Notes under the pieces: generated by a model | What the model saw: the letters and a program-made list of their open reading frames with translations, nothing else | What the model was told of the DNA's origin: nothing | The model's database searches: none | Position numbers and translations under genes: made by a program | From: a virus | IMG/VR virus record: IMGVR_UViG_3300020442_000005 | Span: 209,026-273,025 of that record | Length of the DNA stretch: 64,000 bases | Strand: one strand, 5' to 3' | Part shown: positions 1 through 64,000 of the stretch, piece by piece | How the letters are laid out: each line of letters opens with the position of its first letter | How positions within the stretch are numbered: the stretch's first letter is position 1

Positions 1-2
1 AA

Positions 3-164
3 GAGATCCAGAATCTAGAACAGCTTTTAGAACGTGATGACTTATTAGATTATGAGAAAAAGGTTTATGAAATGGCATTGCAGATTAAAGAAGAAGAACT
101 ACAAAATTTTTTAGGTATTCCAGATGATAGAAAAAATACGAATGATAAATTATCTGAAACGTAG
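3..164 (+). CDS. 3' end of an unidentified gene
   Basis: The frame is open from the left edge to a TAG at 162-164, giving the last 53 residues of a protein that starts outside the window. The visible part is acidic and helical, rich in Glu, Leu and Lys, with no motif I recognise. The next gene starts inside its 3' end, typical of phage packing. Confidence 0.6.
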   Translation, partial: EIQNLEQLLERDDLLDYEKKVYEMALQIKEEELQNFLGIPDDRKNTNDKLSET

Positions 165-351
165 ATACGACGAGTACTCGCCAAAGAGATTAGGATCTGC
201 AATGGAGTCAATCATAAATAGACTTCTAGAAAGCGGCCACTATGAAAAAGAATTTTTATTGGACGTGATTGAAGATTTAAGTCAGCGAAAATGGACGAAA
301 GCTAAGATAGTAGCCTATCTAGACATTCTTGATGTTGAGGAGAGAACATGA
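124..351 (+). CDS. small hypothetical protein, 75 aa
   Basis: A short mixed-charge, probably helical protein with no recognised domain. The start at 124 overlaps the upstream gene by 41 bases and has no clear ribosome binding site; an in-frame ATG at 142 would give 69 aa and is equally possible. Its stop overlaps the next start as ATGA, suggesting translational coupling. Confidence 0.65.
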   Translation: MIEKIRMINYLKRRYDEYSPKRLGSAMESIINRLLESGHYEKEFLLDVIEDLSQRKWTKAKIVAYLDILDVEERT

Positions 352-650
352 AAAAAAACGGCAAGCATGAGGCTCAAGTAATTGATATAACTGAACATAT
401 CAAGAAAAGAAAGCTTCAAAACGCAATAAAGCAAGAGCAGCTCAATGATACGGAAAGCGATTTGAGCGAACTCATTGAATTAATGGAACTGGGTACCGAC
501 GATATAGCCGGAACACTAGTCGCGCGACACATATACAATGTTGACTTGTTGCCTGGAATATCAACTCAAGACTTAATGAAAGAACTTAAAATTAGAGTAG
601 TACATCACACAACTCTTTTAGAAGATCTTGAGGATAAACTTAATGATTGA
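348..650 (+). CDS. small acidic hypothetical protein, 100 aa
   Basis: The ATG overlaps the previous stop (ATGA), so the two are probably co-translated. The protein is helical and acidic, with a basic stretch near residues 10-30 and Glu/Asp/Leu-rich remainder. The C-terminal part (residues 85-100) could form a short coiled coil. I do not recognise the family. Confidence 0.75.
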   Translation: MKKNGKHEAQVIDITEHIKKRKLQNAIKQEQLNDTESDLSELIELMELGTDDIAGTLVARHIYNVDLLPGISTQDLMKELKIRVVHHTTLLEDLEDKLND

Positions 651-945
651 CCACATTGCAATCCAAGTTGAGTCTATCGAAGATTCTGTAAAATGGTATT
701 GTGATAGATTCGGCGGTGAAATATTATACTCGGACGAAACTTGGGCAATGATAGATATGGGAAACGTAAAATTGGCATTAACGATTCCATCGCAACACCC
801 GCCACACATTGCAATAAAAATTAAATCGATCGATGATTTTCCCAAAAACAAAAAAATAAAGACCCACCGTGACGGGTCTTTGTTTGTTTATCAATCTGAC
901 GATTGTGGTAATGTTATTGAATATATCTACTATCCAGAATCTTAA
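643..945 (+). CDS. VOC-superfamily (glyoxalase-like) protein
   Basis: The 100-residue product has the beta-alpha-beta pattern of one vicinal-oxygen-chelate domain. It opens with IDHIAIQV, whose His is the usual first metal ligand, has a W-Y-x-x-x-F-G-G-E segment near residue 18, and ends with the strand G-N-V-I-E-Y-I-Y, whose Glu matches the usual second metal site. VOC proteins are metal enzymes or drug-binding proteins acting as dimers; the substrate cannot be told. I chose ATG 643, which overlaps the previous stop; a TTG at 628 is in frame. A perfect terminator-like hairpin lies inside the gene at 860-883. It converges on the minus-strand gene, overlapping by 4 bases. Confidence 0.75.
   Translation: MIDHIAIQVESIEDSVKWYCDRFGGEILYSDETWAMIDMGNVKLALTIPSQHPPHIAIKIKSIDDFPKNKKIKTHRDGSLFVYQSDDCGNVIEYIYYPES
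860..883. terminator. terminator-like hairpin inside the VOC gene
   Basis: AAAGACCC at 860-867 and GGGTCTTT at 876-883 form a perfect 8-bp stem around ACCGTGAC, followed by a T-rich run. It lies 60 bases before the end of the VOC gene and 80 bases beyond the 3' end of the opposing gene, so it could act for either strand or be coincidental. Confidence 0.45.
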
Positions 946-1547
946 CCTTCGACTTCTGCAGCTGAGTCAACAACGCTTTCAGGTACTTGTTCACCCTCTT
1001 TGTCTCCACCCGGAAGATACTTGAGAATCATATCGATGCCTGGTACAACACTTAAAACTTCGCTCCAGGATAGATTGCAAAGAGAATCAGCAACTTTTTC
1101 AGCCATTTCCTCCGCCGGCTCCCCAAAAATAGTTTGCAGCTTTTGCGAAAACTCTCCATCTTTATCTAATCCCAACGTTTTTGGAATGTCCTGCACGATC
1201 AAACCTATTAGAGTTGAAGAAAACTTCTGTAGGGTTTCTTTGCAGCCACCTTTACCCATTACGATATTGGCAATATCTTTGATACCCGATTTCTCAAAGA
1301 ACTTTGTGATTGCAGTGGCACCGATTCCTTTAGGTTCAATTTTAAGCATGTCAACGACTGCTTTACCAACTGCCTTTTTAACTCCACCAAAAGCTCCATC
1401 AGCCAAATCTGTAAAGAAATCAAATATTCCTTCGTTGAGTGACCGGATTCTTTGAGTTTCTCTGTATTCCAGCAAGATTGAATGTCTTACGTATGATCTT
1501 ATTTGAGATTCAATAATAAGATCTCGTCTACTTTGCGTGTAGTACAT
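942..1547 (-). CDS. putative packaged protein with Gly-rich helical body, 201 aa
   Basis: The N terminus carries the window's recurring peptide: residues 16-27 read IRSYVRHSILLE, ending in L-x-E like a T4-type prohead-protease site. The rest contains amphipathic, Gly/Ala-rich helices (FFTDLADGAFGGV and a Val/Ala/Lys-rich repeat) that could interact with membranes, then an acidic tail. I do not recognise the domain. It is the last gene of a five-gene minus-strand run (4074 to 942). A palindromic TATAATTATA at 1573-1582 sits 25 bases upstream of its start. Confidence 0.75.
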   Translation of the reverse strand: MYYTQSRRDLIIESQIRSYVRHSILLEYRETQRIRSLNEGIFDFFTDLADGAFGGVKKAVGKAVVDMLKIEPKGIGATAITKFFEKSGIKDIANIVMGKGGCKETLQKFSSTLIGLIVQDIPKTLGLDKDGEFSQKLQTIFGEPAEEMAEKVADSLCNLSWSEVLSVVPGIDMILKYLPGGDKEGEQVPESVVDSAAEVEG

Positions 1548-1572
1548 TGTTTATACTCCTCATTTATACTTG

Positions 1573-1582
1573 TATAATTATA
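1573..1582 (-). promoter_or_regulatory. TATAATTATA box, candidate late promoter
   Basis: One of three exact copies of this palindrome in the window (also 31087 and 39383), each just upstream of a gene start. It resembles the T4 late promoter box TATAAATA. The direction is taken from the gene it precedes (start at 1547, minus strand). Confidence 0.4.
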
Positions 1583-1603
1583 TGGCTAATGAGCAAAATG
1601 TAA

Positions 1604-2335
1604 TTATTTTTTCTTTGATGACTTCTTCTTCTTGCCACCTTTCTTTTTCTTAACTACAGCCCATGATTTTGATGGAGTAGCAGAATTAACTCTTGCATGT
1701 GCCCATTGGTGTTGTGACATCCCTTTTCGCGAACCGCTGCTCGCCCAAGCTGCAAGTCCTTTTTCGAACTCTCTATATACGGAGCTACGGGTTAAACCAC
1801 GTTTGTCTGCTTTTTTATCGAGTGATTTTTTTGTTTTGGCTGAAAGTTTTTCCAACAAAATTTTGCGAACTAATGCACGTGCATAAGCCTCGTTCTTTCG
1901 TTCCTTCTTTTCCATTTTTTCTCTCCTGTTGTATGCTCTCTGTTCCAGTTCTTTGGCCTTTCCGGTTTTGCCTTGTTTCCGAAGTTTTTTGGCTTTTTTT
2001 AAATCTTCTTGGGTTTTATCTAGTTGTTTGTCCCTTTTTGATCCTTCGGGGGCACCATATTGTTTTAAGTGTCCTGACGAATCCTTTGCAGCCTCTGTAA
2101 GTTCGTCGATTTCTTCAAGCAATTCGTCTAGTGTTTCGTCAACTTCTCGTGGCCCGCCTTCAATAGCAGCGCGCTGTCCGGATGCGCCTTTTTTTGACGT
2201 GTGGCAACCGGCTTTTACATAGCCTTGACTGTCTTTCTTTTTCTTTGTCGGACTTTTAGGTTTATACTTGAGGACGTATTTTCCTTTTTTACCATCCGAT
2301 CTAGTACAATTCTGTTTAACTGTTTTATATGGCAT
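1604..2335 (-). CDS. Lys-rich protein with a phage QWAxARVNS domain and internal targeting motif
   Basis: This 243-residue, extremely basic protein has a Cys-containing N-terminal segment (residues 1-60), a charged coiled-coil middle (65-150), then the recurring motif ALVRKILLE at 153-162. The C-terminal half (165-220) has the pattern KKADKRG...REFEKGLAAW...QHQWAHARVNS, which I know as a small domain of unknown function common in large phages (usually RGxAAWxxGHRPGxxxxQWAxARVNS). The last 20 residues are almost all Lys/Ser. The charge suggests DNA contact inside a capsid (inference). Confidence 0.75.
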   Translation of the reverse strand: MPYKTVKQNCTRSDGKKGKYVLKYKPKSPTKKKKDSQGYVKAGCHTSKKGASGQRAAIEGGPREVDETLDELLEEIDELTEAAKDSSGHLKQYGAPEGSKRDKQLDKTQEDLKKAKKLRKQGKTGKAKELEQRAYNRREKMEKKERKNEAYARALVRKILLEKLSAKTKKSLDKKADKRGLTRSSVYREFEKGLAAWASSGSRKGMSQHQWAHARVNSATPSKSWAVVKKKKGGKKKKSSKKK

Positions 2336-2352
2336 TATTAACTCCTGAGATC

Positions 2353-2748
2353 CTATCGCACGCCGTGCATTGATCTTAAGGCTTCTATGTTTGGAATCTT
2401 TTGTGCTGCATTTGGTCTCACGATAGACAAAAGAACGGCCTCTAATTGAACGCGTTCTTTTTCTTCCGGGTTGAACATTCTGAAAGTCGGAGACATAAGT
2501 GGAGCGGAAGCTAGGTATTGTGGATCTATGCTTCGTATGAAATCTTGGAGATTTAATCCTTCAAATTCACCATTGTATCCACTAAAGGCAACCCTTGCCT
2601 TTTCGTAGAAATCTGGATATTTACTTTGGATATCAGCCCATTCTTGAAATTTGCCAAACCCGCCCATTGGTCGGTTGCCTCTTCGGCCGTAGCTAGAATT
2701 AAACGTCTCTAAAATAATTCTTCTAATTTGGGTTCTTGTTAATTTCAT
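2353..2748 (-). CDS. putative packaged protein, 131 aa
   Basis: The product begins MKLTRTQIRRIILETF, a clear example of the targeting peptide with I-L-E as the predicted cut site. The rest is globular with Pro, Phe and Tyr but no recognised motif. I chose ATG 2748 because GGAG lies six bases upstream; an ATG at 2751 and a GTG at 2760 are in frame. It overlaps the upstream gene's stop. Confidence 0.75.
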   Translation of the reverse strand: MKLTRTQIRRIILETFNSSYGRRGNRPMGGFGKFQEWADIQSKYPDFYEKARVAFSGYNGEFEGLNLQDFIRSIDPQYLASAPLMSPTFRMFNPEEKERVQLEAVLLSIVRPNAAQKIPNIEALRSMHGVR

Positions 2749-3635
2749 CATGAACTCCACGTCTCTGGCCGAGGACCACCTCTGTAAAATCCTATTCTCA
2801 TCTGATCAACAACATTGAAGGCTTTAGTGAATCCTTTCACCGCATCTCTCTCGTCTTGAGAATTTTTAATTAGATGATCCATCATAGAATACTTTTCAAT
2901 ATCTCTCATTACGCCTTCTCTACTGGGATTTTGTCCAGCAAAACCCATGCCAGGAACTCGATTGGTCTCGGCAACTCTTCGGAAGAACGTATAGTATCCA
3001 ACTTTGTAGGCTTGGCTTCTGTTGTATCGATCCATCGTTTTAAATCTAGGAGATCCAAACATGTCATCGTAATCAAGAATATCCTGCCATGCAATGTCGA
3101 GAGCAATTGAAAGCTCTGTTGGTCGACCATTATTGTGATATGCCGACATCAGATCTGGCTGGTAGTGTTTTTGTCGAGCCTCACCTATTATGCCTTCTTC
3201 GATTATTCGCTCACCCCGAGGCATATCCTCATCGAATCCTTGTGGACCAGGGTCTGTTTTACGGTATTCGTCAACAAGATATTCGTATGCGCCTTCTTCG
3301 AATTCTCTTTCATAGGGCGCAAAAGCATATTCATCTACGGGATGGTCATCACCATAAAACTTCATGAAGTTGTACCCCATTATGTACGCAAACTCATAAC
3401 CATCCGAATCTGCATTTAAATGTCCACCCTTGTTAAGCCAATCCATTATCTGGCCTATTAAACCTGCATGATCGATTTTATAAGCATCTGCCAGACTAAT
3501 GGCTTGCAGATGATCACTTTTTCTGCCGGTGTAGTATTGATACAATTTCTTAAGTTGATGATCTGGTATGACGTACAGCTGTTGCTCAATTGATTCTCTA
3601 ATGATCTGCCTAAGTTGTCTTTTTGTGATTTTCAT
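2748..3635 (-). CDS. putative packaged protein, 295 aa
   Basis: Begins MKITKRQLRQIIRESIEQQL, the targeting peptide in its KxTKRQLRxIIRE form. I chose ATG 3635 because of this motif and because the upstream gene stops at 3637; the same frame stays open for 57 more codons but would overlap that gene. The body is rich in Tyr, Asp and Arg and has two similar stretches of the type A-x-x-x-G-Y-x-x-F (near residues 85 and 235), perhaps an internal duplication. No family recognised. Confidence 0.75.
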   Translation of the reverse strand: MKITKRQLRQIIRESIEQQLYVIPDHQLKKLYQYYTGRKSDHLQAISLADAYKIDHAGLIGQIMDWLNKGGHLNADSDGYEFAYIMGYNFMKFYGDDHPVDEYAFAPYEREFEEGAYEYLVDEYRKTDPGPQGFDEDMPRGERIIEEGIIGEARQKHYQPDLMSAYHNNGRPTELSIALDIAWQDILDYDDMFGSPRFKTMDRYNRSQAYKVGYYTFFRRVAETNRVPGMGFAGQNPSREGVMRDIEKYSMMDHLIKNSQDERDAVKGFTKAFNVVDQMRIGFYRGGPRPETWSS

Positions 3636-3636
3636 A

Positions 3637-4074
3637 TTACCATAAATCCTTGCAAGCCCAGTGTCTAGCTGAAAGTTTATTATTCTTAGTTGATTGTAAA
3701 TCACACTTGTGTCTGGCTCTGAAGCTTTTTCGTCTTTTGGGATCTTTGTGCTGACTAAAATGCTGCATACCTCGATGTCCGTAATGGATGATTTTTTCTT
3801 TCCCATCTTGACATGCTTTTACGGTTTTCTTTTTCTTACTTCCGGCAGCAGCCCTACGCGGTTTATTACATTTCATTTTGTCTTTATCAAGTTTCTTCTT
3901 TTTTGCTTCGTCGACATCAGCTTCCCGAAGATCTGTCTCGTTTTTTGGAACGCAGTTTGGCACAAGTCGGTTTCCTTTTTTCTTCATTCCAACTTGCTTG
4001 TGGCTCTTCCAACAGGCTTCAAGAATTACTGTTCTGATTGCTCTTCGCAGCTTCATTTCATTTCTATAATTCAT
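3637..4074 (-). CDS. basic Cys/His protein with targeting peptide, 145 aa
   Basis: Residues 7-19 (MKLRRAIRTVILE) match the targeting peptide. They are followed by CWKSHKQVGMKKKGNRLVPNC, a pattern (CWKGxKxxGMKxxxGKxVPNC) I know from many phage structural proteins. The C-terminal half has HYGHRGMQHFSQHKDPKRRKSF and ends SARHWACKDLW, like a small domain shared by phages and large DNA viruses (FGxxxMxxYxxHKDxxRRxxY). The Cys/His content could bind zinc. The start may be ATG 4074 or ATG 4056; neither has a good ribosome binding site. It is the first gene of its minus-strand run. Confidence 0.75.
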   Translation of the reverse strand: MNYRNEMKLRRAIRTVILEACWKSHKQVGMKKKGNRLVPNCVPKNETDLREADVDEAKKKKLDKDKMKCNKPRRAAAGSKKKKTVKACQDGKEKIIHYGHRGMQHFSQHKDPKRRKSFRARHKCDLQSTKNNKLSARHWACKDLW

Positions 4075-4177
4075 GTGTAAAATTCCAAAAAATCATCTAT
4101 AATAATGTGTGTGTATTATATAGTCTAATTATATTCTATATACGGAATCTTCATAATTATTTACAAAGGAGTCAACT
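4075..4177. promoter_or_regulatory. divergent promoter region
   Basis: An A/T-rich gap between divergently transcribed genes. It contains several TATAAT/TAATTATA-like boxes, including TATAATAA near 4100 and TAATTATATT near 4126, so it should serve both the minus-strand packaged-protein genes and the uvdE gene. Individual sites cannot be assigned by eye. Confidence 0.5.
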
Positions 4178-5116
4178 ATGTCCGGTTCAATTAATCTTGG
4201 TTACGCATGTATCAACATGTATTTGTCAGAAACAGAAAAAAATACACCAGCTCGAACGTGTCGCAAAGCAACGTTTCTGGAAAAAGGTTTGCCTCATGTC
4301 GGTATGTTGTTCGAACAAAACATTTGCAATCTCATTGCGATTCTCAAGTGGAATTACCGCAATGGTTTCACTTTGTACCGTATGTCATCAGATATGGCTC
4401 CATGGTGTTCAGAATACAACCTAGAAGACCTTCCAAACTGGGAAACATGTAAAGACTTACTCGCCAAAGCCGGCGCGTACGCTCGCGAAACTGGACAACG
4501 TTTGTCATTCCATCCCGGGGCATTTACCGTTCTAGCAGGTAAAAATCCAGCAACACTAAAGAAATCACTCCATGAGCTTGAAATCCATGGCAAAATTATG
4601 GATACGATGGGATTACCACGTTCCCGATATGCAAAAATCAACATTCATCTTGGTGGTGCATATGGCGACAAAGACGCAGCAATTGCTCGGTTTATTGAGA
4701 ACTACAAAAAGCTATCACCAGCGGTTACTACACGTCTGACGCTAGAAAACGATGATCGACCCAATCTGTATACAACGCGTGATCTTGTTGAAAAAGTTTT
4801 TCCACACACAGGCATCCCAGTCGTGTTTGACTATCATCATCACTTATGCCATCCTGGTGACGACACAGCCGAGCAGGCTCTTGATCTTGCAGTTTCTACG
4901 TGGGGCGACGTGAAACCAGTTACCCATTATTCTGAGACTGCGCAAAAGGACAAGCCCAAAGCTGTCTTCCGTGCGCACAGCATCATGGTCGAAGGCTATA
5001 TCAATACGTACGGCCATGACATCGATTGTGTAATCGAAGCTAAAGGTAAAGAGCGCGCTGTGCAAGGTTATCTAGCTCTATACGGCAAGGAAAACACGTG
5101 TCCTGAGGTTGCGTAA
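4178..5116 (+). CDS. uvsE: UV-damage endonuclease (UvdE/UVDE)
   Basis: UvdE is a metal-dependent TIM-barrel endonuclease that nicks DNA 5' of pyrimidine dimers, 6-4 photoproducts and some other lesions. The 312-residue length fits the family. Family motifs in order: N-terminal NLGYACIN (6-13), SFHPGAF (110-116; HPGQ in most members), NIHLGGAYGDK (155-165), LTLENDD (187-193), VVFDYHHHLCHP (around 213-224) and the HYSE strand, which together supply the His, Glu and Asp metal ligands. A strong AAAGGAG precedes ATG 4178. The stop overlaps the next start. It gives the phage its own light-independent UV repair. Confidence 0.93.
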   Translation: MSGSINLGYACINMYLSETEKNTPARTCRKATFLEKGLPHVGMLFEQNICNLIAILKWNYRNGFTLYRMSSDMAPWCSEYNLEDLPNWETCKDLLAKAGAYARETGQRLSFHPGAFTVLAGKNPATLKKSLHELEIHGKIMDTMGLPRSRYAKINIHLGGAYGDKDAAIARFIENYKKLSPAVTTRLTLENDDRPNLYTTRDLVEKVFPHTGIPVVFDYHHHLCHPGDDTAEQALDLAVSTWGDVKPVTHYSETAQKDKPKAVFRAHSIMVEGYINTYGHDIDCVIEAKGKERAVQGYLALYGKENTCPEVA

Positions 5117-5487
5117 TGCCGGCCAAAAAAGTTAAAAAACCGATAAAAAACAACAATCTAGATTTTATTGCAACCTATTTGTTTGAGTATCCCGGTTCGT
5201 CTGCAACCGATGTTCGCCGAGCGCTTTGGATATATCGTAATAGAAAATGGTCAGACATCGATCAGAAAGGTTTTTCGGAAAGAACAACATACGTATCGTA
5301 TTTCCACATTTCGAAAGGACAATCCCACCGCGGTTATGCTGGAAAATTTTGGGTGAAGCGGAATAGAAACAGTTGGATACTCACTGCTGATGGATTGTAT
5401 CGCGTAAGGCAGAAATTAATTAAACGTGTACATTCAATTAATAGAAAAATTGTTAAGCAAAAAATGTGTAGGCGTGGCGCAAACTAG
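5116..5487 (+). CDS. small basic protein, paralogue of the gene at 57902
   Basis: A 123-residue basic protein. It shares with the product of 57902-58198 the pattern NLxFIATxxxxxP, then YFxxSKGxxxRxxGKxWVK and a C-terminal LTxxGxxxV strand, which looks like a winged-helix fold (inference). The function is unknown; DNA binding would fit the charge. The start overlaps the uvdE stop. Confidence 0.8.
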   Translation: MPAKKVKKPIKNNNLDFIATYLFEYPGSSATDVRRALWIYRNRKWSDIDQKGFSERTTYVSYFHISKGQSHRGYAGKFWVKRNRNSWILTADGLYRVRQKLIKRVHSINRKIVKQKMCRRGAN

Positions 5488-5488
5488 A

Positions 5489-5537
5489 TAAATTATATAT
5501 GTAAGGAGAAACCTTGCAGGTACATTATGGAGTAAAT
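5489..5537 (+). promoter_or_regulatory. conserved early-type leader, copy 1
   Basis: AATTATATATGTAAGGAGAA followed by ACCTTGCAGGT is almost identical to leaders at 37194 and 55594. An A/T-rich box, a minimal ATG-TAA pair and a strong AAGGAG site are all conserved. A TTG at 5514 and the ATG at 5538 are in frame with each other, as at the other two loci. Confidence 0.6.
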
Positions 5538-5834
5538 ATGCCGAAGAAAGTCCCAGCCCGCGCGAAAACAATCGCTTTCGCAAACCCAGAAGTCGATGCA
5601 AAAATCACTAAATTAATAAATGAAAAACGATGGCCTCTCAGTCGTTTTGACATCAGAGATCTTGCCAAACAAATCCAACGTGTTCTTGAGCCTGTGTATG
5701 TCGGACCAACAAAAGGAGTCTACTTGAAAGGAGACGCTATCAGCCGACTCACTGCAAAGGAAGACGCAGCTGCGTTAGCCGCTTTGGTTGGACGCACACA
5801 CAAAAGACTTCAACCTCATCTCTACAACAAGTAA
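5538..5834 (+). CDS. tandem paralogue A, hypothetical 98 aa
   Basis: It shares with the next gene the C-terminal pattern LAKxI...VYVGP...RLxAKEDAxALA...HLYNK, so the two arose by duplication. The protein is helical and basic, with no named family. ATG 5538 has GGAG six bases upstream; an in-frame TTG at 5514 also has AAGGAG in front and would add MQVHYGVN, a leader peptide conserved at two other loci. Confidence 0.8.
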   Translation: MPKKVPARAKTIAFANPEVDAKITKLINEKRWPLSRFDIRDLAKQIQRVLEPVYVGPTKGVYLKGDAISRLTAKEDAAALAALVGRTHKRLQPHLYNK

Positions 5835-5847
5835 CAAGGGAGACATC

Positions 5848-6135
5848 ATGCCTAATATGAATCGCGCAAAGACAGCAGCTTGCACCATTCCTGAGCTCAA
5901 AGCTGAGCTTGAGAGACACATGAATTTTCATAGACCTATCTATCAAGGTGATGTCATAGCCTTAGCAAAAGAGATTCGAGATAGTATCGTAGATATCTAT
6001 GTTGGCCCGGGTCCTCACACCGTCTTGGAATGGAAACACCGGAACAGACTCGCTGCTAAAGAAGATGCAAGGGCTCTTGCAAATGCAATCGCAGCACACC
6101 ATCGCAAAGTCAAACCACATCTCTACAACAAGTAA
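5848..6135 (+). CDS. tandem paralogue B, hypothetical 95 aa
   Basis: A duplicate of the preceding gene, most similar over the last 60 residues (VDIYVGPG, RLAAKEDARALA, PHLYNK). GGGAG lies six bases before ATG 5848. Both proteins end in the identical HLYNK, which implies a conserved C-terminal contact. The function is unknown. Confidence 0.8.
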   Translation: MPNMNRAKTAACTIPELKAELERHMNFHRPIYQGDVIALAKEIRDSIVDIYVGPGPHTVLEWKHRNRLAAKEDARALANAIAAHHRKVKPHLYNK

Positions 6136-6154
6136 GCCAAAACCTGGAGGCAAT

Positions 6155-6376
6155 ATGACAGAACAACCTAGATTCAATCCTGGCGATCGCGTCGCTGTCG
6201 AAATCACCCAAAATCCAGACGTTAAGCATGGCGACGGTGGCATTGTGGTCAACGTCCGGCAAAGCACCTACGGCGGTGGCTGGTATTATGACGTTATTCT
6301 TGATACCGGCATCAAGCTCGGTAACTATCATGAGGGAATCTTTATCAAAGAAGACAATAATCAAAACCGGAGATAA
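6155..6376 (+). CDS. small SH3/KOW-like protein, 73 aa
   Basis: The pattern FNPGDRVAVE...GDGGIVVNVR...YYDVILDTG is that of a single SH3-like beta barrel as in KOW proteins. At least ten small proteins in this window follow the same plan. AACCTGGAGG precedes ATG 6155. The role is unknown; such barrels usually bind nucleic acid or protein. Confidence 0.75.
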   Translation: MTEQPRFNPGDRVAVEITQNPDVKHGDGGIVVNVRQSTYGGGWYYDVILDTGIKLGNYHEGIFIKEDNNQNRR

Positions 6377-6377
6377 T

Positions 6378-7142
6378 ATGGCTAAAAGAAAATCAGCTCA
6401 GAAAAGATTCGACGAAATGAAGTCTCTGATAGAATCATATTCTACGGTTGAAAGAGAATTCTTTTCCTGGGATATAAAATTTATGAACGCAATGATGGAA
6501 AGAATATGGCTTGGTCAAGCGTTGTCTAAAAAGATGCGTGCCAAAATTGATGAACTAGTCGATATCGGAAAAAAAGAACTACCATTGAAGACGCCTAGAA
6601 TCGTCGAGCTGGAAAATGCAGTTCCATTTCACAACGAAAGAGAACAACAGATATTGAGAAGTTTTATTACCACTCTATATAAAAGATGGAAGCTGAGTGA
6701 AAAACAATCAAAACTTGCAGATGATCTAGTTGAGCAGGCCGGCCGACCTCCTTGGATCCCATCGGCAGAAGAGGAAGCAGACATCGATATTATTTGCACC
6801 ATTGCCGTAACTTATGACGCGATGTGGTATGGAAATAATCCATCAGCAAAACGTGTACTCGATAAGCTGCAAGATTACAAGATTCAAGGTGCCAGAATTA
6901 CATATCAGGACTACGAGTTCGCAAAGAAGAAATTCGCAGGTGGATTTAGAAAGATGAAAACACCTAGGTTTCAGAGTGGAGACAAGGCCTTCACTTCGGT
7001 TGATTGCGCCTGGAATGAACCAAAAAGATTTTGTCTTGTACTTGAAGGACCGTATGTAAAAGGCCGGCATATAGTTTATGATGTAATGCTTGACGGTACA
7101 ATTACAACAATTACCAATGATCAATTATACAAAAGGAGATAA
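6378..7142 (+). CDS. helical protein with C-terminal SH3-like domain, 254 aa
   Basis: Residues 1-190 are helical and charged. The last 60 residues (GDKAF...FCLVLEGPYVKGRHIVYDVMLDG) match the SH3-like strand pattern of the small protein at 8460 (GLVIRGPY...MYDVLIDG). So one of the free-standing barrels also exists fused to a helical domain. No enzyme motif seen. The start follows GGAGATAAT. Confidence 0.75.
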   Translation: MAKRKSAQKRFDEMKSLIESYSTVEREFFSWDIKFMNAMMERIWLGQALSKKMRAKIDELVDIGKKELPLKTPRIVELENAVPFHNEREQQILRSFITTLYKRWKLSEKQSKLADDLVEQAGRPPWIPSAEEEADIDIICTIAVTYDAMWYGNNPSAKRVLDKLQDYKIQGARITYQDYEFAKKKFAGGFRKMKTPRFQSGDKAFTSVDCAWNEPKRFCLVLEGPYVKGRHIVYDVMLDGTITTITNDQLYKRR

Positions 7143-7145
7143 CAA

Positions 7146-7397
7146 ATGTCAGCAACACAACAAGAAATCAACGATACAGTAGAGCATTTCAAGATTTTGA
7201 GAGCTGGAATGCGCCAATCGGTAGAAGTACAATTCATGCATATGGCAAAAGGCGGAGACGGCTCAGCCGCATTAGAAGGTGCAATCCGGAAGGAGTATTA
7301 CCCTACATGGACAACCGCAGACTTTCAAAAAGTGTGTGATATGATGGGCTGGGATTATAACAATGCAAGAATCCAATCACCGGAGACATCACCATGA
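7146..7397 (+). CDS. hypothetical protein, 83 aa
   Basis: A small soluble helical protein with a Gly-rich turn (KGGDGSA) and a Trp/Tyr-rich C-terminal half. AAAAGGAGATAAC precedes ATG 7146 and the stop overlaps the next start as ATGA. No family recognised. Confidence 0.78.
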   Translation: MSATQQEINDTVEHFKILRAGMRQSVEVQFMHMAKGGDGSAALEGAIRKEYYPTWTTADFQKVCDMMGWDYNNARIQSPETSP

Positions 7398-8227
7398 AAG
7401 AAGAAACAGAACGCAAAAAATACAGGGAATTAAGTATTGCCGAGATAACAAAATTTATAAAGTTGATGAGCAAGAAAAAATTTAAGTATGAAGATTACGT
7501 AAAATCAGAAGAGGACTGGTGGGATTTGACAAATTTCGTAGCCCAGTTTGGCAACAACAACTCTCCTAGAACCATGTGGCTCAAGTTGGCGGACAAGAAC
7601 GAGGCCACCCGGGAATGGCTGGGCGAATATTCTTGTGGAGACTCTGGTTTAGAAAGCGCGATCGCTGATATCTTCTTTTCTAGCGAGGGTGGCCAATCCT
7701 CATATAGGAACTATTGGCCTCAAGGCCGTCGGCAGTCTTTTACTTATAAGTACAATAGAATTATTAGTGCGATTCAACATTTCCATCGTATGGAGCTTCG
7801 AAACCCTGATCGTGATCATGGGTACATGTATGGAAGCCGAACATGTTTTCGAAAGTCGTTTGACATTACGTCATTGTGGGTTTCTCAACATCGACACTAC
7901 GGGAGTATAGATAACGGCTACTTAGGTGTAGCAGACGCAAAAGACATAGAAGAAGCGTTAATGCAGTTTAAAATGTTTGTATACCCATTAATTGGGCTCA
8001 CTGAAGATAATCCGGATATTACACGCGTTGAAACCAGCTGGAAATGTTATGTTTCTCAAGAACAAAAGCTAGATGCATATATTGTTTTGAATGGAGAGTT
8101 AATTAAGAAACGTACGGAACACAACGATTCACACGATCAGGCACTTCATGATATACAAAAACGAATCGATTTCAATAACCGCATAATTGAAACTGCCCGG
8201 GGAAACCTATTGGCGAACATGGCATAG
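7394..8227 (+). CDS. hypothetical protein, 277 aa
   Basis: A soluble, charged protein rich in Trp, Tyr and His in its middle part (residues 110-190, with RDHGYMYGSRTCF and SQHRHYGS) and with a helical C-terminal tail. Start and stop are tightly coupled to its neighbours. No catalytic motif recognised. Confidence 0.8.
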   Translation: MKEETERKKYRELSIAEITKFIKLMSKKKFKYEDYVKSEEDWWDLTNFVAQFGNNNSPRTMWLKLADKNEATREWLGEYSCGDSGLESAIADIFFSSEGGQSSYRNYWPQGRRQSFTYKYNRIISAIQHFHRMELRNPDRDHGYMYGSRTCFRKSFDITSLWVSQHRHYGSIDNGYLGVADAKDIEEALMQFKMFVYPLIGLTEDNPDITRVETSWKCYVSQEQKLDAYIVLNGELIKKRTEHNDSHDQALHDIQKRIDFNNRIIETARGNLLANMA

Positions 8228-8235
8228 GTTTGACA

Positions 8236-8457
8236 ATGATTAAAGTTGGTGATAGAGTGTTTTACTATGAAGACAATTGCAAATGTACGGGTTTTGGACT
8301 AGTAATCGATGAGGTGCAAGAGAGTGAAAAATACAAAATCACAAAGAGCCATATCAAAAAAAACAATTTAAATGTCCAGATTTTTTTGATACTTAAGGAT
8401 AACGGGCAGCTCGAAGAATTTGTTGAAGTAGATTTAAAAAAGGTTGTGGACTTTTAG
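8236..8457 (+). CDS. small SH3-like protein, 73 aa
   Basis: Begins MIKVGDRVFYYED and continues GFGLVIDEV, the 'GDRV...GLVI' signature of the SH3-like small-protein family in this phage. It is Lys-rich. Its ATG lies 9 bases after the previous stop, with no clear AGGAG. Confidence 0.7.
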   Translation: MIKVGDRVFYYEDNCKCTGFGLVIDEVQESEKYKITKSHIKKNNLNVQIFLILKDNGQLEEFVEVDLKKVVDF

Positions 8458-8459
8458 AC

Positions 8460-8666
8460 ATGTCAAAAATGGTAAAGATATCTCAAGATTACGTAAAGCA
8501 ACGGCAGCTGCCATCAGATATAGGGCTGGTTATCAGAGGTCCGTATGAACATGTTATGAAACTGACGCAGAATCTTGAAAGCTGCGAAGTGATGTATGAT
8601 GTTTTAATTGACGGAAATATAGTTAATCTCATTCCAGTGGTTTACTGTCAAAAATTAAAGCGGTAA
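8460..8666 (+). CDS. small SH3-like protein, 68 aa
   Basis: Contains GLVIRGPYEHVM and MYDVLIDGNIVNL, closely matching the C-terminal domain of the 254-residue protein at 6378, so it is probably a free-standing version of that barrel. Two bases separate it from the upstream stop. Confidence 0.7.
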   Translation: MSKMVKISQDYVKQRQLPSDIGLVIRGPYEHVMKLTQNLESCEVMYDVLIDGNIVNLIPVVYCQKLKR

Positions 8667-8678
8667 AATAGTCTCTAA

Positions 8679-8990
8679 ATGGAGATTATTTTGAGCCAAC
8701 ATTTATATATCATTCAATCAGATAAAACGGGATCCTTAAAAATTGGAAGAAGCAAAGATCCAGAAAAAAGATTAAAACAGCTTCAGACGGGATCCCCATA
8801 TTCTTTGCGTTTAATATTGATTATCGAGAATAGCGGCCACATGGAAAAACAGCTGCACAATCACCTGAAGCGATATAAAGAAAGACGTCGTGGTGAATGG
8901 TTTGATTTTGAATGTGCAGGATCATTGCCCGACTGGATATGTGAAATGATAAACTGGGATGAAGCAAATGTCTGGTGGAACAAAAATTAA
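8679..8990 (+). CDS. T5orf172 / GIY-YIG-like domain protein
   Basis: LYIIQSDKTGSLKIGRSKDPEKR, then LQTGSPY and a conserved EKQLHNHLKRYKERRRGEWFDF, match the T5orf172 (Mug113-like) branch of the GIY-YIG nuclease superfamily. The first strands, the Arg and the late Glu of the nuclease core are present. In phages such proteins are stand-alone nuclease domains or are fused to anti-repressor modules; the 103-residue length argues for the stand-alone form. ATG 8679 has no ribosome binding site, while an in-frame TTG at 8691 has GGAG six bases upstream and may be the true start. Confidence 0.8.
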   Translation: MEIILSQHLYIIQSDKTGSLKIGRSKDPEKRLKQLQTGSPYSLRLILIIENSGHMEKQLHNHLKRYKERRRGEWFDFECAGSLPDWICEMINWDEANVWWNKN

Positions 8991-9354
8991 TTATTATATG
9001 ATCTTTGGTGTTAAGCCTGATGCAGATCAATCTGAGATAAAGAGTCGCTATAAAAAACTGGCAATGCAGTTCCACCCAGACATGGCCACTGGTGACGAAG
9101 AGTATTTTAAACTAGTAACCCAAGCCTACTCAATCCTCAGCGATCCGTATAAACGTGCGGTATACAACATAGATCTATTTTCTGGTTCACTTTCTCATAT
9201 TGAAAACACCAAATCTTTATGCCCAGTGTGCAACGGGAATGGATCTTATGTTTCGAAAGTTAAATATGGAAGGTACAAAGTGGATTCAAAAATAGTTTGT
9301 ACAACATGCAGAGGGACTGGTATTATAGTAAGTGAAAATCCTATTGGAGAATAA
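8968..9354 (+). CDS. mini-DnaJ: J domain plus half zinc finger
   Basis: Residues 7-65 form a J domain with the invariant HPD at 36-38 (RYKKLAMQFHPDMATGD) and AYSILSDPYKRAVYN, which stimulates an Hsp70 (DnaK) ATPase. It is followed by only two of the four CxxCxGxG repeats of DnaJ (CPVCNGNG near 89 and CTTCRGTG near 112), enough for one zinc site. There is no Gly/Phe linker or peptide-binding domain. It would recruit host DnaK to particular clients. ATG 8968 is chosen over ATG 8959 because GGA lies eight bases before it. Confidence 0.85.
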   Translation: MSGGTKINYYMIFGVKPDADQSEIKSRYKKLAMQFHPDMATGDEEYFKLVTQAYSILSDPYKRAVYNIDLFSGSLSHIENTKSLCPVCNGNGSYVSKVKYGRYKVDSKIVCTTCRGTGIIVSENPIGE

Positions 9355-9492
9355 ATGTATTATGTTAGGAGCGTCGTTAGATTTATAAGTCAACGGCTAT
9401 GTAAACCAAAAACAATAAACAAAGAATTAGATCCGGAGTACTGTGATGCCTGTGAATGCACGCCCTGTGATTGCGGATTTGGGAGTTATTAA
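9355..9492 (+). CDS. Cys-rich 45-aa peptide
   Basis: A 45-codon frame starts directly after the mini-DnaJ stop and ends in a TAATG overlap with metK. The C terminus reads YCDACECTPCDCGFGSY, six Cys in twelve residues, suggesting a metal-binding knuckle. The N terminus is basic. Its strict coupling to both neighbours supports real translation. No family recognised. Confidence 0.65.
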   Translation: MYYVRSVVRFISQRLCKPKTINKELDPEYCDACECTPCDCGFGSY

Positions 9493-10475
9493 TGTCATTT
9501 AAAAATTATAGAACAGCAGAATGCGTCACACCAAAACATCCGGACAAAATTTGTGATACGATTTCTGACGCAATCTTAGACCATTGTCTTAAGTCAGATC
9601 CATATTCTCGAGTTGCCATTGAGACTGCTGGCGGCCATGGCCATATTCACATCACTGGTGAGATTACAACAAATGCCTTTTTGCCGCTTGAAGAAATTGC
9701 AACAGAGGTTTATGGAAAGCCAATCAAAGTTACGACCAATGTTGTACAACAAAGCAATGAGATCGCGCAAGGTGTTGACACAGGTGGAGCCGGAGATCAA
9801 GGGATTATGGTAGGCTATGCATGCGATCACAATCCAGAAATGATTCCAAACGAGTTGTTTCTTTCAAGACAGATCTGCAAAGAAATATTTAAAGCCTTTC
9901 CGTTTGATGGTAAAACACAGGTCACTCTAGAAAACAACAAAATCAAGACAGTTGTTGCCAGTTTTCAAAACGCTCCGAAAACAGAACTGACAAGAATCAT
10001 CAATGGTTGGCTAAGGTCTTGTAGTTTTCCAGTCGATGATAACGTTACCCTTCACTGTAACCCAGCTGGAGATTGGAAAGTCGGTGGCTTTGATGCGGAT
10101 GCCGGACTTACCGGTAGAAAGATCGTGATTGATAACTATGGCCCAGCTATCCCAGTCGGTGGAGGAGCATTCTCTGGTAAAGATCCAACAAAAGTAGATC
10201 GGTCCGCCGCATATATGGCTAGAAAAATTGCTGTAGATCACTTGCAACTTCTTCCAAAAAGAAAAGATGGAAACGAAATCTACGTTTATCTTGCTTATGC
10301 TATTGGCTATGACCAACCTGTACAAGCAACGATGATCGTTAACGGAAAAGAGAAATTAGTAACTGGATACGATTTAAGTCCGAACGGAATTATTGAGCAT
10401 CTGGATCTAAGAAAACCAAAGTACTTTGAAACTGCACGTTGGGGCCATATGGGCACTGACCAAACATGGGGATAA
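9492..10475 (+). CDS. metK: S-adenosylmethionine synthetase (MetK)
   Basis: Makes SAM from methionine and ATP. Diagnostic motifs: TPKHPDKICD (13-22, the ATP/metal site His and Asp), GAGDQGIMVGYA (99-110), DAGLTGRKIVIDNYG (203-217) and the phosphate-binding GGGAFSGKDPTKVDRS (223-238). At 327 residues it is about 55 shorter than typical bacterial MetK (~384); the loss is spread through loops, with all core motifs kept, so I expect activity. It opens a tightly overlapping operon with a QueF homologue, metH and ahcY, which together form a closed methyl cycle. Confidence 0.95.
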   Translation: MSFKNYRTAECVTPKHPDKICDTISDAILDHCLKSDPYSRVAIETAGGHGHIHITGEITTNAFLPLEEIATEVYGKPIKVTTNVVQQSNEIAQGVDTGGAGDQGIMVGYACDHNPEMIPNELFLSRQICKEIFKAFPFDGKTQVTLENNKIKTVVASFQNAPKTELTRIINGWLRSCSFPVDDNVTLHCNPAGDWKVGGFDADAGLTGRKIVIDNYGPAIPVGGGAFSGKDPTKVDRSAAYMARKIAVDHLQLLPKRKDGNEIYVYLAYAIGYDQPVQATMIVNGKEKLVTGYDLSPNGIIEHLDLRKPKYFETARWGHMGTDQTWG

Positions 10476-10476
10476 A

Positions 10477-10920
10477 ATGAGTTCTGAATCAACACCAAAA
10501 CCAAAAAGAAAAAGAAACTGGGCAAAGAACAGAGATATTCTGAAAGCTATACCAAACCCTTCCGGGGATGCGTATGAGATTAAAATGAAAATACCTGAGC
10601 TTACATTTGAAGGTGTTCGATCTCAGCCGGATTTTGCTAATCTGTATATCACTTTTTACCCGGGCAAAAAAGTTATTGAGCTTAAGTCATTGAAAGAATA
10701 TTTCTTTGCTTTTAGATCACAAATATATTCATATGAAAGAATCATCAATGTTATCTACGATGATATGATGGCTGTGTATGAACCAACAAGATTGCGACTG
10801 GTCATGACTTGTAATCCTCGTGGTGGGATCTCGTCTAAATTAACTGTAGATTCAGACTGGGGAGTTCGTGGTGGCAATGACCAGTTTATGGATTGGGTAG
10901 GGCAAAAAGAAGAATGGTAA
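10477..10920 (+). CDS. QueF-type T-fold protein lacking the catalytic cysteine
   Basis: The 147-residue protein aligns with type I QueF (NADPH-dependent preQ0 reductase): PELTF near residue 36, [32 protein letters not shown], a conserved YER, and NPRGGIS. QueF reduces 7-cyano-7-deazaguanine through a thioimide on the Cys of the TSLCP loop. Here that loop reads [11 protein letters not shown], one residue shorter and with no Cys, so the standard chemistry should be lost, although the Asp of QPDF and the Glu of the purine pocket remain. It may bind a deazapurine or related base without reducing it. It sits between metK and metH; metH starts inside its last codons. Confidence 0.8.
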
Positions 10921-13900
10921 GTTTTGATAAAAATCAGATCTATATTATTGATGGTGCAATGGGCACCGAAATACAGAAAAGACAGGTTGAATCCAAATTC
11001 TTTAAATACGAAGGAATCGACTGCGATGGCTTTAATGATATTTTGGTGCTCACCAAACCCGGCCTGATAAAAGATATACACGGTGATTACATCAACTCCG
11101 GCGCAAATATCATTGAGACAAATACCTTTAACGCTAATTATATTTCAGCGTTAGATTACGGACTTAGTGATGGAGCGATCGATAAAATAAACTTTAGCGC
11201 TGCCAAAATTGCAAAACAGGCTGCAAAAAAATCTAAAGAAGAGGTGTATGTAGCCGGTGTTTTAGGCCCGACTTCAAAAACTTTAAGCATGTCACCAAAC
11301 GTTACAGATCCTTCTTATAGAGATATCACGTACCATGAATTACTCAATGCTTATAAAGCCGCAACTGAAAATCTAATTCGTGGTGGCGCAGATTTGATTT
11401 TAATCGAAACAGTCTTTGACACACTTAATGCCAAGGCTGCGATTGAGGCTGTGAGACTGGTAGGAGAAGATATTCCTATCATGATATCAGGTACAATCGT
11501 TGACATGTCTGGTCGGACTTTATCTGGCCAGACTGTCGAGGCTTTTTGGAATTCCATTAAACACGCAAGGCCTATTAGTGTTGGTTTGAATTGTGCGCTA
11601 GGTGCAAAGCAAATGGATCCATTTCTGCGGCGTCTAGCAGACGTCAGTGGTTGCGCAATCAGCGCACATCCGAACGCGGGGTTACCAAACGAATTAGGTG
11701 AATACGACCAATCCCCGTCTGATATGGCAAACTATATTAAGAACTGGGCAAAAGCCGGGATTGTAAATATAATAGGTGGATGTTGTGGGTCGACTCCGGA
11801 TCACATCAAAAAGATAGCCAACACCGTAAAAAAGTTTAAACCCAAAAGGCACATAACCAGAAGTTTTAATTTGGACCGGTCAATGATTCTTTCTGGTTTA
11901 GAGGTCTTTGATAGCAAAGGAAAGAACTTTATTAATATTGGCGAGCGAACAAACGTCACTGGGTCTTCAAGGTTTAAAAAATGTATCGTAGAAAAAAGAT
12001 ATGATGATGCGTTGAATATTGCTCGTTCGCAGATTCTAAATGGCGCCCAGATTATCGATATCAATATGGACGATGGACTCTTAGATTCTAAGAGTGAAAT
12101 GATTAATTTTTTAAAAATGTTGGCATGCGAGCCTGATATTGCAAAAGTACCAATCATGCTTGATTCTTCGAAGTGGGATATCCTATCGGAAGCCATGAGA
12201 TGGATACAAGGGAAAGGTATTGTAAATTCAATTTCTCTTAAAGATGGAGAATCAGACTTTCTTGCCCGGGCAAAAGAAATTGTTTCGTGCGGACACGCTT
12301 TTGTGGTAATGGCTTTTGATGAAAAAGGGCAGGCTGATACTTTTGATAGAAAAATAGAGATATGTGAACGCGCTTATTGGATTTTAGTTAACGCAGGAAT
12401 AAAGCCACAAGACATTATTTTTGATCCAAATATCTTTGCAATCGCCACCGGGATAGAAGAACACGACAACTATGCAGTCGACTTTATAACTGCTACTGCA
12501 TGGATTAAAAAGAACCTGCCTGGATGCTACGTCTCCGGAGGATTATCAAACCTATCATTCTCTTTCAGGGGAAATCCTCGCGTGAGAGAGATGATGCATT
12601 CCGTCTTTTTGTTTCATGCTATCAAAGCCGGGTTGGACATGGCGATTGTAAACGCAGGTCAACTAATGGTGTACGACCAGATCGATCAAGGCCATCGGGA
12701 CATTGTTGAATCTGTTATTTTAAATAAGCATGAAGAAGCATCGGCACAGCTTTTAGAATTAGCAAAATCTCTATCTGGTAAAACCCGAGTAGAATCTAAC
12801 GGGTTCCAAGAATGGCGTAACGAAGAGGTTGAAGAAAGAATATCTTTTGCCCTTATAAACGGTATCGATAAATTTATCGTCGAAGATGTCAAGGAATGTT
12901 ACAACAAAATAGGCTCGGCATTAAACGTTGTTGAAGGACCGTTGATGGATGGTATGAACGTAGTTGGAGACCTTTTTGGCTCCGGTAAAATGTTTTTACC
13001 TCAAGTAGTCAAGTCAGCGCGTGTAATGAAAAAAGCAGTCTCGTGGCTCGAGCCTTTTATGGTTGGCACAGATGAAGCAATACAGAGGGAAAAAATACTG
13101 CTTGCCACAGTTAAAGGCGACGTTCATGACATTGGAAAAAACATTGTTAGTATAGTTCTTCAATGTAATGGATACGAGATAGTTGATCTAGGAGTCATGG
13201 TTCCATTAGAAAAGATACTAGAGGAAGCTGATAAACACCAGGTTGCAGCAATCGGTCTTAGCGGATTGATTACACCAAGTTTAGATGAGATGGTTAAAGT
13301 TGCTCGAGCAATGAATGAAAGACAAATGGATATACCTTTACTAATTGGTGGAGCAACAACATCAAAAGTTCACACGGCAATCAAAATATCTCCGGAGTAC
13401 TCAAAAACAGTATATATACAAAATGCATCGATTGCAGTCGGAATTGTTAATGACGTGTTAAGTAAGAGTGATGCATTCGATAAGATTAATAGGGATTATG
13501 AAGAAACTAGGGAGAGAAGAAACTCGAGAAAGCAAACGTTTGTAAGTGTTTCTGATGCAAGAAGAAATGCATATCAGCTAAAAGGAAAGCCACAGATTCC
13601 AGATAACTTTGGAATGACTATCAAAAGCAAAGCTTCAGTTTCAGAGATCATACCATATATTGATTGGGCACCGTTTGCAATGACTTGGGGAATGAAACCA
13701 AAAGATCTTACAAGCCAAGTCGGTAAAGATCTAATGAAGGATGCCCGAGAAATGCTTCGAAAACTTGATGATAAGATTGTAGTTAACTATTCATTTGCTA
13801 TCGATAAATGTACAAAAACAAATAATGACGATGTACTGGTGAAAAGACCGGATAAATCAACGACTTTTAATTTCATGAGGCAAGCAACAAAAAAATCTCG

Positions 13901-14429
13901 GCCGAATCTTTGTTTGACAGATTTCTTACATCAGGAAGATTGGATAGGGTCTTTTGCGGTCTGGGTGTGCGGAATCGATAAGAGAGCAGACATGCTCAGA
14001 TTAGCCAACGATGATTACGGATCGATCATGATGCAAGCGCTTGGGGATAGACTCGCCGAAGCAACGGCTGAATGGCTACACGAGAGGGTTCGTAAGTCAT
14101 GGTGGGGTTACTCAAAAGACGAAAACTTGACAAATACCGACCTTATAAAAGAGCGTTACTTAGGAATCAGGCCAGCACCCGGATATCCAGCCTGTCCGGA
14201 TCATACCCAGAAGATAAAAATATTAAACTGGTTAGAAATTAGTGATACAATAGAGCTGACCGAGGGTTTAACAATGTCGCCAAAGTCCGCAATATGTGGT
14301 TGGTACTTTGCAAGTGCAGAATCAAAATACTTCGGTGTTGGAAAAATACCAGACGAATACGTAGAAGATTTAAAAGAAAGAAATCCATATCTAAAAAAAT
14401 ACAAAAATCATATAACGGGAGTTAGTTAA
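10914..14429 (+). CDS. metH: cobalamin-dependent methionine synthase (MetH), full length
   Basis: Transfers methyl from 5-methyltetrahydrofolate through cobalamin to homocysteine. All four modules are present in 1171 residues (E. coli 1227). Homocysteine domain (1-300): DGAMGTEIQ, zinc ligands in GLNCALG and GGCCGST (near 288-292). Pterin domain (from ~340): [14 protein letters not shown]. Cobalamin module: helical cap, then DVHDIGKN near 734-741, whose His is the lower-axial cobalt ligand, and later [11 protein letters not shown] and [11 protein letters not shown]. Reactivation domain: [12 protein letters not shown] near 1086. No frameshift seen. It overlaps the upstream stop and ends two bases before ahcY. 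It depends on host cobalamin, folate and flavodoxin. Confidence 0.95.
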
Positions 14430-14430
14430 C

Positions 14431-15759
14431 ATGGATAAATTTACAGATTACAAAGTCGCAGATACAAATCTATGGCGTTGGGGAAAAGACGAGGTAGAAT
14501 TAGCAGAACATGAAATGCCAGGCCTCATGGCACTGCGTGAAAAGTATGCAGCAGACAAACCACTTCAAGGAGCTAGAATTGCCGGGTGTTTGCATATGAC
14601 AATCCAGACCGCTGTTTTAATCGACACTCTTGTCGAGCTTGGCGCAGATGTACGTTGGATGACGTGTAATATCTATTCGACACAAGATCACGCCGCGGCA
14701 TACATTGCAGAGCAGCAAATCCCAGTGTTTGCTTGGAAGGGAATGACCGAGGATGACTATGAGGAATGTTTAGAAAAAGTCTTATGGTTCGATGAAGGCG
14801 TAGGTCCAAACATGATTCTAGATGACGGTGGTGACCTCACAGGATATATCCTGAAGAACCATCCGGATCTTTATAAGGATATTAAGGGTATCTCCGAAGA
14901 GACAACTACTGGTGTTTTAAGATTGGTAGAGTATCAAAACGATGGGGTCCTGCCGGTACCTTGCTTTAACGTTAACGATTCTGTTACTAAATCAAAGTTT
15001 GACAACAAGTACGGATGTCGTGAGTCGTGTGTTGATGCGATTCGAAGAGCGACAGACATCATGATGGCGGGAAAAGTTGCGACTGTGGCTGGCTATGGCG
15101 ACGTAGGTAAAGGTTCTGCTGCTAGTCTGTCCGCGGCTGGCTGTCGTGTTATTGTCACTGAGATCGATCCAATCTGTGCATTGCAAGCCGTAATGGACGG
15201 ATTCCAGGTTTTACCTATGGACGAAGCGGTTAAGCAATCCGACATTGTAGTTACAGCAACCGGTAATTGCGACGTGGTTAGATCAGAACATTTTTCCAAT
15301 ATGAAAGACAACGTTATCGTTTGTAACATTGGACATTTTGATAACGAGATCGATGTAGCATGGTTAAACGAGAACTTCGAATCCAAAAACGTAAAACCAC
15401 AGGTCGACGTATATTATCTTCCGTCCGGACTGACTGATAATAAACCAAATCCTCCGTACAAGAAGATCGTTCTGTTAGCACAGGGAAGACTAGTGAATCT
15501 AGGTTGCGCCACCGGGCATCCAAGCTTTGTTATGTCCTGTTCTTTTGCAAATCAGGTACTTGCACAGATCGAGTTATTTTTGAACTCTGATAATTATGAA
15601 AATAAAGTTTATGTGCTCCCAAAGATTCTTGACGAAGAGGTTGCCAGATTGCATCTCGATCACGTTGGCGCCAAACTCGATAAACTTTCAAACGTTCAGT
15701 CGAAATACATTGGCGTGAAACAAACCGGTCCATTTAAGTCTGACGAATATCGTTACTAG
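14431..15759 (+). CDS. ahcY: S-adenosylhomocysteinase (AhcY/SahH)
   Basis: Hydrolyses S-adenosylhomocysteine to homocysteine and adenosine, using bound NAD. The 442-residue protein has all landmarks: [13 protein letters not shown] (substrate His), [36 protein letters not shown], the Rossmann motif [12 protein letters not shown] (NAD), [30 protein letters not shown] and the C-terminal K-Y-R-Y-type tail (SDEYRY). It closes the cycle with metK and metH and removes the product inhibitor of methyltransferases. A perfect terminator follows. Confidence 0.95.
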
Positions 15760-15780
15760 ATTTAAAACACTGCGCCAATG

Positions 15781-15813
15781 GAAAGGAGGGTTAATCCCTC
15801 CTTTCTTAATTTG
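15781..15813 (+). terminator. rho-independent terminator of the methyl-cycle operon
   Basis: GAAAGGAGGG at 15781-15790 pairs perfectly with CCCTCCTTTC at 15796-15805 around the loop TTAAT, followed by TTAATTTG. It lies 21 bases after the ahcY stop. The same TTAAT loop recurs in the terminator at 25598. Confidence 0.85.
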
Positions 15814-15868
15814 TAAAAATGCAGATTAGCTATTATATTATAGTACACGTTACTTATAGGGAGACATT

Positions 15869-17005
15869 ATGAAAACAATAGAGGAATATGATTTTACTGA
15901 GCTGGATAATAAGTTCGAATCAAAACTGAGACCAGACACCAAGAGAAAAATCATTCGAACAATTAACATGGGCAAGTCTGTTGATTATATACCAGACTTT
16001 AATAAGCCTCCTCAAGCTCGAGCATACTATCTAGATAATTTCCTAGTGTATGTTGATCACGAGGATAGAAAAAAAATACTGAATGTATATTGGAATAAAA
16101 AGCTAATTGACACTAAGCTGCGAGATATCGAAAATTTTGAGCTCAAAAAACCTTTAAGAATTTCCGGAAGAGATAGTAGCCACATCTTTTCTAGAACCAT
16201 TGCGCGAGTAATTTCCAAGAAAGAAATATTAAATTGCCTGGCTAACGGCGCACAAGTAAAGAACTTTAGTAAAACTCAGAAACCAGACGGATCATTTTAT
16301 GTTTTCTATGACAGATACTACTTTGCTGACGATGTGTGCGTCGTAGCTTCTGAGACTAAGAACTATATAAATGTACGTACTGTTTATCGAACAACTCCAA
16401 TCGCAGATCAACATTTTCTCGATTTGCTTCCCAAGCTCATTAATGAACTGAAAATAAATGAAAGTAGCAACGTAAGGGCTTCTATCGTAAACAACTCTGC
16501 CCGAATGAAATATCTGCAGACAAAGGAATACATGGACTTGCAATTATTCTTGAGAACTATCAGTGGCAACAATCCATTTGTACAAGAAGAATCACTTGAG
16601 AAAGTAATCGATCAAAAATCTGTTTTGATGCCTAAGATTCTCCAATCCGCGGCAGCTGCCCGATTAAGATGCAAAGATATCGAATATTATGTTGCAACAA
16701 CTGAAAACAGCGAAAGTCGATCAAATATAAATGATTTTGTTCTGGAGTCCAACAAATCCTACAGTCTCCAGCTGTCATTTGATAACGTGAATGATAAAAC
16801 CATCGACAAGAATAGAGCGGTTACACTTAGAGAGTACGGTATTGACATTGATAAATATGAACACAGTTTAAATATTGAAAACAACAAAGCGATTCTTACG
16901 ATTGATTTTAGTCATTTTTCTGCTGCAGAAAATCCTTGGGCCATCAGAAAGAACAAGAAAAACCTTTCATTTGGATCTTTTGATTTAGAGGAGAGCGAGG
17001 TATGA
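15869..17005 (+). CDS. hypothetical protein, 378 aa
   Basis: A soluble protein with many Lys, Asn and Asp residues and no motif I recognise. Preceded by an A/T-rich box (TATTATATTATAG near 15830-15842) and GGGAGA before ATG 15869, so it probably starts a transcript after the terminator. The stop overlaps the glycosylase start (ATGA), suggesting they work together. Confidence 0.8.
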   Translation: MKTIEEYDFTELDNKFESKLRPDTKRKIIRTINMGKSVDYIPDFNKPPQARAYYLDNFLVYVDHEDRKKILNVYWNKKLIDTKLRDIENFELKKPLRISGRDSSHIFSRTIARVISKKEILNCLANGAQVKNFSKTQKPDGSFYVFYDRYYFADDVCVVASETKNYINVRTVYRTTPIADQHFLDLLPKLINELKINESSNVRASIVNNSARMKYLQTKEYMDLQLFLRTISGNNPFVQEESLEKVIDQKSVLMPKILQSAAAARLRCKDIEYYVATTENSESRSNINDFVLESNKSYSLQLSFDNVNDKTIDKNRAVTLREYGIDIDKYEHSLNIENNKAILTIDFSHFSAAENPWAIRKNKKNLSFGSFDLEESEV

Positions 17006-17463
17006 AAAGATTGTGGAACCCACCGTTGCTCAATGAATGGGCTGAGCCTTTAATACAAGAGAGATATTTCCCGGATAGATGGAAGATGCTGGTATGTTGT
17101 CTAATGTTAAATCTGACGTCACATAAACAGGTCAATCCAATCATCGATGGCTTTTTCGAAAGATGGCCCACCGCTTTGAAAGCTTCTCAGGCTGATGAGT
17201 TAGAGATGAAAGAGTATCTAAAATCCTTGGGAATGTATAACAAGCGTGCAAAAACAATTATAAAAATGTCAAAACAGTTTCTAGAAGGCTTTTCTCAGCC
17301 AAAACAATTATATGGATGCGGTAAATACGCGTCAGACTCTGATCTTATATTCTATCAGGGAAGATGGAAAGAGGTTGAACCAACCGATGGCGCGCTCAAG
17401 AGATATATACGATTTATGAAAAACTATGAAAAAAACCGTGTACAATCGATCAAAACGGCTTAA
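17002..17463 (+). CDS. MBD4-like HhH-GPD DNA glycosylase
   Basis: The 153-residue protein matches the catalytic domain of MBD4, a mismatch glycosylase removing T or U opposite G, mainly at deaminated (methyl)cytosine. Shared pattern: WNPP near the start, ERYFPDRWKMLVCCLMLN, FFERWPTALKAS, LKSLGMYNKRAKTIIKMS, then the helix-hairpin-helix LYGCGKYASDS (103-113) and EVEPTDGALKRY with the catalytic Asp at 129. No Fe-S cluster Cys tail is present, as in MBD4. It is the bare domain. An enzyme with this preference is notable next to a SAM-regeneration operon. Confidence 0.85.
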   Translation: MKRLWNPPLLNEWAEPLIQERYFPDRWKMLVCCLMLNLTSHKQVNPIIDGFFERWPTALKASQADELEMKEYLKSLGMYNKRAKTIIKMSKQFLEGFSQPKQLYGCGKYASDSDLIFYQGRWKEVEPTDGALKRYIRFMKNYEKNRVQSIKTA

Positions 17464-17487
17464 ATTATAATATACCAAGGGGGTAAT

Positions 17488-18072
17488 ATGAACGAAATAC
17501 AACAAGCTTTCGACAATACTGATTCTTCCTACATGGAGGCATCACTCAAACAAAGAAATCCGGGTCCTGGATCTGCGGGAAGTACGTTTTTTGAGACGAC
17601 CACGTTTGAAGATCTAAAGTTCGCAGACTGGCAACCAGCAAACGATGATGCCATTACTGCTCCAGCTGAAGGATTTACAACAAACCAGTTCGGTGGATTA
17701 CTTGGGATTACAAGGTTAGAAAACCTTCCGCAAGACATGACCGTTGTTTTGCAACCAGCTCACGGTGGCAAAGCAAAGATTAGAGGTGGTGAATATGACG
17801 GTCAAAATCCTGCCGAATGTGCAGCGATTCTCACAGACAGTCAAAGAATGGCGGTTGATTTTACTACACTAATCATTGGACCTGACAAAGTAGATCCTAC
17901 CAAGAAAGTTGTTTGGACTTTTTTCCCGGGACCGGCGACATTCAAGTTTAAGGACATTCCTTTTTCAATGTTGCAGCAGAGATTTGGAACAGAAGATAAC
18001 CAAATTAGAATTACAGTTGCGGAAGCAATTGCGGTTGGTTACAACTTCTGCAAACACGTACCAACTCTATAA
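17488..18072 (+). CDS. hypothetical protein, 194 aa
   Basis: A soluble, Pro/Gly/Phe-containing protein with beta-type patterns such as VVWTFFPGPATFKFKDIPF near residue 140. I recall no named family. TTATAATATA and a strong AAGGGGG precede the start, so it has its own promoter. It directly precedes the tRNA cluster. Confidence 0.8.
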   Translation: MNEIQQAFDNTDSSYMEASLKQRNPGPGSAGSTFFETTTFEDLKFADWQPANDDAITAPAEGFTTNQFGGLLGITRLENLPQDMTVVLQPAHGGKAKIRGGEYDGQNPAECAAILTDSQRMAVDFTTLIIGPDKVDPTKKVVWTFFPGPATFKFKDIPFSMLQQRFGTEDNQIRITVAEAIAVGYNFCKHVPTL

Positions 18073-18121
18073 GGTACCGGTGTCAAAACACCAAACAGTT
18101 CTTTTAAATCGCAGTAAACTT

Positions 18122-18206
18122 TGCTCGGGTGGCGGAATCGGTAGACGCACCAGACTTAAAATCTGTTGTCCGTATGGGCGTGAGGGTTCAAGTCCCTCTT
18201 CGAGCA
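18122..18206 (+). tRNA. tRNA-Leu (anticodon TAA)
   Basis: TGCTCGG pairs with TCGAGCA (one G-U) to form the acceptor stem. The anticodon loop CTTAAAA sits between CAGA and TCTG, a class II variable arm follows, and the T arm GAGGG-TTCAAGT-CCCTC is perfect. 85 bases; no CCA encoded. Confidence 0.93.
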
Positions 18207-18216
18207 TTACAATAGG

Positions 18217-18366
18217 GAATACCTGAGGGGAAGGTATTTTAAATGAGATTGACCTGAAGCTAGATATTACGCTGGGATCCACAACGAACTTTTATATGAT
18301 CGACCGCTATAATCTAGAACATCCGCCCTTTCATTTCTTTAAACAATAATTAATTAGGTTATACAA
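18217..18366. other. spacer with hairpin after tRNA-Leu
   Basis: AATACCT and AGGTATT near 18217-18238 form a 7-bp stem around GAGGGGA, possibly a processing signal or weak terminator. The rest up to 18366 holds A/T-rich boxes and no convincing gene. Confidence 0.35.
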
Positions 18367-18756
18367 ATGGAATTAACAAATGGCCAGATTGAGATAGGTA
18401 TAGTGTTTTTCTATGGCTTTGTAGCAGGATTAGTTGTCAGTATTCTGTATGCTCATGAGCGTTGGAAAAACTTCAACTACGACGAGGAACGACGGTTACA
18501 ATATCAAAAAGAAACGGATGAAAGAAGAAGGATACGCCTTGAGAAATATAAAGAGATGAGAAATCCTGAATCTCAGTTACGAGTGATACATAAGCAGGAA
18601 GAATATATAAGAGAATTACTCTTAGAGCAAGCTAGACTGCACAAACAACTCAATGCATTCGCTGGATGGCCTGAATATGAACACTTCCACGAAGATCTTA
18701 TGAAAAAAATCGACAAACGATTTGAATCTTTACGAATTGAACATGATAACATTTGA
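18367..18756 (+). CDS. membrane-anchored coiled-coil protein, 129 aa
   Basis: Residues 10-30 (IGIVFFYGFVAGLVVSILYA) form one membrane helix, followed by a long charged helix (35-95, Arg/Glu/Lys heptads) and a His/Glu-rich end. The layout recalls phage spanin or lysis-accessory proteins, but no signal cleavage site or lipobox is seen, so the function is open. It lies within the tRNA cluster. Confidence 0.7.
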   Translation: MELTNGQIEIGIVFFYGFVAGLVVSILYAHERWKNFNYDEERRLQYQKETDERRRIRLEKYKEMRNPESQLRVIHKQEEYIRELLLEQARLHKQLNAFAGWPEYEHFHEDLMKKIDKRFESLRIEHDNI

Positions 18757-18803
18757 ACAACTACAGGACTATCTGTATAATAACTAGGTAAACAAAACTT
18801 CAT

Positions 18804-18877
18804 GCATCCATAGCTCAGCTGGATAGAGCATCCGCCTTCTAAGCGGACGGTCGCAGGTTCGAATCCTGCTGGATGTA
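18804..18877 (+). tRNA. tRNA-Arg (anticodon TCT)
   Basis: GCATCCA pairs with TGGATGT (one G-U), the D arm GCTC...GAGC is standard, the anticodon loop CTTCTAA is held by CCGC/GCGG, and the T arm GCAGG-TTCGAAT-CCTGC is perfect. It reads AGA, a codon common in these genes. Confidence 0.93.
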
Positions 18878-18881
18878 CTTT

Positions 18882-18953
18882 TGGTCTGTAGTGTAATAGG
18901 TAACACACCAGTTTTTGGCACTGGCGTTCTAGGTTCAAGTCCTGGCAGACCAG
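18882..18953 (+). tRNA. tRNA-Gln (anticodon TTG)
   Basis: TGGTCTG/CAGACCA acceptor stem, D stem GTGT/ACAC, anticodon loop TTTTGGC in a CCAGT/ACTGG stem, T arm TAGG-TTCAAGT-CCTG. It begins four bases after tRNA-Arg, so they are probably cut from one transcript. Confidence 0.92.
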
Positions 18954-18992
18954 CTTTTATACAACTTTAAACAATAGGGTATTATTATTTAT

Positions 18993-19033
18993 GGGTCTAG
19001 TTAACCTCGAGGGTTCGAACCCCTCTATGACCA
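18993..19033 (+). pseudogene. tRNA remnant lacking D and anticodon arms
   Basis: A perfect T arm (GAGGG-TTCGAAC-CCCTC) followed by TATGACCA lies only nine bases after GGGTCTAG, an incomplete match for an acceptor strand. There is no room for D and anticodon arms, so this looks like a tRNA gene collapsed by internal deletion. Confidence 0.6.
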
Positions 19034-19164
19034 AGCAGGCAGGGAGCAATGACTAGATGTCGCCAACAGAAAGATATTCACCAGTATCTCCTTTTGGTTG
19101 ATAAGCCTTGGGATAGGAAAGTGGTGAGTCCTATCCCAAAGTTCCATCCTTAACTTCATCACAC
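19034..19164 (+). ncRNA. structured spacer in tRNA cluster, candidate small stable RNA
   Basis: No gene is visible here. TTGGGATAGG (19108-19117) pairs perfectly with CCTATCCCAA (19130-19139), and a smaller AGATA/TATCT hairpin lies near 19070. Phage T4 encodes small stable RNAs inside its tRNA cluster, so a similar RNA is possible; the assignment is inference. Confidence 0.35.
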
Positions 19165-19237
<73 letters not shown>

Positions 19238-19240
19238 TAG

Positions 19241-19313
19241 GCGGGAATAGCTCAGTTGGTAGAGCACCACGTTGCCAACGTGGAAGTCGCGAGTTCAAGT
19301 CTCGTTTCCCGCT
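19241..19313 (+). tRNA. tRNA-Gly (anticodon GCC)
   Basis: GCGGGAA/TTCCCGC acceptor stem, standard D arm, anticodon loop TTGCCAA in CCACG/CGTGG, T arm GCGAG-TTCAAGT-CTCGT. It begins three bases after tRNA-Thr. Confidence 0.94.
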
Positions 19314-19318
19314 CTTTT

Positions 19319-19391
19319 GGACACTTAGCTCAGCGGTCAGAGCATCCGACTCATAATCGGCAGGTCCAGGGTTCAATCCCCTGAGTGTCCA
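19319..19391 (+). tRNA. tRNA-Met-type (anticodon CAT)
   Basis: GGACACT/AGTGTCC acceptor stem, D arm GCTC...GAGC, anticodon loop CTCATAA in CCGA/TCGG, T arm CAGGG-TTCAATC-CCCTG. With a CAT anticodon it could be elongator Met, or Ile if C34 is modified to lysidine; the paired first base argues against an initiator. Confidence 0.92.
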
Positions 19392-19396
19392 CTTTC

Positions 19397-19480
19397 GTTC
19401 GGCTGTACGGTTGCAGATAACTAACGTGGGCAGGCAATATTTAACGTTAGAATTGCGGGGTTCAAATCCCCGCCCGAACA
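19397..19480 (+). tRNA. aberrant tRNA-like gene, identity unclear
   Basis: GTTCGGC and CCCGAAC form six of seven acceptor pairs and the T arm CGGGG-TTCAAAT-CCCCG is perfect. The middle is abnormal: only a 3-bp CTG/CAG D-like stem, and a perfect 6-bp CTAACG/CGTTAG stem with an 18-base loop instead of seven. It may carry an insertion in the anticodon loop, be a decayed tRNA, or be a tRNA mimic. No anticodon can be assigned. Confidence 0.45.
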
Positions 19481-19485
19481 TTTTT

Positions 19486-19513
19486 TTGACATATATATAA
19501 TATACTATATATT
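19486..19513 (+). promoter_or_regulatory. sigma70-like promoter
   Basis: TTGACA at 19486-19491 and TATATT at 19508-19513 are 16 bases apart, directly after the T run that follows the tRNA-like gene and upstream of the cysteine-synthase-like gene. Confidence 0.6.
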
Positions 19514-19537
19514 ACATGTTAGCGTCATGGAGAAATA

Positions 19538-20395
19538 ATGATCGGACATACACCATTCATCTGTATTGACAATGATGAAAGAATATGGGCAAAACTAGAA
19601 ACACACAATAAAACCGGATCTGTAAAAGATCGAATGATTGATTACATATGCGATAATGCTCTTGCAAATGGTGCAATCATTCCTGGAAAGACCCGGCTCA
19701 TTGAGGCAACCAGTGGAAATACTGGAATTGCTTTAGCCAGTTATGCAGCCTCAGTGGGATGCAAATGCCAAATCATAATGCCATGTAACATGTCGGAAGA
19801 AAGAAAACAAATGATGCATGCGTTCGGCGCCGAAATTATAGAAACCGGCCCAAACGAATTTGGACGTGCAATTGCGATGAGAGACTTGAAACTGCGGAAG
19901 TCTAACCCCGGAGAATATTTCTCGCCTCTTCAATTTAGTAATCCTTTAAATGTGGAATGTCACAGAACAACCACAGCGCCAGAGATTCACCAGAACATAA
20001 CAGACATTAAGTGTCTCGCTTGGGATGCATTCGTGCATGGCTCTGGAACTGGAGGGACTATGATGGGATTGAAGAGTTACATTGATGAGAATAGGTTAGG
20101 AGTGAAATGCGTCTTAACTCAGCCGGAAGAAGATAACGCATCCCATGGAATACAGGGCATTAACGATGGTGCTGATTTTCTATTAGATAAGTCATTGATG
20201 GATGAGTTTATATACGTGAAGACGTCCTCAGCAATTGAACGAATGAAGAGATTCTGGAAAGAAAATGGTATCCTGATCGGCATCAGTTCCGGGGCAAACA
20301 TTCTGGCTGCAGAAGAATACGTGAGAAAGCATGATCCAGCTGGAATCGTCGTCACTATTTTATGTGATCGTGGAGAAAGATATTTAAAATGTTGA
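19538..20395 (+). CDS. PLP-dependent cysteine synthase / cystathionine beta-synthase family enzyme
   Basis: A fold-type II PLP enzyme of 285 residues. KTGSVKDR (25-32) holds the Schiff-base Lys30, SGNTG (59-63) binds the substrate carboxylate, GSGTGGT binds PLP phosphate, GISSGAN is near 247, and LCDRGERY is at the end. The first ~8 residues of typical enzymes are shortened. CysM/CysK make cysteine from O-acetyl-(phospho)serine and sulfide; cystathionine beta-synthase uses homocysteine and serine. The GSVKDR form suits CysM or CBS better than CysK. With a homocysteine-producing operon nearby, a CBS-like role is attractive but unproven. Confidence 0.88.
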   Translation: MIGHTPFICIDNDERIWAKLETHNKTGSVKDRMIDYICDNALANGAIIPGKTRLIEATSGNTGIALASYAASVGCKCQIIMPCNMSEERKQMMHAFGAEIIETGPNEFGRAIAMRDLKLRKSNPGEYFSPLQFSNPLNVECHRTTTAPEIHQNITDIKCLAWDAFVHGSGTGGTMMGLKSYIDENRLGVKCVLTQPEEDNASHGIQGINDGADFLLDKSLMDEFIYVKTSSAIERMKRFWKENGILIGISSGANILAAEEYVRKHDPAGIVVTILCDRGERYLKC

Positions 20396-20402
20396 GGATA
20401 AT

Positions 20403-20711
20403 ATGAAAGGATATAAAACAAGAGAAGAAATAGAAACCATGGTACCGAATCTTCTAGTTCCCTGGTTTATGATGGGAAGCTATGCTTACTATTCTTTGGG
20501 CATGCCATTAATGGAAGACCCAACCTTTGATTATCTTGTACAAAGGCTCAAAGAATGTTATGATGAAGTAGAACATATTCATAAAAAACACATCACAAAG
20601 GAACATCTAGATGCTGGAACTGGATACGATATAGATTATCCGGAGATGGCTAAGGGTGCTACTATACATTATTTAAAGGAGAGCGGATTATGGAACTTAT
20701 ATTTGGAATGA
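20403..20711 (+). CDS. small protein resembling the NAD-ligase Ia segment
   Basis: Residues 27-60 (YAYYSLGMPLMEDPTFDYLVQRLKE) resemble the N-terminal Ia domain of NAD-dependent DNA ligases (YYxxxxPxxxDxxYDxLxxxL), which binds NMN. The adenylation domain is absent. Short proteins with only this segment occur in other phages; the function is unknown. The similarity is weak and could be convergent. Confidence 0.65.
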   Translation: MKGYKTREEIETMVPNLLVPWFMMGSYAYYSLGMPLMEDPTFDYLVQRLKECYDEVEHIHKKHITKEHLDAGTGYDIDYPEMAKGATIHYLKESGLWNLYLE

Positions 20712-20776
20712 TGGTTTCAGTGGGGTTATTTGTTTTTGCCTGGTATTGGTTTTGCGATAAGATGGGATGGTTGTAA
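20690..20776 (+). CDS. 28-aa single-pass membrane peptide
   Basis: A 28-codon frame with AAAGGAGA before ATG 20690, overlapping the gene before and ending in a TAATG overlap with the next. Nearly the whole product is a hydrophobic helix followed by CDKMGWL. Confidence 0.6.
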   Translation: MELIFGMMVSVGLFVFAWYWFCDKMGWL

Positions 20777-20934
20777 TGCAGTGGTTAGCTAGTAAAAATA
20801 TGTCACTGTTCTGTTTCGTTTTGAATTGCATCTTTGCGTTTTCAGCTTTAGTTGCAGGAGACGTACTATGGTTTTTTATAAGTGCTGGATTTGCAGCGCT
20901 TTGTTTCTACAATTATAACAACAGTACGGAGTAA
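20776..20934 (+). CDS. 52-aa two-helix membrane protein
   Basis: Begins at the TAATG overlap with the upstream peptide. Residues 10-28 and 30-46 are hydrophobic, giving a probable hairpin of two membrane helices, with an Asn-rich C terminus. Holin-like by size only. Confidence 0.6.
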   Translation: MQWLASKNMSLFCFVLNCIFAFSALVAGDVLWFFISAGFAALCFYNYNNSTE

Positions 20935-20937
20935 AAA

Positions 20938-21192
20938 ATGGAATACTTAAAAAGGCTTTGGGAAGTAATCAAATCAAACGCATTGCTTATTGTTCTCGCA
21001 ATTGCTTTTGCAATATATATTTGGGCCAACTATGCGGTTGAAAAGCAAAAGGCGCAAGTAAGCGAGAATGAATTCATGTGTGAAACAACATGTTTTCCAG
21101 CTCAGCATGAGTACATATATGCTGGCAAAGTTGGTTCATGTTGGTGTTATGAAAACAAGGACAGTTTGAAACGCATCAAAGACGAGGATTAA
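20938..21192 (+). CDS. 84-aa membrane-anchored protein with Cys-containing outer domain
   Basis: One membrane helix (residues 14-32), then a soluble part with four Cys in CETTC and CWCYE, likely disulfide-bonded outside the membrane. It is third in a run of tiny membrane proteins (20690-21192), possibly one lysis or envelope module. Confidence 0.7.
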   Translation: MEYLKRLWEVIKSNALLIVLAIAFAIYIWANYAVEKQKAQVSENEFMCETTCFPAQHEYIYAGKVGSCWCYENKDSLKRIKDED

Positions 21193-21193
21193 A

Positions 21194-21451
21194 TTGGCGA
21201 ATAATATTCCATGGAAAAAACATGATCTTTATTTTGAGTTCGACGGTGATCAAGTGCATGCTGAAATTATTTGGTGGGCAAAAGACTATTACATTCTTAT
21301 CAAGAAGCCGTACGAAATGCATTTGAAGGGCCTGCATATGATGTATATGATTCCTGCAAAGTTCGTTATTGAGATCGATCCAAAAGACAAGCTGCATCAG
21401 GTTCCAATTCTTGACACATGCAAATCAATGATTATGGACGCGCTGTCATGA
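21194..21451 (+). CDS. hypothetical protein, 85 aa (TTG start)
   Basis: The frame has no early ATG; TTG 21194 follows GAGG at a suitable distance and lies one base after the previous stop. The product is beta-rich with aromatic residues (HAEIIWWAKDYYILI) and many Met. No family recognised. Confidence 0.65.
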   Translation: MANNIPWKKHDLYFEFDGDQVHAEIIWWAKDYYILIKKPYEMHLKGLHMMYMIPAKFVIEIDPKDKLHQVPILDTCKSMIMDALS

Positions 21452-21702
21452 AGGACTATTTTGTATACATTGTGGAATGCGCCGACGGCACTTACTATAC
21501 CGGCATAACGACTGATGTTGACAGACGAATACTAGAGCATAACTACTCTTTTAAGTCTGCAAAGTATACTAGATCCAGACGTCCAGTTAAACTTGTGTAC
21601 TCAAAGTTGGTTGGCAACAGATCAGAAGCTTCTAAGGAAGAATGCAGGATAAAAAAACTTAGCAGATCAGCTAAGAGCGCAATAATTAGAGATGATCAGT
21701 AA
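21448..21702 (+). CDS. GIY-YIG domain protein, YhbQ-like
   Basis: YFVYIVECADGTYYTGITTDVDRRILEHN gives the VYI...YTGIT motif (GIY-YIG equivalent) and the catalytic Arg; later AKYTRSRRPVKLVYSK and the EAS-xEE segment supply the family's Glu. The 84-residue length is that of the single-domain YhbQ/UPF0213 group, linked to nicking and repair. The start overlaps the previous stop (ATGA). Confidence 0.88.
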   Translation: MKDYFVYIVECADGTYYTGITTDVDRRILEHNYSFKSAKYTRSRRPVKLVYSKLVGNRSEASKEECRIKKLSRSAKSAIIRDDQ

Positions 21703-21712
21703 GGAGTTTTTT

Positions 21713-23476
21713 ATGAGTAGCAGCAAGTACAGTCTTAGAATATTATTGGAAGATTTACAAGTTCCCAATTTTTTGCTCGAGGAAAAGTCAAGCGCCAAGT
21801 CTGGTGCTAGCAAGTTCAAAGGCGTATACACAGAATATGCTTGTGCAGATAAGCTGGCAACACATCTCGATCTAGATGTGACGGATGCAACAGGAAAAAA
21901 GATTAATGCAAATTCATTGGCCGATGATGAGTTGAAAAAATACGATGCAAACCGCGCAAAAGACCCAACTATTCCAGTGATGGAAAAATCTGACACGAAC
22001 GGGAAAAACCCTGCCGATAACCAATTTGAAGTTTTTAAAAAAGCAATTGAGGATGTTAAGGCGAGGGAAGAAGAAGCTGGTGTAGGTTCTTTCGCTGATT
22101 GCTTGGAAAGAGGCGACGCGCGCATTGAGTGCGTTGGCCAAAGCCCCGGGAAAGAGATAGCCCAAGAAGATATTCGAATACGCTGGCCTTTGAAGGGTGA
22201 CAACCCGAATTATTTATTATTCACTGCAAAAGCTGCCGGCAGCCAATTGACAAAAGCATCATCTACTCCAGGTCAGTTTTCGATGGCTTTAGCGGAAGGT
22301 GCAACATCAAACATGGTTCAGCAAGTTTTTGATTTTATAGAAACGCAATCAAAATCTGAACCTAACAAATCGACCCTTTTAGCAGTCAAAGAAGAATATG
22401 GATTATCAGCAACTGATCATCTGAAAAAAGCAAACGGCAGTTTGAATAGAGAATTGCCAAACAGTAAAATTTTATTCCCAGCCATGTCATCACTGTTAGC
22501 TGACGCGATTATAAAACAGATCACTTCTTGGTCACCAGAAACAGCTGCCGCTCAGATGAAAGTCGCATTTACTAAATATTATAAGAATTCAACCCCGGAA
22601 AAAATGGCAACAATGGCTAAAAATCCACCTCCATATTACTATGGCATCAAGCATGGGAGACGTCAATCAAAGCTTGTAAAAATGAGCGAAATGCATAACG
22701 CATTTCTTTCAGCGCTCGGTGACGTTTTAGTGAATGGAGGAGGAAGTCTAGGCTATGTAGTACCAAAGACCGGTGCAAAGTCAATAACGATTACTCATAA
22801 CAACAACGCTGTGCTTACGTTTCGTGTAGACTGTAGCATCAAGTCAAAAAAGTTTACTCTGGCAATAACATTAGGCCTACCAACAAAAAAGCCAGTATCC
22901 GCTACGACTTTCACCGGAAAAGGGACCGTTTCAGTTGAGGATGACGCGTTCGAGCTTGACTCAAAGGAACTTAAAGACGTTGCTGGAGAAGCAGTGGGCG
23001 CATTGGCAGCGGCCGTTGAAAAAACTATGGGAGTTGCCGATGATGAGTTTTCGACCTACGAATTTGGCCGGAAGTTAAAAGCTTTTTTTGTTGAGAAATC
23101 TACGAACTCGATTAAGTTGCTCAACCAACAGCGGGATAATGAATGGCAGATGTATCTACAATACATTCTCATGGATACATATGGGATATCCCCAGCAGCA
23201 AAAGAAGCGGGAATGATAGCAACAAAGCTGAAAGAGAAGGGATATGGGACATATGATGGTAGGCTTGGTACTTATAGCTTATCAAACAAATCGGTTTCAA
23301 AAAGTAAGCGCAACCTTGAGGGTTTTACCCAGGCGCTCTATGACTCAGTGGACGAATTAATTAAAGACGGTAAAATAAGTTACCAACTAACTGGACCTTT
23401 CGCCATGAGCGCAGATAAGGCACGAGAGTTGAGTCTGCTCGAGCGTTGGTCTAGACTAGCTGGATTGATTAAATAA
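21713..23476 (+). CDS. large putative virion protein with restriction-like nuclease features
   Basis: 587 residues. The N terminus MSSSKYSLRILLEDLQ...FLLEE recalls the targeting peptide with L-x-E sites. Around residues 150-185, QEDIRIRWPL...NYLLFTAKAAGSQLTKASS resembles a phage branch of the PD-(D/E)xK nuclease fold (DI...ISLKxGxxQLxS), though the usual acidic residue before Lys is replaced by Thr. Downstream, SALGDVLVNGG and beta-rich segments lead to a charged helical C terminus. AAGGAG precedes ATG 21713. Function inferred only: DNA-binding or nuclease-like. Confidence 0.7.
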   Translation: MSSSKYSLRILLEDLQVPNFLLEEKSSAKSGASKFKGVYTEYACADKLATHLDLDVTDATGKKINANSLADDELKKYDANRAKDPTIPVMEKSDTNGKNPADNQFEVFKKAIEDVKAREEEAGVGSFADCLERGDARIECVGQSPGKEIAQEDIRIRWPLKGDNPNYLLFTAKAAGSQLTKASSTPGQFSMALAEGATSNMVQQVFDFIETQSKSEPNKSTLLAVKEEYGLSATDHLKKANGSLNRELPNSKILFPAMSSLLADAIIKQITSWSPETAAAQMKVAFTKYYKNSTPEKMATMAKNPPPYYYGIKHGRRQSKLVKMSEMHNAFLSALGDVLVNGGGSLGYVVPKTGAKSITITHNNNAVLTFRVDCSIKSKKFTLAITLGLPTKKPVSATTFTGKGTVSVEDDAFELDSKELKDVAGEAVGALAAAVEKTMGVADDEFSTYEFGRKLKAFFVEKSTNSIKLLNQQRDNEWQMYLQYILMDTYGISPAAKEAGMIATKLKEKGYGTYDGRLGTYSLSNKSVSKSKRNLEGFTQALYDSVDELIKDGKISYQLTGPFAMSADKARELSLLERWSRLAGLIK

Positions 23477-23534
23477 TCCTGTACATTTTGATCCCATAGG
23501 TTAATATAATGTATCCAAACAACAAGGAGACATT

Positions 23535-23780
23535 ATGTCAGATCAAAAAACAAATGTGGCTTTAAAGAACTTTATTGAAAAATATAAAACCATTGAAGCC
23601 GAAATTAAACTTTTGCAAGAAGATAAAAAAGCTCTAATTGATGACCTCAAAGAAAATCAAGGTATTGAACCAAAGGTTATCCGGAAAGCTATCCAGGTTG
23701 CAAAGATTCGAACCGGGATGGGCGACAACATCATCCAGTTGGACCAGATTGTTGATCAACTCGAAGGCACGATTGTGTGA
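23535..23780 (+). CDS. DUF2312 / GapR-like protein, 81 aa
   Basis: The sequence ALKNFIEKYKTIEAEIKLLQEDKKALIDDLKENQGIEPKVIRKAIQ follows the DUF2312 pattern (LRxFVERIExLExEKKxIxxDIKxVxxEAKxxGFDxKxxRKVIR), split here for length. GapR, its best known member, is a small dimer/tetramer that clamps overtwisted DNA ahead of replication and transcription forks in alphaproteobacteria. AAGGAGA precedes ATG 23535. A nucleoid-type role in phage DNA handling is inferred. Confidence 0.7.
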   Translation: MSDQKTNVALKNFIEKYKTIEAEIKLLQEDKKALIDDLKENQGIEPKVIRKAIQVAKIRTGMGDNIIQLDQIVDQLEGTIV

Positions 23781-23788
23781 GGTGAACT

Positions 23789-24121
23789 GTGAAAAAGCGT
23801 ACTACAATTTGGCTTATTGATATTGATGGAACTGTTTGTGAGGATATTCCAAACGAACAAGCATATCTATTCGGTGCGGCAAAACCATTGCCTGGCGCAC
23901 TTGAGAAAGTAAAAGAGTTTTATGAACGTGGAGACCGAGTGACATTTTTTACATCACGCACTTCTGAACATGCGGAGATTACAGAAGCATGGCTCAAAAA
24001 TCATGGTTTCCCTTTTGAATCAGTTTGTTATAATAAACCTAGAATAAATGAAGGCGAAGAATACTGTTGGGTTGACAACAAGCCTGTCATGGCAATATAC
24101 CTACCAGAAGGTCTTAGATAA
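23789..24121 (+). CDS. HAD-superfamily phosphatase-like protein
   Basis: LIDIDGTVCED (9-19) is the DxDGT nucleophile motif I, and FFTSRTSEHAEIT near residue 52 is motif II. Motif IV is probably the CWVDNKP segment near 92. At 110 residues it is the compact cap-less type, as in polynucleotide kinase 3'-phosphatase and mitochondrial nucleotidase-like proteins. Starts with GTG 23789. The substrate is unknown. Confidence 0.8.
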   Translation: MKKRTTIWLIDIDGTVCEDIPNEQAYLFGAAKPLPGALEKVKEFYERGDRVTFFTSRTSEHAEITEAWLKNHGFPFESVCYNKPRINEGEEYCWVDNKPVMAIYLPEGLR

Positions 24122-24131
24122 AGGATTTAAC

Positions 24132-25055
24132 ATGTTGACAACACTATTTACATCTCTTCTGCTTGGGTGTGGTAGCGACATTGCTATCATAACCAGAGAC
24201 AAAGCAATTACTGATACAAATTCAGTATCAGATGTAGTCGAGGAAACCAGCACACCGGACGATACAGTAACAAACGAACCTGGCGACGATGAACCTTCTC
24301 AGCCATCGGCCGAACCATCTGATGAAATGACTGAGCTGACAATCGGATTTGCAGAATTATCGTTAACGCAAATTGCATGTCCGGCCTGTATGGGCGTTCC
24401 GTCTGAGTTTGATATATCAGCTAGTTTAAAACTGCATCAACCAACAACTGGCGGATACAGCGACATGCTGCAAGTTGGAACTTGCGTTACCCAGGAACTG
24501 GGTTCATATGTTAGCTCGACTCCTCTGAATGTATCTGGTGTTGCTTCATTTAACTCAATCCAGCTTTACCCATCTGGTCCTGGGGAATGGACTGCGGCAA
24601 ATCTTCAAGAGTTTCAAATCCCACGACGTGAACCGATCACTGTTGTAACCGATGCTGGTGTCATACCAAATGCATTTGAAACTCTTGAAGGCTTTGATGA
24701 TGTACAGCCATGGGAGCTAAGATATGTCGATCCATCATATGCTTTCGCGGCGGTGGTTTCAAAGCAAGGAACGACTTTCACATGGTATCCAGTGATTACG
24801 GGAGCTTTGTTTGAAGTCATGGTAGTAGTGTACACACCTGATGGTTCGCAGATACTCGGTTTAGTATCTTGTCTAGAGCCTGACATGGGTTACATGACTA
24901 TCCCCGGCTCATATTTCCAGTCGTACCCAACATGGGCTTTGACAGCAATTTATCTAACCCGCCACAGGATTGATAGACAGCCTGCATATGAGTTCAATGG
25001 TTACTTAGAATCACATCAAACATGGACTGTACTTGGTACAGGTCACATTGAATAA
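24132..25055 (+). CDS. putative lipoprotein 1, 307 aa
   Basis: The N terminus MLTTLFTSLLLGCGSD carries a lipobox-like LLGC with Cys13, so a lipid-anchored envelope protein is likely, although the signal is short and uncharged. Residues 30-80 are low-complexity Thr/Asp/Glu/Pro; residues 85-307 are beta-rich with several Cys (CPACMG, CVTQ, SCLEP). It is the first of three consecutive lipoprotein-type genes. Such phage lipoproteins often block superinfection; here that is inference. Confidence 0.75.
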   Translation: MLTTLFTSLLLGCGSDIAIITRDKAITDTNSVSDVVEETSTPDDTVTNEPGDDEPSQPSAEPSDEMTELTIGFAELSLTQIACPACMGVPSEFDISASLKLHQPTTGGYSDMLQVGTCVTQELGSYVSSTPLNVSGVASFNSIQLYPSGPGEWTAANLQEFQIPRREPITVVTDAGVIPNAFETLEGFDDVQPWELRYVDPSYAFAAVVSKQGTTFTWYPVITGALFEVMVVVYTPDGSQILGLVSCLEPDMGYMTIPGSYFQSYPTWALTAIYLTRHRIDRQPAYEFNGYLESHQTWTVLGTGHIE

Positions 25056-25122
25056 AAATACATAAAATAATATACAACAATAGAAACGTACATAATATAT
25101 AGAGAAATAAATGGAGGTGCTA

Positions 25123-25383
25123 ATGCGCATTTTAATCTTGGCTGCGACTCTTGCAGCATGTACAACAAAGAACGACACTGTTGAGACAACGGAAACAACC
25201 GAAACAACGGAAACAACGACAGAAGTTCTAAAAACCGATCAATCAGATGCGACGGTTTCGGGGAAAAAAACAAATACAACAACCGAAAATAAAACCGAGA
25301 CTACGACAAACGACGAAACTACCGTCACAACTGAAAAAACAGATAAAACTGAAAACAACACTAATGAGGTAACAAATGATTAG
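25123..25383 (+). CDS. putative lipoprotein 2, Thr/Glu repeats, 86 aa
   Basis: MRILILAATLAACTT has a lipobox LAAC at Cys13. The rest is almost pure Thr, Glu, Lys, Asp and Asn, including tandem ETTETTETTET units, and is surely disordered. GGAGG precedes; ATG 25123 is preferred to ATG 25111 because it places the signal at the N terminus. Confidence 0.7.
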   Translation: MRILILAATLAACTTKNDTVETTETTETTETTTEVLKTDQSDATVSGKKTNTTTENKTETTTNDETTVTTEKTDKTENNTNEVTND

Positions 25384-25552
25384 TTTACTATTAACAATGT
25401 TCTTGGCCTGCGGCGATAAAGAAAATGAAGATACGGCTGCCGAGGATGTAGCAGAAGACACCGCAGCAGAACTTGAAGATACAGGCGAAGAGCAATCCGA
25501 AGAATCCGAAGAATCAGAGGAATCCGAAGAGAGCGAAGAGCCGGCCGAGTAA
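25376..25552 (+). CDS. putative lipoprotein 3, Glu/Ser tail, 58 aa
   Basis: MISLLLTMFLACGDK has lipobox FLAC at Cys12, followed by an acidic low-complexity tail with EESEES repeats. It overlaps the end of lipoprotein 2 by 8 bases in another frame and ends just before a strong terminator. Three adjacent Cys-anchored proteins with repetitive tails suggest recent copying or shared surface function. Confidence 0.7.
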   Translation: MISLLLTMFLACGDKENEDTAAEDVAEDTAAELEDTGEEQSEESEESEESEESEEPAE

Positions 25553-25597
25553 TCGGTTTAAAAAAATACACAAACTCTCCCCCCAAAATGTGTTTTT

Positions 25598-25625
25598 AAG
25601 CCTAGGTTAATCCTAGGCTTTTTTT
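25598..25625 (+). terminator. rho-independent terminator
   Basis: AAGCCTAGG (25598-25606) and CCTAGGCTT (25612-25620) form a perfect 9-bp stem around TTAAT, followed by five more T. It ends the lipoprotein transcript. Confidence 0.9.
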
Positions 25626-25676
25626 GTAAAACGTGTTTTTGGTAGGTATATTATTAATACGAACAAGGAGTAATAA

Positions 25677-26096
25677 ATGTTAGATGACAAAACAAAAATG
25701 TTTTTAATCAAAGCAATGACTGAAGGAATTGAGTGCAATTTCCAGAACGAGGAAGCCAAAGATTATTTCATACATACGTTGCAAAAGACTGTCGACAAAA
25801 ACGAAAAGATTGGTTCGAAGTTGATAGGTGACTCGTATGGCTTATTGATGGAAGATTCAACCGGGGATCCGTACGGTATAGTCAAATTGTCAGACAATCT
25901 AGTTTTGTTTGCGTTGCTAATACCTGAACCTGATCTAACCAGTGAGCAATCTGTTGATTTTGGTAGAATAGTATTAGCAGTTCTTTCGACTTTCGCTTTG
26001 ATTGAAGCTGAGCAATCATTAGGAAAAACTGGCAGATCTGCCGCTAAGAGCGAATCTGTCAAGTTCAACATATCAGAAATCGGTGTAATTATTTAG
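25677..26096 (+). CDS. hypothetical protein, 139 aa
   Basis: An acidic, soluble protein with a likely amphipathic C-terminal helix (residues 95-120, VLAVLSTFALIEAEQSLG). AAGGAG lies before ATG 25677 and a TATATTATTAATA box near 25647 may be its promoter. No family recognised. Confidence 0.78.
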   Translation: MLDDKTKMFLIKAMTEGIECNFQNEEAKDYFIHTLQKTVDKNEKIGSKLIGDSYGLLMEDSTGDPYGIVKLSDNLVLFALLIPEPDLTSEQSVDFGRIVLAVLSTFALIEAEQSLGKTGRSAAKSESVKFNISEIGVII

Positions 26097-26105
26097 GAGA
26101 TAAAA

Positions 26106-26261
26106 ATGCCAAGACCTTTAAAGAATAATGAAATCAATGAAAAAATAGAAGACCTGAAATCTGTTGTCGATAACAATCAATACAAAGTCGGCCTTCAAGA
26201 TAAAATCAATATTGGATTTGCCTTTTTGATTTTGGTCTTGCTTGGTGCAACTTTTTTCTAA
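26106..26261 (+). CDS. 51-aa C-tail-anchored membrane protein
   Basis: A short charged N-terminal helix (residues 8-30) followed by the hydrophobic segment INIGFAFLILVLLGATFF at the extreme C terminus. AGGAGATAAAA precedes ATG 26106. The layout is that of small tail-anchored proteins. Confidence 0.6.
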   Translation: MPRPLKNNEINEKIEDLKSVVDNNQYKVGLQDKINIGFAFLILVLLGATFF

Positions 26262-26271
26262 TGGAGAGGTA

Positions 26272-26469
26272 ATGAATTATTCATCCGCAAAAATCAACTA
26301 CAAAAAGATAATTGAATATATTGCTAAAAGTCGTAGAAAAGACAAGGGTTTATACGACCGAGCTAAATCATATCTGTCACAGATGAATCCGGACTGGGAT
26401 AACGTGAAGCTTGAAACCAGCGTACTGTGGGACGTGAGGGATTATTTCAAAAGATCTTCTAAAAATTAG
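26272..26469 (+). CDS. hypothetical protein, 65 aa
   Basis: A small basic helical protein. GGAGAGG lies just before ATG 26272. Nothing recognised. Confidence 0.7.
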   Translation: MNYSSAKINYKKIIEYIAKSRRKDKGLYDRAKSYLSQMNPDWDNVKLETSVLWDVRDYFKRSSKN

Positions 26470-26504
26470 AAACTGAAAAGTTTACCTTTTCACTGAACCA
26501 TACT

Positions 26505-26512
26505 TATAAATA
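26505..26512 (+). promoter_or_regulatory. TATAAATA box, T4-late-like
   Basis: An exact match to the T4 late promoter consensus TATAAATA, 54 bases upstream of the next gene and outside any gene. A small ATACC/GGTAT hairpin follows in the leader. Confidence 0.45.
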
Positions 26513-26565
26513 GGGGGAGGGCAGCACGCAATACCTATTTTGGGTATGGTTCTTTGCTGGCATCA

Positions 26566-26970
26566 ATGGATTTTAGGGAAAATGATCTAGTTGTAATAAA
26601 GGGCATGAAATATTCCGCGGATAAGGAAGAGATAGTTGCAGAAATATACAGAATATTATTTGTGGGTCTACACGATTTAATAGTAATCTCGAGAAAAAAG
26701 TATGGTAAAGTACCATTCAAGATCTCAAAATCTTCTTGCATATCTTTAAGAACAAAAATCAAAGAGACTAATCCAACAGGTGAAAATGAAATTAAACTAG
26801 GGTCACTTGTGCTTGGGATCGACGTAAATTATGATGGATCGATCCAAAAGAAAGTAGTTGGACATGTCATACAAATTATTGAAAACCACAACTCGATGAA
26901 ATACTATGTCATCAATTCAGATAACAAGGACACAATGTTCGAAAAAGACAAGGTTTTATTGTTGCAGTAG
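26566..26970 (+). CDS. hypothetical beta-rich protein, 134 aa
   Basis: Contains two similar beta-rich halves: ENDLVVIKGM...RILFVGLHDLIVIS and LGSLVLGIDVNYD...VVGHVIQIIE, which could be two SH3-like barrels in tandem. ATG 26566 has only a weak ribosome binding site; an in-frame TTG at 26554 is possible. Confidence 0.65.
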   Translation: MDFRENDLVVIKGMKYSADKEEIVAEIYRILFVGLHDLIVISRKKYGKVPFKISKSSCISLRTKIKETNPTGENEIKLGSLVLGIDVNYDGSIQKKVVGHVIQIIENHNSMKYYVINSDNKDTMFEKDKVLLLQ

Positions 26971-27015
26971 GTGTCAACTATATATTTATAAATGCACTAT
27001 TTCAAAGGGTTATTT

Positions 27016-28008
27016 ATGGAAAAATATGGTTGGAATCCTCTGTCAGGCCTAATAAAAGATATAAAGCTGTCAGGTGGATTTGTAAATGCGCACTCTCATT
27101 TGGACAGAGCACATACCGTTACACAAGAGATGATGGTAAAAACAAAAGACCATCTACACCAAAAATGGAAACTAGTTGACGACATTAAATTAAAAAGAAC
27201 TACTGATGATTACCGATTTGATATCAAACGTGCTCTAGATCATCAGAGACATATCGGAATCAACACTATATGTTCGTTTATAGACATTGACGAAGTAGTA
27301 GGTTACAAAGCTATCGATGGCGCTGTACTAGCGAGAAAAGATATTCACGACCAAATCGGTGTAGACGGAATGAATATCCAGTTTGCATGCCAAACCTTGA
27401 AAGGAGTTTTAGATCAGAATAATTTTGAGCTGATAAAAAATAGAATCCATTGTTTTGATATCATAGGATCACTGCCTGGCGCTGATAAAAATCGAGAAGC
27501 AGAACATTTGGATGTTGTGATGAAACTTGCAAAAGACCAAAACAAAATGTTGCATGTACACGTCGATCAACTCAACGACCCAAACGAGAAAGAGACGGAA
27601 CTCTTGTGTAGGAAAACAATCGAACACGGGTTAGAAGGAAAGGTCGTTGCAATACATTCAATTTCTCTTGCTGCGCATTCTAAACGATACAGACATGAAG
27701 TTTATAAAATGGCAAAGGACGCTGGTCTAATGTTTGTTACATGTCCGACCGCATGGATCGATCACCCAAGAAATGAAACTCTTATGCCTTTCCATAATGC
27801 TGTAACTCCAGTTGATGAATTACTTACTTATGATTTAACCATTGGAATCGGATCGGATAATATACATGATATCTATAAACCATATTCAGACGGAAACATG
27901 GAAACTGAATTAAGATTCTTGCTTGAATCTTGCAAGATATATGACGTTAACGTACTAAAAAACATTGCAACCATTGGTGGATTAAAAGTTTGCGGCATAA
28001 TTAAGTAA
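27016..28008 (+). CDS. cytosine-deaminase-type amidohydrolase
   Basis: A metal-dependent TIM-barrel hydrolase of 330 residues. GGFVNAHSHLDRAHT holds HxH at 26 and 28; HVHVDQLND supplies the third His, IHSISLAAHS the fourth, and IGIGSDNIHDIYKPYSDGNM the Asp, in the same order and spacing as E. coli CodA (HIHLD, HCDE, SHTTAMHS, GHDDVFDP). The small N- and C-terminal beta sandwich of CodA is mostly missing. It may deaminate cytosine, another pyrimidine or an adenosine-related base. AAGGG precedes ATG 27016; an upstream in-frame ATG 26992 lacks a site. Confidence 0.85.
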   Translation: MEKYGWNPLSGLIKDIKLSGGFVNAHSHLDRAHTVTQEMMVKTKDHLHQKWKLVDDIKLKRTTDDYRFDIKRALDHQRHIGINTICSFIDIDEVVGYKAIDGAVLARKDIHDQIGVDGMNIQFACQTLKGVLDQNNFELIKNRIHCFDIIGSLPGADKNREAEHLDVVMKLAKDQNKMLHVHVDQLNDPNEKETELLCRKTIEHGLEGKVVAIHSISLAAHSKRYRHEVYKMAKDAGLMFVTCPTAWIDHPRNETLMPFHNAVTPVDELLTYDLTIGIGSDNIHDIYKPYSDGNMETELRFLLESCKIYDVNVLKNIATIGGLKVCGIIK

Positions 28009-28031
28009 TGAAAAAAGAAATGGAGTAAGTC

Positions 28032-28394
28032 ATGAGTAAAAAATGGTCTAGATCAGACGTGGTTAACTGGATGAGAATGATAAACGAGTGTGGCTGTGAG
28101 GACGAAAGCCACAGCGTACATGGTGATACGATGTTCAGCGTTTCGTTTGAGCCACAGATGTTGCGTGACGTCGTACAACAAAAGATGGGATCCATGAATG
28201 CAATGTGTCCTGAATCATATGAAATGGCAGCTGACTTTGTATGCCAAGATCCTCATGCAGTTCTGGAAATGATAAAGCCTTTAATGGCTCAGATTGGAAT
28301 AGGATGTCCCCAGTCATTTGCAAAAGCGATGGCAGATGTATTTTACGCCGGGCAGGACATGGGAATTGTTAAACCTTTCAACACAGAGAAATAA
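28032..28394 (+). CDS. hypothetical protein, 120 aa
   Basis: A soluble helical protein with five Cys and many Met (CGCEDES, MCPES, CPQSFAK). GGAG before ATG 28032. The Cys could bind metal; no known family. Confidence 0.75.
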   Translation: MSKKWSRSDVVNWMRMINECGCEDESHSVHGDTMFSVSFEPQMLRDVVQQKMGSMNAMCPESYEMAADFVCQDPHAVLEMIKPLMAQIGIGCPQSFAKAMADVFYAGQDMGIVKPFNTEK

Positions 28395-28395
28395 A

Positions 28396-28800
28396 ATGAA
28401 GATTACAAAGAGCCAATTAAAAAGAATCATTCGAGAAGAATACACACGACTTATGCACAGTGGTTTACTAGCTGAAACTAATTACATGGCTATGGGTGCT
28501 CCATACGACAGTCAATTATTTGCCGATTGGTGCGATGCAGTAGACAGCTTGTACGATGACGTTCCATCTTGGACTACCAACGCGTTAGGGTACCTTTGGG
28601 AACAAGACATTGAAGAAATGTTAGATGAAGACGGGAATTATTATGTTAAGACCTTGTTTGCATCAACTGGCGCTTACGATGGTTGTGCATCTCTTGTGAA
28701 GTTGGCTATGGATAACGGATCAAAACCTAGACACGTAGAGTACCTTATGAATAAATTCTTAAAATTCGCAAGAGAAGAGCAAGGATACACTGTCGTCTAA
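28396..28800 (+). CDS. putative packaged protein, 134 aa
   Basis: Begins MKITKSQLKRIIREEYTRL, the targeting peptide in its KITKxQLKRIIREE form, followed by a second L-A-E (HSGLLAE) near residue 26 that could also be cut. The same two-site start occurs in the genes at 28882 and 30707. The remainder is acidic with several Trp and Tyr; no motif recognised. Confidence 0.78.
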   Translation: MKITKSQLKRIIREEYTRLMHSGLLAETNYMAMGAPYDSQLFADWCDAVDSLYDDVPSWTTNALGYLWEQDIEEMLDEDGNYYVKTLFASTGAYDGCASLVKLAMDNGSKPRHVEYLMNKFLKFAREEQGYTVV

Positions 28801-28881
28801 AGACTGCATTTAATCTCATGAAAAAAGTGTATCCGGACTGTCTGAATTAATTTAAAAACCATTCAACAAAGAGCCAGTCAT

Positions 28882-29262
28882 ATGAAAATATCAAAACGAC
28901 AACTCAGAAGAATAATCAAAGAAGAATACTCACGACTTGCCCGGCATGGACTTATCAAAGAGGCGAACGAATTTTATGTAAGTGCAAGCGACCCGATCGT
29001 GATGGAAATTATCGATATTGCAAAAGATGCAGTGCAGCGTGGTAAGCCGGGTATCACATATCAAGATATTGAGTATGCATTTTACGAGGCTGCTGAGCCT
29101 GATGAGTTCGTTCATCCGGTTAGCTATGAAGACATCGACTTTGTAACGTCAATGAACGAGATGGATATTGAGAGTTTTTTGAATCACTTGGCTGGCATGG
29201 GTGTCCTGAGGTTGGTTTCAAGCCCTAGTAGCCGAGTTGCTATGTACGCAGCTGCCGTATAG
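28882..29262 (+). CDS. putative packaged protein, 126 aa
   Basis: Begins MKISKRQLRRIIKEEYSRLA and continues RHGLIKEANE, as in its neighbours. The C-terminal part (residues 50-115) resembles a winged-helix pattern (ITYQDIEYAFYEA...FLNHLAGMGVLRLV), also visible in the protein at 30707. A DNA-binding packaged protein is possible. Confidence 0.78.
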   Translation: MKISKRQLRRIIKEEYSRLARHGLIKEANEFYVSASDPIVMEIIDIAKDAVQRGKPGITYQDIEYAFYEAAEPDEFVHPVSYEDIDFVTSMNEMDIESFLNHLAGMGVLRLVSSPSSRVAMYAAAV

Positions 29263-29271
29263 AGAGACAAA

Positions 29272-30396
29272 ATGTCAGAAAAAATACTTAGAGAGTATAT
29301 AAAAGGCCTTTTGCTGAGTAATTCTGACGTCCTTCTTGAGAGGGCTAAAAGAAAAAAAGCCAGACAGAACAATATAGATAAAGAGATAATGGCTGCAGCC
29401 AAATCAGCTGAAGCTGAAGGGCAGAGTTTTACTAGTCAATATTTTGCTGGCTACATTATGGATTCATATCCAGATTTTACTCATGTCCGCAGCCGAAAAG
29501 ACAAAAATTATCTAAATGACCTAGCTGAAGAACCAATAAGCTTGCAGGCGCTTCTGGACAGCTTGGTTGATTTTGATTTGCTAGAAGTGACCGGCCAGCA
29601 GAATAATTTTAAAATATATTCGATAACTGGCCGGCCCAAAACAAAACCGGATATTAAGAGGGGTGATTTTAACGGAGCCTCCGAGCAAGAGTTTTATAAT
29701 TATCTCCAGGAAATCTTAGATTCGGATAGTTATTTGACTGATATGAAAGAGGCCATGGAGCATTTCGGCGGCGGTCTTTTGTTTGATCTTTTCGTTAAAA
29801 ATCAAAATCCTGCATTTACGAGAAAAGTGACCCCACCCCAGGGTACTGATAACCGAACTGATAAATTAATAGACTATTCGACTATGTTTGATTTAAACGG
29901 CGCATTAGCTCGAAACGAATGGAGTGCGGTACTTACTCCTCAATTCAAATTCAGAAATAATAGTAGGACAAAGAAAGTAAGGGGAGTTTTTGTCCGCTTC
30001 AATCACGTGCATTCTCTAATGGAACCATGGCAACTTCTTATTCGAATGGTTGATAAGGCAATTTTTGATTTCCTTAAGAGTCGACCAACATTTGCAAATA
30101 AGGAAGAGTTTAGATTACGACTTTTAGATTCGTTCTGGCAGTTTCCGCTCGAGGTTGATGCCGGCGGTTTACACTTAGAATTGACAAATTTGCCGATTCC
30201 TGGAAAACCATATTACTTTCATACCGCTGATGTGTTGACATCAGCAAATATAAATAAAGCAATCTCATGGCTTGACTCGAATGGAACTGACCCTGAAGAT
30301 CAAATATATCTGGTGCTTCGTAACGCAAACAACGAAACAGTGGTAAATCGAATATCTCAGGCCGCCAAACATAAACAAAAAGAAGAAGCCAGATAA
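29272..30396 (+). CDS. putative packaged protein, 374 aa
   Basis: Begins MSEKILREYIKGLLLSNSDVLLE, a divergent targeting peptide with L-L-E near residue 22. Residues 60-120 have a winged-helix-like pattern (ALLDSLVDFDLLEVTGQQNNFKIYSI). The rest is soluble with several Trp and Phe and a basic tail. The function is unknown. Confidence 0.75.
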   Translation: MSEKILREYIKGLLLSNSDVLLERAKRKKARQNNIDKEIMAAAKSAEAEGQSFTSQYFAGYIMDSYPDFTHVRSRKDKNYLNDLAEEPISLQALLDSLVDFDLLEVTGQQNNFKIYSITGRPKTKPDIKRGDFNGASEQEFYNYLQEILDSDSYLTDMKEAMEHFGGGLLFDLFVKNQNPAFTRKVTPPQGTDNRTDKLIDYSTMFDLNGALARNEWSAVLTPQFKFRNNSRTKKVRGVFVRFNHVHSLMEPWQLLIRMVDKAIFDFLKSRPTFANKEEFRLRLLDSFWQFPLEVDAGGLHLELTNLPIPGKPYYFHTADVLTSANINKAISWLDSNGTDPEDQIYLVLRNANNETVVNRISQAAKHKQKEEAR

Positions 30397-30425
30397 AATA
30401 TCATTAAATTAAAATTGGAGTTCAA

Positions 30426-30620
30426 GTGATTAAAGTAGGAAATCAAGTAAGTTTATTCAACAACATCGGAAAAGAAGGCATCGTCATTGGCCTTAAACCC
30501 GTAAAGATCAACACAAGTTTTACCAACGGTACAGCCACAAATTCATGGGCAATTATTATACAGTGGAAAGACGGAACAACAGGTACATATCCTATTGGCG
30601 ATGTAATGAGAATAGACTAA
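30426..30620 (+). CDS. small SH3-like protein, 64 aa (GTG start)
   Basis: MIKVGNQVSLFNNIGKEGIVIGLKP...WAIIIQWKDG follows the 'VGxxV...GIVIG...W.DG' plan of the small barrel family. GTG 30426 is preceded by GGAG. Confidence 0.7.
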   Translation: MIKVGNQVSLFNNIGKEGIVIGLKPVKINTSFTNGTATNSWAIIIQWKDGTTGTYPIGDVMRID

Positions 30621-30706
30621 TTTTTTTTTGGATATATAAAATTTAATTTATAATTAATATAGAACATCAACCACCAATTATTTTCATGGAACATAAGGAA
30701 AATAAA

Positions 30707-31021
30707 ATGAAAGTATCAAAAAGACAATTGAAAAGAATCATTCGAGAAGAATATTCAAGGCTAAAACGATCTGGACTTCTTAACGAAGCCATGGGACTAG
30801 GTAACGACATGTATGTCGAGCAAATCATGGAAGAGCTTCGTGATGGTGACGAACTGTCCTATATGGAATTATCAAGAGCATTGAGTCCAATCATACCAGG
30901 CTTTGATGAAGCTGAATTAGGAAATGCAATTGATCACGCTTTGCAAAGGGGAATGATTCAAGCTCGTATGGGAAGAGATGGATTAGGCGTGTTTATGGTG
31001 TCACCCCAGTACATGATGTAA
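30707..31021 (+). CDS. putative packaged protein, 104 aa
   Basis: Begins MKVSKRQLKRIIREEYSRLK then RSGLLNEAMG, nearly identical in its first 30 residues to the proteins at 28396 and 28882, so the three share a duplicated 5' end with different bodies. AAGGAAAAT precedes ATG 30707. The body has a winged-helix-like pattern. Confidence 0.78.
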   Translation: MKVSKRQLKRIIREEYSRLKRSGLLNEAMGLGNDMYVEQIMEELRDGDELSYMELSRALSPIIPGFDEAELGNAIDHALQRGMIQARMGRDGLGVFMVSPQYMM

Positions 31022-31044
31022 ATAACTTACATTTGCCTGATTTA

Positions 31045-31070
31045 AAATAGACGCTTCGGCGTCTATTTCT
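31045..31070 (+). terminator. terminator with UUCG tetraloop
   Basis: AAATAGACGC (31045-31054) and GCGTCTATTT (31059-31068) form a perfect 10-bp stem closed by the extra-stable TTCG loop. The T run is short (TTTCT). Confidence 0.8.
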
Positions 31071-31086
31071 AATTTGTTTGTATACT

Positions 31087-31096
31087 TATAATTATA
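31087..31096 (+). promoter_or_regulatory. TATAATTATA box, candidate late promoter
   Basis: An exact copy of the palindromic box also at 1573 and 39383. It lies right after a terminator and 15 bases before the start at 31112. Confidence 0.45.
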
Positions 31097-31111
31097 CGGG
31101 GGTAATTATGT

Positions 31112-31336
31112 ATGCAATTTTTGGGAGACAACATATATGGATTTAGGCCGGGCCAAATTATATACTATGCAAAAAGTCATTTGGCTTTACTGATTAAGCC
31201 TGAAGACGGTGAAGACGTATGGCAGCCGGGTTTGTTCGTAAGATATTTAAACGGATCAAAAGAAAACTGTATAATAACAGACATACACGGAACGAAACTC
31301 GAATGTCCTACATATATGATCCAGAAGGTGTACTAG
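31112..31336 (+). CDS. small SH3-like protein, 74 aa
   Basis: GFRPGQIIYYAKSHLALLIKPEDG and LFVRYLNG fit a small barrel, like the next gene. ATG 31112 lies nine bases after GGGGG; ATG 31108 in another frame leads only to a 12-codon dead end. Confidence 0.65.
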   Translation: MQFLGDNIYGFRPGQIIYYAKSHLALLIKPEDGEDVWQPGLFVRYLNGSKENCIITDIHGTKLECPTYMIQKVY

Positions 31337-31569
31337 ACGCTCACAGCTTTATTTATCTGACTATAGGCAGCCTTGTGTACTATGGTCCAGTAACAAATGT
31401 CGGGAAAGAGCGGCATATCGGCATAATTATCGATGCGAACTATTCTAATATTGTCGCTGGTGAATGCATATTCCACGTATACGCTGACGGTAATATAATA
31501 GAGACAGCCATTGTTTATCCAGTTGCAGAGGAAGTTTTACATGAAAAAATTGTACGAATCGAGTCTTGA
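31303..31569 (+). CDS. small SH3-like protein, 88 aa
   Basis: IGSLVYYGPV...RHIGIIIDANYS...FHVYADGNI has the 'GSLV...GIII...VYADG' plan. It overlaps both neighbours. The start is uncertain: ATG 31303 has no good ribosome binding site and ATG 31219 would overlap deeply. Confidence 0.6.
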   Translation: MSYIYDPEGVLDAHSFIYLTIGSLVYYGPVTNVGKERHIGIIIDANYSNIVAGECIFHVYADGNIIETAIVYPVAEEVLHEKIVRIES

Positions 31570-34375
31570 TGAGGGTTTCATGGATCATCTCAAAAAGCTT
31601 ACAAAGCTCGGAGAGATGGGATCAAAGGCCAAGGCAATATTTACAGCATTAACTAGTTTCAAGGATGGCGACGCCACAGAAGCTACAATAGCAATAATAG
31701 ATCTTATGCCTGACAGTGAAGATTCTAAAGGTTTTAAAAGTAAACTTTCTAAGTTCGTAGAAGACAATGGCGAAATAATTTCACAGATCAGATCTGCAGC
31801 CGATGCCAAGAAAGCTATTCAAGATATTGGTCCGGAAAAGATTGCAAAGTTTTCAGAAAGTGATGAAGGTTCTTGGCTAAGGGATTTTAAAGCATTTGTC
31901 GTAAAAAATTCTGAAAAGTTTGAACAGATACTACAAACTATTTCCAGTGGAGAGCTTGAAGATTTTGAGGAGCTAGCTGACTTTGAAGTACCCAGTATGG
32001 TAAGATCAAAAGCCCAACAGCTTCTTAGCAATGTCGCGGAGAAGGCCGGTGAACAAGCCGACAAGATTTCTGGGTTCTTAGATATGGTCGCAGAACTACC
32101 GATCGCAGATGCTGAAGTGCAGACTGAGTCTCGCAATCTCTTTGTTGCAATGTCGGATTCTGCGTTGAATGAATCGATTAAGATTCTAGCTGAAAAGTGT
32201 TCGAACATTGGCAATGGATATATTGAGGTTGAAATACCGCTCAACAGTTATCCAGACGAGCACACATCAGAAGACGGCAGGATGCTTGACTACGGCGGAA
32301 CAAAGTCAGATTCTCATGAGGGTCGAATGACTAAAGCAAAACTGTTCAGGCTTGCTCAAATGGCGCAAAGCCTGCACGATAGAATGGAGGATGGCGATGA
32401 TCTGCCTGAATGGGTTCAGGATAAGATTACAACTTCTGAAGATAGGATAAGCTCCGCCCATGATTATATTGATTATAAATTACGAAGAATTAATGAAGGT
32501 GCGACTCTGTCCGAGATAATATTTGAAAGCCTTAGAAGATCTGCTGGTTTGAATCTTATTGCGATTGAAAACAAAGAAGCCGTCGAGGGAAACAAGGATT
32601 ATATCTATAAACCGTTAGCTTCAAACCGAGTCAAAGTTTATCCAGCTACTGCGCTTGAAGACGTTTTTCCAACATATGGTAATACATATAAGCAAGCAAG
32701 ATTAGACAAAGCCAGACAATCGACTGATGCAAAACTTAAAGCGCTTCCTGCAAACTACGCAGACTTAAAATCATATCAGAAGGTTGTTTTGGGTATGAGT
32801 TCCGATCGTGCTAGCTCACATTCCGGAGGAGTAAAAGAAGATTTTATTGATTTGTTAACTCCATTTGGAATCTTTGATATTACAGCAGACACTGTTGTTC
32901 CTGGAGCTGCAAGACTTACAAGACGGTTTGATTCGAGTTTAGCTGAGGAAGTTCCTTACAACCCAACCCAAGACTCTGCAGTAATGTTGAGAACCGACGA
33001 AAGTGATTTTTTGCTAACAATCGGCGATGAAACTTTTGTAAAAGGCAGGATTTATAATCTGCTTAATAAAACTTTAAAACGTCGGCTGAAAGGTATTGAT
33101 TATACACAAAGATATTATGTCAAGCTAGACACATTGTTTACAGAATCCCCAACGGCAGCTGGTGGGTTAGCTTCTCAATCGGCAGTAACAAACGCATTAC
33201 AGGTGTATAATGCTTTAACTACTAGTCAAAAAACAGGAATAGCCCAGCTTCTTCAAGTTGATGGACCTTTTGTGAATTGGTCAGATGCATTTCGTACTTT
33301 GTACAGTAGCGGCCCAGCACCAATCTTTAAAATGCCTAATAGCGATGATATACCTATTTCATCAACATCAAATTGGGGAAATCTATTTAAAAAGAAAACC
33401 GACGATGCTGGAAAGGGTGAATATTTGGCGGCGGCTTTGTTTCCAAACTTGGTTGCAATCGGTGGCGCAGGTGCAGTTGCTGGTGTTGATCTTTATGATG
33501 CAAATTCTGGCGACAAATATGAAGTGAAAGAACCGAACTTTAGATCCGGAACAAAAGGTCGGACAAAACCATCTCAAGTTATCAAAAGTGTTGAGTCTGC
33601 ATACGCAGATTTGATCGATGGAATAGCAACGATTAAGGCTACAATAGAAGACGAGTTTGATGTTGCAACAGTCACATCAGAACTTCCCCAGAATGCGCAA
33701 AGAGCACAAAAGGTTGAGTATATTAGAACAAAACTAAAATATACCGATGCAGTTCCCGATGACAAGAGAGCCGTAATATTTGGTTACTTTGATGCAGCAC
33801 ACAGCGGCAAAGACATTGATGGTGAAGTAATTTCCATGCGGGAAAGGGAAAGTTATTTGAAAACGGCGGTAGAGCTTTTATACGGTCAAATACTTGACGT
33901 TCTTACTGCAGAAAGCGATTATGTCTTGCGTGGTGAACTTCCGGTTTCTAGAATAAACATACTAAGAACAACTTTTGAGGTGTTAGATATTGCAAAACAC
34001 TTCAGCGCACTTAGCCGATCAAAACTTAAAAACAATCCGCTTTTCAAAGACGTAATCAAGCGGAATAGAATCGATTTTGCAAAGTTTAACGCGAACGTCA
34101 GGGACGCATATCTGGCAGCTATCAACCCACAAGATGCTTTTGCCGGCGTGACTGGTATAATGATCGTAACTAAAGATGGCTATCGTATATTTAGCCAAGT
34201 CATGCTTAAAGAAATGATTATCGATAATTTTGATTCAATCCTAACGAGGGATCAACAAAGAACGTCACTCGGAGCTAGCGCAAATATCACCCAGGGATTG
34301 GTCGGAATGACAGTTAAAAATTGGGAAGCAACAAGAGCGCGTTCTGCAAACAGAAGAAGAAGACCCCAACCATAA
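31541..34375 (+). CDS. very large putative packaged protein with PD-(D/E)xK-like motif
   Basis: 944 residues. The N terminus MKKLYESSLDEGFMDHLKK is a short variant of the targeting peptide. The first 270 residues are helical and acidic with many Leu/Phe. Around 625-670, GEYLAAALFPNLVAIGGAG then GVDLYDANSGDKYEVKE has the order GE...LF...GG...D650...E661-V-K663 of PD-(D/E)xK nucleases known from other phages. The C terminus is basic with many Arg. GAGGAAG precedes ATG 31541. A head-packaged nuclease that attacks host DNA on entry is a reasonable but unproven idea. Confidence 0.75.
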   Translation: MKKLYESSLDEGFMDHLKKLTKLGEMGSKAKAIFTALTSFKDGDATEATIAIIDLMPDSEDSKGFKSKLSKFVEDNGEIISQIRSAADAKKAIQDIGPEKIAKFSESDEGSWLRDFKAFVVKNSEKFEQILQTISSGELEDFEELADFEVPSMVRSKAQQLLSNVAEKAGEQADKISGFLDMVAELPIADAEVQTESRNLFVAMSDSALNESIKILAEKCSNIGNGYIEVEIPLNSYPDEHTSEDGRMLDYGGTKSDSHEGRMTKAKLFRLAQMAQSLHDRMEDGDDLPEWVQDKITTSEDRISSAHDYIDYKLRRINEGATLSEIIFESLRRSAGLNLIAIENKEAVEGNKDYIYKPLASNRVKVYPATALEDVFPTYGNTYKQARLDKARQSTDAKLKALPANYADLKSYQKVVLGMSSDRASSHSGGVKEDFIDLLTPFGIFDITADTVVPGAARLTRRFDSSLAEEVPYNPTQDSAVMLRTDESDFLLTIGDETFVKGRIYNLLNKTLKRRLKGIDYTQRYYVKLDTLFTESPTAAGGLASQSAVTNALQVYNALTTSQKTGIAQLLQVDGPFVNWSDAFRTLYSSGPAPIFKMPNSDDIPISSTSNWGNLFKKKTDDAGKGEYLAAALFPNLVAIGGAGAVAGVDLYDANSGDKYEVKEPNFRSGTKGRTKPSQVIKSVESAYADLIDGIATIKATIEDEFDVATVTSELPQNAQRAQKVEYIRTKLKYTDAVPDDKRAVIFGYFDAAHSGKDIDGEVISMRERESYLKTAVELLYGQILDVLTAESDYVLRGELPVSRINILRTTFEVLDIAKHFSALSRSKLKNNPLFKDVIKRNRIDFAKFNANVRDAYLAAINPQDAFAGVTGIMIVTKDGYRIFSQVMLKEMIIDNFDSILTRDQQRTSLGASANITQGLVGMTVKNWEATRARSANRRRRPQP

Positions 34376-34389
34376 ACTGGACCATAAAA

Positions 34390-35076
34390 ATGATTTTAAC
34401 TAGAAGCGAATTAAGATATCTTATAAAAGAGGCCGTTGAACAGAAACAGGCAAATGAGTTGGAAAAAAGATATGATCAATTTTTCGACAAGGCCGAAGTA
34501 GCTGGAGCAGATTTCCTTGAAGATCTTGCTAAAGAAATGAAAGCCGCGGCCGCAGAAGAAAGCCAGAGCTTAGACGAAGTGGATCCAATTATTTTGGGTG
34601 CCAGTTTCGCCGCAGCAATGCCTATTCTAATGAAGGGAGTTGAGAAGCTTATTGCGTCTATAGCTTCAGGTCTGAAGGGTATCGATAATTTAGTGATAGG
34701 TCGTGGACGGCTTTACGATGCTGGCGAGCGAATGGATCAATGGGTTGATTGGTGGGCAACAAAATCTGAGGAACTTCATCATGCTTATATTGGTGGAATC
34801 GAAAAAATAATCGATGCAGCTTGTTTTATAACTCGCAAAAACCCACCGCAAGAAAGTCGTCACAAAGCAGCTAAAGCAATATGGACAATGATTGTCGCGT
34901 ATTTAATGGTTCAGTCTGGAATCGGTGTTCTTAAAGCTGTCGGTCATCACGCTTATGGTATTGCCGGTATTGAAGGAGTTTTAGCAACGATTAAAGCCGG
35001 AGAGATTGGCGTATACCTTTACGACGTGTTTGAAACTCTACTGGCCGCCGGGACTGTGGCGGTTTTAGCAACATAA
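34390..35076 (+). CDS. putative packaged membrane-active protein, 228 aa
   Basis: Begins MILTRSELRYLIKEAVEQ, a targeting peptide. After a charged helix there are several hydrophobic or Gly/Ala-rich helices (residues 73-100, 165-185 and 200-228, ending VFETLLAAGTVAVLAT) that could enter a membrane. A protein stored in the head and inserted into the host membrane during DNA entry would fit; this is inference. Confidence 0.75.
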   Translation: MILTRSELRYLIKEAVEQKQANELEKRYDQFFDKAEVAGADFLEDLAKEMKAAAAEESQSLDEVDPIILGASFAAAMPILMKGVEKLIASIASGLKGIDNLVIGRGRLYDAGERMDQWVDWWATKSEELHHAYIGGIEKIIDAACFITRKNPPQESRHKAAKAIWTMIVAYLMVQSGIGVLKAVGHHAYGIAGIEGVLATIKAGEIGVYLYDVFETLLAAGTVAVLAT

Positions 35077-35150
35077 AAAAGAGCCGGCTCTCTCGAACCG
35101 ACTCGTACAAATGAAAGAACTCTTAGGTTTAGCGACCTGCGAGTTCTTTC
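35075..35150 (-). terminator. double hairpin terminator for the methyltransferase gene
   Basis: Read on the minus strand: GAAAGAACTC (from 35150) pairs perfectly with GAGTTCTTTC (to 35113), with an inner AGGT/ACCT, across the stop codon; then GAGTCGG pairs with CCGGCTC (one G-U) and is followed by a run of six T (35080-35075). Confidence 0.75.
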
Positions 35151-36064
35151 CAGTTTTCGTTGTTGCTCCATGGACCTTCAACAAATGGCAATCCTGGGAA
35201 ACGTCGTGTATAGTTTGGACTTTGTTTCTTACGAAGCTTCCATAACGCGTTTCGGCTATTCTCGGCTCCCACAACAGGTGCTAGCATATTTGAAACAAGT
35301 GTCGTATCATAATATGCAGACAGCTTATCAAAGAAGTCCTTAGGAATCACTGTGCCAATCAAGTGTTTATAATCTTTCTGAGAGGCAAAAGTTCCATAAA
35401 CCTCTTCGATCTCAAAACCCAAATCTTCCATCAAAGCGCCTAGTGCTTCATATGTCATTTCATTGGGATGGTTATCAGCCGCACCAGTCTTCTCATCGTA
35501 GCAAGGAGTAGAAACCCAGAAAACAGATTCGTCGTGCATCAGGTCCTGGCCTCGTCGAAGAAACTCGTTCGCTTGCCATGGTTGTACGTGCTCAATAACT
35601 TCTAAGCAAACAATGGTATCAAATGTTTTGTTCTCACCAAACTCATGAGTCAAAAAATCTGCACGTGCATGAAGCTGTACGTTTTTAAGTGAGTTTGATT
35701 TACCAGACAGAACAGTGTTTTCCAATCGTTCTGTCCCTCTTGTCTTAAACTTATCAGCAGCTTCCAGACCAACGTATTCCGAACATTTTACTCGGTTACA
35801 GTGCATTGAATTAAGAAGCTGAAGTTCTGGTCCACATCCAATGTCTAGAACGGATGGTCCATTACCTTCATTTAGTTTACGAGTCTTTGTAGAAAGAAGA
35901 TGTTTTCCTACGACGTGTGAATAACGAGCGGCATGTGCGATATAGTCGCGGTGTAATTGAACGCGTTGCATTGCGGTCTCCACTGATAGATGTGTACGAT
36001 TAAACTCTTCGCGATATCGCTTGAGTTCCTCTTTGTTGATTTGTTTAGTTTCAATAACTGACAT
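35129..36064 (-). CDS. class I SAM-dependent methyltransferase
   Basis: 311 residues. VLDIGCGPELQLL near 73-85 is the SAM-binding motif I, YVGLEAAD contains the acidic ribose-binding residue, and FDTIVCLEVIEHVQPWQ near 146-162 matches motif IV of the UbiG/Methyltransf_11-type fold. No DPPY/NPPY motif is present, so it is not a typical adenine-N6 or cytosine-N4 DNA methylase, nor a C5 type (no PCQ). The substrate is unknown: small molecule, RNA, protein or modified base. It is the window's only clear user of SAM. It is transcribed alone, against its neighbours. Confidence 0.88.
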   Translation of the reverse strand: MSVIETKQINKEELKRYREEFNRTHLSVETAMQRVQLHRDYIAHAARYSHVVGKHLLSTKTRKLNEGNGPSVLDIGCGPELQLLNSMHCNRVKCSEYVGLEAADKFKTRGTERLENTVLSGKSNSLKNVQLHARADFLTHEFGENKTFDTIVCLEVIEHVQPWQANEFLRRGQDLMHDESVFWVSTPCYDEKTGAADNHPNEMTYEALGALMEDLGFEIEEVYGTFASQKDYKHLIGTVIPKDFFDKLSAYYDTTLVSNMLAPVVGAENSRNALWKLRKKQSPNYTRRFPGLPFVEGPWSNNENWKELAGR

Positions 36065-36212
36065 TTGTTCTCCTTGTGAGTATTAACAGTTATATTCTAA
36101 TGATACACGGTTAAATGTACATGTAGAATATTTTTAAAAAATTTTTGTATTTTCGTGTGCTCGTCGCCCTAGTGGGGTAAATTATATATGAACGCAAACC
36201 AGGAGAATGATT
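36065..36212. promoter_or_regulatory. divergent promoter region
   Basis: Between the minus-strand methyltransferase and a plus-strand run of small genes. GGGGTAAATTATATATG at 36174-36190 matches the leader at 38399-38415 (GTGGTAAATTATATATG). The other side has TATATTCTAATGATAC for the methyltransferase. Confidence 0.5.
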
Positions 36213-36398
36213 ATGACTGAATGGAAAATTTATTGGGTTAGAGTGAATGATGACAAGACCGTGGAAAGAGGCGTGAAGATGATTCTTGCCTCAGACGAAC
36301 AGGATGCTCGCGAGCGTGGAGACGTTCTCAGCAAGTTGTTTTACACATCTAGATGGTCAATTGAAAAAATCGTTGAAGTAAAGAAGGAGAATGCATGA
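36213..36398 (+). CDS. hypothetical protein, 61 aa
   Basis: MTEWKIYWVRVNDDKTVERG then helical residues with ASDEQDARERGDVLSK, giving a beta-alpha-beta outline. ATG 36213 sits seven bases after AGGAG; ATG 36207 is too close. The stop overlaps the next start. Confidence 0.75.
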   Translation: MTEWKIYWVRVNDDKTVERGVKMILASDEQDARERGDVLSKLFYTSRWSIEKIVEVKKENA

Positions 36399-36619
36399 TC
36401 AAAAAAGGAAAGTTATATAGATACGCCGAAAACAGTGACACTAATGTTCCATTGGTTGAGGTAAACAAAACTTGGGATAAACCAGACATCGACCCATATT
36501 GTCCAGAGTCTGTGGCAATCGTTGGCATGGTTACCTTTACCTATCTTAGCGGTCCAAAAATCGGAAAAACAAGATCAGTTCGAAGAAGAGTATTTTCAAC
36601 AGTAGCACAGGAGCAATAA
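36395..36619 (+). CDS. hypothetical protein, 74 aa
   Basis: A small beta-rich protein (KKGKLYRYAENSD...VAIVGMVTFTYLSGP) that could be another SH3-like barrel. AAGGAGA precedes the ATG. Overlaps on both sides. Confidence 0.72.
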   Translation: MIKKGKLYRYAENSDTNVPLVEVNKTWDKPDIDPYCPESVAIVGMVTFTYLSGPKIGKTRSVRRRVFSTVAQEQ

Positions 36620-36804
36620 TGAAAAATTTTGAATATGTCAATGACAATGACATCGTTAGCGTCGCAGTGGGATTTTTCTTCGCTGTATTTATTGGATTGA
36701 TTTTTTCTTACGCCATGATTTGGTCAATCGAAAAAGAAATCCAACTTGGGATTCACGGCAAGTCATCCGAATCATTAATCAACGGGAAAGGGAGTCGAAA
36801 ATGA
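36619..36804 (+). CDS. 61-aa single-pass membrane protein
   Basis: A membrane helix at residues 14-38 (VAVGFFFAVFIGLIFSYAMI) followed by a basic tail. GGAG precedes the ATG. Coupled to both neighbours. Confidence 0.72.
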   Translation: MKNFEYVNDNDIVSVAVGFFFAVFIGLIFSYAMIWSIEKEIQLGIHGKSSESLINGKGSRK

Positions 36805-36932
36805 CAAGAGAAACAGAGGACACGATTATGGGCTGGTATATCATTATGGCTGCATTGCTCTTTGCGATTGCAATTTTTAATGCAACACCAGTTTTGAAAA
36901 CCAAAACATGCGAATGTACTGAGGTAAACTAA
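36801..36932 (+). CDS. 43-aa single-pass membrane protein
   Basis: A charged N terminus, the helix GWYIIMAALLFAIAIFNATPVL, and a C-terminal KTCECTE. GGGAG lies upstream of ATG 36801. Forms a pair of tiny membrane proteins with the previous gene. Confidence 0.7.
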   Translation: MTRETEDTIMGWYIIMAALLFAIAIFNATPVLKTKTCECTEVN

Positions 36933-37165
36933 TGGCGATAAGAAAGAAAGAAGATAGAAAAAATCATGTGATCGACATTGATTTGACAGGTCCAGAGGGC
37001 AACGCGTTTGTGCTGATTGGATATGCGAAACGTTTTTGCAAGCAGCTTGGCTACACCCAGTATAAAACTGATCTGATTGTACAAGAAATGATGCTTACGG
37101 ACTACGAAGGTCTGTTGCATACTTTTGATCGTGAATTTGGAACATTTGTTAATTTGTGGCGATAA
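36932..37165 (+). CDS. hypothetical protein, 77 aa
   Basis: A soluble helical protein; residues 25-77 (ALVLIGYAKRFCKQLG-type helix, then TDYEGLLHTFDREFG) resemble small proteins common in T4-like and marine phages that I know only as hypothetical. The start overlaps the previous stop. Confidence 0.75.
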   Translation: MAIRKKEDRKNHVIDIDLTGPEGNAFVLIGYAKRFCKQLGYTQYKTDLIVQEMMLTDYEGLLHTFDREFGTFVNLWR

Positions 37166-37193
37166 TTTGTGTGGCCACCTGACCAACAAGATA

Positions 37194-37237
37194 CATTATA
37201 TATGTAAGGAGAAACCTTGCAAGTTCATGGAGTAAAT
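37194..37237 (+). promoter_or_regulatory. conserved early-type leader, copy 2
   Basis: ATTATATATGTAAGGAGAAA then CCTTGCAAGT matches copy 1 (5492) base for base apart from one change, and copy 3 (55594) with two changes. TTG 37217 and ATG 37238 are in frame (leader peptide MQVHGVN). Confidence 0.6.
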
Positions 37238-37645
37238 ATGAAAAAAGATATTATTTCGGCCATTCATGCTGCGCGCGGTAATCGCCCAGCCCTTCTCGCC
37301 CTCGCCTCGTTTGAGACGTTAGATCTTGTCGCTGCGGCTTACAATGTCAGCCCGCAATATGCCGCGCCCAAAGTAGCTCAGCGTCTGTTTGATGCAAAGT
37401 CGGTCACAATCAAAGGCTCAAGCCAAACATACGGCAGACGATTCAGTAAGCGATACGATCTCACCGACCAAAATCAAGCGTGTCAAGCTCTTAAAACCTG
37501 GGGTGTGCGATCTCTCTCAAACCGGGTATGGCATCAAGTCGGCAAAGACATCGATGCTTACTATGCGGCTTTTGAAGCTGACAAAACAGATCTTTTGTCA
37601 AGACACACCACTGTCGAGCTCGAGCTCATTCGTCACAGCAAATAA
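37238..37645 (+). CDS. hypothetical protein, 135 aa
   Basis: A helical, Ala-rich protein with a higher G/C third-position content than most neighbours, as in the other genes behind this leader. ATG 37238 has ATGGAG upstream; TTG 37217 is the alternative start. No family recognised. Confidence 0.78.
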   Translation: MKKDIISAIHAARGNRPALLALASFETLDLVAAAYNVSPQYAAPKVAQRLFDAKSVTIKGSSQTYGRRFSKRYDLTDQNQACQALKTWGVRSLSNRVWHQVGKDIDAYYAAFEADKTDLLSRHTTVELELIRHSK

Positions 37646-37659
37646 CCCGGGAGTTATCA

Positions 37660-38022
37660 ATGGCTAAATATAATCCAGCAAATAACCAGCATCAGGCTTG
37701 GCTCGCGCAAAACGTTTTAAGCACTCTCAAAAAGTGGGGTTTCGTCATCGATGAGGAATGTTCAAAAACCTCATGGGAGTTTGTTTGCTCTCGTGTCGAT
37801 AGATTCGATGCATCCAAACGCATAATCGTTTACACGTCCATTGACAAAACGTCTGGTGCAATGCGAGACAACGGAATGGACAGAATAAGAGTTGTCGTCA
37901 AGAAAGATTCTGATAAAACCGGTTTTGCAACTCGTGTTGGGCGTATCAATCGGGTTGGCGAGTTCAAAGCAATCACAAGTCGTTTGTGTGAATGCATAAT
38001 CAAAGCACAAAAAATCAAGTAA
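37660..38022 (+). CDS. hypothetical protein, 120 aa
   Basis: The segment ASKRIIVYTSIDKTSGAMRDNGMDRIRVVVKK followed by a helical tail with CECIIKA is a pattern I know from unnamed proteins of phages and bacteria (VYTSI...R..G.DAIRV), split here for length. It may be a small alpha/beta domain. Function unknown. Confidence 0.75.
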   Translation: MAKYNPANNQHQAWLAQNVLSTLKKWGFVIDEECSKTSWEFVCSRVDRFDASKRIIVYTSIDKTSGAMRDNGMDRIRVVVKKDSDKTGFATRVGRINRVGEFKAITSRLCECIIKAQKIK

Positions 38023-38031
38023 GGAGAAAAC

Positions 38032-38364
38032 ATGATTAAAGTTTGTAAACACTGTGGCGAAGATTTTGAAACAACATCCTATGCCAAGAAACAAGCCGGC
38101 GGCTATATCAACGAATGCGCTGATTGTGTTGTTGAACTTGGTACTGAGACTGCGGTTCGTTATCGTGGCGTAATCTCGGGCGATGGAAAAATGGCTGCAA
38201 TCTCTATCGTGCGTTTTGATAGCGAAGATGATGCAGAGGCATATGTCAAGTCATTCAATGCTAGCGGTGCTTTTGGCGGCAGAAAAACAAACACATGCAA
38301 TACAATCAATCACTATCATGTGGGCGCAAATATTGCAAACTCAAATCACAAGGGGAAAAAATAA
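38032..38364 (+). CDS. zinc-ribbon protein, 110 aa
   Basis: The N terminus VCKHCGEDFETTS...NECADC contains two CxxC pairs 22 residues apart, a classic zinc ribbon. The remainder forms a beta-alpha unit and a Gly/Asn/His-rich tail. AAGGAGAAAAC precedes the ATG. Probably a nucleic-acid or protein adaptor. Confidence 0.78.
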   Translation: MIKVCKHCGEDFETTSYAKKQAGGYINECADCVVELGTETAVRYRGVISGDGKMAAISIVRFDSEDDAEAYVKSFNASGAFGGRKTNTCNTINHYHVGANIANSNHKGKK

Positions 38365-38397
38365 TATGCGGAATTCCGTGTAATCATATGACCAGTG

Positions 38398-38459
38398 TGG
38401 TAAATTATATATGTAAGAAAAAAACTTACACCTACTAAACCTAGTTCAATGGAGAAACC
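38398..38459 (+). promoter_or_regulatory. leader with AT box and TGTAAG hairpin
   Basis: TGTGGTAAATTATATATG resembles the other leaders. It is followed by TGTAAG and CTTACA, a 6-bp stem around seven A, placed where the other leaders have AAGGAG. The gene's own GGAG is farther down at 38451. Confidence 0.5.
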
Positions 38460-39302
38460 ATGAATACAATTAAAATGCTCAATCCCGAGACAAATGAAGT
38501 CTCAAACGTCCCAGCTGTACAAGTAACAGATTATCTCGTTTCCGGCTGGATCATCACTGAAGGCGCGCTTACTGAATGGTGGGAAACCCAAGGCAAAGAA
38601 ATCTATGATGACGAGCCTACGGAAACTTACTACGAAGAGGACGTCGACGCCAACGAAGCAATCGATCGCGATTTTGCGGCTGCTGTCTTTGAAGACGAGA
38701 CGGACCAAGCTCCGGAGCATACCAAAGAAAATGTTATCCAGGCTCTTCTCGACAACAACATTCTCAATGCGGCTGTTGCTCACCTTGGCGACTTGCAAAC
38801 TGCTGACGAGCTAGCTGCTGGCGTGACTAGTCACAATAACGGCGCCGGCTTCTCAGCCGCATATGCGCGCACCGGTCGTCGATTGTGGCAATGGGTTACT
38901 GGTAAAGACGCTAAGTCGATGGAAGAACGTTGGGACAAGAAGTGTCTCAGCCATACTCGAGCCAACGCAGCTTTTCAGCGCCAAGTTCGCAACTATGATT
39001 TTGATACGGCTGTAGAGCTGGCAAGATATGTTTGTTCGTTTCACTGGCGTCAACTGTCTCATATTCTTGAGCCTGATTTCGCAGGAATGGATCTACCAAA
39101 AGTGGATGAGAAAAAGCGAAACAACTTCGTGCCATCAAAGTGGCTTGATATTACCGGTGCAAAAGTGCTAACAATCAAAGGCAACGGTACACAAATCTTG
39201 TGGGACAGCCGAAAGATCTGGCTTCCTTCTAGCCAGTTTAAGAATGCAAACGGTAAGATGAGTATTCCTATGTGGTTGGCTCAGAAGAATGACATGATTT
39301 AA
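38460..39302 (+). CDS. hypothetical protein, 280 aa
   Basis: Acidic N-terminal third (residues 45-90), a helical middle with HNNGAGFSAAYARTGRRLWQW, and a beta-rich C terminus (GAKVLTIKGNGTQILWDSRKIWLPSSQ), perhaps a small nucleic-acid-binding fold. Own leader and own terminator, so it is a single-gene unit. Codon choice suggests good expression. No family recognised. Confidence 0.8.
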   Translation: MNTIKMLNPETNEVSNVPAVQVTDYLVSGWIITEGALTEWWETQGKEIYDDEPTETYYEEDVDANEAIDRDFAAAVFEDETDQAPEHTKENVIQALLDNNILNAAVAHLGDLQTADELAAGVTSHNNGAGFSAAYARTGRRLWQWVTGKDAKSMEERWDKKCLSHTRANAAFQRQVRNYDFDTAVELARYVCSFHWRQLSHILEPDFAGMDLPKVDEKKRNNFVPSKWLDITGAKVLTIKGNGTQILWDSRKIWLPSSQFKNANGKMSIPMWLAQKNDMI

Positions 39303-39324
39303 GGATCGACTTGTTCTGTCGACG

Positions 39325-39348
39325 GGAGGTGCTTGCACCTCCTTTTTT
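39325..39348 (+). terminator. rho-independent terminator
   Basis: GGAGGTGC (39325-39332) and GCACCTCC (39335-39342) form a perfect stem with a CTTG tetraloop, followed by six T. Confidence 0.92.
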
Positions 39349-39382
39349 ATTATGGTTTTCATATACTTTTGTCCTCAAACTG

Positions 39383-39392
39383 TATAATTATA
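39383..39392 (+). promoter_or_regulatory. TATAATTATA box before the large packaged-protein array
   Basis: Third exact copy of the palindromic box, 28 bases before the first gene of a 15-kb unidirectional array in which no other obvious promoter or terminator is seen. Confidence 0.5.
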
Positions 39393-39420
39393 CTTTGTTA
39401 ATGATGGGCTGAGATGTTTC

Positions 39421-40227
39421 ATGAAAAATTATGTTTTAAGAAAAATCATATCAAATTTGATTGTTGAGAACTTTAAGGTCAGAGGTTATATAAAGCCGGC
39501 TGAGAGTTTTCACTCCCTTGGCGAATTACAGGCCATGGCAAATTATGTTTTAAATCTTCAGCGTGCTGGCTATGACGCGAGGGATAAAAATTCTGGACTG
39601 TTATTGAATTTGCTCTACGAATATATGCCCCATATTGAAGACGATATAGAAAGATACGGTGCGAGATTTGACATAACAAATGTATATAACTTTTTAGAAG
39701 ATTTTGCAAACCATCGAGTCTGGTCCTTTGAAGACCAGTTTGGCCAATATTTCCCGGACATAGGTAGTTTAAGATTCTCGTATTTTTATTCTAGGGGAGA
39801 CATGGAACCATATGTGCTTCTGGATGAGAACTACACAAAGCAATTGTATGGATCCACAGATAATGTATACACTGTGAAACATTATACTACCGAAGCTGGA
39901 TTGCAAAACATAGAAGCATCAATCCAAACTGGAAAACCTTTTGATATATCATGCTTCACTGCCATGAAAAAGGAATACTTTGACAAGAAATCAAATATTT
40001 TATTGACGCTCAAAGGTAACGTGAGGGCTGGCTTTAGATCTGACGTAAAATCTTTTGCTGTCGACAACGGTAGGAGAGCATGCAACTTATTTAGACTCGG
40101 ATATCCGGGGGAAGAAACAAATATCTGCGAAAACTTAGATGGATGCGAAGACAATGCTACGTCTATTTGGAATGAATATATCGCGACACCATTAGAAATT
40201 ATCAAAGTAGAGGTATTAAACAGATGA
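39421..40227 (+). CDS. putative packaged ADP-ribosyltransferase-like protein
   Basis: The N terminus MKNYVLRKIISNLIVENFK is a targeting peptide with I-V-E as cut site. Residues 150-268 fit the ART fold by order: VKHYTTEAGLQNI (His-Tyr-Thr strand and following helix), GKPFDISCFT (aromatic/Ser-Thr strand), ILLTLKGNV, and NEYIATPLEIIKVEV with the Glu where ARTs place the catalytic Glu. T4 Alt is a packaged ART that modifies host RNA polymerase; a similar role is inferred. First gene of the array. Confidence 0.72.
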   Translation: MKNYVLRKIISNLIVENFKVRGYIKPAESFHSLGELQAMANYVLNLQRAGYDARDKNSGLLLNLLYEYMPHIEDDIERYGARFDITNVYNFLEDFANHRVWSFEDQFGQYFPDIGSLRFSYFYSRGDMEPYVLLDENYTKQLYGSTDNVYTVKHYTTEAGLQNIEASIQTGKPFDISCFTAMKKEYFDKKSNILLTLKGNVRAGFRSDVKSFAVDNGRRACNLFRLGYPGEETNICENLDGCEDNATSIWNEYIATPLEIIKVEVLNR

Positions 40228-40580
40228 GAACATGGAAACCATTATTTTTTGAAAACAGTTCGCTGCCATTGATTCTTTCCGTAGTGGCGCCAATTGATAT
40301 CGGAGCTATCACACTTGGACCATTCGTATTTTCGCGTGGAGAAATGTCTGAGGTCACTAAAAATCATGAAGCAATCCATTGGCAGCAATATATAGAAACC
40401 GGGATTATTGGTTTTGTGTTGCTATACTTGCTTTACTGGGTGATTGGTTTGATAAAATACAGAGATGGACAAAAGGCATACTACCAGATACCCTTTGAAC
40501 AAGAGGCATATGAAAATCACGAGGATATGGAATATTGCCTAACCAGAAAAAGATATGAATGGTTCCGGAGAAGCATCTAA
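40224..40580 (+). CDS. HExxH membrane protein, metallopeptidase-like
   Basis: KNHEAIHWQQ near residues 50-60 is an HExxH zinc motif, followed by a membrane helix (IGFVLLYLLYWVIGLI) and IPFEQEAYENH, whose first Glu may be the third ligand. The pattern HExIHxxQ...FExEAY is known from small membrane proteins of bacteria and phages without assigned function. It is the only gene of the array without the targeting peptide. Overlaps both neighbours (ATGA, TAATG). Confidence 0.78.
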   Translation: MRTWKPLFFENSSLPLILSVVAPIDIGAITLGPFVFSRGEMSEVTKNHEAIHWQQYIETGIIGFVLLYLLYWVIGLIKYRDGQKAYYQIPFEQEAYENHEDMEYCLTRKRYEWFRRSI

Positions 40581-42157
40581 TGTGGCAGCTAAGAAAATAC
40601 ATACGGAATTTATTGTTTGAAAATTTATCAGACGCAACTATTCCACCTCCACCAAAGGAATCAATCGAAGAGTTAAGTTCGGTTATTAACCAGTACTACG
40701 ACCGTGTTAACGATGATTCTGTTCAGTACGATTTAGACGAAAGGATGGAATTGCTGTTTAACGAAGTGGTCGAAAAGAACAGTGGGGAAAACGTTGTTGA
40801 ATATGTCAAGGAACTAAAGACGCATCCACTGGAAATAGTGTCAGCACTCAAGGAATACTTTGCAAGAAAAAGACCCGAAGATGTCGCCGCAGATTTTGGT
40901 ATTGACTGGAAGAGTGATAGCGTTGATATGAAAACTATTAACAACAGTTATTCATATCCATCCGGTCACACTGCTCAATCTTATTATGTTGCACTTAAAC
41001 TATGTGATAGATATCCACAGCTTAGGAATGAGTTGTTTGAAGTAGCAGAAGCAGTTGCGCAATCTAGAATCGATCGTGGCGTACATTTTCCTTCTGATTT
41101 AGATGCTGGTCGAATTGTAGCAAATCAGCTATACCAACAAAATAAAACAAGCACTCCTGTAATTCTTGAGGGCATGGTAAGTCCAAACTCCGTATCAGGA
41201 AAATATGCAATATGGGCAGACATATCAGCGGATCAGGCTGGAAACCTCGACGAAGATTTGACGTCAATTGATTTTCTAATGTACGACTGGTCTGCCGCGG
41301 TTAAACACATTGAAGACGAGCTCAAAGAAGCCACCGCAGACGGTCGCCCAGGCGCACTAGAAATGGTCAGGGACTACGGGATTCTTGAAGCCATTACAGA
41401 TAGCGCTGTTGCATGCATGCGAGTGAGACCGTACGGCGATTACGAAGGATGCAATAGTGCTTGGGAAGTTATTAGATCAGCGGCAGATGGCGGTTTGGGT
41501 CCGACAATGTACGATTTAATTATGTCAATCGCTCCGAATGGTTTGTTTGCTGATAGATCAGAAGTTTCTCCGGCTGCTCAAAGTGTGTATCATTTTTATG
41601 CAAACAGACGAACCAGCGTAGATAAAGATTTTCTCGACCCGGGTGGATTCACAGATACAGAATATGATGACTGTAGGACCTACGGTCGCAGAGCTGATCC
41701 GTTACGTTATGCGACTAGAATGATGGCAATGGATTATTTTGATACCGAATGGCCAGACGAGCACACTCAGTTTAAGGACAATGCTGACCTTTCAGTTCTA
41801 GAACAAGCCGGCAGCGGAGATGCTGACACCTATTTCAGAGTTGTGTCAGAATGGATTATTGATAATGTGGATCCCGACTGGGATGAAGATACCTGGTACG
41901 AATGGAAAGTAGACGGTGAGCTTGATCTAATGCGTTATTGGAAGTCCGGCCCAGATCCAACCTTCGAAGATCCGGATTATTTAAATCTTTCGTACAATAC
42001 AAACTATGCGGTTTCTAGTTTCGAAGAGATGGAAGAAAACCATATGGCATTTATAAATGAAATATCAGATATGATACCAGGCTCAGAGGAAAGATTTTAT
42101 GAAGATCCCGAAGCCTTACATTTTGCTGTCAGAGATTTTTTCAGGGAGAGAGTTTGA
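40580..42157 (+). CDS. packaged PAP2 / class A acid phosphatase
   Basis: 525 residues starting MWQLRKYIRNLLFENL, a targeting peptide with L-F-E. All three PAP2 signature motifs follow: KEYFARKRP (K91, R98, P99), PSGH (127-130) and SRIDRGVHFPSD (R163, catalytic H169, D173). Such enzymes remove phosphate from small molecules, lipids or polyisoprenyl phosphates through a phospho-His. No membrane helices surround it, so it is the soluble type. The C-terminal 330 residues are acidic, with many Trp and Tyr, and unknown. Its presence in the packaged set suggests phosphate removal from a host metabolite at entry. Confidence 0.88.
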   Translation: MWQLRKYIRNLLFENLSDATIPPPPKESIEELSSVINQYYDRVNDDSVQYDLDERMELLFNEVVEKNSGENVVEYVKELKTHPLEIVSALKEYFARKRPEDVAADFGIDWKSDSVDMKTINNSYSYPSGHTAQSYYVALKLCDRYPQLRNELFEVAEAVAQSRIDRGVHFPSDLDAGRIVANQLYQQNKTSTPVILEGMVSPNSVSGKYAIWADISADQAGNLDEDLTSIDFLMYDWSAAVKHIEDELKEATADGRPGALEMVRDYGILEAITDSAVACMRVRPYGDYEGCNSAWEVIRSAADGGLGPTMYDLIMSIAPNGLFADRSEVSPAAQSVYHFYANRRTSVDKDFLDPGGFTDTEYDDCRTYGRRADPLRYATRMMAMDYFDTEWPDEHTQFKDNADLSVLEQAGSGDADTYFRVVSEWIIDNVDPDWDEDTWYEWKVDGELDLMRYWKSGPDPTFEDPDYLNLSYNTNYAVSSFEEMEENHMAFINEISDMIPGSEERFYEDPEALHFAVRDFFRERV

Positions 42158-43368
42158 TGGCAAATAAAAGAATACCAAGAAAGAAGGGTCAAAGAAGAAA
42201 CAGTAAAAAGCATTCTGATCTGTACACTGATGAAAACCCAAAAGGAACTATAAAAGGTTTGAAGTTTGCGACTGTCAAAGATGCAAAGGCTAGCGTGAGT
42301 AAAATTAAAAAGTCCTCGCGTTCACATAATCACAAGACACAAGCTGCAATTGCAATGGAACAACGAGCAAAAGCAGCCGGCAAGAAATCGGCTGCAGCAG
42401 TTTATAGAAAGTTTATTGAGCAACAAAAGAAGAAAACTAAAGCAAAAAACGAAACTACGAGGGCTGATCTGTTTTTGGATAGACCAACGTCTCATGTTGA
42501 CTACGACGAGTCTGTAAACGATCAAATAGCTGATTACATGGTCGATATGATGCTTATCAGAGAATACATACGGGACATTATTGTTGAGAATATGGTTTCT
42601 GTTGCAGGCGATACTATGATAACAAAGTTCAGGGAGCTTATCAATCGGTACGACGCACCAACGGGGTGGCAAGTCGAGGATCCACATTTCTTTGAGTCCG
42701 GTGGAGGAAATAGCTTGATTGGCCAAATACGTTTGCAAGGCACAAGGGAAGCACTTCCGAATCTTGACAGTGAGGTCGAAAAGCAAAAACTAAGCGCAAT
42801 ATACGCTCCATTTGCAAACCGCCGAGGTTGGAATCTTCTTCAAGTACGTGAGGAACCATTGCCATCTAGAAACCCAATTATTATGTACGAGTTAAAGTTT
42901 GATAAACAACCAAACACAAAAAATACAAACTATTTCATGTCAACTCAAGAACTACAAATCAAAGAGCAAGTGCTTCTTCATCTTACTAAGGAAAGTTATC
43001 TAAAGTCAATTCAGTCAGGCGGTTTTAAACCGGCAAGAAGCTCGTCAGACGGAATAAACTTTGGTAACGGCCGAGCCTATTTTGTATCGTGCTCTAGAAT
43101 GGATTGGGAAGATTCAAGAGATGCTGCAATTGGCTGGTTTTCTCGCGCGACAGAAACTGAGGGTTTTGCTGGAATCGACCCAACAGAAAAGCAAGTCTTG
43201 TTGGTAATTGATCCAGAGAAGATGAGGAACAACATACAATTTTACGTTGATACAGAATTTGGCTACGGTTCGGGTACAGTAGGTTATTCCGGAGTTTGGG
43301 GCGGGAAAGCAATTTATACCCCGGGGCACATACGGGCAACTGCAATTGAAGAGGTTATAGATTTATGA
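42157..43368 (+). CDS. fusion: phage basic domain + internal targeting peptide + ART-like domain
   Basis: Residues 1-95 contain HSDLYTDENPKGTIKGLKF, SVSKIKKSSRSHNHKTQAA and SAAAVYRKFIEQQKKKTK, a small basic domain I know from other large phages. Residues 131-144 then read MMLIREYIRDIIVE, the targeting peptide, placed internally. The rest is ART-like: LLHLTKESYLKSIQSGGF, NGRAYFVSCSRM (Tyr-Phe-x-Ser) and a final IEEVIDL Glu. ATG 42157 follows GGGAGAG. An internal start near 42547 lacks a good ribosome binding site, so a fusion cut inside by the protease is more likely. Confidence 0.75.
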   Translation: MANKRIPRKKGQRRNSKKHSDLYTDENPKGTIKGLKFATVKDAKASVSKIKKSSRSHNHKTQAAIAMEQRAKAAGKKSAAAVYRKFIEQQKKKTKAKNETTRADLFLDRPTSHVDYDESVNDQIADYMVDMMLIREYIRDIIVENMVSVAGDTMITKFRELINRYDAPTGWQVEDPHFFESGGGNSLIGQIRLQGTREALPNLDSEVEKQKLSAIYAPFANRRGWNLLQVREEPLPSRNPIIMYELKFDKQPNTKNTNYFMSTQELQIKEQVLLHLTKESYLKSIQSGGFKPARSSSDGINFGNGRAYFVSCSRMDWEDSRDAAIGWFSRATETEGFAGIDPTEKQVLLVIDPEKMRNNIQFYVDTEFGYGSGTVGYSGVWGGKAIYTPGHIRATAIEEVIDL

Positions 43369-44129
43369 GCACACTTAGAAAAACAATACGAAAAATATTA
43401 CTAGAGTCGGCTGTGTTGGCGGACGAACAGGCAATTGCCGTAATGAAAAAAGAAGATTTGATCTTCGTAGTTAGCATGTTAGCACCTTATGAAGGAACTA
43501 TAGCTCTTTTGCGAAGGAAATACTATGACATCGAAAACGACGATTACAACCTGTCCGATGCGGTTGGGCAGATTCAATTAGGTTCTGCGGGCGAAGAAAC
43601 AATGCAGGTTTCATTCTCTGAACTTTACCGTCAATTTCGAAACAAAGGTCTGGGCAAGCTATTATATAACGTTGCTTTGATGGCATGCACTGACGAAAAC
43701 GTTTGGCTTATGTCTGACAGGAACGATGTTTCATCCAAGGCTCAAAGGATTTGGCAAACTTGGAGCAAGCTTCCTGAATTATATGATATCGAGCAAATGG
43801 ATCATGACATGATAGGCGATGATTATTTTTTGACTGATGACGAAGATGATGATATGGTGCAAAACTCTTTCAACAATGACCAATGGCGTCCGGTATCCCC
43901 TCGAATCGAGCGCTTGCCTGACGAAGCGTACACAAGTCACGAGATGTCCGACGGTCGTTTTTTCACGGTTGAAAAAGATTCATGGTTCTTCTATGACCCA
44001 GATTACAAAAAACAGTATTTGGATTCTGGATTAACAAAAAGATTCCAGATGAAAGATGCGTACGCATTGTCAAGTTATCTAGAACAAGAAGGTTTACTTT
44101 ACTACTCGTACGAGGGACCTGCTTCATGA
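43365..44129 (+). CDS. packaged GNAT-like protein (most canonical copy)
   Basis: Targeting peptide MSTLRKTIRKILLESA. Residues 85-135 give the clearest acetyltransferase motif of the family: VSFSELYRQFRNKGLGKLL (R-x-x-G-x-G acetyl-CoA loop) followed by LMSDRNDVSSKAQRIWQTW, the SDRxxVSxxAxxxW strand-helix that all eight copies keep. GNAT enzymes move an acetyl group from acetyl-CoA to amines or proteins. A C-terminal acidic region (150-250) is unknown. ATGA overlap on both sides. Confidence 0.78.
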   Translation: MSTLRKTIRKILLESAVLADEQAIAVMKKEDLIFVVSMLAPYEGTIALLRRKYYDIENDDYNLSDAVGQIQLGSAGEETMQVSFSELYRQFRNKGLGKLLYNVALMACTDENVWLMSDRNDVSSKAQRIWQTWSKLPELYDIEQMDHDMIGDDYFLTDDEDDDMVQNSFNNDQWRPVSPRIERLPDEAYTSHEMSDGRFFTVEKDSWFFYDPDYKKQYLDSGLTKRFQMKDAYALSSYLEQEGLLYYSYEGPAS

Positions 44130-44740
44130 AAAATTTAAGACGATACATAAGGAGCACGCTTTTAACTGAGGTTTGTGCCGGTGCAACAGCGCAGATTCAG
44201 AAAGGTCTAGACGTTATTGAACAAAGAGACCTTAGAGTTGAAGTCTACATAGATGGAAACGATGGATATGATGTGATTCTAGTGTCAGGAGATGGGATAA
44301 GACGTGGACGGTTTGAGGTTACGACAGTCAAGAATTGCCCGGCTTATTCGACTATGTGGACCGAAGTTGATTGGAATCTAAAAAAAACCGGCGTTGGGGC
44401 TGTAATGTATGACATTGCAGTAGAGGTTGCTACAAAACTTGGCGGACACTTGGCGTGTGATAGAGGATCTGTGAGCGATTCCGCGAAGCGCATGTGGAGA
44501 TACTATACTTCATCGGATGATTACGAAGCATTCCAGTTAGACACACCAGACTCTACTTTTACGCCGATAAAAAGTGATGATTGTCAACAGTACATTTTTC
44601 ACAGAGAAACAAAATTATATAGTGGTGATGAAGGTTTCGAACAAGAATTTATGGCATCGCCTTTTACAAAAGCTTTTCGAAAAAAGAAAATAACGACAAT
44701 TCCATGTTTGGGTAATCGATACTCGGAGATTAGAGTATGA
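44126..44740 (+). CDS. packaged GNAT-like protein, copy 2
   Basis: MKNLRRYIRSTLLTEV is the targeting peptide (L-T-E). The core reads KKTGVGAVMYDIAVEVATKLGGHLACDRGSVSDSAKRMWRYY: the GxG loop is kept without the basic residue found in canonical GNATs. The tail has SPFTKAFRKKK, similar to the SxLSKRYxKxP ending of other copies. Confidence 0.75.
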   Translation: MKNLRRYIRSTLLTEVCAGATAQIQKGLDVIEQRDLRVEVYIDGNDGYDVILVSGDGIRRGRFEVTTVKNCPAYSTMWTEVDWNLKKTGVGAVMYDIAVEVATKLGGHLACDRGSVSDSAKRMWRYYTSSDDYEAFQLDTPDSTFTPIKSDDCQQYIFHRETKLYSGDEGFEQEFMASPFTKAFRKKKITTIPCLGNRYSEIRV

Positions 44741-45693
44741 AAAATTTAAGACAATACATAAGAAAGATTTTGATAGAGTCTGCCAATACAATACACCCAA
44801 AGATTAAAAGCATGCTTGACGAGCTAGAAGAAAATTATGGAGAGATTAACATCCAAAATTATCCCAACCAGGGGCAACTTGTTGAGATAAGGTTTTATGC
44901 TGGCGCTCAGCATGGTGATAGGTATTATAACACTGGTGTTGGCGGTGGATCTGATGCTGGCGCCGTGTTCGCAATGTATTCCAAGGATAGTGTTGTTCCA
45001 TCTATGTCTACGAAAATAGGCAATTGCAATGGTGCAGTGCCCATCGGTGGTGTAGATGGCAGTCAGATCGCAGTAGAATATGGCTTTGGTCCGTTGCTTT
45101 ATGATGTTCTTTTTGATGCGGCAGTTATGCTGAGTGGAGCTACTGGGCTGACTTGCGATTACTATTCCGTAAGCGACGAAGCATACAACGTTTGGAATTA
45201 TTATCTAAAAAACCGGCCAGATATGATTGCAAAACAAAAAGACTTGACACAATATCCTCGCACTCCCGATGAATCCGATGATTGTACCGGGCCTGGTGCC
45301 GGCGGAAGTTTTGGATATAGATCCGTTGCGAAGCGGTTCGGCTTTGATAAATCTTACGGTGTAAAAGCGTCAGACAAGGATGGCATGCCGGTCCGGACCG
45401 GAGAACTTACACCGGAGTTTATCGATCATTGGTTCGACCCGGAAAACCCTCTTTCGAAAACCTATCATAGGAAAAGCGGTGGCACACCGGTCATCGATTA
45501 CTTGCGATCAAATTTTCTTTTAAACCCTAAGGCTGCAAAAGTCATAGGGCAACCGTACTCTCCGGCTGAGCTAAAAAAAGTATGGGACAGAACCATAGGC
45601 ATAGAAGAGGCCGGATATCCAGATTACATGGCAAAAAAAGCAAAGCAATGGCAGCAAAACTTTGGAGCAAACGCCGAGGATCTATTAGCATGA
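44737..45693 (+). CDS. packaged GNAT-like protein with extra C-terminal domain, copy 3
   Basis: MKNLRQYIRKILIESA targeting peptide. The core EYGFGPLLYDVLFDAAVML...TCDYYSVSDEAYNVWNYY is the family pattern with Pro after GxG. Compared with other copies it has about 100 extra residues at the end, with a Tyr/Pro-rich segment. ATGA overlaps on both sides. Confidence 0.75.
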   Translation: MKNLRQYIRKILIESANTIHPKIKSMLDELEENYGEINIQNYPNQGQLVEIRFYAGAQHGDRYYNTGVGGGSDAGAVFAMYSKDSVVPSMSTKIGNCNGAVPIGGVDGSQIAVEYGFGPLLYDVLFDAAVMLSGATGLTCDYYSVSDEAYNVWNYYLKNRPDMIAKQKDLTQYPRTPDESDDCTGPGAGGSFGYRSVAKRFGFDKSYGVKASDKDGMPVRTGELTPEFIDHWFDPENPLSKTYHRKSGGTPVIDYLRSNFLLNPKAAKVIGQPYSPAELKKVWDRTIGIEEAGYPDYMAKKAKQWQQNFGANAEDLLA

Positions 45694-46382
45694 ACCAATT
45701 GAGAAATTACATAAGGCAAGTTTTAGTTGAAATGGCTGCACCGCGACCAATTGACTTAGATGCTGTATATTATCATGGGACACCTACGAAGGCAAATGCC
45801 GAGGATATAATGATCAATGGTATAAAGGCACCTGATTTGTCGTCCAGAGAAGGCTATCTTCGACCAGTTGAAGGAAAAGTTTATCTCACAAGAGATTTGG
45901 CATACGCTCAAATCTATGCTTTGGGCGGTGACCTTGCAGGCAAAAATGTTCCTGATTCGTTTAAGGGATATGGACAATACGGGTATGTTTTTGTTGTCGA
46001 CGGCAAACAGCTAAAAGACATACAACCAGATGAAGACAGTGTTGGCGAATTGGTATATAACGAGGAAATAGATTGGCTTGATGAGTTAGCTAAGGATATC
46101 CTTAAATACGAAGAATACGATGACTTCGGGCAGGATCTTGGCTATAGAAACCTTTACGATGCGATAATTGGCGGCGAATACGACGCATGGGCTGCCGGAG
46201 GCAAAATTTTGTTAGATGAAATGTCTGATGATCAAAAACTTAATCTACTCGATTATGGTGCCCATGTTGCACACACAGGAAATCTCATACCAAAAGAAAC
46301 ATGGAGAATAGAAAGAAATAAAACACCCGAATTGCAGAAAGATGGTTCGAACTTTTTTGATCTAGCGGAGCGGATAAAGTGA
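45690..46382 (+). CDS. packaged ADP-ribosyltransferase-like protein
   Basis: MNQLRNYIRQVLVEMA targeting peptide (L-V-E). AVYYHGTPTKANAEDIMINGI places His29 in the YHGT strand typical of KptA/DUF3990-type ARTs; GKVYLTRDLAYAQIYA is the Tyr-x-Thr strand and following helix; a candidate catalytic Glu lies in VGELVYNEEIDW. These three strands define the NAD-binding H-Y-E group. The target is unknown. ATG 45690 overlaps the previous stop. Confidence 0.8.
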   Translation: MNQLRNYIRQVLVEMAAPRPIDLDAVYYHGTPTKANAEDIMINGIKAPDLSSREGYLRPVEGKVYLTRDLAYAQIYALGGDLAGKNVPDSFKGYGQYGYVFVVDGKQLKDIQPDEDSVGELVYNEEIDWLDELAKDILKYEEYDDFGQDLGYRNLYDAIIGGEYDAWAAGGKILLDEMSDDQKLNLLDYGAHVAHTGNLIPKETWRIERNKTPELQKDGSNFFDLAERIK

Positions 46383-47050
46383 AAGTGTTAAGGCAATACG
46401 TAAGACAGATACTTCTGACAGAAGCAATGAAAACAGAAACGGATCTACCCGACGATATCGGCGTTGAAATTTACGATTATAAAAAATCGGCTGCCTATAT
46501 TGGCTTTTGCGAAATTGATAAAAACGGAAATTACGTAAAAAGTTTATCTCCCGGACTTGAAGTAGCTGAAAATACAATTTTTAGTTCAGAACCAGAACCT
46601 TTACCCGAGAAGTTTCGGCATCCCTCCGGTATTTTTGGCACCGTTGGAATAGAACTATTGAGAGACTGGGGAGATCCGGACTGTGATGGCGCATGGATCA
46701 TAACTAACACGGTAGCGACACCAGGCTACGGTCCATTACTTTACGATGTTGCAATTGAATGGGCTACCATGCATGGCACCGGCCTTGTGTCTGATCGATA
46801 TAATGTTTCAGATGACGCGCGAAAAGTTTGGGCAAAGTATGCGGCACGGATTGATGTCGACAAGTTTCAATGTGACGACGAAAACAATGCATTAACACCT
46901 ATTGACTCTGATAACTTAGAGCAACATGCCGCAAGGAAAAACTTGCCAGGTGGTTCAGACTTTACCAGTAGTCCTTTGAGCAAACGCTATTCAAAGAGTC
47001 CCACAAGAATAAATAGCCTTAAGTCCCTCAGAAAACTGTTTTTTACATAA
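46379..47050 (+). CDS. packaged GNAT-like protein, copy 4 (GTG start)
   Basis: GTG 46379 overlaps the previous stop (GTGA) and gives MKVLRQYVRQILLTEAMKT. The core is TPGYGPLLYDVAIEWATMHGTGLVSDRYNVSDDARKVWAKY (two runs joined in the gene), the tail SSPLSKRYSKSPTRI. LLTEAMKTxxDLPDDI directly after the peptide is shared by copies 4, 5, 7 and 8, so these form a subfamily. Confidence 0.76.
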   Translation: MKVLRQYVRQILLTEAMKTETDLPDDIGVEIYDYKKSAAYIGFCEIDKNGNYVKSLSPGLEVAENTIFSSEPEPLPEKFRHPSGIFGTVGIELLRDWGDPDCDGAWIITNTVATPGYGPLLYDVAIEWATMHGTGLVSDRYNVSDDARKVWAKYAARIDVDKFQCDDENNALTPIDSDNLEQHAARKNLPGGSDFTSSPLSKRYSKSPTRINSLKSLRKLFFT

Positions 47051-47063
47051 ATGAGATTACAAA

Positions 47064-47894
47064 ATGAAATACTTACAACAATATATAAGGCAGCTGCTCA
47101 TAGAAGTATACGAACTGGATGACCAGCAGAAAGTGAATAGGGATAGTCTAATCAGAATGGACTACGGTGGAAAAGAAATGGCACACGTTGCGGGTCTAGA
47201 CACGGCTGAAGAACAACGTGAAGATCGGGAACTTCTTCGAAGATATCAAGAAGGACTGCTGTCTACAAGCCATGGTAAAAAATTGATTAGAGCCTTTCGA
47301 AACGGTGACGTCACGATCTTGCATGATATCACATACGAGGGCGCCGCGGCAAGATCAGGTTTAGGAGGAACAAAAAATAAAAAAGCTTTAGCTTCTGACT
47401 GGATCCGTAAATATGGAAGATCTGGTAACGACACTCTCTCGACAATTGCTTGTTATCTTCCTCCTACCGAGTCACTTCCCGGCATAGAACTCCATGGTAA
47501 TTCCAAGTTTGTCATGTCTAACAGGGGAATGATCATGAAAGGTTATCCAGTATTTGTTGCAAAAGAAGATGTGATGTCACAGACGATCGGCGCATTAGAC
47601 GACAAAATGAAAGCACACTGGAAAACCTCCGGCATGCCAAAGAGGCCGGCAAAATCTAGAGTACGATTCGATGATTTTGGTGATATGGAAGGAATCCAGG
47701 GCTTGCGGCATCTTAAAAAGTTGCTTGTATCCAATGAAACTCTTCTAGATAATTGGACAATAATAGGCACATACATTGGTAGTAGTGGAAATTCTGACAA
47801 TGATGTACAAGCATGGATAGCAGATTCCCTTAGCCTTGGATTGCCCTGTAACGTATATAATCAATATGGCAACCTAACGAGGTATGAACCATGA
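47064..47894 (+). CDS. packaged ART-like protein, family B copy 1
   Basis: MKYLQQYIRQLLIEVYEL targeting peptide. Close paralogue of the protein at 53804: shared YELxxxxK, GDVTILHDITYEG, DTLSTIA, RGMIMKGYPVFV, DVMSQTIGA and LLDNWTIIGTYI. The order His strand, LS strand, GYPV strand and a final E-x-L-L-D-N-W strand would fit a divergent ART fold (inference). The function is unproven. Confidence 0.72.
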   Translation: MKYLQQYIRQLLIEVYELDDQQKVNRDSLIRMDYGGKEMAHVAGLDTAEEQREDRELLRRYQEGLLSTSHGKKLIRAFRNGDVTILHDITYEGAAARSGLGGTKNKKALASDWIRKYGRSGNDTLSTIACYLPPTESLPGIELHGNSKFVMSNRGMIMKGYPVFVAKEDVMSQTIGALDDKMKAHWKTSGMPKRPAKSRVRFDDFGDMEGIQGLRHLKKLLVSNETLLDNWTIIGTYIGSSGNSDNDVQAWIADSLSLGLPCNVYNQYGNLTRYEP

Positions 47895-48604
47895 AAAACT
47901 TAAGAGAATACATAAGACAAATACTGACTGAATCAGCATATAACAGACGAGACGCGTTCATCGCGGATTTATCCAGCGCAAATTTCGATCATCACTACCG
48001 TGAAAAAGGACAAGATGATGAGGCGTATAGACGGATGTCTGCCACTGGACGTCAACTAAAGAAGGCTTTTACTTCACACGCGGACAGGGATTGGCTGAAC
48101 AGTCTAGTATATGTCCACTGGACAAGAAAGAGACGAAAAGCACTTGCGTTTCTTGCCCCGGAAATAATTAAAGATGTAAGGGTTCAATCTTCACGCGATG
48201 AATTAAGCACAATGGTGTATAAACCTGGCGCTGTGGATGGAAGCGGTTATGATTTCGGCAAATACGGATTACTTATTCGTGGCTTTGTTACACTGTTAAG
48301 CAACGACATGAACTCCGTTGATAGTGGGTACACAGGAGGCTACGCACAAGCCGATCCACAAAGGGTAGCCTCGTCCGGTGCGAATAAGGGGATTGGAGTA
48401 GCAGTCGTTGACGACATAGCTTTAGATGAGAGCGAATGGGCTCCTGTCTTCGACGGAGGCGGTAACGAAGCATTCGTCGACAACTGGAATATTTATGGAG
48501 TGATTGTTCCAGACGAAGAACACGAAACGTTTTCTAGATTCCTAGAAAAAATCAAACAACAAACAGGAAGAGAATACTTATTACTAAAAGGGAGTGAACT
48601 CTGA
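47891..48604 (+). CDS. packaged ART-like protein, family C copy 1
   Basis: MKNLREYIRQILTESAYN targeting peptide. Paralogue of the protein at 52052: shared SLVYVHW, RDELSTMVYKPG, GLLIRGFVTLLSNDMN and EAFVDNWNIYGVIV. The strand order parallels family B (VHW for ILHD, LIRGFV for IMKGYPV, VDNWNI for LDNWTI), so B and C are probably distant relatives in one ART-like group. Confidence 0.72.
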   Translation: MKNLREYIRQILTESAYNRRDAFIADLSSANFDHHYREKGQDDEAYRRMSATGRQLKKAFTSHADRDWLNSLVYVHWTRKRRKALAFLAPEIIKDVRVQSSRDELSTMVYKPGAVDGSGYDFGKYGLLIRGFVTLLSNDMNSVDSGYTGGYAQADPQRVASSGANKGIGVAVVDDIALDESEWAPVFDGGGNEAFVDNWNIYGVIVPDEEHETFSRFLEKIKQQTGREYLLLKGSEL

Positions 48605-49035
48605 TGAAAAAATTACGTAAATTTATAAGAAAAACATTGCTCAACGAGAATCCAGGCGCAAAGTTTGGTTTAGACAAATGGACTTACGACTCGTATCTAG
48701 ATAAAATTGCAGATTTAATCATGAGCGGTAAACTTGGGCTGATGGAATCTGGTCTTATGATGGCAGAGACATATGGATTAATCGAGGATAAGCCGCCCTT
48801 TAAGGTCGTGAATGAAATTGAGGGTCCTTACAATTACGGATTGACTTTTATATCAAAGAACCTATTCCTTGTCGATGTGACCATACTGGATCCGGATCTT
48901 GGAAACCGGATTTGGGCAAAAAGAAATGCCAGGAATGCACCTATGATCCAAGAGCCACCAACACACGGACCAGCGGCACGTCAGCCTTTACAGTTTCCGC
49001 TGCGCATCATATTTGGATATCTGGAAAGAGAATAA
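48604..49035 (+). CDS. packaged protein of unknown function, 143 aa
   Basis: MKKLRKFIRKTLLNENPG targeting peptide (L-N-E). The rest is a single small domain with a beta-rich centre (PYNYGLTFISKNLFLVDVTIL) and a Pro-rich stretch. ATG 48604 shares its A with the TGA of the previous gene. No match recognised. Confidence 0.75.
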   Translation: MKKLRKFIRKTLLNENPGAKFGLDKWTYDSYLDKIADLIMSGKLGLMESGLMMAETYGLIEDKPPFKVVNEIEGPYNYGLTFISKNLFLVDVTILDPDLGNRIWAKRNARNAPMIQEPPTHGPAARQPLQFPLRIIFGYLERE

Positions 49036-49038
49036 ACC

Positions 49039-49668
49039 ATGAAGTACTTGCGGCAATACATAAGAAAGATACTTTTGACGGAAGCGATGAAAACACCAGC
49101 AGATCTGCCGGATGACATCGTCGTTGTAATTGACGCCGATAGTAAAGAAGCATCAATTTATTATGGTCTGGCCAATAATCCTTCCGAGTACGCACCTGAG
49201 CTGAAACCTGAGCTCTATGGTCTCAGCTCAACCGACTACATGGGCGCGATAGACATATATTCACCAGCAAAGGGGCTTTTTTATCCTTGGTATGGGAATT
49301 GTGGCGACGCTTGGATGGTCGGCGGCTCTGCTGCTCAAGAAGGCTTCGGGCCTTTGCTCTATGATATAGCAATTGAGTGGGCTACACAAAATGGTGGTGG
49401 ACTTATTTCTGACAGAAGCAGCGTATCCCCCGATGCTCAGGACGTTTGGTCCTACTACGAACGAAACAGAGATGACGTAACAGCCCATCAGCTTGATGAC
49501 CTTGAGAATACTCTTACACCTGAAGATGAAGATAACTGCGATCAAAAGATTGGCAGGTCAACCGTATCGGGGATGTATGATACCTGGCAAGATAGTCAAT
49601 TAAGTAAGCGTTATACAAAGCCACCAACAACAATGCAAGCGCTTGGCAAAAAACTGGTGATCCTATGA
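49039..49668 (+). CDS. packaged GNAT-like protein, copy 5
   Basis: MKYLRQYIRKILLTEAMKT targeting peptide. Core AQEGFGPLLYDIAIEWATQ and GGGLISDRSSVSPDAQDVWSYY. It is strikingly similar to copy 7 (51441) over the last 70 residues (DDVTAHQLDDL, TWQDSQLSKRYTKPPTTM, LVIL), also at DNA level, so this is a recent duplication. Confidence 0.77.
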   Translation: MKYLRQYIRKILLTEAMKTPADLPDDIVVVIDADSKEASIYYGLANNPSEYAPELKPELYGLSSTDYMGAIDIYSPAKGLFYPWYGNCGDAWMVGGSAAQEGFGPLLYDIAIEWATQNGGGLISDRSSVSPDAQDVWSYYERNRDDVTAHQLDDLENTLTPEDEDNCDQKIGRSTVSGMYDTWQDSQLSKRYTKPPTTMQALGKKLVIL

Positions 49669-50336
49669 AACAATTACGGCAATACATAAGAAAGACTCTT
49701 CTTACGGAAGCAATGAAGATGCCGGCTGATCTCACAGAGAACATGTATGTTCTTATCGAAGAGAATCGCGCAGGTGACTACTTTGAAGTTACGATTAATG
49801 ATGCAAAACCAGCACAAAGATACCCAAGATCTGGCATAATAGCGGAGCTGATGGTCGGAAAGGCAGAGGACCACAACGGCCTGAATTGTGATGGAGCTTG
49901 GGTAATCATGAGTTCCGAGGCAGAGCAAGGTTATGGTCCTCTAGTTTATGACATTGCAATGGAATACGTTGGAGACGATGGGCTAATGTGCGATCGATCC
50001 GATGTGTCCTTCGAAGCTGCAGATGTTTGGGATTTTTATCTTAATTCTAGACCCGACGTCAAAGCGGTGCAGCTTGATTTTCACGAAAAACCTTTCCTCA
50101 CTCCAGATAACATGAAAGATGATTGCGACGGCCAAGTTACCCTAGCCAGGCACGTTGATAGATGGTCAAGTATGGAAGCTGGATTCGACCCTGACGATCC
50201 GTACCATAATCACCAATGGATGGATCATTGGTCGACAAAGAAATATGTTAAGCAGGGGACACCTATAATGGACGAGCTTAGGATGCGAGGGGCAATCTAT
50301 TTCGACAGGGATGACACCGGTCACTACTACTTTTAA
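49665..50336 (+). CDS. packaged GNAT-like protein, copy 6
   Basis: MKQLRQYIRKTLLTEAMKM targeting peptide. Core AEQGYGPLVYDIAMEYVGDD and GLMCDRSDVSFEAADVWDFYL. The C-terminal part differs from the other copies and has a long acidic/aromatic stretch (HVDRWSSMEAGFDPDD), related to that of copy 3 (PEFIDHWFDPENP). Confidence 0.76.
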   Translation: MKQLRQYIRKTLLTEAMKMPADLTENMYVLIEENRAGDYFEVTINDAKPAQRYPRSGIIAELMVGKAEDHNGLNCDGAWVIMSSEAEQGYGPLVYDIAMEYVGDDGLMCDRSDVSFEAADVWDFYLNSRPDVKAVQLDFHEKPFLTPDNMKDDCDGQVTLARHVDRWSSMEAGFDPDDPYHNHQWMDHWSTKKYVKQGTPIMDELRMRGAIYFDRDDTGHYYF

Positions 50337-50365
50337 CTTAGTAAACAATGAGGCAAAAGACAGCA

Positions 50366-50857
50366 ATGAAACTACTAAGAGGGACAATCAGAAAAATACT
50401 TCTGCAAGAGATGGCTCAAAGACCACCCCATATCCCAACAACTGATCCTGAAATGGAAAGAAAAGTTGCGGATTTATTAACAGGCACCATACGAGACATA
50501 GCTCTGGGTGTAGAGTTTATGAAGACTATAGACCTTACTAAAGGCGTGAAAGCCCCCGATTCATACATAAAATTTGATATCGGCCGGAAGAAAATTAAAA
50601 TGACTGAATATCACTTCAAGGTCACCCAATCTTTTTACGATGCGATCGTGGACCAACTTAAAATCAAACGACGTAAAGCCAACCCAAAGTATCACCATCA
50701 TTTGATGATTGGCCGATGGACCGAGGGTGACGCTATAATTTCAATCTCGATACCGTATGACCTCATTGGACGCGACAAATACAGAGCGGTCATGTTACGG
50801 TCTGACGAACCATACGTCGAGCACTTGCACATTGAAATTAAAGAGCCGGCTGGGTAA
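50366..50857 (+). CDS. packaged protein of unknown function, 163 aa
   Basis: MKLLRGTIRKILLQEMAQ targeting peptide (L-Q-E). A beta-rich body includes YHHHLMIGRW and ISISIPYDLIG, with a triple-His turn that could bind metal. ATG 50366 is chosen by motif alignment; an in-frame ATG lies at 50348 without a clear ribosome binding site. Confidence 0.72.
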   Translation: MKLLRGTIRKILLQEMAQRPPHIPTTDPEMERKVADLLTGTIRDIALGVEFMKTIDLTKGVKAPDSYIKFDIGRKKIKMTEYHFKVTQSFYDAIVDQLKIKRRKANPKYHHHLMIGRWTEGDAIISISIPYDLIGRDKYRAVMLRSDEPYVEHLHIEIKEPAG

Positions 50858-50871
50858 TTAGGAAAGCCACA

Positions 50872-51441
50872 ATGAAAAATTTACGACAATACATAAGACG
50901 GATAATAAGCGAAGCCTTAGATGGAAGTGGCAATCAGCAAGAAGCAGCGTACGCTGTAATATACACCGCTGGTTACCTCGACTCATCTGACAGAGGGCTT
51001 GGTCAGCTTATCAACAAAAATCCAAAGCTTGGCGAGCAGGGTGATAAGTGGATTCCGCTCGATGATGCCCTTGCTAACGTGCATTCTGCTTTAATTGCAG
51101 CGGCTTCTGCTATTAAAAGAGAAAATCCAGAACTCGACCTTTCGGAGGAGAGTAGTATTCTTCGAGAGGGTCAGGCTGCTGGTCAGGCAGACTTCCGCGA
51201 AAGCATATACAAGTACATTGAACAAGTAGAATCTCTTGTCAATAGAGAATCGCCTATGGGAATGAGTGCTGCTGAAGGCTTGAGAGTCTTTGGAGTCAAA
51301 ACTCTGTCTCCCGGGGTTACGCTGGCAGATACCGCAGTCGCAGACGTGAGAGATCTGATCTCTTTAATGGACGACGACAATGTTCTGAGCTGGCTGGACG
51401 AAGTTGAAACCATGAAACAGTACGGTGAGCTCAAACTATAA
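50872..51441 (+). CDS. packaged all-helical protein, 189 aa
   Basis: MKNLRQYIRRIISEALDG targeting peptide (I-S-E). The remainder is an Ala/Asp/Leu-rich helical bundle with no aromatic core motif. No family recognised. Its stop shares bases with the next start (TAATG). Confidence 0.74.
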   Translation: MKNLRQYIRRIISEALDGSGNQQEAAYAVIYTAGYLDSSDRGLGQLINKNPKLGEQGDKWIPLDDALANVHSALIAAASAIKRENPELDLSEESSILREGQAAGQADFRESIYKYIEQVESLVNRESPMGMSAAEGLRVFGVKTLSPGVTLADTAVADVRDLISLMDDDNVLSWLDEVETMKQYGELKL

Positions 51442-52055
51442 TGAAACATTTAAGAAATTACATAAGAAAGATTCTTCTAACTGAAGCAATGAAAACCCCA
51501 GCCATGCTACCAGATGACACTGTCATTGTAATAAAACCAGTACGTCATTATATAACAATTTATTACGGTAAAGCTGATAATCCTTCTAGTAAGAGTGGAA
51601 CTGATGGTGTTGGAATCCTTGGAACAATTTCTATATTTCCAACCGGTCGACGCTCACCGGACGGCTACTTTGTCGGACTTGGTAACTGCGATGGAGCTTG
51701 GATGGTCGGACTTGCAGCTGCATCCGACGGTTGGGGTCCGCTGTTATATGACGTCGCAATCGAATGGGCAACTCAAAACGGCGGAGGACTAATTTCCGAT
51801 CGTGGAGCTGTAAGTGTACCAGCTCAAAAAGTATGGTCCTACTACGAGCAAAACAGAGATGACGTGACAGCCCACCAGCTTGATGACCTCAATAATACTC
51901 TTACACCTGAGGAGGAAGATAACTGCGATCAATCGATTGGTAGGCGGACAATAACTGGTATGTATAATACCTGGCAAGACAGTCAATTAAGTAAGCGGTA
52001 TACAAAGCCGCCCACAACAATGAACGCATTAGGCGATAAACTAGTGATTTTATGA
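51441..52055 (+). CDS. packaged GNAT-like protein, copy 7
   Basis: MKHLRNYIRKILLTEAMKT targeting peptide. Core ASDGWGPLLYDVAIEWATQ and GGGLISDRGAVSVPAQKVWSYY. Near-duplicate of copy 5 in its second half; the N-terminal half has diverged more, suggesting different targets or a recombined origin. Confidence 0.77.
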   Translation: MKHLRNYIRKILLTEAMKTPAMLPDDTVIVIKPVRHYITIYYGKADNPSSKSGTDGVGILGTISIFPTGRRSPDGYFVGLGNCDGAWMVGLAAASDGWGPLLYDVAIEWATQNGGGLISDRGAVSVPAQKVWSYYEQNRDDVTAHQLDDLNNTLTPEEEDNCDQSIGRRTITGMYNTWQDSQLSKRYTKPPTTMNALGDKLVIL

Positions 52056-52774
52056 AGAACTTGCGGCAATACATAAGACAGACAATTCTCGAGAATAAGG
52101 AGGCATTTTTAGATGATCTCCTGTCAAATCCAAATTGGGATGAAGGTGCTCGCGATGCATTTAGTGACGAAACATACGATGACTATATTCAAAAATATCC
52201 TAAAGCCAGGAAACGCGGCAGATTAGTCAAGCAGGTGTGGGCTAAACACGTGGATAGAGAATATATTAATTCACTCATATACATTCACTGGGGCGGTATT
52301 TCAAGTATATACAATATTTTAAAATCGTCAATCGATGGCAGTCCAAAGAAGGATGAATTAGCATGCTCAGGTTATGAACCAGGAAAAGTCGCTGAAAGAA
52401 ACAGAGTCGGCAGTACAGGTTTGGTTATTGAAGGGCATGTCTCTTTGTTTGGAAACCACATGAACGACGTATTTTCAGGCGAGCTAGATCTAATTAAAAA
52501 GTTTAATCCAGAAATGGGTCCAACATCAGGCTACAACAGAGGTACTCTTTCGGCAATTGCCGACACGTTTATCTTGGACAGAGAATCTTTTATCCATCGA
52601 AACAATCCGGATCAAAACCGTACTGAGGCTTTTTTAGACAATTGGAAGATCAAAGCATTAGTGTTCGAGCCTGATAGTGATCTCTGGCGAGGTCAGGCGC
52701 AAAAGGATTTGGTAAATTCAATCCGCACAGAATTCAAGTTAGACATCCCCATCCTTAGACCTAGAGATCTGTAA
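52052..52774 (+). CDS. packaged ART-like protein, family C copy 2
   Basis: MKNLRQYIRQTILENKEAF targeting peptide (I-L-E). Paralogue of 47891: SLIYIHW, KDELACSGYEPGKV, GLVIEGHVSLFGNHMNDV and EAFLDNWKIKALVF. Conserved His, Glu-Leu and Glu-x-x-x-Asp-Asn-Trp positions mark the likely active site. Confidence 0.73.
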   Translation: MKNLRQYIRQTILENKEAFLDDLLSNPNWDEGARDAFSDETYDDYIQKYPKARKRGRLVKQVWAKHVDREYINSLIYIHWGGISSIYNILKSSIDGSPKKDELACSGYEPGKVAERNRVGSTGLVIEGHVSLFGNHMNDVFSGELDLIKKFNPEMGPTSGYNRGTLSAIADTFILDRESFIHRNNPDQNRTEAFLDNWKIKALVFEPDSDLWRGQAQKDLVNSIRTEFKLDIPILRPRDL

Positions 52775-53439
52775 TGAAACATTTGCGACAATACATAAGA
52801 GGAATACTTCTAACTGAAGGTATGAAAACAGAGGCCGATCTGCCTGACGGCATTGGTATTATAATCAGGCAAAGAGCCTGGGAAGACAATCCGTCTAATA
52901 TTGTAATATCGTACTACAACTTGAATACAGAATATCCTCTGGAAACCGACAGAGAAAACATCATCCCATGGGGTATGGTCACCCTCGGCTTAGTATATCC
53001 ATATGAGCCGGCATACAACGGGCAAGATGAACGTTTCAATCTCCCGGAAGATACTAGTAATCTTACATGCGGAAATGCTTTTCAGATTTTCACCACCGAT
53101 GCTGCTGATGGATGGGGTCCCTTACTTTATGACGTCGCAATCGAATGGGCTACAATGAATGGTAACGGACTAATATCTGATCGATCTGGCGTGTCCGAGG
53201 ATGCTCAAGCCGTTTGGGAATACTACATGTACAATAGACCGGACGTCCAAAAGTTCCAATGCGATGATCACTTAAACACCTTAACTGCCACGTTAGATGA
53301 TAACGTCGATATGAATATACCCATGGCTGACGGCCGCTCATATTTTCCGGAAGATTTAGAGAATGATCCCCTAGGAAAAAGATACACGAAGGAACCGACA
53401 CGGATAAGACAATTAGGCGATAAACTGGTGATCCGATGA
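52774..53439 (+). CDS. packaged GNAT-like protein, copy 8
   Basis: MKHLRQYIRGILLTEGMKT targeting peptide. Core AADGWGPLLYDVAIEWATM and GNGLISDRSGVSEDAQAVWEYY, tail LGKRYTKEPTRIRQLGDKL. Belongs to the DLPDxI subfamily with copies 4, 5 and 7. TAATG overlap with the previous gene. Confidence 0.77.
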   Translation: MKHLRQYIRGILLTEGMKTEADLPDGIGIIIRQRAWEDNPSNIVISYYNLNTEYPLETDRENIIPWGMVTLGLVYPYEPAYNGQDERFNLPEDTSNLTCGNAFQIFTTDAADGWGPLLYDVAIEWATMNGNGLISDRSGVSEDAQAVWEYYMYNRPDVQKFQCDDHLNTLTATLDDNVDMNIPMADGRSYFPEDLENDPLGKRYTKEPTRIRQLGDKLVIR

Positions 53440-53807
53440 AACACTTGCGGCAATACATAAGATTATTATTGGAAAATAACGACGAGATGATAGAGCACAT
53501 TAATGGAATCATCGAAGATTATAAGCTTAGTGATATAGGTCCGGACCACTGGAACCAACTTGACGATATGATCGAAGATATCTTCCCAGGCACAAAACCG
53601 CCAAACATGAAAGTCTGGTCTGCCGCCCATCCATTGAATGGTGAGGTTTTCGAATCGTATGTGACACAAGAAGAAGCCTTGACCGTTCACCTTAGAGATG
53701 CAAACATTGTGCCGGCCGATAATGATGGCACCGAAGTTCAAACGCCAGAGATTCTAGATTGGGATCCAACTGGATATGCTTACATTATGAGTTGGGAAAT
53801 CAAATGA
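53436..53807 (+). CDS. packaged protein of unknown function, 123 aa
   Basis: MKHLRQYIRLLLENNDEM targeting peptide (L-L-E). The body is acidic, with beta strands near residues 65-80 and at the end (YAYIMSWEIK). No family recognised. ATGA overlaps on both sides. Confidence 0.74.
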   Translation: MKHLRQYIRLLLENNDEMIEHINGIIEDYKLSDIGPDHWNQLDDMIEDIFPGTKPPNMKVWSAAHPLNGEVFESYVTQEEALTVHLRDANIVPADNDGTEVQTPEILDWDPTGYAYIMSWEIK

Positions 53808-54637
53808 AAAACTTGCGGCAATACATAAGAAAGATACTATCAGAAGTGTACGAGCTCACACCAGAAGAAGACAAGACTCGGCGAGAAGATTTTGCTTATC
53901 AATCTGCAGCTAGACGCTCCTTAGGCCTTCAAACATCGGCCGAGATTATAGAAGACAGGGAAGAATTGCAGAATTACCAGGCGCGACTTAAAAGCTCGAC
54001 GGAAGGTAAAGAACTAATCCGAAGATTTATGAAAGGAACAGACGTCACTATCATGCACAGCATAAACTATTCCGGATATGCTGCTTTAAGAGGTTATAAA
54101 TCCTTCGATAGAGTCGATAAAAGTATGCCTTTCCAAAGATGGATTGGGCAACACGGCCGAAAGGGAAAAGACGTGCTCTCATGTGTAGCATCCGACCAAC
54201 CGCTCGGTATGGACTTCTTAATCGGAAATGATAATCCAGCTGCAGCTCACGGATTCGGCTTCATTATGAAAGGATACCCGGTCTACATTTCCGAAACAGA
54301 CGTAATGTCTCAAACACTAGGAGCTATCCCGCCAGGTTTAGTAAAGCACCAAGAACAATCCGGTGTGGCAAAACGACCCGGTGACACTTCCGCAGGAATA
54401 ATCGAATTGGATTTCGGCTGGGCTGGAGAAGTGCTGCTCGACAACTGGACGATCATCGGCACGTACATGGATATAAGCGGCAACAATGATTTAGCTGTAT
54501 TTGAGACACTTGCTCGGGATTCGATCAGCATGTTCAAACCCGTCCCTTTCTATGTTTACGATGACGGATATTTTGTCGGCAAAATAACAGATAAAGATTC
54601 TATGTTTGAGGTAAGAGAAAAACTATTCGGATTTTAA
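53804..54637 (+). CDS. packaged ART-like protein, family B copy 2
   Basis: MKNLRQYIRKILSEVYEL targeting peptide (L-S-E). Paralogue of 47064 over its full length (DVTIMHSINYSGYAA, KGKDVLSCVA, GFIMKGYPVYI, DVMSQTLGA, LLDNWTIIGTYM). Last gene of the array. Confidence 0.73.
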   Translation: MKNLRQYIRKILSEVYELTPEEDKTRREDFAYQSAARRSLGLQTSAEIIEDREELQNYQARLKSSTEGKELIRRFMKGTDVTIMHSINYSGYAALRGYKSFDRVDKSMPFQRWIGQHGRKGKDVLSCVASDQPLGMDFLIGNDNPAAAHGFGFIMKGYPVYISETDVMSQTLGAIPPGLVKHQEQSGVAKRPGDTSAGIIELDFGWAGEVLLDNWTIIGTYMDISGNNDLAVFETLARDSISMFKPVPFYVYDDGYFVGKITDKDSMFEVREKLFGF

Positions 54638-54663
54638 AACCAAAAAAACCGCGGCTAAACATC

Positions 54664-55068
54664 ATGAACTACGTTCCCAAAACCAACGACCTTATTCTCT
54701 TCACAGAACCCACCTCAGGAATCCTATCAGACTTTGGTATCAATGACAAACACTACAACTGGTCCCACTCCATTGTAAACGTAGAACCTAACCAATCCGC
54801 CCTTGTCATTGACACCTATACTATAGACAACAACCGTTCCAACCGCTCCTTCACCAACCCCACTCTTTCCAATACTCTCAACATTGCTATAGAACTTACA
54901 AGACACCACAAACCCTACATTCCACAACCTCCCACCATTCTCATTGTCTCCCTTTCAGACCTCATCATTGAAGTCCTATTCGATCCAGACCTACTTCAAC
55001 CCATTCCCCACCCGTCTAACCTACTCCCACCTAAACATCCTCCCCTACAAATGACCCTGGCTAGATAA
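54664..55068 (+). CDS. G-depleted hypothetical gene, 134 aa
   Basis: An open frame with a very unusual base use: the plus strand is C- and A-rich and strongly poor in G, unlike any neighbour. The protein is accordingly rich in Pro, Thr, Asn, Leu and Ile. Residues 10-60 could be a beta domain (LILFTEPTSGILSDFGIND, SHSIVNVEP); the tail is Pro-rich. There is no good ribosome binding site before ATG 54664. It may be real and foreign, or an open frame produced by a compositional island. Confidence 0.4.
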   Translation: MNYVPKTNDLILFTEPTSGILSDFGINDKHYNWSHSIVNVEPNQSALVIDTYTIDNNRSNRSFTNPTLSNTLNIAIELTRHHKPYIPQPPTILIVSLSDLIIEVLFDPDLLQPIPHPSNLLPPKHPPLQMTLAR

Positions 55069-55593
55069 CCATAGGACATGGCTAAACCATATACCACCTT
55101 GCATACCTAGCATTCACACAAAAGCACCCTAAGGATTCGCAAGAATGAAAAGTGACTAGGTGTATAGGCTACCGGGCTTAGCTCCCTCTCACGCGACCTC
55201 GGGCATCTATCGGTTCGGTCACTCTCGGTGTAACAGAAACAGAAACAATTTGTTTCACTTGTTACACTTTGCTCGCTCATCCGAAAGCATGGCGGTTCCA
55301 TAATAGTAGGACAGGCCTGTCAAAGCAATTGTTTCATGAAACATGTTTCTGTTTCTTTGGTGTTTCACTATAATTGAAATTGGTTTTGGTTTCGCTATAA
55401 TTGAAATTGATTTCACTTGCAAAAGTTATCGGCCCCCTACAAAAGCAGTCAGGTTCCGGCAGGTGATACGCGACTATGGAAAGCAGGGATGGATGAAAAG
55501 CCGGGATAGGGTTGCCGTAGAGCAGATGGAGAAAAAGAGAAATAAAGAGAAATAAAATGTGAAAGTTTGTGTAAGCTGCTCTACGGCGGGATA
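55069..55593. other. repeat-rich non-coding region upstream of the RadA-like gene
   Basis: No convincing gene. It holds nested dyads of GAAACA/TGTTTC type: GTGTAACA (55228) with TGTTACAC (55260) enclosing GAAACA-ATT-TGTTTC (55242-55256); the perfect palindrome TGTTTCATGAAACA (55330-55343); two 22-base direct repeats with a 27-base period at 55362 and 55389 (core CTATAATTGAAATTG); and a 12-bp inverted repeat GCCGTAGAGCAG (55514) / CTGCTCTACGGC (55576). The structure suits an origin, a control region or a recombination site. Confidence 0.6.
55362..55410 (+). repeat. two direct repeats, period 27
   Basis: GTTTC(A/G)CTATAATTG and the following AAATTG(G/A) occur at 55362-55383 and 55389-55410, differing at two positions. 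Confidence 0.8.
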
Positions 55594-55655
55594 CATTATA
55601 AGTGTAAGGAGAAACCTTGCAAGTAACTTTCAATCCTAGTAAAAGCGGAGTTCAT
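55594..55655 (+). promoter_or_regulatory. conserved early-type leader, copy 3
   Basis: CATTATAAGTGTAAGGAGAA then ACCTTGCAAGT, as in copies 1 and 2. TTG 55617 and ATG 55656 are again in frame, here with a longer leader peptide (MQVTFNPSKSGVH). Confidence 0.6.
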
Positions 55656-56408
55656 ATGAACCTATCAAATGTGACTGACATTGCATTCGGCACTAACATC
55701 CTAAACATTGAGATCCCTGAGCATCTCAAGCGCAAGTTCGCTACCGGCCTCGATTATTTCGACGGCGCACTCGGCGGTGAGGGTCTGACCCCATCTTGTG
55801 TAACTCTTTTCACCGGTACTCCTGGCGCAGGTAAGACCACCATGATGCTGACCATGGCTGATTCAATCACCAAGCGTGGCGGCGTGTGTCTCTTCAATAC
55901 TGCCGAAGAGTCTCTCTATCAGACTGCCATGACTGCACAGCGTTTGCGTCTCAAGAATGGTTTCGTCACCGGTAACACTGCCGATGTTCGGGAGCTGATC
56001 AAGGGTGCTCGCGAGATCATGAACAAGCGCGGCAACAAAGGCAAGCAGTTCGTTATGGTCGTCGATTCTCTTCAGTGTCTTGATGACGGTAAGTACTCTT
56101 CAGGTGTGAAGACCTCGGGTACGGCGATTCGTTGTCTTGAGCTGATCACTGACTTCTGTAAAGAGACTGGTGCTAGCGCGGTTATCATCAACCAGGTAAA
56201 CAAGCAAGGTAAGATGGCCGGTTCGAACAAGCTCAAGCATATGGTCGATGCTCACATGCACTTGTCTGTCGAGCAGAAAGAGACTGACCTGATTGGCTGT
56301 CGCGTGCTTGAGACTCAGAAGAACCGATTCGGTGGTTGTGGCCACATCTTCTTCTTGCACATGGGTAAGCGTGGTTTCAAGACTGTTGCTAAAGTCTCGG
56401 CCAGCTAA
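55656..56408 (+). CDS. RadA-core-like RecA-fold ATPase
   Basis: 250 residues with Walker A GTPGAGKTT (54-62), Walker B FVMVVDSLQC (near 140), and the RadA-specific KNRFG motif (QKNRFGG, near 226). RadA/Sms is a hexameric motor that extends D-loops and processes recombination branches; it normally has an N-terminal zinc finger and a C-terminal Lon-like domain, both missing here. Similar stand-alone cores occur in phages and may assist recombination or replication. The gene uses many more GC-ending codons than its surroundings and sits behind a strong conserved leader. Confidence 0.85.
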   Translation: MNLSNVTDIAFGTNILNIEIPEHLKRKFATGLDYFDGALGGEGLTPSCVTLFTGTPGAGKTTMMLTMADSITKRGGVCLFNTAEESLYQTAMTAQRLRLKNGFVTGNTADVRELIKGAREIMNKRGNKGKQFVMVVDSLQCLDDGKYSSGVKTSGTAIRCLELITDFCKETGASAVIINQVNKQGKMAGSNKLKHMVDAHMHLSVEQKETDLIGCRVLETQKNRFGGCGHIFFLHMGKRGFKTVAKVSAS

Positions 56409-56512
56409 CTGGTCAAGGTCCGGCAGGTACCTTAAAACCTGCTCTTGCAATTCTAATTTACTGGCCCGATTGCGGGTGTATAGAAAAAAGTTCAATAAAA
56501 ATGGAGTTCAAT

Positions 56513-57013
56513 ATGGATACTAAAATGGGAATGAGAGAGTTCAAAGTGATTTACACGGCCGATCAGAAGAGAAGGGACGAGGTACTTATCGTTGCAACAT
56601 GTGCCTTGGATGCTAAGCAGAGAGCCTGGCACCTTTTGCGCATGAACGGTGTTCCAAATCCTCATTGCATTAAGGCAATCGATAACAGCAAACCAACAAG
56701 TGGAGACAGTATGCATTATCCCAACTACACGCTCAGCGCGGCAATGATCGTTGACAGCCTCAAAGGTTTCGCGGATATGAGTCCGGAAGAGACCCTAGGC
56801 GATACACTTAACTTCAAAGTCAAAACAACTGAAGACCTTAAGGGGATCAAAGATGCCGCGGTCAAGTATGGCTGGTCTATCGAGTGGAACTGTAACGGCC
56901 GGTCCCCAAGCGACAAGCGTGCAGACTTTATGGATCCTCGCGCGGCTACTAGATCGATGACTAGCATCATCAACCTGTATTGCACAAAGACCAAGTCTGT
57001 AAAAGTAGCATAA
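56513..57013 (+). CDS. hypothetical protein, 166 aa, with YTAD domain
   Basis: The N-terminal 55 residues (MREFKVIYTADQKRRDEVLIVATCALDAKQ...IKAIDNS) are paralogous to the whole next gene. The C-terminal 100 residues are unrelated. ATG 56513 has GGAG six bases upstream; ATG 56501 is an alternative. GC-rich codon use like its neighbours. Confidence 0.75.
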   Translation: MDTKMGMREFKVIYTADQKRRDEVLIVATCALDAKQRAWHLLRMNGVPNPHCIKAIDNSKPTSGDSMHYPNYTLSAAMIVDSLKGFADMSPEETLGDTLNFKVKTTEDLKGIKDAAVKYGWSIEWNCNGRSPSDKRADFMDPRAATRSMTSIINLYCTKTKSVKVA

Positions 57014-57032
57014 CCAACCACCAGGAGTTCAC

Positions 57033-57209
57033 ATGAAACAGTTCAGAGTATTTTACACAGCCGATCGTCCTAATGGATCCCGATTCGAAGGCGAGATTAT
57101 CGTCGAAGCCATTGACAAGCCCGATGCCAAAGTCGCGGCTAAGCAGTGGTTGGAACAGACAGACCAGTGCGATAACGTGCGTAACCTGCAAGCGATCGAC
57201 AACAGCTGA
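57033..57209 (+). CDS. 58-aa protein, short paralogue of the previous gene
   Basis: MKQFRVFYTADRPNGS...IIVEAIDKPDAKVAAKQWLE...LQAIDNS aligns end to end with the N-terminal domain of the 56513 protein, including the closing AIDNS. CAGGAG precedes ATG 57033. The match proves that this short frame is real. Confidence 0.8.
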   Translation: MKQFRVFYTADRPNGSRFEGEIIVEAIDKPDAKVAAKQWLEQTDQCDNVRNLQAIDNS

Positions 57210-57341
57210 TGAAACAGAAACAAGTGAAACATATGTTACAGTTACACGAACAGAAAGCCGAATCATTTCAATGCTTTAGCAGCACAGAAACAAAAACAAT
57301 TGTTTCACTTGTTTCACTCGCGGCAATAAGGAGTAGAGAGC
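57210..57341. repeat. second GAAACA/TGTTTC repeat block
   Basis: Contains TGAAACAGAAACAAG (57210), the near-palindrome TGAAACATATGTTACA (57225), GAAACAAAAACAATTG (57287) and tandem TGTTTCACT-TGTTTCAC (57301-57317). These are the same elements as at 55228-55420, so the RadA-like block (55656-57209) is flanked by related repeats. Confidence 0.65.
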
Positions 57342-57431
57342 ATGGATACCAGGAAGCCAGAGAGGAAGAAGAGAGGATGGACCAACCGGTACGGGAAGAG
57401 GAGAGAATGCAGAGGAGAAGAGGCCGCATGA
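57342..57431 (+). CDS. 29-aa basic peptide (tentative)
   Basis: AAGGAG lies ten bases before ATG 57342; the frame encodes a strongly Arg/Lys/Glu-rich peptide (RKPERKKRGWTNRYGKRRE) and stops at 57429. It is too short to judge by sequence alone. 57432-57640 has no gene I can support; it is C/G-rich with GGGCCC palindromes and TTCCGGCGGAA at 57598. Confidence 0.3.
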   Translation: MDTRKPERKKRGWTNRYGKRRECRGEEAA

Positions 57432-57646
57432 CCAGCCCAGCACTACCAGCGACAAGCCCACCAGCAGGCCCCTCAGCCCTACCAGAAACGGCCCCCTTTC
57501 AGGCCCCAAATTTGGCCAAAAAAGGGCCCTCTCTAGGGCCCCTCTGGCATACTCAGTGGGAGCCTCTCGGGCCAGCCGGCGCTAAGCCTCGAAATTTTTT
57601 CCGGCGGAATTTTTTCAAACCAAACCAACTTTCATAGGAGAACATC

Positions 57647-57721
57647 GTGAATACAATTCTATTACTAGTCATCATTTACCTACTAATATGGTCATACAAT
57701 CCACCACATAAAAGGAGATAA
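57647..57721 (+). CDS. 24-aa membrane peptide (GTG start)
   Basis: TAGGAGA precedes GTG 57647 at a good distance. The peptide is one hydrophobic helix (ILLLVIIYLLIW) with a basic C terminus, and its stop lies two bases before the next start. Confidence 0.5.
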   Translation: MNTILLLVIIYLLIWSYNPPHKRR

Positions 57722-57723
57722 CC

Positions 57724-57909
57724 ATGTCACTTACATTTAGCGACGGAATGACATTCAACACAAGCGGACCATTAAGACTTGCGCATAGACAAGACGGTTG
57801 GTACGTAGTTGGCGACGGAATGTTGATCCCAGTTGACAGTCCAGAAGAAGGCGAGAGATTTATTGCAATACTGCAAAAGAAGGAAAACAAGGAGAATAAC
57901 CATGAATAA
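57724..57909 (+). CDS. hypothetical protein, 61 aa
   Basis: A small beta-rich domain (RLAHRQDGWYVVGDGMLIPVDSPEEGERF) with a Lys/Asn/Glu tail. AAAGGAGATAACC before the ATG. Known to me from other phages only as hypothetical. Confidence 0.72.
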   Translation: MSLTFSDGMTFNTSGPLRLAHRQDGWYVVGDGMLIPVDSPEEGERFIAILQKKENKENNHE

Positions 57910-58198
57910 CCTAGAGTTCATAGCGACACACATACATAATAACCCAGATAACGCAACCTTTAGCGAGATACGTTTTAACTTGATGCTATACAAAGGATGG
58001 TCAGTGCAGAAAGCCATGGATCCAAGAAATCGAGGATGGAACAGCTGTTATTTCTCAAAGGGATACAAGCGACGATACCATGGAAAATTGTGGGTAAAGA
58101 CCGATCCGAACAATAGAAGATCCGGGTACATGCTCACAGAAAAGGGTAAAGAATATGTTGTAAATACAACGAAACCAGAATATAATAAAAGTGCATAG
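57902..58198 (+). CDS. small basic protein, paralogue of the gene at 5116
   Basis: MNNLEFIATHI...CYFSKGYKRRYHGKLWVKTD...GYMLTEKGKEYV matches the 5116 product (NLDFIATYL, YFHISKGQSHRGYAGKFWVKR, WILTADGLYRV). A winged-helix-like fold is inferred. AAGGAG precedes ATG 57902. Confidence 0.78.
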   Translation: MNNLEFIATHIHNNPDNATFSEIRFNLMLYKGWSVQKAMDPRNRGWNSCYFSKGYKRRYHGKLWVKTDPNNRRSGYMLTEKGKEYVVNTTKPEYNKSA

Positions 58199-58209
58199 GG
58201 GAGGCATAT

Positions 58210-58386
58210 ATGACATTACAAGAGTTCGTCGATTCATATCGTATCGCAACGGCAGGAAGCTATTATGAAAGACTTGATGAGGCACAGCTGTTCGTTTCAG
58301 ACGCAGAAGGAGAAGTGTCTGAGTCATTGTCAGAAATAGTTGCGTACGCTGCAGCAATATATGACGTAAAGAAATCAGATATCTAA
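58210..58386 (+). CDS. hypothetical protein, 58 aa
   Basis: An acidic helical protein (MTLQEFVDSYRIATAGSYYE...EIVAYAAAIYDVKKSDI). GGGGAGG precedes ATG 58210. No family recognised. Confidence 0.65.
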   Translation: MTLQEFVDSYRIATAGSYYERLDEAQLFVSDAEGEVSESLSEIVAYAAAIYDVKKSDI

Positions 58387-58412
58387 CAACAATAATCATG
58401 ATAGGAGAAAAC

Positions 58413-58841
58413 ATGAAATTTCATACAGAAGAAGTAAACGTAAAAATCTGCAAAAACCTGGCTCGCGACGCTAGCGCGTCAGTACTAGAAAAGGTCAAAG
58501 AGGCGCGCGCATTCCTTGAAGGCATGATTGCTGCAGGAGCCATGGCTCCGGGTGAGTATGTAATCTCTCGTAAGGGACTTAAAGGAAATGGTTCTGGACC
58601 ACTCAATCACGGCGGGGACCGATATGGCCATTACCACAGTACGGGTGAGTTTGGTCATACTCTAGAGTCTGCACTGCGAAACAACTGGGATCCAGCTGCA
58701 AACTGGTCTGGTGACCATACGAGCCTTTGGGTTAATCGTATTGATGGTACTCCTTGTTTTATGACAAGAAAAGGGCATGAGAAATCTTATTGCGCCTTAT
58801 CAACCGCAACTCGAAGACGATTCACTTCATCAGGTCTCTAA
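58413..58841 (+). CDS. hypothetical protein, 142 aa
   Basis: Helical N-terminal third, then a Gly/His/Trp-rich segment (DRYGHYHSTGEFGHT, WSGDHTSLWVNRIDG) and a basic C terminus. AGGAGAAAAC precedes ATG 58413. Function unknown. Confidence 0.75.
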   Translation: MKFHTEEVNVKICKNLARDASASVLEKVKEARAFLEGMIAAGAMAPGEYVISRKGLKGNGSGPLNHGGDRYGHYHSTGEFGHTLESALRNNWDPAANWSGDHTSLWVNRIDGTPCFMTRKGHEKSYCALSTATRRRFTSSGL

Positions 58842-58853
58842 AAGGTAAACGTG

Positions 58854-58903
58854 ATTTTCTCCGGAGAAGCCTAAAAACTCAAAAATTTCCGGAGAAAATT
58901 TTG
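58854..58903. promoter_or_regulatory. TTCTCCGGAGAA palindrome and half-copy, possible operator
   Basis: A perfect 12-base palindrome TTCTCCGGAGAA (58856-58867) is followed by TTTCCGGAGAAAA about 20 bases later, and TTCCGGCGGAA occurs at 57598. Both lie between genes, so they may be repressor sites or act as RNA hairpins. Confidence 0.4.
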
Positions 58904-58965
58904 CCAAACTTTTCAGTTATCAATCTTAATCAACTACAACAATAAAACCATCAAATGGAGAAAAC

Positions 58966-59454
58966 ATGACATTTATTAAACTTACGCCACATATGGACTT
59001 ACGGATGAGTACAGAAATCTTAGGTAAAAATGGCGATCACATCCCGATTAATCAGTTAAAGGATCCAAAGACCGGTTTTTCTTATACTGATTCTGCGACC
59101 GTACCTTGTATGGTGAATGTAAATCAGGTTGCAAGAGTATACACGGGAAAGGTATTCACTAGCCAATCACTTAGCAGCTCACGTATACCAAATCCGGATG
59201 CACTGTTCTATGACAGTATGGAATATGCTCGAGATGAGCTAAAACATACAATTGTTGAGATGACTAATGGCCATTATTTTTCTGTCATTGAGTTACCTGA
59301 ATACGTTTCATATCTGATTGCAGGGCGTTCACCTCGAAACTGGCCAACCAACGTTAAGCGATACCATACTTTACCTTTGTCTAGAATGCAGGATGACGAA
59401 GAGGCAATCCCGGAGATGGATGAGATTCCGGTATCCCAAAACTACATCGGTTAA
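58966..59454 (+). CDS. hypothetical protein, 162 aa
   Basis: A mixed alpha/beta protein ending in an acidic tail (DDEEAIPEMDEIP). Contains CMVNVNQVARVYTG and YVSYLIAGRSP. ATGGAG precedes ATG 58966. No family recognised. Confidence 0.78.
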   Translation: MTFIKLTPHMDLRMSTEILGKNGDHIPINQLKDPKTGFSYTDSATVPCMVNVNQVARVYTGKVFTSQSLSSSRIPNPDALFYDSMEYARDELKHTIVEMTNGHYFSVIELPEYVSYLIAGRSPRNWPTNVKRYHTLPLSRMQDDEEAIPEMDEIPVSQNYIG

Positions 59455-59474
59455 GATACTACCCGGGAACTGTT

Positions 59475-59666
59475 ATGAAGATAGGTGATATGGTAAAAAA
59501 ATCTGATGGTTATGGATCCGAATGCAGACCACAGTGGGTTGGTTTGGTCGTTGATATAACGATCGAGAATATCCCTACTTCTGGCAGTTCCCGCCTTTAT
59601 TTAGACGTATTATTGCCAAGTGGAGAGATTGAATCTTGGCTAGCATCAATGTGTGAGGTTATATGA
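59475..59666 (+). CDS. SH3-like 'GDMV' protein 1
   Basis: MKIGDMVKKSDGYG...WVGLVVDITI...YLDVLLPSGEIESW is the first of a tandem run (59475-61265) of small proteins opening with K-(I/V)-G-D and continuing with G-(L/I)-V-hydrophobic and a D-V-hydrophobic strand, the plan of a single SH3-like barrel. ATGA-type coupling to the next gene. Confidence 0.75.
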   Translation: MKIGDMVKKSDGYGSECRPQWVGLVVDITIENIPTSGSSRLYLDVLLPSGEIESWLASMCEVI

Positions 59667-59839
59667 GTATTGGTGATTTAGTATCCTCGGCCTGGAATGG
59701 CAGAAATGGATGGATTGGAATAATTGTAGATAAAGTCCGAAGTTTGGGCTCGTCGACAAAGTACGTTGTTATGTGGGGAAACGGTCAGACAGATACAGTA
59801 TTCGGCCGAGATCTGATTCCTATCACGCCGGTGAAGTAA
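59663..59839 (+). CDS. SH3-like 'GDLV' protein 2, 58 aa
   Basis: MSIGDLVSSAWNGRNGWIGIIVDKV...YVVMWGNGQTD. It overlaps the previous stop and shares its last A with the next ATG (TAATG), so it is clearly part of the translated series. Confidence 0.75.
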   Translation: MSIGDLVSSAWNGRNGWIGIIVDKVRSLGSSTKYVVMWGNGQTDTVFGRDLIPITPVK

Positions 59840-60039
59840 TGAAAGTCGGTGATTTAGTTTTCGAAGTGCCATTCGGAAAGGAGTGGTTTCAAAAAAACCC
59901 ATGGCTCACTTCTCCCGGTTTTGGTATTATTACTGAACTTATTAGCGAATATAAAGTAATGGTCTGGTGGTCAAGCGGTGAATATCAAGGTCGGCTCGAA
60001 GAGTATGATACTGATTACCTTGTTAAGGTGGAAGCATGA
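59839..60039 (+). CDS. SH3-like 'GDLV' protein 3, 66 aa
   Basis: MKVGDLVFEVPFGK...GFGIITELISEYKVMVWWSSGEYQG, the same plan with VMVWWSSG as in protein 2 (VVMWGNG). Confidence 0.77.
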   Translation: MKVGDLVFEVPFGKEWFQKNPWLTSPGFGIITELISEYKVMVWWSSGEYQGRLEEYDTDYLVKVEA

Positions 60040-60236
60040 AAGTCGGTGATTTAGTTATGCATAAGATTAAATACCAAGAGGGACGCGCTCGTCGCGAGTG
60101 GGGAGTCGGGTATGTGATCGAGGTGCATCGTGTCATGTACGAGAACCACATGCCTTTTGTGACTGTTATGTGGCCGAAGTGGAATAAGGAGACAAAGGGT
60201 TCTCAAGTTTATTTGGAGGTGATAAGTGAAGTTTAA
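60036..60236 (+). CDS. SH3-like 'GDLV' protein 4, 66 aa
   Basis: MKVGDLVMHKIKYQEG...WGVGYVIEVHRV...VTVMWPKW. The first eight residues and their DNA are nearly identical to protein 3, a clear tandem duplication. Confidence 0.77.
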   Translation: MKVGDLVMHKIKYQEGRARREWGVGYVIEVHRVMYENHMPFVTVMWPKWNKETKGSQVYLEVISEV

Positions 60237-60435
60237 GATAGGTGATATGATTAAGATGCGTCGATTAGATCCGTATCAATACGGTATCTTAATAGAATCT
60301 GATTACGAAACATCAATCGGTACGCCGTTTGATTGGCTCGTTATGTTCTTTGACGGAAGTTTCGCCGGATGCGATGAAAGAGAGTTTGAGAGAATACAAA
60401 GTTTAAACATGGAGAAAAGTTATGAATTGGTTTAA
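60226..60435 (+). CDS. SH3-like 'GDMI' protein 5, 69 aa (GTG start)
   Basis: GTG 60226 follows GGAGG. MKFKIGDMIKMRRLDPYQYGILIESD...WLVMFFDGSFAG keeps the family plan. Overlaps the neighbours by 11 and 14 bases. Confidence 0.74.
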   Translation: MKFKIGDMIKMRRLDPYQYGILIESDYETSIGTPFDWLVMFFDGSFAGCDEREFERIQSLNMEKSYELV

Positions 60436-60643
60436 AAGACTATTTGGCTGGAAGACAACTGAAGAGAAGGAACTTGATAGATTACGCAAGAAGTGCGAAA
60501 AGCTTCAAAAGAAGGGCTTTGACGCACAACGAAACGGCAATCTTCGATTGGCCGGCGAGTACTATCAAGAGGCGCAACAAATAGAGGATAAGATAGTTGA
60601 GTTGACAACCAATGCTACGGTAGGTTTGAATGAGCCCGGGTGA
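60422..60643 (+). CDS. coiled-coil protein, 73 aa
   Basis: MNWFKRLFGWKTTEEKELDRLRKKCEKLQ: an amphipathic basic/aromatic N terminus, as in membrane-associating helices, followed by a two-helix coiled coil. It interrupts the SH3 series. Function unknown. Confidence 0.72.
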   Translation: MNWFKRLFGWKTTEEKELDRLRKKCEKLQKKGFDAQRNGNLRLAGEYYQEAQQIEDKIVELTTNATVGLNEPG

Positions 60644-60851
60644 AGTCGTTATGTTTATAAATCGTAAGAGTCTATATGCAAAATGGTTTTACGGTCAATT
60701 GGGTATTGTCGAGAGTTATGTTCCGTACGGTGCTGATGGTTATTCACACTGTAGGGTGCGCTGGCTGAATCCTGTTAAGTATGGCGATAGGTTTGCAACA
60801 TATTCAAATTTTCGTGCTGACAATTTTACCAAGGAGTGGGGCGATGCTTGA
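60630..60851 (+). CDS. SH3-like protein 6, 73 aa
   Basis: MSPGEVVMFINRKS...FYGQLGIVESYVPYGADGYSHCRVRWLNP has the G-x-V-V, G-I-V and R-V-R-W strands of the family. Confidence 0.73.
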   Translation: MSPGEVVMFINRKSLYAKWFYGQLGIVESYVPYGADGYSHCRVRWLNPVKYGDRFATYSNFRADNFTKEWGDA

Positions 60852-61101
60852 TCTTGATTTTGCTGTAGGCGACCGGGTAAAAGTGGTATCTAAGATTTTA
60901 TCGGTGGATCCTTACAAGGCTGTTGAGACCCGGGTAGTGTCCAATGAGATGGTTGGCCTGGTTATAAACATAGACGCAAGGCTTAGGAAGGGAGCAACCT
61001 GGAAGAAGGCTGGCTACATAGTGTCTGTTTATGTGGATGAGGGTCTTGGATTGTGGGAGTTCGGGACTGATTATTGGAAGATTCGGAAGATAACGGAATG
61101 A
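60844..61101 (+). CDS. SH3-like 'GDRV' protein 7, 85 aa
   Basis: FAVGDRVKVVSKIL...EMVGLVINIDARL...YIVSVYVDEGLGLWEFG. The start follows AAGGAG. Overlaps both neighbours. Confidence 0.74.
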   Translation: MLDLDFAVGDRVKVVSKILSVDPYKAVETRVVSNEMVGLVINIDARLRKGATWKKAGYIVSVYVDEGLGLWEFGTDYWKIRKITE

Positions 61102-61265
61102 TTAGACCGCACGTGCCGATCGGTCAATTGGTTTTGGTAGGCGGTCAACTGCCTGGTATTATATTGGCCCGACTTGACGGGTATTGTTATTCTGTGTTCG
61201 TAATGGGTGGCGTGCATGTTATACATCGGGATGATATGATCATTGTCGATCCGGACGATTATTAG
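61098..61265 (+). CDS. SH3-like protein 8, 55 aa
   Basis: VPIGQLVLVGGQLPGIILARLDGYCYSVFVMGGVHVI, the shortest member of the series. ATG overlaps the previous stop. Confidence 0.7.
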   Translation: MIRPHVPIGQLVLVGGQLPGIILARLDGYCYSVFVMGGVHVIHRDDMIIVDPDDY

Positions 61266-61311
61266 GTTGTACATTGGTTGTTCGGTATGTATAGTGGATT
61301 ATAGCAATGGA

Positions 61312-61371
61312 TTCGCGCTTATCCTGGGGGATAGCGCGAAAAGCTGGTGGGCCCCCTCGCCGCTTCGCGGC
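61312..61371 (+). ncRNA. strong double-hairpin leader
   Basis: TTCGCGC-T-TATCC, loop TGGG, GGATA-GCGCGAA (61312-61340) forms a 12-bp stem with one bulged T. GCCGC-TTC-GCGGC (61359-61371) forms a second GC-rich hairpin. Neither is followed by a T run. They lie in the 136-base gap before the gene at 61402 and may be an RNA-stability or regulatory leader. Confidence 0.5.
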
Positions 61372-61401
61372 ATTTAAAAGATAAATCTTAAGGAGAAAAA
61401 A

Positions 61402-62082
61402 ATGAAAAAAGCAGAGTTGAAAGCATGGTTGAACAAGGACAAGGTAAATCGTCGATTTATACGTCGGATTGGTATACCTCAATATACACTTGTCGACATA
61501 ACCAACACTAAAGAGCTTGAGGACATAAAGAACGAGTTTATAAGAATCTGCAGAAGCGATAACCACTTTAAACAAGTAGAGAAGGAAAAGGGCAGTGATT
61601 TTAGCAAGTTGGTTTTAGATAGAATGTTTGACTCTAGTTTTTGGCAAGGCTATTGGTATAAAAGAAGACACGAGTCTCGTAATTTGCTGTCGACATGGAG
61701 TTATTTGTTGAAAAACGTGTTAGGTGATACAGCCCGGCCATGGGAAGCCAGATCAAAAGTGAGCAGATTTTTTAGCAACGTGCGATTATTCTTTCGAAAT
61801 AAAAAAGCAAAGTTGATTGAATCAAACACAGATATAGTATACACGGTGAAAAGCAACACATGGGGCGAGCTGGTTGAATCTAAGTTTCTTACAACCTGGA
61901 GTTATAAGAGAAACACAATCAAACCTGGCATGCCCATATTGTTCATAGAGAAGGACTATGCTAATCGTTATATATTCATGGTTGGTTCAGAATATGTTTG
62001 TTTGTCTTTGCCTTCGCTCATGAAAGTAAAAGAGTTGCAGCAAACAGATATAGCAGTAGCTCCAGAACTGAGAAACAAATGA
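61402..62082 (+). CDS. hypothetical basic protein, 226 aa
   Basis: A basic protein with many Lys, Arg, Trp and Phe residues; N-terminal helical part, then beta-rich residues 140-226 (ILFIEKDYANRYIFMVGSEYVCLSLPSL), possibly an SH3-like end domain. AAGGAGA precedes ATG 61402. No family recognised. Confidence 0.78.
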   Translation: MKKAELKAWLNKDKVNRRFIRRIGIPQYTLVDITNTKELEDIKNEFIRICRSDNHFKQVEKEKGSDFSKLVLDRMFDSSFWQGYWYKRRHESRNLLSTWSYLLKNVLGDTARPWEARSKVSRFFSNVRLFFRNKKAKLIESNTDIVYTVKSNTWGELVESKFLTTWSYKRNTIKPGMPILFIEKDYANRYIFMVGSEYVCLSLPSLMKVKELQQTDIAVAPELRNK

Positions 62083-62186
62083 AATATTTTCTTTGTTCAT
62101 ATAGAGGGATGCTGTTTATACTAGCTTTTTTATCTTTGCTTATTTTGTGCAATTACATTATCTTTAAAATAGGTGGTCAAATATGA
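62079..62186 (+). CDS. 35-aa membrane peptide
   Basis: MKYFLCSYRGMLFILAFLSLLILCNYIIFKIGGQI: one membrane helix (split here: LFILAFLSLL and ILCNYIIF). ATGA overlaps with both neighbours support translation. Confidence 0.6.
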   Translation: MKYFLCSYRGMLFILAFLSLLILCNYIIFKIGGQI

Positions 62187-62506
62187 ATACTATGTTTATG
62201 AAAAAAGAAAACATGTTAACGTTAGATGATATTATACCCTGCTCAACAAAGAAGAAAAATGATTTTCTTGACCTGGTGCCTCTCGAGAAGTCCGTACGTG
62301 GTGACAGCGATTATTTTATTTTAGAAAGACTTAAGATAATAAGTCTCAAAAGCAAGTGGGATATAAACGAAGCAACGGTTGCTGTTCGAGAAGCATGTAT
62401 CAAAGAGTGGTATCGTCGTTATGGCGAAGGCGCGCCTATACCAGACGTAGAACTTAGTCCAGAGGCTTTGGCGCAGATCGAGGCAGACAAGGAGGTTTTG
62501 TTATGA
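62183..62506 (+). CDS. hypothetical protein, 107 aa
   Basis: A soluble acidic helical protein with no recognised motif. Its start and stop overlap its neighbours. Confidence 0.75.
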   Translation: MNTMFMKKENMLTLDDIIPCSTKKKNDFLDLVPLEKSVRGDSDYFILERLKIISLKSKWDINEATVAVREACIKEWYRRYGEGAPIPDVELSPEALAQIEADKEVLL

Positions 62507-62799
62507 TTTCAAAAGAGCCCGGGCTTTATAAAGCTGGTGATAGGGTGTGGATAAATAAACTATTTGTTATGGGTGACGTTACCATGGAGGTAGTTGATTT
62601 AAAGAACCCTTTTATAGCAACCGTTAAGGAAGTTAAAGAACGCTGTTCAGAGCCATTTGGAGTGCCATACGTCATTAGTCTTCCAAAACATATTACGAAA
62701 AAACATAATTGTGCAAATGCATGTTATTGGGAGACAGACATAATTTGCAAAGTTGAGGATGAAGAGGATTTATTTTGGAAAGTTTGGGGAGATCAATGA
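62503..62799 (+). CDS. SH3-like domain protein, 98 aa
   Basis: YKAGDRVWINKLF...FIATVKEVKERC...YVISLPKH fits the small barrel family, here with HNCANACYW adding Cys/His that may bind metal. ATGA overlaps on both sides. Confidence 0.72.
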   Translation: MISKEPGLYKAGDRVWINKLFVMGDVTMEVVDLKNPFIATVKEVKERCSEPFGVPYVISLPKHITKKHNCANACYWETDIICKVEDEEDLFWKVWGDQ

Positions 62800-63152
62800 T
62801 AATTAGTGATGGGATGCGATCGAAAGAAGAATCTGATAATGGAGTGTTTGGAAAAATGAACCGTGTACGAGCAGTCGAGCTTAGTTTAATCGCTCAAAGG
62901 GTGTATGATCCCGGAGATTATATTGCAGAGATCAAAGAGATATTCAGGTGTATCACTGAAAACAAAGAGTACGATGACGCTCCCGAGCTAAGTAAATCTC
63001 AACTTATAACCATCCTGGAGAATCTTACTGCTGATTCAAGTCATCCTGGTAAATACAGTATTAGACAGATACTTATAGAAGGTGAAAAAACTGAATCTTC
63101 GCGCGAAAGAAAAAAATACTTGGAAACAATACAAGCGATTCTGTTTGCGTGA
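62796..63152 (+). CDS. hypothetical protein, 118 aa
   Basis: A charged, all-helical protein; ATG 62796 overlaps the previous stop. No family recognised. Confidence 0.75.
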   Translation: MIISDGMRSKEESDNGVFGKMNRVRAVELSLIAQRVYDPGDYIAEIKEIFRCITENKEYDDAPELSKSQLITILENLTADSSHPGKYSIRQILIEGEKTESSRERKKYLETIQAILFA

Positions 63153-63169
63153 GATAAGCGGAGACTGCA

Positions 63170-64000
63170 ATGCTTCATGATATATTAAAACTAGTTGACC
63201 AAGTACCGGTTACAGCTGATTGGAAAACAAAGGTCACCCGGAGTGATGGTGTCGATTTAGATCCCATGCCCGGTTTTGACGCTATGTTTACATTTAGAAT
63301 TGAGCCGAAAGGTGCAAAACTTAAGAAAGTCATAGATCAAATGGCGCAAGAGTCACCAAAGTATAGAAAGATTTTTGGCAATCTGCCGACTTCACGATCA
63401 AAGCTTTTAAGAATTTTGACTGATAGACAGCCTGGTGAATCAATTGATTTAGCAAACGCGAAAGCTGCAGCAATCAAAGCGTTTTACCGCGCTCAAAAAC
63501 CATTGCTTGATCAAATTGAGGAATCTCTTAAAACGAACTATCCGGGTAAAGCATTCATATTTAATCCTATTGAGTTTAAATATTCTGGCGCCGGTGATAC
63601 AGTATGGGAGGCCTATGTTTATTCTGAGTCTGATAAGCCTGCTGAATTGCCGGAGCCTATAGAATTACCGGTTGAAACAACTCCGGAAGATTTAGTAGTC
63701 GCACCAGAGCCACGGCAGCCAAAAGCCGAAGACCCTGATGAGCTAATTAAAGTTGAAAAGCATATCCTGTCTCGCGAAGAAATAGATGCCATTATAGACG
63801 GCATTGTTGTCAAGCTTGGTCTCAATCCAAATACTGATCTTACCGTAGTTAATGATGCCGCGACAGCCTTAAATGAGTATGAGGACATGAGATATAGTTC
63901 CGTATTGCCCAAGATACCAACCGTCGTAGTTTCTGATTCGTATAACACGAGAAATCCACGCAAAGAAACATATAAAGACGGAACTGAAATGATACACATT
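63170..64000 (+). CDS. 5' part of a large protein, runs off the window
   Basis: GGAG precedes ATG 63170 and the frame stays open for 277 codons to the window end. Residues 1-150 are a mixed alpha/beta domain (FDAMFTFRIEPKGAKLKKVIDQMA, SRSKLLRILTDRQPGE); 155-195 are a Pro/Glu-rich linker; then another helical segment begins. This looks like a structural or adaptor protein, but no family is recognised. Confidence 0.75.
   Translation, partial: MLHDILKLVDQVPVTADWKTKVTRSDGVDLDPMPGFDAMFTFRIEPKGAKLKKVIDQMAQESPKYRKIFGNLPTSRSKLLRILTDRQPGESIDLANAKAAAIKAFYRAQKPLLDQIEESLKTNYPGKAFIFNPIEFKYSGAGDTVWEAYVYSESDKPAELPEPIELPVETTPEDLVVAPEPRQPKAEDPDELIKVEKHILSREEIDAIIDGIVVKLGLNPNTDLTVVNDAATALNEYEDMRYSSVLPKIPTVVVSDSYNTRNPRKETYKDGTEMIHI

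Follow-up and report, generated by a model that had tools for sequence, protein, structure and literature searches.

A cysteine-less QueF-type T-fold protein encoded beside S-adenosylmethionine cycle genes in phages

The locus

The window analysed here, 64 kb in length, is the final part of a 273,025-base virus record in IMG/VR. It carries a set of methyl-cycle genes and, among them, a small gene for a QueF-like protein without cysteine in its substrate loop:

9492–10475, + strand: metK, a short phage-type S-adenosylmethionine (SAM) synthetase of 327 aa (TIGR01034, 255 bits, below the cut-off of 309; PHROG 1569, 302 bits)
10477–10920, + strand: open reading frame for the cysteine-less QueF-type T-fold protein, 147 aa, with an ATG at 10477 and a stop codon at 10918–10920 (PF14489, TIGR03139, AlphaFold2 model)
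10914–14429, + strand: metH, cobalamin-dependent methionine synthase (TIGR02082, 1406 bits), with S-methyl_trans (homocysteine), Pterin_bind, B12-binding and activation domains; the gene begins inside the 3′ end of the preceding one
14431–15759, + strand: ahcY, S-adenosylhomocysteine (SAH) hydrolase (TIGR00936, 602 bits)

The 147-aa product scores 76.5 bits against the Pfam QueF family (PF14489, cut-off 27.3) and 93.7 bits against the NCBIfam QueF-II 'preQ(1) synthase' model (TIGR03139, cut-off 86.9), and its best solved relatives are structures of B. subtilis QueF. An AlphaFold2 prediction that drew on 50 relatives (pLDDT 85.9, pTM 0.82) superposes on one of these, 4f8b, over 127 residues at 2.8 Å (VIA-align Z 16.9). 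After QueF, the structure comparison ranks QueF-L, GTP cyclohydrolase I and dihydroneopterin aldolase, which are pterin and deazaguanine T-folds. We regard the assignment to the QueF-type T-fold, made from profiles and a predicted structure, as secure. A preliminary description of this DNA had placed a QueF homologue inside a SAM operon and had proposed superposing a predicted structure on Bacillus QueF as a check; the profile scores, the three flanking genes and the superposition all agree with it.

Several other features of the window deserve mention. Directly upstream of metK, at 9363–9491, there is a possible open reading frame of 40–45 aa that is rich in cysteine (CDACECTPCDC). Six tRNA genes lie at 18123–19391, followed by a cysteine-synthase-like gene at 19538–20395, and a deaminase-like amidohydrolase is encoded at 26992–28008 (PRK06886, 355 bits); a similar amidohydrolase gene stands two genes from the cysteine-less gene in another locus, L035 (3839–4795). 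About 20 genes with unrelated bodies, at 28336–54637 (+ strand) and also at 2353–2751 (− strand), have a common short N-terminal segment (MKxLRxYIRxxLxE or MKIxKxQLRRIIxEEYxR). By analogy, we would guess that this segment resembles the capsid-targeting, protease-cleaved N-terminus of T4-like internal head proteins.

A single-origin clade without the catalytic cysteine

Sixteen close relatives were found in IMG/VR, and profile searches added more distant phages and bacterial contigs. Removal of duplicates left 75 distinct cysteine-less sequences, to which an independent ahcY search contributed six more; the resulting 81 come mostly from aquatic phages, and also from three gammaproteobacteria. 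One locus (L046) carries a Methylococcaceae label, and its gene order is like that of phages. In the genomes of two others (L047 and L048; genomes G025 and G026) the gene occurs in addition to one for a canonical bimodular QueF. Among the genomes sampled, 3 of 150 in the carriers' bacterial family contain it, as does 1 of 369 in the class.

The cysteine-less proteins are a single-origin clade, set apart from the canonical sequences in the tree by a branch with support 100/98. Their precise sister group is uncertain, since the tree program flagged long branches among several canonical rows, including the halovirus QueF L064, which joins beside the cysteine-less group. Pairwise dN is 0.02–0.18 with dS near saturation, and dN so far below dS indicates strong purifying selection on the protein.

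Columns were compared in an alignment of the 75 sequences with 76 canonical ones (75 viral or bacterial QueFs and one stretch of B. subtilis QueF), and invariance was counted over all 81. The elements compared, all on the + strand, are as follows:

10603–10635: substrate loop, residues 43–53, with Gly46 (10612–10614) in the Cys55 slot, Pro56 deleted, and Asp62 kept as Asp52
10678–10701: QueF (NADPH) motif ELKSLKEY, in which Glu68 corresponds to Glu78 of B. subtilis QueF
10729–10740: SYER, with Tyr86 in the His96 slot, the substrate-anchoring Glu97 kept as Glu87, and Arg88 new
10816–10833: PRGGIS, kept, with R115, G116 and G117 invariant in the 81
10849–10860: DSDW, a subfamily-specific tail motif at a place where canonical QueF has no conservation; D125 is invariant

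Relative to B. subtilis QueF (TSLCPKTGQPDF), the loop has no Cys55 and is one residue shorter. The Cys55 column is Gly in 75/75 cysteine-less sequences and Cys in 76/76 canonical ones, and the next Pro is deleted in the former; this Gly is invariant in all 81, with Cys in the slot in none. The columns of Asp62 and Glu97 are, by contrast, uniform across both sets (75/75 and 76/76 for each), and both keep the Arg-Gly of RGG. At His96 the cysteine-less set has Tyr (75/75) where the canonical set has His (68/76). In the NADPH motif, E68, K70, S71 and K73 are kept in both sets and invariant in the 81. New invariants are E34, R88 (Arg in 75/75 of the aligned set), S120 and D125, and R105, R107, S126, D127 and W128 are each present in 79–80 of 81. 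Net charge per 100 aa is +0.97, versus −2.21 for canonical QueF. A relocated catalytic cysteine was considered and rejected: the column richest in Cys, C112, reaches 44/81, while Cys42 occurs in five sequences and Cys47 in three. In three members of one small clade (L003, L005 and L017) a cysteine directly follows the residue in the slot (TFEGCRG).

QueF holds its substrate through Glu97, forms the thioimide on Cys55 and takes the hydride from NADPH; sequences are recognized as QueF by Cys55/194, Asp62/201, Glu97/234 and a QueF motif with Glu78/94, and those without Cys55 are excluded (PMC5372742). The thioimide cysteine of QueF-L, Cys21, is required (PMC5485725). The cysteine-less family has Asp62/201, Glu97/234 and the Glu78/94 motif, and lacks Cys55/194 and the His of the His96 slot. 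Given the published requirement for the cysteine, its members are by definition neither QueF nor QueF-L, and because the residue is absent from the whole subfamily, the thioimide chemistry of both enzymes is unavailable to them. The preliminary description had reached the same view from the shortened, cysteine-free loop of the window protein, naming as its possible undoing close homologues with Cys in that loop; none of the 81 has it in the slot. As for the motifs it listed as kept, KSLKEY, FRS and PRGGIS are indeed retained, but YER is not a QueF motif: the canonical form is F-H-E, of which the Glu is kept and the His has become Tyr.

Unimodular QueF (TIGR03139; B. subtilis, 4f8b/4fgc) is thus the nearest known system, sharing the T-fold, about 33% identity, the NADPH motif, Glu97, Asp62 and RGG; the cysteine-less protein differs from it in having no Cys55, Pro56 or His96, a loop shorter by one, the DSDW tail and new basic residues. 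The archaeosine synthase QueF-L (5jyx/5k0p) has the T-fold and a similar core (Z 14.1), but identity is only 11% and it keeps its thioimide cysteine. GTP cyclohydrolase I and dihydroneopterin aldolase share the fold at about 12% identity, and their substrates have the same pyrimidine moiety as the one proposed below; the QueF NADPH motif sets the cysteine-less protein apart from them. The kept Glu and Asp suggest that a 2-amino-4-oxo-pyrimidine ring is bound, and guanine, pterin and folate would fit equally.

Gene neighbourhoods and the 7-deazaguanine pathway

We compared 65 canonical viral QueF loci with 75 cysteine-less loci, considering neighbours within about 6 kb. A queC gene lies near 54/65 canonical genes versus 0/75 cysteine-less ones, and folE near 48/65 versus 0/75. 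Conversely, metK is found near 13/75 cysteine-less genes versus 0/65 canonical ones (p=0.0002), ahcY near 8/75 versus 0/65 and an SAH-nucleosidase-like gene near 7/75 versus 0/65; metH was found at none of the 65 canonical loci. At least one of metK, ahcY, metH and the SAH-nucleosidase-like gene is present in 17 of the 75 cysteine-less loci, about a quarter. With Q standing for the cysteine-less gene, the SAM-linked gene orders are:

metK-Q-metH-ahcY: the window and L046; L002 ends after metK-Q-metH
Q-ferredoxin-ahcY: L007, L015
Q-metK-ahcY: L039, L041, L100, L124
APRT-like-metK-Q-nucleosidase: L099, L134, L139
metK-Q: L117

An S-adenosylmethionine decarboxylase gene (PF02675) is close to Q in L072, and a similar gene in four other loci. 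When 80 viral ahcY loci were picked without regard to Q, it was directly upstream in nine, often 2 bp away; seven of these were new, and one reads metK-Q-ahcY. The SAM linkage requires at least eight changes on the tree and is therefore not one inherited block. The rest of the family has neighbours of other kinds, glycan and replication genes among them; the link thus recurs without being universal. At gathering level, Rfam found nothing but tRNAs in 13 SAM-linked or cysteine-less loci, and window positions 1–30000 gave no riboswitch of the SAM, preQ1 or THF type.

Family searches, in which control genomes matched as expected, were used to look for the preQ0 pathway, with folE and queE covered in the neighbourhoods only. 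TGT/DpdA was found neither in 17 virus records, the 273-kb and 289-kb ones included, nor in 21 further ones (38 in total). The 17 records also contain no QueD and no QueC above the cut-off, with one sub-threshold partial QueC match. Phages with 7-deazaguanine DNA encode pathway genes or depend on the host (PMC6884629); a host contribution would be possible in principle, and nothing observed points there. The preliminary description had tied the gene to methyl metabolism and had taken the ligand to be 7-deazaguanine-like, with a search of the rest of the genome as a check. The first of these ideas is upheld by the repeated linkage with metK, ahcY, metH and SAH nucleosidase genes; the second finds no match in the searches, either in the records, the 273-kb one among them, or beside the 75 genes.

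In our judgement, held with high confidence, the cysteine-less proteins form a subfamily of their own, which has a function other than queuosine synthesis and is repeatedly associated with SAM metabolism. The case is a clean one, in that deletion of the catalytic residue is accompanied by an entirely changed gene neighbourhood, SAM genes taking the place of queC and folE. TIGR03139 matches all 50 cysteine-less members scanned; automatic annotation would name the window protein preQ(1) synthase though the defining residue is absent, and dozens of phage genomes would wrongly be taken to make 7-deazaguanine DNA. Phage QueF genes have been reported in deazaguanine clusters (PMC6884629), and metK and SAH nucleosidase genes, also found here, have been reported in Lake Baikal phage genomes with no mention of QueF (PMC7678222). 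In the open-access literature we found no paper that describes a cysteine-less QueF subfamily or that deals jointly with QueF and methylenetetrahydrofolate reductase.

Some neighbours of Q are worth recording in their own right. A small ferredoxin gene comes right after Q, sometimes overlapping it, in six of the 75 loci (L003, L005, L007, L008, L015 and L017); that of L007 is Fer4_13, a 4Fe-4S single-cluster type (Pfam). We rejected the ferredoxin as electron donor to the Q protein, which shows neither a conserved Cys nor a flavin motif. The SAH-nucleosidase-like gene of L134 has a Cys-rich N-terminal extension (DUF5522), and phage genes of phosphoenolpyruvate carboxykinase and TilS type adjoin Q (L016, 2579–4057; L038 and L040, 6549–7160).

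Candidate reactions

Judging from its residues and its gene context, the cysteine-less protein probably catalyses a different reaction from QueF. Our best guess is that it uses NADPH to reduce a pterin-like compound of the methyl cycle, which may be 5,10-methylene-tetrahydrofolate (5,10-methylene-THF). The protein would then be an active reductase that needs no thiol and acts on a bicyclic 2-amino-4-oxo-pyrimidine; the likeliest such substrate would be 5,10-methylene-THF, reduced to 5-methyl-THF, MetH's methyl donor. With the same Glu holding the pyrimidine, the exocyclic carbon at N5 of THF (beside O4) would overlie that at C7 of preQ0 (beside O6). 5,10-methylene-THF would open to the 5-iminium and the NADPH hydride would reduce its C=N; this bond is already activated and a thiol would thus not be needed, whereas activation of a nitrile by QueF's route is not possible with the thiol missing. 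Replacement of Cys by Gly and deletion of Pro would free space on the side of N10, which Asp52 could protonate, and the new basic residues K38, R88, R105 and R107 could grip the p-aminobenzoyl-glutamate tail. In metK-Q-metH-ahcY, Q would fill the bacterial position of metF; in the bacterial carrier G397, metF comes directly after metK, that is, where Q lies in the window.

That the protein reduces 5,10-methylene-THF to 5-methyl-THF and so feeds MetH is a tentative proposal, and if it is true, the committed step into methyl metabolism has a new enzyme, one that phages encode. The wider picture is more doubtful: a flavin-free, thiol-free T-fold methylenetetrahydrofolate reductase of QueF lineage, which phages would have spread as the methyl input to the viral SAM cycle and which would stand in for MetF in some bacteria. 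MetF (PF02219) would share with the cysteine-less protein only the proposed reaction and the place in the operon; it is a flavin enzyme and not homologous to this QueF-type T-fold, as assigned by profile and structure comparison. No MetF was found in the 17 virus records, and none was detected in G025 and G026, an uncontrolled comparison in metagenome assemblies that may be incomplete; these two do have dihydrofolate reductase (DHFR) and canonical QueF. G397 has both MetF and the cysteine-less gene, which speaks against simple replacement there. None of the 160 viral metK/ahcY loci contains metF, so they carry no information on mutual exclusion of metF and Q in phages. A viral metH search with a single protein query gave no match, and a motif search returned eight loci, two with metF beside metH. 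Counted against methylene-THF are also the ferredoxin beside 6/75 members, which has no role in this scheme, the location of only about a quarter of members near SAM genes, and the new basic residues, which would suit a nucleotide or nucleic-acid substrate equally.

This last point leads to a rival that we consider possible, if rather doubtful: another NADPH-dependent or a non-redox reaction on a guanine- or pterin-like substrate, needed when phages drive SAM metabolism. It might be reduction of a dihydropterin or dihydrofolate, or modification of a purine nucleotide or a nucleic-acid-bound base. The whole pocket is kept save the thiol and His, the positive net charge and new invariant basic residues would fit a phosphorylated or polyanionic ligand, and DNA adenine methyltransferase genes lie near several loci (L039 by profile match, the others by resemblance); the gene context, however, singles out no specific substrate. 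For the dihydrofolate variant, a normal DHFR in all three bacterial carriers and in one phage carrier indicates no displacement, and DHFR replacement was ruled out as the leading idea on this ground.

We consider it unlikely that the protein is catalytically inactive and serves as a binder or regulator, responding to a small molecule of guanine, deazaguanine or pterin type by tuning MetK, AhcY or host enzymes. The loss of both Cys and His, needed for nitrile chemistry, and the tight coupling with ahcY and metK would suit such a role, but E68, K70, S71, K73 and Asp52 are invariant in the 81 and a mere binder needs none of them; moreover, no one fusion or partner gene is common to the loci. A preQ0 reductase or other 7-deazaguanine enzyme with another nucleophile, or none, is highly improbable. 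Against the above-cut-off match of the window protein to the NCBI preQ1 synthase model and its kept Glu and Asp stand the lack of any cysteine column above 44/81, the published definition with its Cys55/194 (PMC5372742), the separate bimodular QueF retained in G025 and G026, and the pathway searches (TGT/DpdA in 0/38 records, no QueD or above-cut-off QueC in 17, no queC or folE near the 75). Finally, the loss of a catalytic residue might by itself suggest a decaying pseudo-enzyme or a sequencing artefact, a negligible prospect already refuted by sequence constraint: 81 independent sequences have identical replacements, with dN/dS far below 1 and intact frames.

Follow-up and report, generated by a model that had tools for sequence, protein, structure and literature searches.

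The hazard that deamination poses to DNA containing 5mC or 5hmC is already known, as is the MBD4 domain family. The MBD4 glycosylase domain has been crystallised with a 5hmU:G mismatch (4ew0), 5hmU being the deamination product of 5hmC (PMC3488261), and a void-filling Arg468 was described as a feature of mammalian MBD4 (PMC5406665). In the T/G glycosylase Mig.MthI, the Tyr of the HhH loop (Y126) is required for activity (PMC2714593). Among phages, Xp12 has all of its cytosine (100% by LC-MS) replaced by 5mC (PMC7653180). The Xp12 dCMP methylase is a member of the TS family, in which Asp in place of Asn marks the cytosine-using enzymes (PMC5175136). The DNA of phage AXL1 is restriction-resistant like that of Xp12, and an ENDO3c protein of AXL1 was found by its authors otherwise only in Xp12 (PMC9206674). 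Phages substituted with 5mC or 5hmC share the hazard of methylated animal genomes: the deamination product, T or 5hmU, resembles a normal base fully or nearly. The open literature that we searched contained no explanation of how such phages keep this hazard in check and no description of a broad viral MBD4-type branch tied to cytosine modification at the nucleotide level.

The gene described here lies in a window of 64,000 nucleotides at the very end of a virus record of 273,025 bp; the phage is known through metagenome sequence only. The record is probably near complete, since its ends repeat (165 bp, 2 mismatches). The relevant features are listed in Table 1.

Table 1 Features considered in the analysis (window positions unless stated otherwise)
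Feature	Position	Strand	Remarks
UvdE-family UV/AP endonuclease	4178..5116	+	Homologue at most 3 kb from glycosylase gene in two related contigs
SAM-recycling operon (SAM synthetase, QueF-like, MetH, SahH)	9471..15759	+	Adjoins glycosylase unit; judged not part of the system
Strong terminator-like hairpin, 11 pairs	15780..15806	+	Splits SAM operon from glycosylase transcription unit
ORF without assigned function, 378 aa	15869..17005	+	Weak DUF4258 match under Pfam cut-off
MBD4-type DNA glycosylase, 153 aa	17002..17463	+	ATG start; Pfam, PDB sequence and structure matches
T4 gp42-type dCMP hydroxymethylase (TS family)	187505-188194 of full record (outside window)		PDB and gp42 matches

The glycosylase domain and its active site

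The product of the glycosylase ORF matched Pfam HhH-GPD at E=1.5e-10, beyond the curated cut-off. Each of the best 15 matches among PDB sequences was an MBD4 glycosylase domain, with E-values of about 1e-28 to 1e-26 (best 4e-28), and the next one was MutY (0.0024). The identity to human MBD4 was 44% over 135 aligned amino acids and reached up to 50% in other viral members of the family. The AlphaFold2 model, which was built on a 42-sequence alignment, had a mean pLDDT of 95.6. All 16 Foldseek matches in the PDB at E<=1e-3 were MBD4, and the predicted model fitted the mouse MBD4 domain with a G:5hmU mismatch (4ew0) with an rmsd of 1.2 Å. A chance match to MBD4 is ruled out, and there is hardly any doubt that the ORF encodes a glycosylase domain that is of the MBD4 type in both descent and fold. 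A PHROGs search with the protein gave no match. The ORF has only three Cys (32, 33 and 106), and the C-terminal iron-sulphur Cys cluster is absent. We use the name MBD4-type and not MBD4 protein because the ORF holds the glycosylase domain alone, the N-terminal methyl-CpG-binding domain being absent. A stand-alone MBD4-like glycosylase in a phage had been proposed in a sequence-only reading of the locus, and the HhH-GPD match, the close matches to MBD4 only, the sequence identity and the model fit all confirm it.

That reading had also seen a match to MBD4 from WxPP through the HhH to Asp129, in agreement with our alignment to human MBD4: WxPP (W5-P8) corresponds to WTPP, Y109 of the HhH loop LYGCGKY to Y540, and D129 to D560. 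In an alignment of 62 phage-type sequences and human MBD4, the equivalents of Y540 and D560 were kept in 62/62 viral sequences, and N467, G507 and F548 (human numbering) were likewise invariant in all 62. At the HhH-loop position, EndoIII has its lyase Lys and MutY a Ser, whereas the window glycosylase, MBD4 and Mig.MthI have Tyr. On the basis of this Tyr in place of the lyase Lys, the window enzyme is predicted to be a monofunctional pyrimidine:G glycosylase, and its activity on T, U and 5hmU opposite G is very likely. The void-filling pair Arg468/Leu508 of the mammalian enzyme was not matched in the window protein (Leu38/Met78). In the viruses of the 62-sequence alignment, the Arg468 column contained mostly Leu or Gln and the Leu508 column Met, Leu or Phe. 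The pair is treated here as a trait of mammalian MBD4 and not of the domain family.

Cytosine chemistry of the phage and the gene neighbourhood

The TS-family protein encoded elsewhere in the genome matched the T4 dCMP hydroxymethylase (PDB 1b49) at 5e-70, and its identity to the gp42 proteins of T4-like phages was as high as 55%. Both the catalytic Cys and the cytosine-specific Asp (Asp179) are present, the latter at the position where dUMP-using enzymes have Asn; TS homologues with this dCMP-type Asp are called D-type below, and those with the Asn of dUMP-using enzymes N-type. The gene clusters with those for DnaE, a DUF6378 protein, a dUTPase-like protein and dCMP deaminase (the names dUTPase, DnaE and some others outside the Pfam calls were assigned by eye). 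ThyX, a Fpg/Nei glycosylase and UvdE are also encoded in the genome, and the predicted ThyX can act as a separate source of dTMP. The SAM-dependent DNA methylases found, D12 and MT-A70, are of the adenine type only. A search of the 273-kb record for a C5-cytosine methyltransferase (PF00145) gave no match, while 10/14 control genomes gave one.

Judging from the gp42-type enzyme, the phage very probably modifies its cytosine. The gene predicts that genomic cytosine is 5hmC or a derivative, which would then be found in virions, and the expected lesion is 5hmU:G. The sequence-only reading had suggested 5mC or a derivative in the genome; the modification of cytosine finds support in the hydroxymethylase gene, but 5mC as the modified base does not. 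The CpG/TpG statistics that it had put forward as a check gave an observed/expected ratio for CpG of 0.998 over the whole genome, i.e. no depletion, and a TpG frequency of only 1.10 of that expected. CpG depletion as a sign of 5mC was thus not seen, and it would be uninformative if the modification were context-free. Its absence is consistent with either context-free modification or effective repair and is not decisive.

The stop codon of the 378-aa ORF overlaps the glycosylase start (GTATGA), which suggests translational coupling of the two genes. Homologues of this ORF were sought in the flanks of six related loci (L003, L004, L114, L036, L043 and L060), and none matched. In the large related phages L036, L043 and L060, the glycosylase gene comes just before those for Fpg/Nei, DnaE and a TS homologue of the D-type; the window phage appears to have relocated its copy. 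In the window, six tRNA genes (Leu, Arg, Gln, Thr, Gly, Met; 18122-19392) are clustered directly downstream of the glycosylase gene. A PLP-dependent cysteine-synthase-like enzyme is encoded at 19538-20395, in addition to the SAM-recycling genes. A long run of ORFs at 40559-54637 (249584-263662 of the full record) shares the short N-terminal motif MKxLRxYIRxIL..., and akin N-termini (MKITRRQLRRIIxE) are repeated genome-wide, perhaps as a packaging or processing signal.

Relatives in viruses and cells

A profile scan of IMG/VR found 517 viral contigs with relatives of the glycosylase. Among those of at least 40 kb, 20/36 carried a TS homologue, and at least one D-type copy was present in every one of these 20 contigs, the copies coming from several distinct subfamilies. 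The control set consisted of 33 viral contigs of the same minimum length, picked through random 14/15-mers; TS was found in two of them, both read as N-type, and D-type TS in none (0/33). The difference in D-type TS between the two sets gave a Fisher p=7e-8, a value that overstates the evidence owing to contig kinship and unequal set lengths. An Nth match in an Acinetobacter 'phage' was rejected as a control, its flanks being host-type rnfB and adk. Neither TS nor C5-methylase was detected in nine of the IMG/VR contigs, which belong to the S-TIM54-like branch and measure up to 238 kb. C5-methylase was likewise not found in the remaining TS-less glycosylase contigs; fragments occur among these TS-less contigs. 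Six contigs (G014, G016, G017, G019, G025 and G030; e.g. locus L142) encode, alongside canonical ThyA, a divergent member of the TS family of ~270 aa that has Asp at the dCMP position; that of G016 was recovered with a second query. This protein possibly represents an undescribed subfamily of dCMP-modifying enzymes.

Full-length relatives were found by tblastn in the named phages DoCa6 and YB23 of Xanthomonas, AXL1 of Stenotrophomonas, Donnerlittchen of Janthinobacterium and cyanophage S-TIM54. The TS homologues of the named carriers had Asp in 5/5 cases. In the first four phages (Bradleyvirinae), the glycosylase gene adjoins genes for an NTP-pyrophosphohydrolase, D-type TS, dCMP deaminase and DHFR, some of these neighbours being named by homology alone. 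In the carriers, the gene occupies one identical genomic site. The glycosylase is optional in phages with D-type TS, since several Bradleyvirinae with such a TS (DLP4, DoCa10, Elanor and PaMx28) lack the gene, as do A1432 and others with a D-type TS.

Fpg/Nei homologues were present at 18/74 glycosylase loci and at 0/114 random loci; the Fpg/Nei gene often abuts the glycosylase relative, and the reading frames often overlap. UvdE homologues were found at four glycosylase and two random loci of the same sets. The UvdE of the window is a candidate AP-site nuclease because of the proximity of its homologue to the glycosylase gene in the two related contigs (Table 1).

Among 84,980 species genomes of bacteria and archaea, a scan with strict motifs, which divergent forms would escape, revealed six loci: two EndoIII and four MBD4-type, the latter in three assemblies. 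One of the loci (L114; NHDW01000006.1) lies on a 306-kb contig of the Methylococcaceae MAG TMED69. This contig is probably a misbinned jumbo phage, because its glycosylase is 81% identical to the window protein and it also carries a D-type TS homologue and further genes of the window phage. When 398 Pseudomonadota genomes were searched with a profile, the matches listed included no further full-length one beyond one contig, the rest fitting the MutY/Nth background. The MBD4-type family is near absent from bacteria. In the IQ-TREE phylogeny, human MBD4, the only eukaryotic sequence included and one with a long branch, was placed inside the viral family. Two viral contigs formed its sister group (support 97/95), and all of them belonged to a group of 22 rows (99/96). 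It is conceivable, though rather doubtful, that the MBD4-type glycosylase originated and still mainly resides in cytosine-modified phages, and that eukaryotes obtained the catalytic domain of their MBD4 from such a virus; the phage family at any rate raises the question of the origin of MBD4. An insect virus, Clostera anastomosis granulovirus A, also encodes an MBD4-like HhH-GPD protein (BFVD U5KBB0, Foldseek E=1.2e-8).

Proposed role and comparison with known systems

We consider it probable that the glycosylase is a repair enzyme that phages encode to accompany a cytosine-modified genome, and its likely role is to repair modified cytosines of the phage's own DNA after their deamination. The gp42-type enzyme would convert dCMP to 5-hydroxymethyl-dCMP, so that genomic cytosine would be wholly or partly 5hmC or a derivative. 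Deamination would turn 5hmC into 5hmU:G and residual C into U:G. The glycosylase would flip T, U or 5hmU mispaired with G out of the duplex, and D129 would hydrolyse the glycosidic bond, leaving an AP site. This site could be nicked by the phage Fpg/Nei (AP lyase) and/or UvdE, and polymerase and ligase would complete the repair.

The enzyme might instead be a general-purpose U/T mismatch glycosylase that repairs the U:G mismatches left in a large phage genome when normal cytosine deaminates, and that has no specific tie to modification. MBD4 removes U:G too, the genomes are large and contain other repair genes (Fpg, UvdE), and the S-TIM54-like branch is mostly without a detected cytosine-modifying enzyme. 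We nevertheless regard this explanation as unlikely in view of the strong link to D-type TS homologues, which belong to several distinct subfamilies, and the occurrence of a homologue in the fully 5mC-containing phage Xp12 (PMC9206674, PMC7653180). A part in counter-defence or competition, i.e. the reversal of damage by host cytosine deaminases or the excision of bases from host or rival phage DNA, is less probable still. Glycosylases do act in phage-host conflict, Brig1 and Brig3 excising glucosyl-5hmC and 5hmC (PMC11078745, PMC13160076), but the Brig enzymes belong to the uracil-DNA-glycosylase superfamily and not to HhH-GPD (PMC13160076). Moreover, MBD4-type enzymes require a mismatch, so that intact DNA is no target, and the neighbouring genes are those of replication, nucleotide metabolism and repair, not of anti-defence. 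The sequence-only reading had linked the physically close SAM-recycling genes to genomic 5mC. In such a scheme, a C5-methyltransferase would make the 5mC and the glycosylase would repair T:G, but this is highly improbable and the operon was rejected as the 5mC source: PF00145 gave no match in the genome, homologues of SAM synthetase, MetH and SahH were found near 0/74 related glycosylase genes, the terminator-like hairpin separates sahH from the glycosylase unit, and the cytosine-modifying enzyme found belongs to the folate-dependent TS family and is not SAM-dependent.

Under the preferred reading, repair of the phage's own deaminated cytosines, phages with modified cytosine probably bring their own kit for the mutations that these cytosines cause. 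The natural presence/absence contrast in close phages, AXL1 and DLP4, makes the question of repair testable, and the glycosylase gene could help to flag cytosine-modified phages in metagenomes.

Compared with the glycosylase domain of human and mouse MBD4, the phage enzyme has the same fold according to the predicted model, the same catalytic Tyr and Asp and the same WxPP start, and it likewise lacks an iron-sulphur cluster. It differs in being stand-alone, without the methyl-CpG-binding domain, in the replacement of Arg468 by Leu and in being viral and linked to dCMP-modifying enzymes, not to CpG methylation. AXL1 gp65 and the Xp12 homologue belong to the same family and have the same catalytic residues, gp65 being ~35% identical to the window protein across the whole domain; their phages have proven (Xp12) or likely (AXL1) 5mC. 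AXL1 gp65 was annotated as an ENDO3c domain only (PMC9206674) and had been given no functional role. Its gene is in an operon with the dCMP-type TS, unlike the window gene. Mig.MthI is also an HhH-GPD T/G mismatch glycosylase with the HhH-loop Tyr which counters 5mC deamination (PMC2714593), but it is closer to MutY and is cellular, not viral. MutY/Mig.MthI-like HhH-GPD genes with the C-terminal Cys cluster were also observed near DNA cytosine methyltransferase genes on plasmids of Halorubrum, Haloplanus and Alisedimentitalea (L309, L310 and L311), a parallel pairing of cytosine methylation with a possible mismatch glycosylase. Brig1 and Brig3 are, like the phage enzyme, DNA glycosylases from the world of cytosine-modified phages, but they serve bacterial defence and excise the modified cytosine itself.

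Follow-up and report, generated by a model that had tools for sequence, protein, structure and literature searches.

The locus at positions 39421-54637 of a 64,000-nucleotide stretch of viral DNA (the window) raises the question of why a long run of genes should begin with one and the same short peptide. The window is part of the 273 kb record of a T4-related phage; coordinates are window positions, except 133826, 10982 and 125487-125936, which are positions in the genome. On sequence comparison and analogy with T4, we consider it likely that the peptide is a capsid-targeting propeptide of the T4 CTS kind, and that the array belongs to a much enlarged T4-style system.

The array and its shared peptide

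The array comprises 21 successive ORFs, all on the plus strand, and neighbours mostly overlap by 1-4 bases. Twenty of them carry the peptide MKxLRQYIRKxLLxE, termed here tag A. The succession of tagged genes described in an earlier sequence-only reading is thus confirmed, while its count of twenty genes is corrected to 21 ORFs, one of them untagged. The genes, with the residue that follows each tag, are listed below.

39421-40227, plus strand: g01, diverged tag MKNYVLRKIISNLIVE, then N
40224-40580, plus strand: g02, sole array gene without a tag; HExxH-like motif, phrog_15610 'protease' (E 1.5e-27)
40580-42157, plus strand: g03, tag MWQLRKYIRNLLFE, then N; PAP2 phosphatase domain, C-terminal part GNAT-family-like
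42538-43368, plus strand: g04, tag MVDMMLIREYIRDIIVE, then N; inside a longer ORF
43365-44129, plus strand: g05, tag MSTLRKTIRKILLE, then S; GNAT-like body, family 1
44126-44740, plus strand: g06, tag MKNLRRYIRSTLLTE, then V; GNAT-like body, family 1
44737-45693, plus strand: g07, tag MKNLRQYIRKILIE, then S; GNAT-like body, family 1
45690-46382, plus strand: g08, tag MNQLRNYIRQVLVE, then M; unique body
46379-47050, plus strand: g09, GTG start, tag MKVLRQYVRQILLTE, then A; GNAT-like body, family 1
47064-47894, plus strand: g10, tag MKYLQQYIRQLLIE, then V; body family 2, pairs with g21
47891-48604, plus strand: g11, tag MKNLREYIRQILTE, then S; body family 3, pairs with g18
48604-49035, plus strand: g12, tag MKKLRKFIRKTLLNE, then N; unique body
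49039-49668, plus strand: g13, tag MKYLRQYIRKILLTE, then A; GNAT-like body, family 1
49665-50336, plus strand: g14, tag MKQLRQYIRKTLLTE, then A; GNAT-like body, family 1
50366-50857, plus strand: g15, tag MKLLRGTIRKILLQE, then M; unique body, basic (pI 9.2)
50872-51441, plus strand: g16, tag MKNLRQYIRRIISE, then A; tag-B homologue at genome 10982 (E 7e-18)
51441-52055, plus strand: g17, tag MKHLRNYIRKILLTE, then A; GNAT-like body, family 1
52052-52774, plus strand: g18, tag MKNLRQYIRQTILE, then N; body family 3
52774-53439, plus strand: g19, tag MKHLRQYIRGILLTE, then G; GNAT-like body, family 1
53436-53807, plus strand: g20, tag MKHLRQYIRLLLE, then N; unique body
53804-54637, plus strand: g21, tag MKNLRQYIRKILSE, then V; body family 2

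A short extension precedes the tagged start of g03 at 40583. The internal tag previously placed in an ORF at 42157 is present; its start lies at 42538, some 127 residues downstream of the beginning of ORF 42154-43368. The tag was searched for with the pattern [LIVM][RQK].[YFT][IV][RK] within the first 14 residues, which is matched by 19 array genes, with g01 as a diverged variant. By pattern, tag A is confined to the array within the genome. Whole-protein shuffles (2000 trials) gave no matching gene in 1968 trials and one gene in 32.

As the sequence-only reading had stated, each tag ends in a hydrophobic residue, any residue and Glu: [LI]-x-E closes 20 of 20 tags, its Glu, never Asp in the array, sliding between residues 13 and 17 of the tagged start. 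With Glu confined to these residues, the motif is found in 20 of 21 array genes. Among 56 control ORFs of 100 aa or more that lie beyond the array, 9 have it, including two tag-B proteins described below. The 20 motifs cannot count as independent tests, because the tagged proteins share homology with one another in the tag.

The bodies behind the tag fall into about 11 families and are mostly acidic (pI 4.1-5.9). The claim that they are unrelated does not hold: nine genes, counting the C-terminal part of g03, make up one GNAT-like family, and two further families are paired, with 39% identity between the g10 and g21 bodies and 30% between those of g11 and g18. The PAP2 domain proposed for g03 is borne out by Pfam (PF01569, E 1.1e-11, 45 bits against a cut-off of 27.2). 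The GNAT and ART assignments lack Pfam support for the array proteins and are unproven here. No Pfam match was obtained for GNAT in the family-1 proteins; GNAT proteins recur in Foldseek with the structure model of g13 (pTM 0.78), none with E below 0.001. For ART in g11 and g18, there is no match in Pfam or among PDB sequences, and the model (pLDDT 39) is too poor to use.

The surroundings of the array are conserved in part, as the following features indicate.

39324-39343, plus strand: terminator-like hairpin, 8-bp stem and T-run, just 5' of the array
38460-39302, plus strand: left flank of the island, conserved, 55.6% identity in genome G007
55617-56408, plus strand: right flank, conserved, KaiC/RecA-like ATPase, 76% identity in G007

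A new transcription unit appears to begin at the array, with the hairpin upstream. A conserved counterpart of the untagged g02 lies close to the array in both G001 and G007. The g11 body has homologues in G001, G006 and G007. For the g01 body, the homologue in G001 (44% over 243 aa) lacks a tag, and one in a MAG contig carries tag A. The island is best read as a variable cargo cassette, made up of some 11 families of bodies, that sits at a conserved place in the genome.

A second tag class and exchange of tags

The genome also carries a second tag class, which the sequence-only reading had missed. Tag B, MKITKRQLRRIIKE (MKIT[KR]RQL[KR]xIIxE), is present in at least 19 copies in the genome; its DNA differs from that of tag A, and it shows the same features. 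The copies and tag-like starts in the window are as follows.

28396-28800, plus strand: tag-B protein MKITKSQLKRIIREE, 134 aa
28882-29262, plus strand: tag-B protein MKISKRQLRRIIKEE, 126 aa
2748-3635, minus strand: tag-B protein MKITKRQLRQIIRE, then S, 295 aa
2353-2751, minus strand: tag-B-like protein MMKLTRTQIRRIILE, then T, 132 aa
3637-4056, minus strand: tag-like protein MKLRRAIRTVILE, then A, 139 aa, C-terminal DUF5754

Tag-B genes cluster beside the genes for the prohead protease and the major capsid protein (MCP), and five of them come straight after the MCP. At genome 133826, a GNAT-like body lying 1.4 kb away from the capsid gene bears tag B; its identity to tag-A array members is 49-55% (E down to 1.5e-20). 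Untagged homologues of some tagged bodies also exist. Since the same body occurs with tag A, with tag B or with no tag, the peptide is a portable module, as had been proposed, and the exchange of tags together with the second class is the strongest evidence for this portability. Tag B is best read as a parallel label on at least 19 further proteins, which would bring the candidate cargoes to about 40.

Predicted cleavage site, protease and the competing explanations

One outcome that would have refuted the sequence-only reading, a full record lacking a prohead protease gene, did not occur. An S77 (gp21-type) prohead protease is encoded at genome 125487-125936 (PF03420, E 1.3e-27), with its GELDHP and GISSRG segments conserved, and the same head module holds a gp23-type MCP (PF07068, E 9.8e-64). 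In the MCP alignment, the N-terminal VLRE|A falls on the mapped T4 gp23 cut FLTE|A (T4 gp23 residue 66); other T4 starts are MKTYQEFIAE|A for the internal proteins (IPs) and MAKINELLRE|S for gp24. The motif at the end of the array tags matches the cleavage site predicted for this phage's MCP. If the tag is a capsid-targeting propeptide, its basic amphipathic helix would dock new cargo on the prohead core while the head assembles, the S77 protease would cut after the terminal [LI]-x-E, and the mature cargo, left free in the head, would be ejected together with the DNA, possibly to act as effectors in the host.

S77 co-occurrence was dropped as discriminating evidence. The protease is present in 13 of 14 tagged large contigs and in 6 of 6 random large viral contigs chosen with a random 15-mer, and its possession is weak evidence because the random contigs carry it as often.

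An improbable explanation, though the least so among the alternatives, is that the tag is an intracellular localisation helix, directing proteins to the inner membrane, the host nucleoid or the phage replication compartment of a newly infected or productive cell, with the final Glu as a mere helix end. A short basic amphipathic helix is a general membrane- and nucleic-acid-binding shape, many bodies resemble enzymes acting on host targets, and acidic bodies fit a tag that supplies positive charge. However, a generic helix needs neither Leu or Ile at -2 nor an invariant Glu at a sliding position, and neither the clustering of tag-B genes beside the protease and MCP nor the match between the motif and the predicted MCP site favours it. 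Several points count against the propeptide as well: the tags are strongly basic and have no detectable homology to the T4 CTS, the bodies are mostly acidic whereas T4 IPs are basic, internal tags such as that of g04 are not predicted by an N-terminal address, and the T4 late promoter TATAAATA is not enriched in the window or in the head module.

The codons of the tag bear on two further explanations. TAC ATA AGA is unusually constant in the array (ATA in 17 of 18, against a 37% background), which points to shared DNA ancestry and would suit an expansion of paralogues, the tag being the conserved start of one duplicated family with fast-diverging bodies. The nine-gene family and the two paired families agree with this, but at least ten other body families, one of them PAP2, have no detectable similarity, tags of relatives head clearly different folds (RNase_T, NUDIX, HD, P-loop kinase), and the same body is found with the other tag or none; this explanation is already disfavoured and we give it very little weight. 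In the array, TACATAAGA is conserved down to its codons, and ATA is frequent in other phages too; this could suggest a nucleic-acid element, such as a translation-initiation or recombination site, and no peptide signal. Leu4 (TTA/TTG/CTA/CTT) and Arg5 (AGA/AGG/CGG/CGA/CGT) nevertheless vary synonymously across tags, tag B has the same features in other DNA, and the [LI]xE constraint acts at the protein level, so that such an element is highly unlikely.

Known packaging systems and tags in other genomes

The capsid-targeting reading has its closest precedent in T4, where the CTS has this function and unrelated IPs have only the leader in common (PMC9026906, PMC3012670, PMC12373910). Like IPI, IPII and IPIII, the tagged proteins carry a short N-terminal leader that ends in [LI]-x-E on otherwise unrelated proteins, in a genome with an S77 protease and a gp23 capsid. 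The hydrophobic positions 4, 7 and 8 of the T4 CTS agree with tag A (MKTYQEFIAE and MKNLRQYIRK), in a stretch too short for a homology test. Differences from T4 are the sequence of the array leader and its basic character, the existence of two leader classes, and the number of candidate cargoes, 20 plus at least 19, where T4 has 3 and 10 or more have been described in T-even relatives (PMC12373910); T4 IPs are small inhibitors, whereas here enzymes with mostly acidic bodies are found. T4 Alt, which is enzyme-sized and injected, loses a short N-terminal propeptide to cleavage by gp21 (PMC9026906). This packaged ADP-ribosyltransferase resembles the tagged proteins in size and propeptide, although no Alt homologue was demonstrated in the array and ART is weak in one tagged relative (PF18760, E 9e-4, failing the cut-off). 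The giant phages phiKZ and SPN3US pack many proteins, and their S77-related protease cuts after Glu (PMC5694885, PMC10052503); unlike the tags described here, their propeptides are mostly long (>100 residues), with no portable tag common to dozens of bodies.

We regard as evenly balanced the broader proposal of a general head cargo-loading system in large T4-related phages, with at least two interchangeable tag classes (A, B and perhaps a third, M[RK][LF]KxLLxE), about 40 enzymes per genome, some of them multi-domain polyproteins cut at internal tags, and cargo swapped by recombining the label onto any gene. If the capsid-targeting reading is right, a short motif alone would predict virion-carried, host-delivered proteins among the unnamed proteins of giant phages, and candidate anti-defence and host-takeover effectors would be named in hundreds of uncultured genomes. 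The T4 internal-protein idea, which covers a handful of proteins in T-even phages, would then extend to about 40 per genome in remote T4 relatives, and new orthogonal packaging tags would be gained.

A literature search found no description of tag A or B, which does not prove its absence; as to virion proteomics of the nearest cultured relatives, the paper on Baltic Flavobacterium phages does not name immuto phage and contains no mass-spectrometry terms in its text. Neither a tblastn search of both peptides against phage records (probably too short or filtered) nor a related-locus search with queries A2 and A3 gave a match or a confirmed relative, respectively, and relatives were gathered via the tag pattern. 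In these related phages, tag A heads RNase_T (exonuclease), zeta-toxin-like/AAA_33 kinase, NUDIX and HD enzymes. More than 118 viral stretches carry tag B, with 136 of 138 matches beginning open frames and with 124 distinct bodies, whereas 84,980 prokaryotic genomes yield just 8 stretches with it, all in four MAGs; the tags are shown here, at the level of sequence matches, to be phage-specific. In G003, a core gene shortly 3' of the protease begins with MKVTKQQLKALIKE.

Tag A in a row of 21 genes

The virus record totals 273,025 bases, and the window is its bases 209026-273025. The features of the array region, in window positions, are as follows.

39421-54637, plus strand: 21 ORFs in succession, most overlapping by 1-4 bases
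40224-40580, plus strand: the sole ORF without tag A (MKxLRQYIRKxLLxE)

The sequence-only reading had proposed a peptide common to this gene row, and it is borne out in 20 of the 21 ORFs; the strict motif lies within the first 14 residues of 19 array genes vs 0 or 1 per shuffle (2000 shuffles). The proposed hydrophobic-x-Glu ending likewise holds, in the form [LI]-x-E (L or I two residues before a Glu), in all 20 tagged proteins. The Glu is residue 13, 14, 15, 16 or 17; the ending is thus preserved although the number of residues before it varies. For comparison, [LI]-x-E occurs at residues 11-18 in 9 of 56 other window ORFs of at least 100 aa, two of which are proteins with a second tag, tag B (MKIT[KR]RQL[KR]xIIxE).

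Tag codons (codons 7-9, window 39421-54637) are more uniform than the protein level needs: Ile8 is ATA in 17/18 tags vs 37% across array genes and Tyr7 is TAC in 15/16, while Leu4 and Arg5 codons differ synonymously. Common ancestry through recombination is likely, and a function at the codon level may contribute. An HExxH-like motif is present in the untagged gene, which is conserved (52-64% identity) near tag arrays of two other phages (L028:2893-3258; L030:1543-1911). A 374-residue protein at window 29272-30396 has a tag-A-like start (MSEKILREYIKGLLL) with no [LI]xE directly behind it, and no match in Pfam.

Bodies behind the tag and their exchange

The bodies had been described as unrelated. 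This stands for seven array genes, which have no relative within the array; it fails for nine genes sharing a GNAT-like motif family, including the C-terminal part of 40583, and for the pairs 47064/53804 (39% identical) and 47891/52052 (30%). The PAP2 assignment, for 40583, is solid. A Pfam search gave no match for the GNAT-like bodies. The predicted model of 49039 (pTM 0.78) has the element order expected for GNAT, and GNAT proteins recur among its Foldseek matches, none significant; a putative GNAT family is plausible for the nine genes. The structure model of the putative ART pair 47891/52052 is poor.

Tag A arrays also occur in other large records, with these domains behind the tag:

RNase_T exonuclease
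zeta-toxin/AAA_33-like kinase
NUDIX
HD
weak ART match

Homologous bodies occur with tag A, tag B or none, so the label is separable from the body, as the idea of a portable module had anticipated. At genome position 133826, 1.4 kb behind the capsid gene, tag B precedes a GNAT-like body 49-55% identical to tag-A array members (E down to 1.5e-20), and at genome 10982 it precedes a body homologous to that of array gene 50872 (E 7e-18). The 39421 homologue is untagged in phage genome G001 (44% over 243 aa) and carries canonical tag A in a MAG contig. Close to a gp32-like gene, two contigs encode a small protein with tag A, and a third contig has that protein with tag B. Across phages, tags of homologues are 62-85% identical, whereas bodies are 27-62%. 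In phage genome G007 the genes flanking the island on either side are the same (55% and 76% identical) and several array genes lack a counterpart; judged from this comparison, the island is a cassette whose position is fixed and whose content varies.

Head genes and tag B

The sequence-only reading requires a prohead protease gene in the complete record, and an S77 (gp21-type) enzyme is encoded there (E 1.3e-27), as is a gp23-type capsid protein (E 9.8e-64). The head gene order is terminase, portal, protease, core proteins, scaffold, capsid; all of these names except protease and capsid are based on gene order and annotated relatives. The head module of Microcystis phage Mel-JY01 contains a bS21-like gene (annotated RpsU; L025:13110-13337), and another was recognised by eye in that of LR756508 (L026:17804-18043).

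Five genes directly 3' of the capsid gene start with MKIT or MKIS, then KRQLKRIIxE. With one mismatch allowed, tag B matches 19 times in the record (reversed pattern, 0), always at the start of a frame of 74-295 residues; phage genomes G006 and G007 have 17 and 22 matches, and controls 0. Tags A and B together give about 40 tagged proteins in the genome. At least 118 viral stretches contain tag B; among the matches listed, 136/138 start a frame, with 124 distinct sequences behind the tag. Among 84,980 prokaryotic genomes searched, eight stretches (L243-L250) from four bacterial MAGs carry it:

NHDW01000006.1
PBIO01000025.1
DJKT01000043-44.1
DUCW01000074.1

Each of the eight consists of successive tagged genes, and an S77 protease is also present in two of the MAGs, so these contigs are probably misbinned giant-phage DNA. 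Their arrays are dense, L249 holding about 15 tags in 8 kb. A third tag, M[RK][LF]KxLLxE, may exist in L026 (LR756508, a 484-kb uncultured phage; 25787-31663), where it heads several proteins that have a YRGT/YRAS motif close to their start; these proteins adjoin many tag-B-like proteins around head genes and have no match in Pfam.

Proposed capsid targeting, and internal tags

The most parsimonious explanation is that many cargo proteins carry a T4-type capsid-targeting leader, cut by the S77 protease, and we consider it likely; ejection of the tagged proteins as effectors is favoured with somewhat less confidence. We infer all four steps: cargo would dock during head assembly, the protease would cut off its leader, and the cargo would be packaged and then ejected. 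T4 cleavage occurs at L/I-x-E (PMC9026906), and leaders in the T4 genome read MKTYQEFIAE/A (IPII, IPIII) and MAKINELLRE/S (gp24; slash, cleavage point). In the capsid alignment with T4 gp23, VLRE/A falls on the T4 maturation site FLTE/A; the same position is LLRE/A in G007, VLRE/Q in G006 and VLKE/S in G003. The first ten residues of T4 IPIII are enough for packaging; leader residues 4 and 7 are important in targeting, and residues 8 and 10 in processing (PMC9026906). Tag A, too, has a hydrophobic residue at each of positions 4, 7 and 8. T-even phages have at least ten internal proteins (PMC12373910), diverse and with only the leader in common (PMC3012670). Points against capsid targeting are that the bodies are acidic, that g04 has an internal tag (42538) and that related tags are not independent of one another. 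Among contigs of 100 kb or more, S77 is encoded by 13/14 that have tag B and equally by 6/6 picked by random 15-mer; protease presence is therefore necessary for the hypothesis and not evidence for it.

A tag stands between two domains, not at the start, in L028:5850-6980, L030:8658-9521 and window 42154-43368, which may reflect internal starts or internal cutting. The G007 homologue (L028:12319-13503) of the C-terminal half of g03 is preceded by tag-like IYIHKILFE/AM, and g03 itself (window 40580-42157) has VILE/GM at the same place, behind the PAP2 domain. This suggests that g03 may be a polyprotein of two domains, which the protease could separate.
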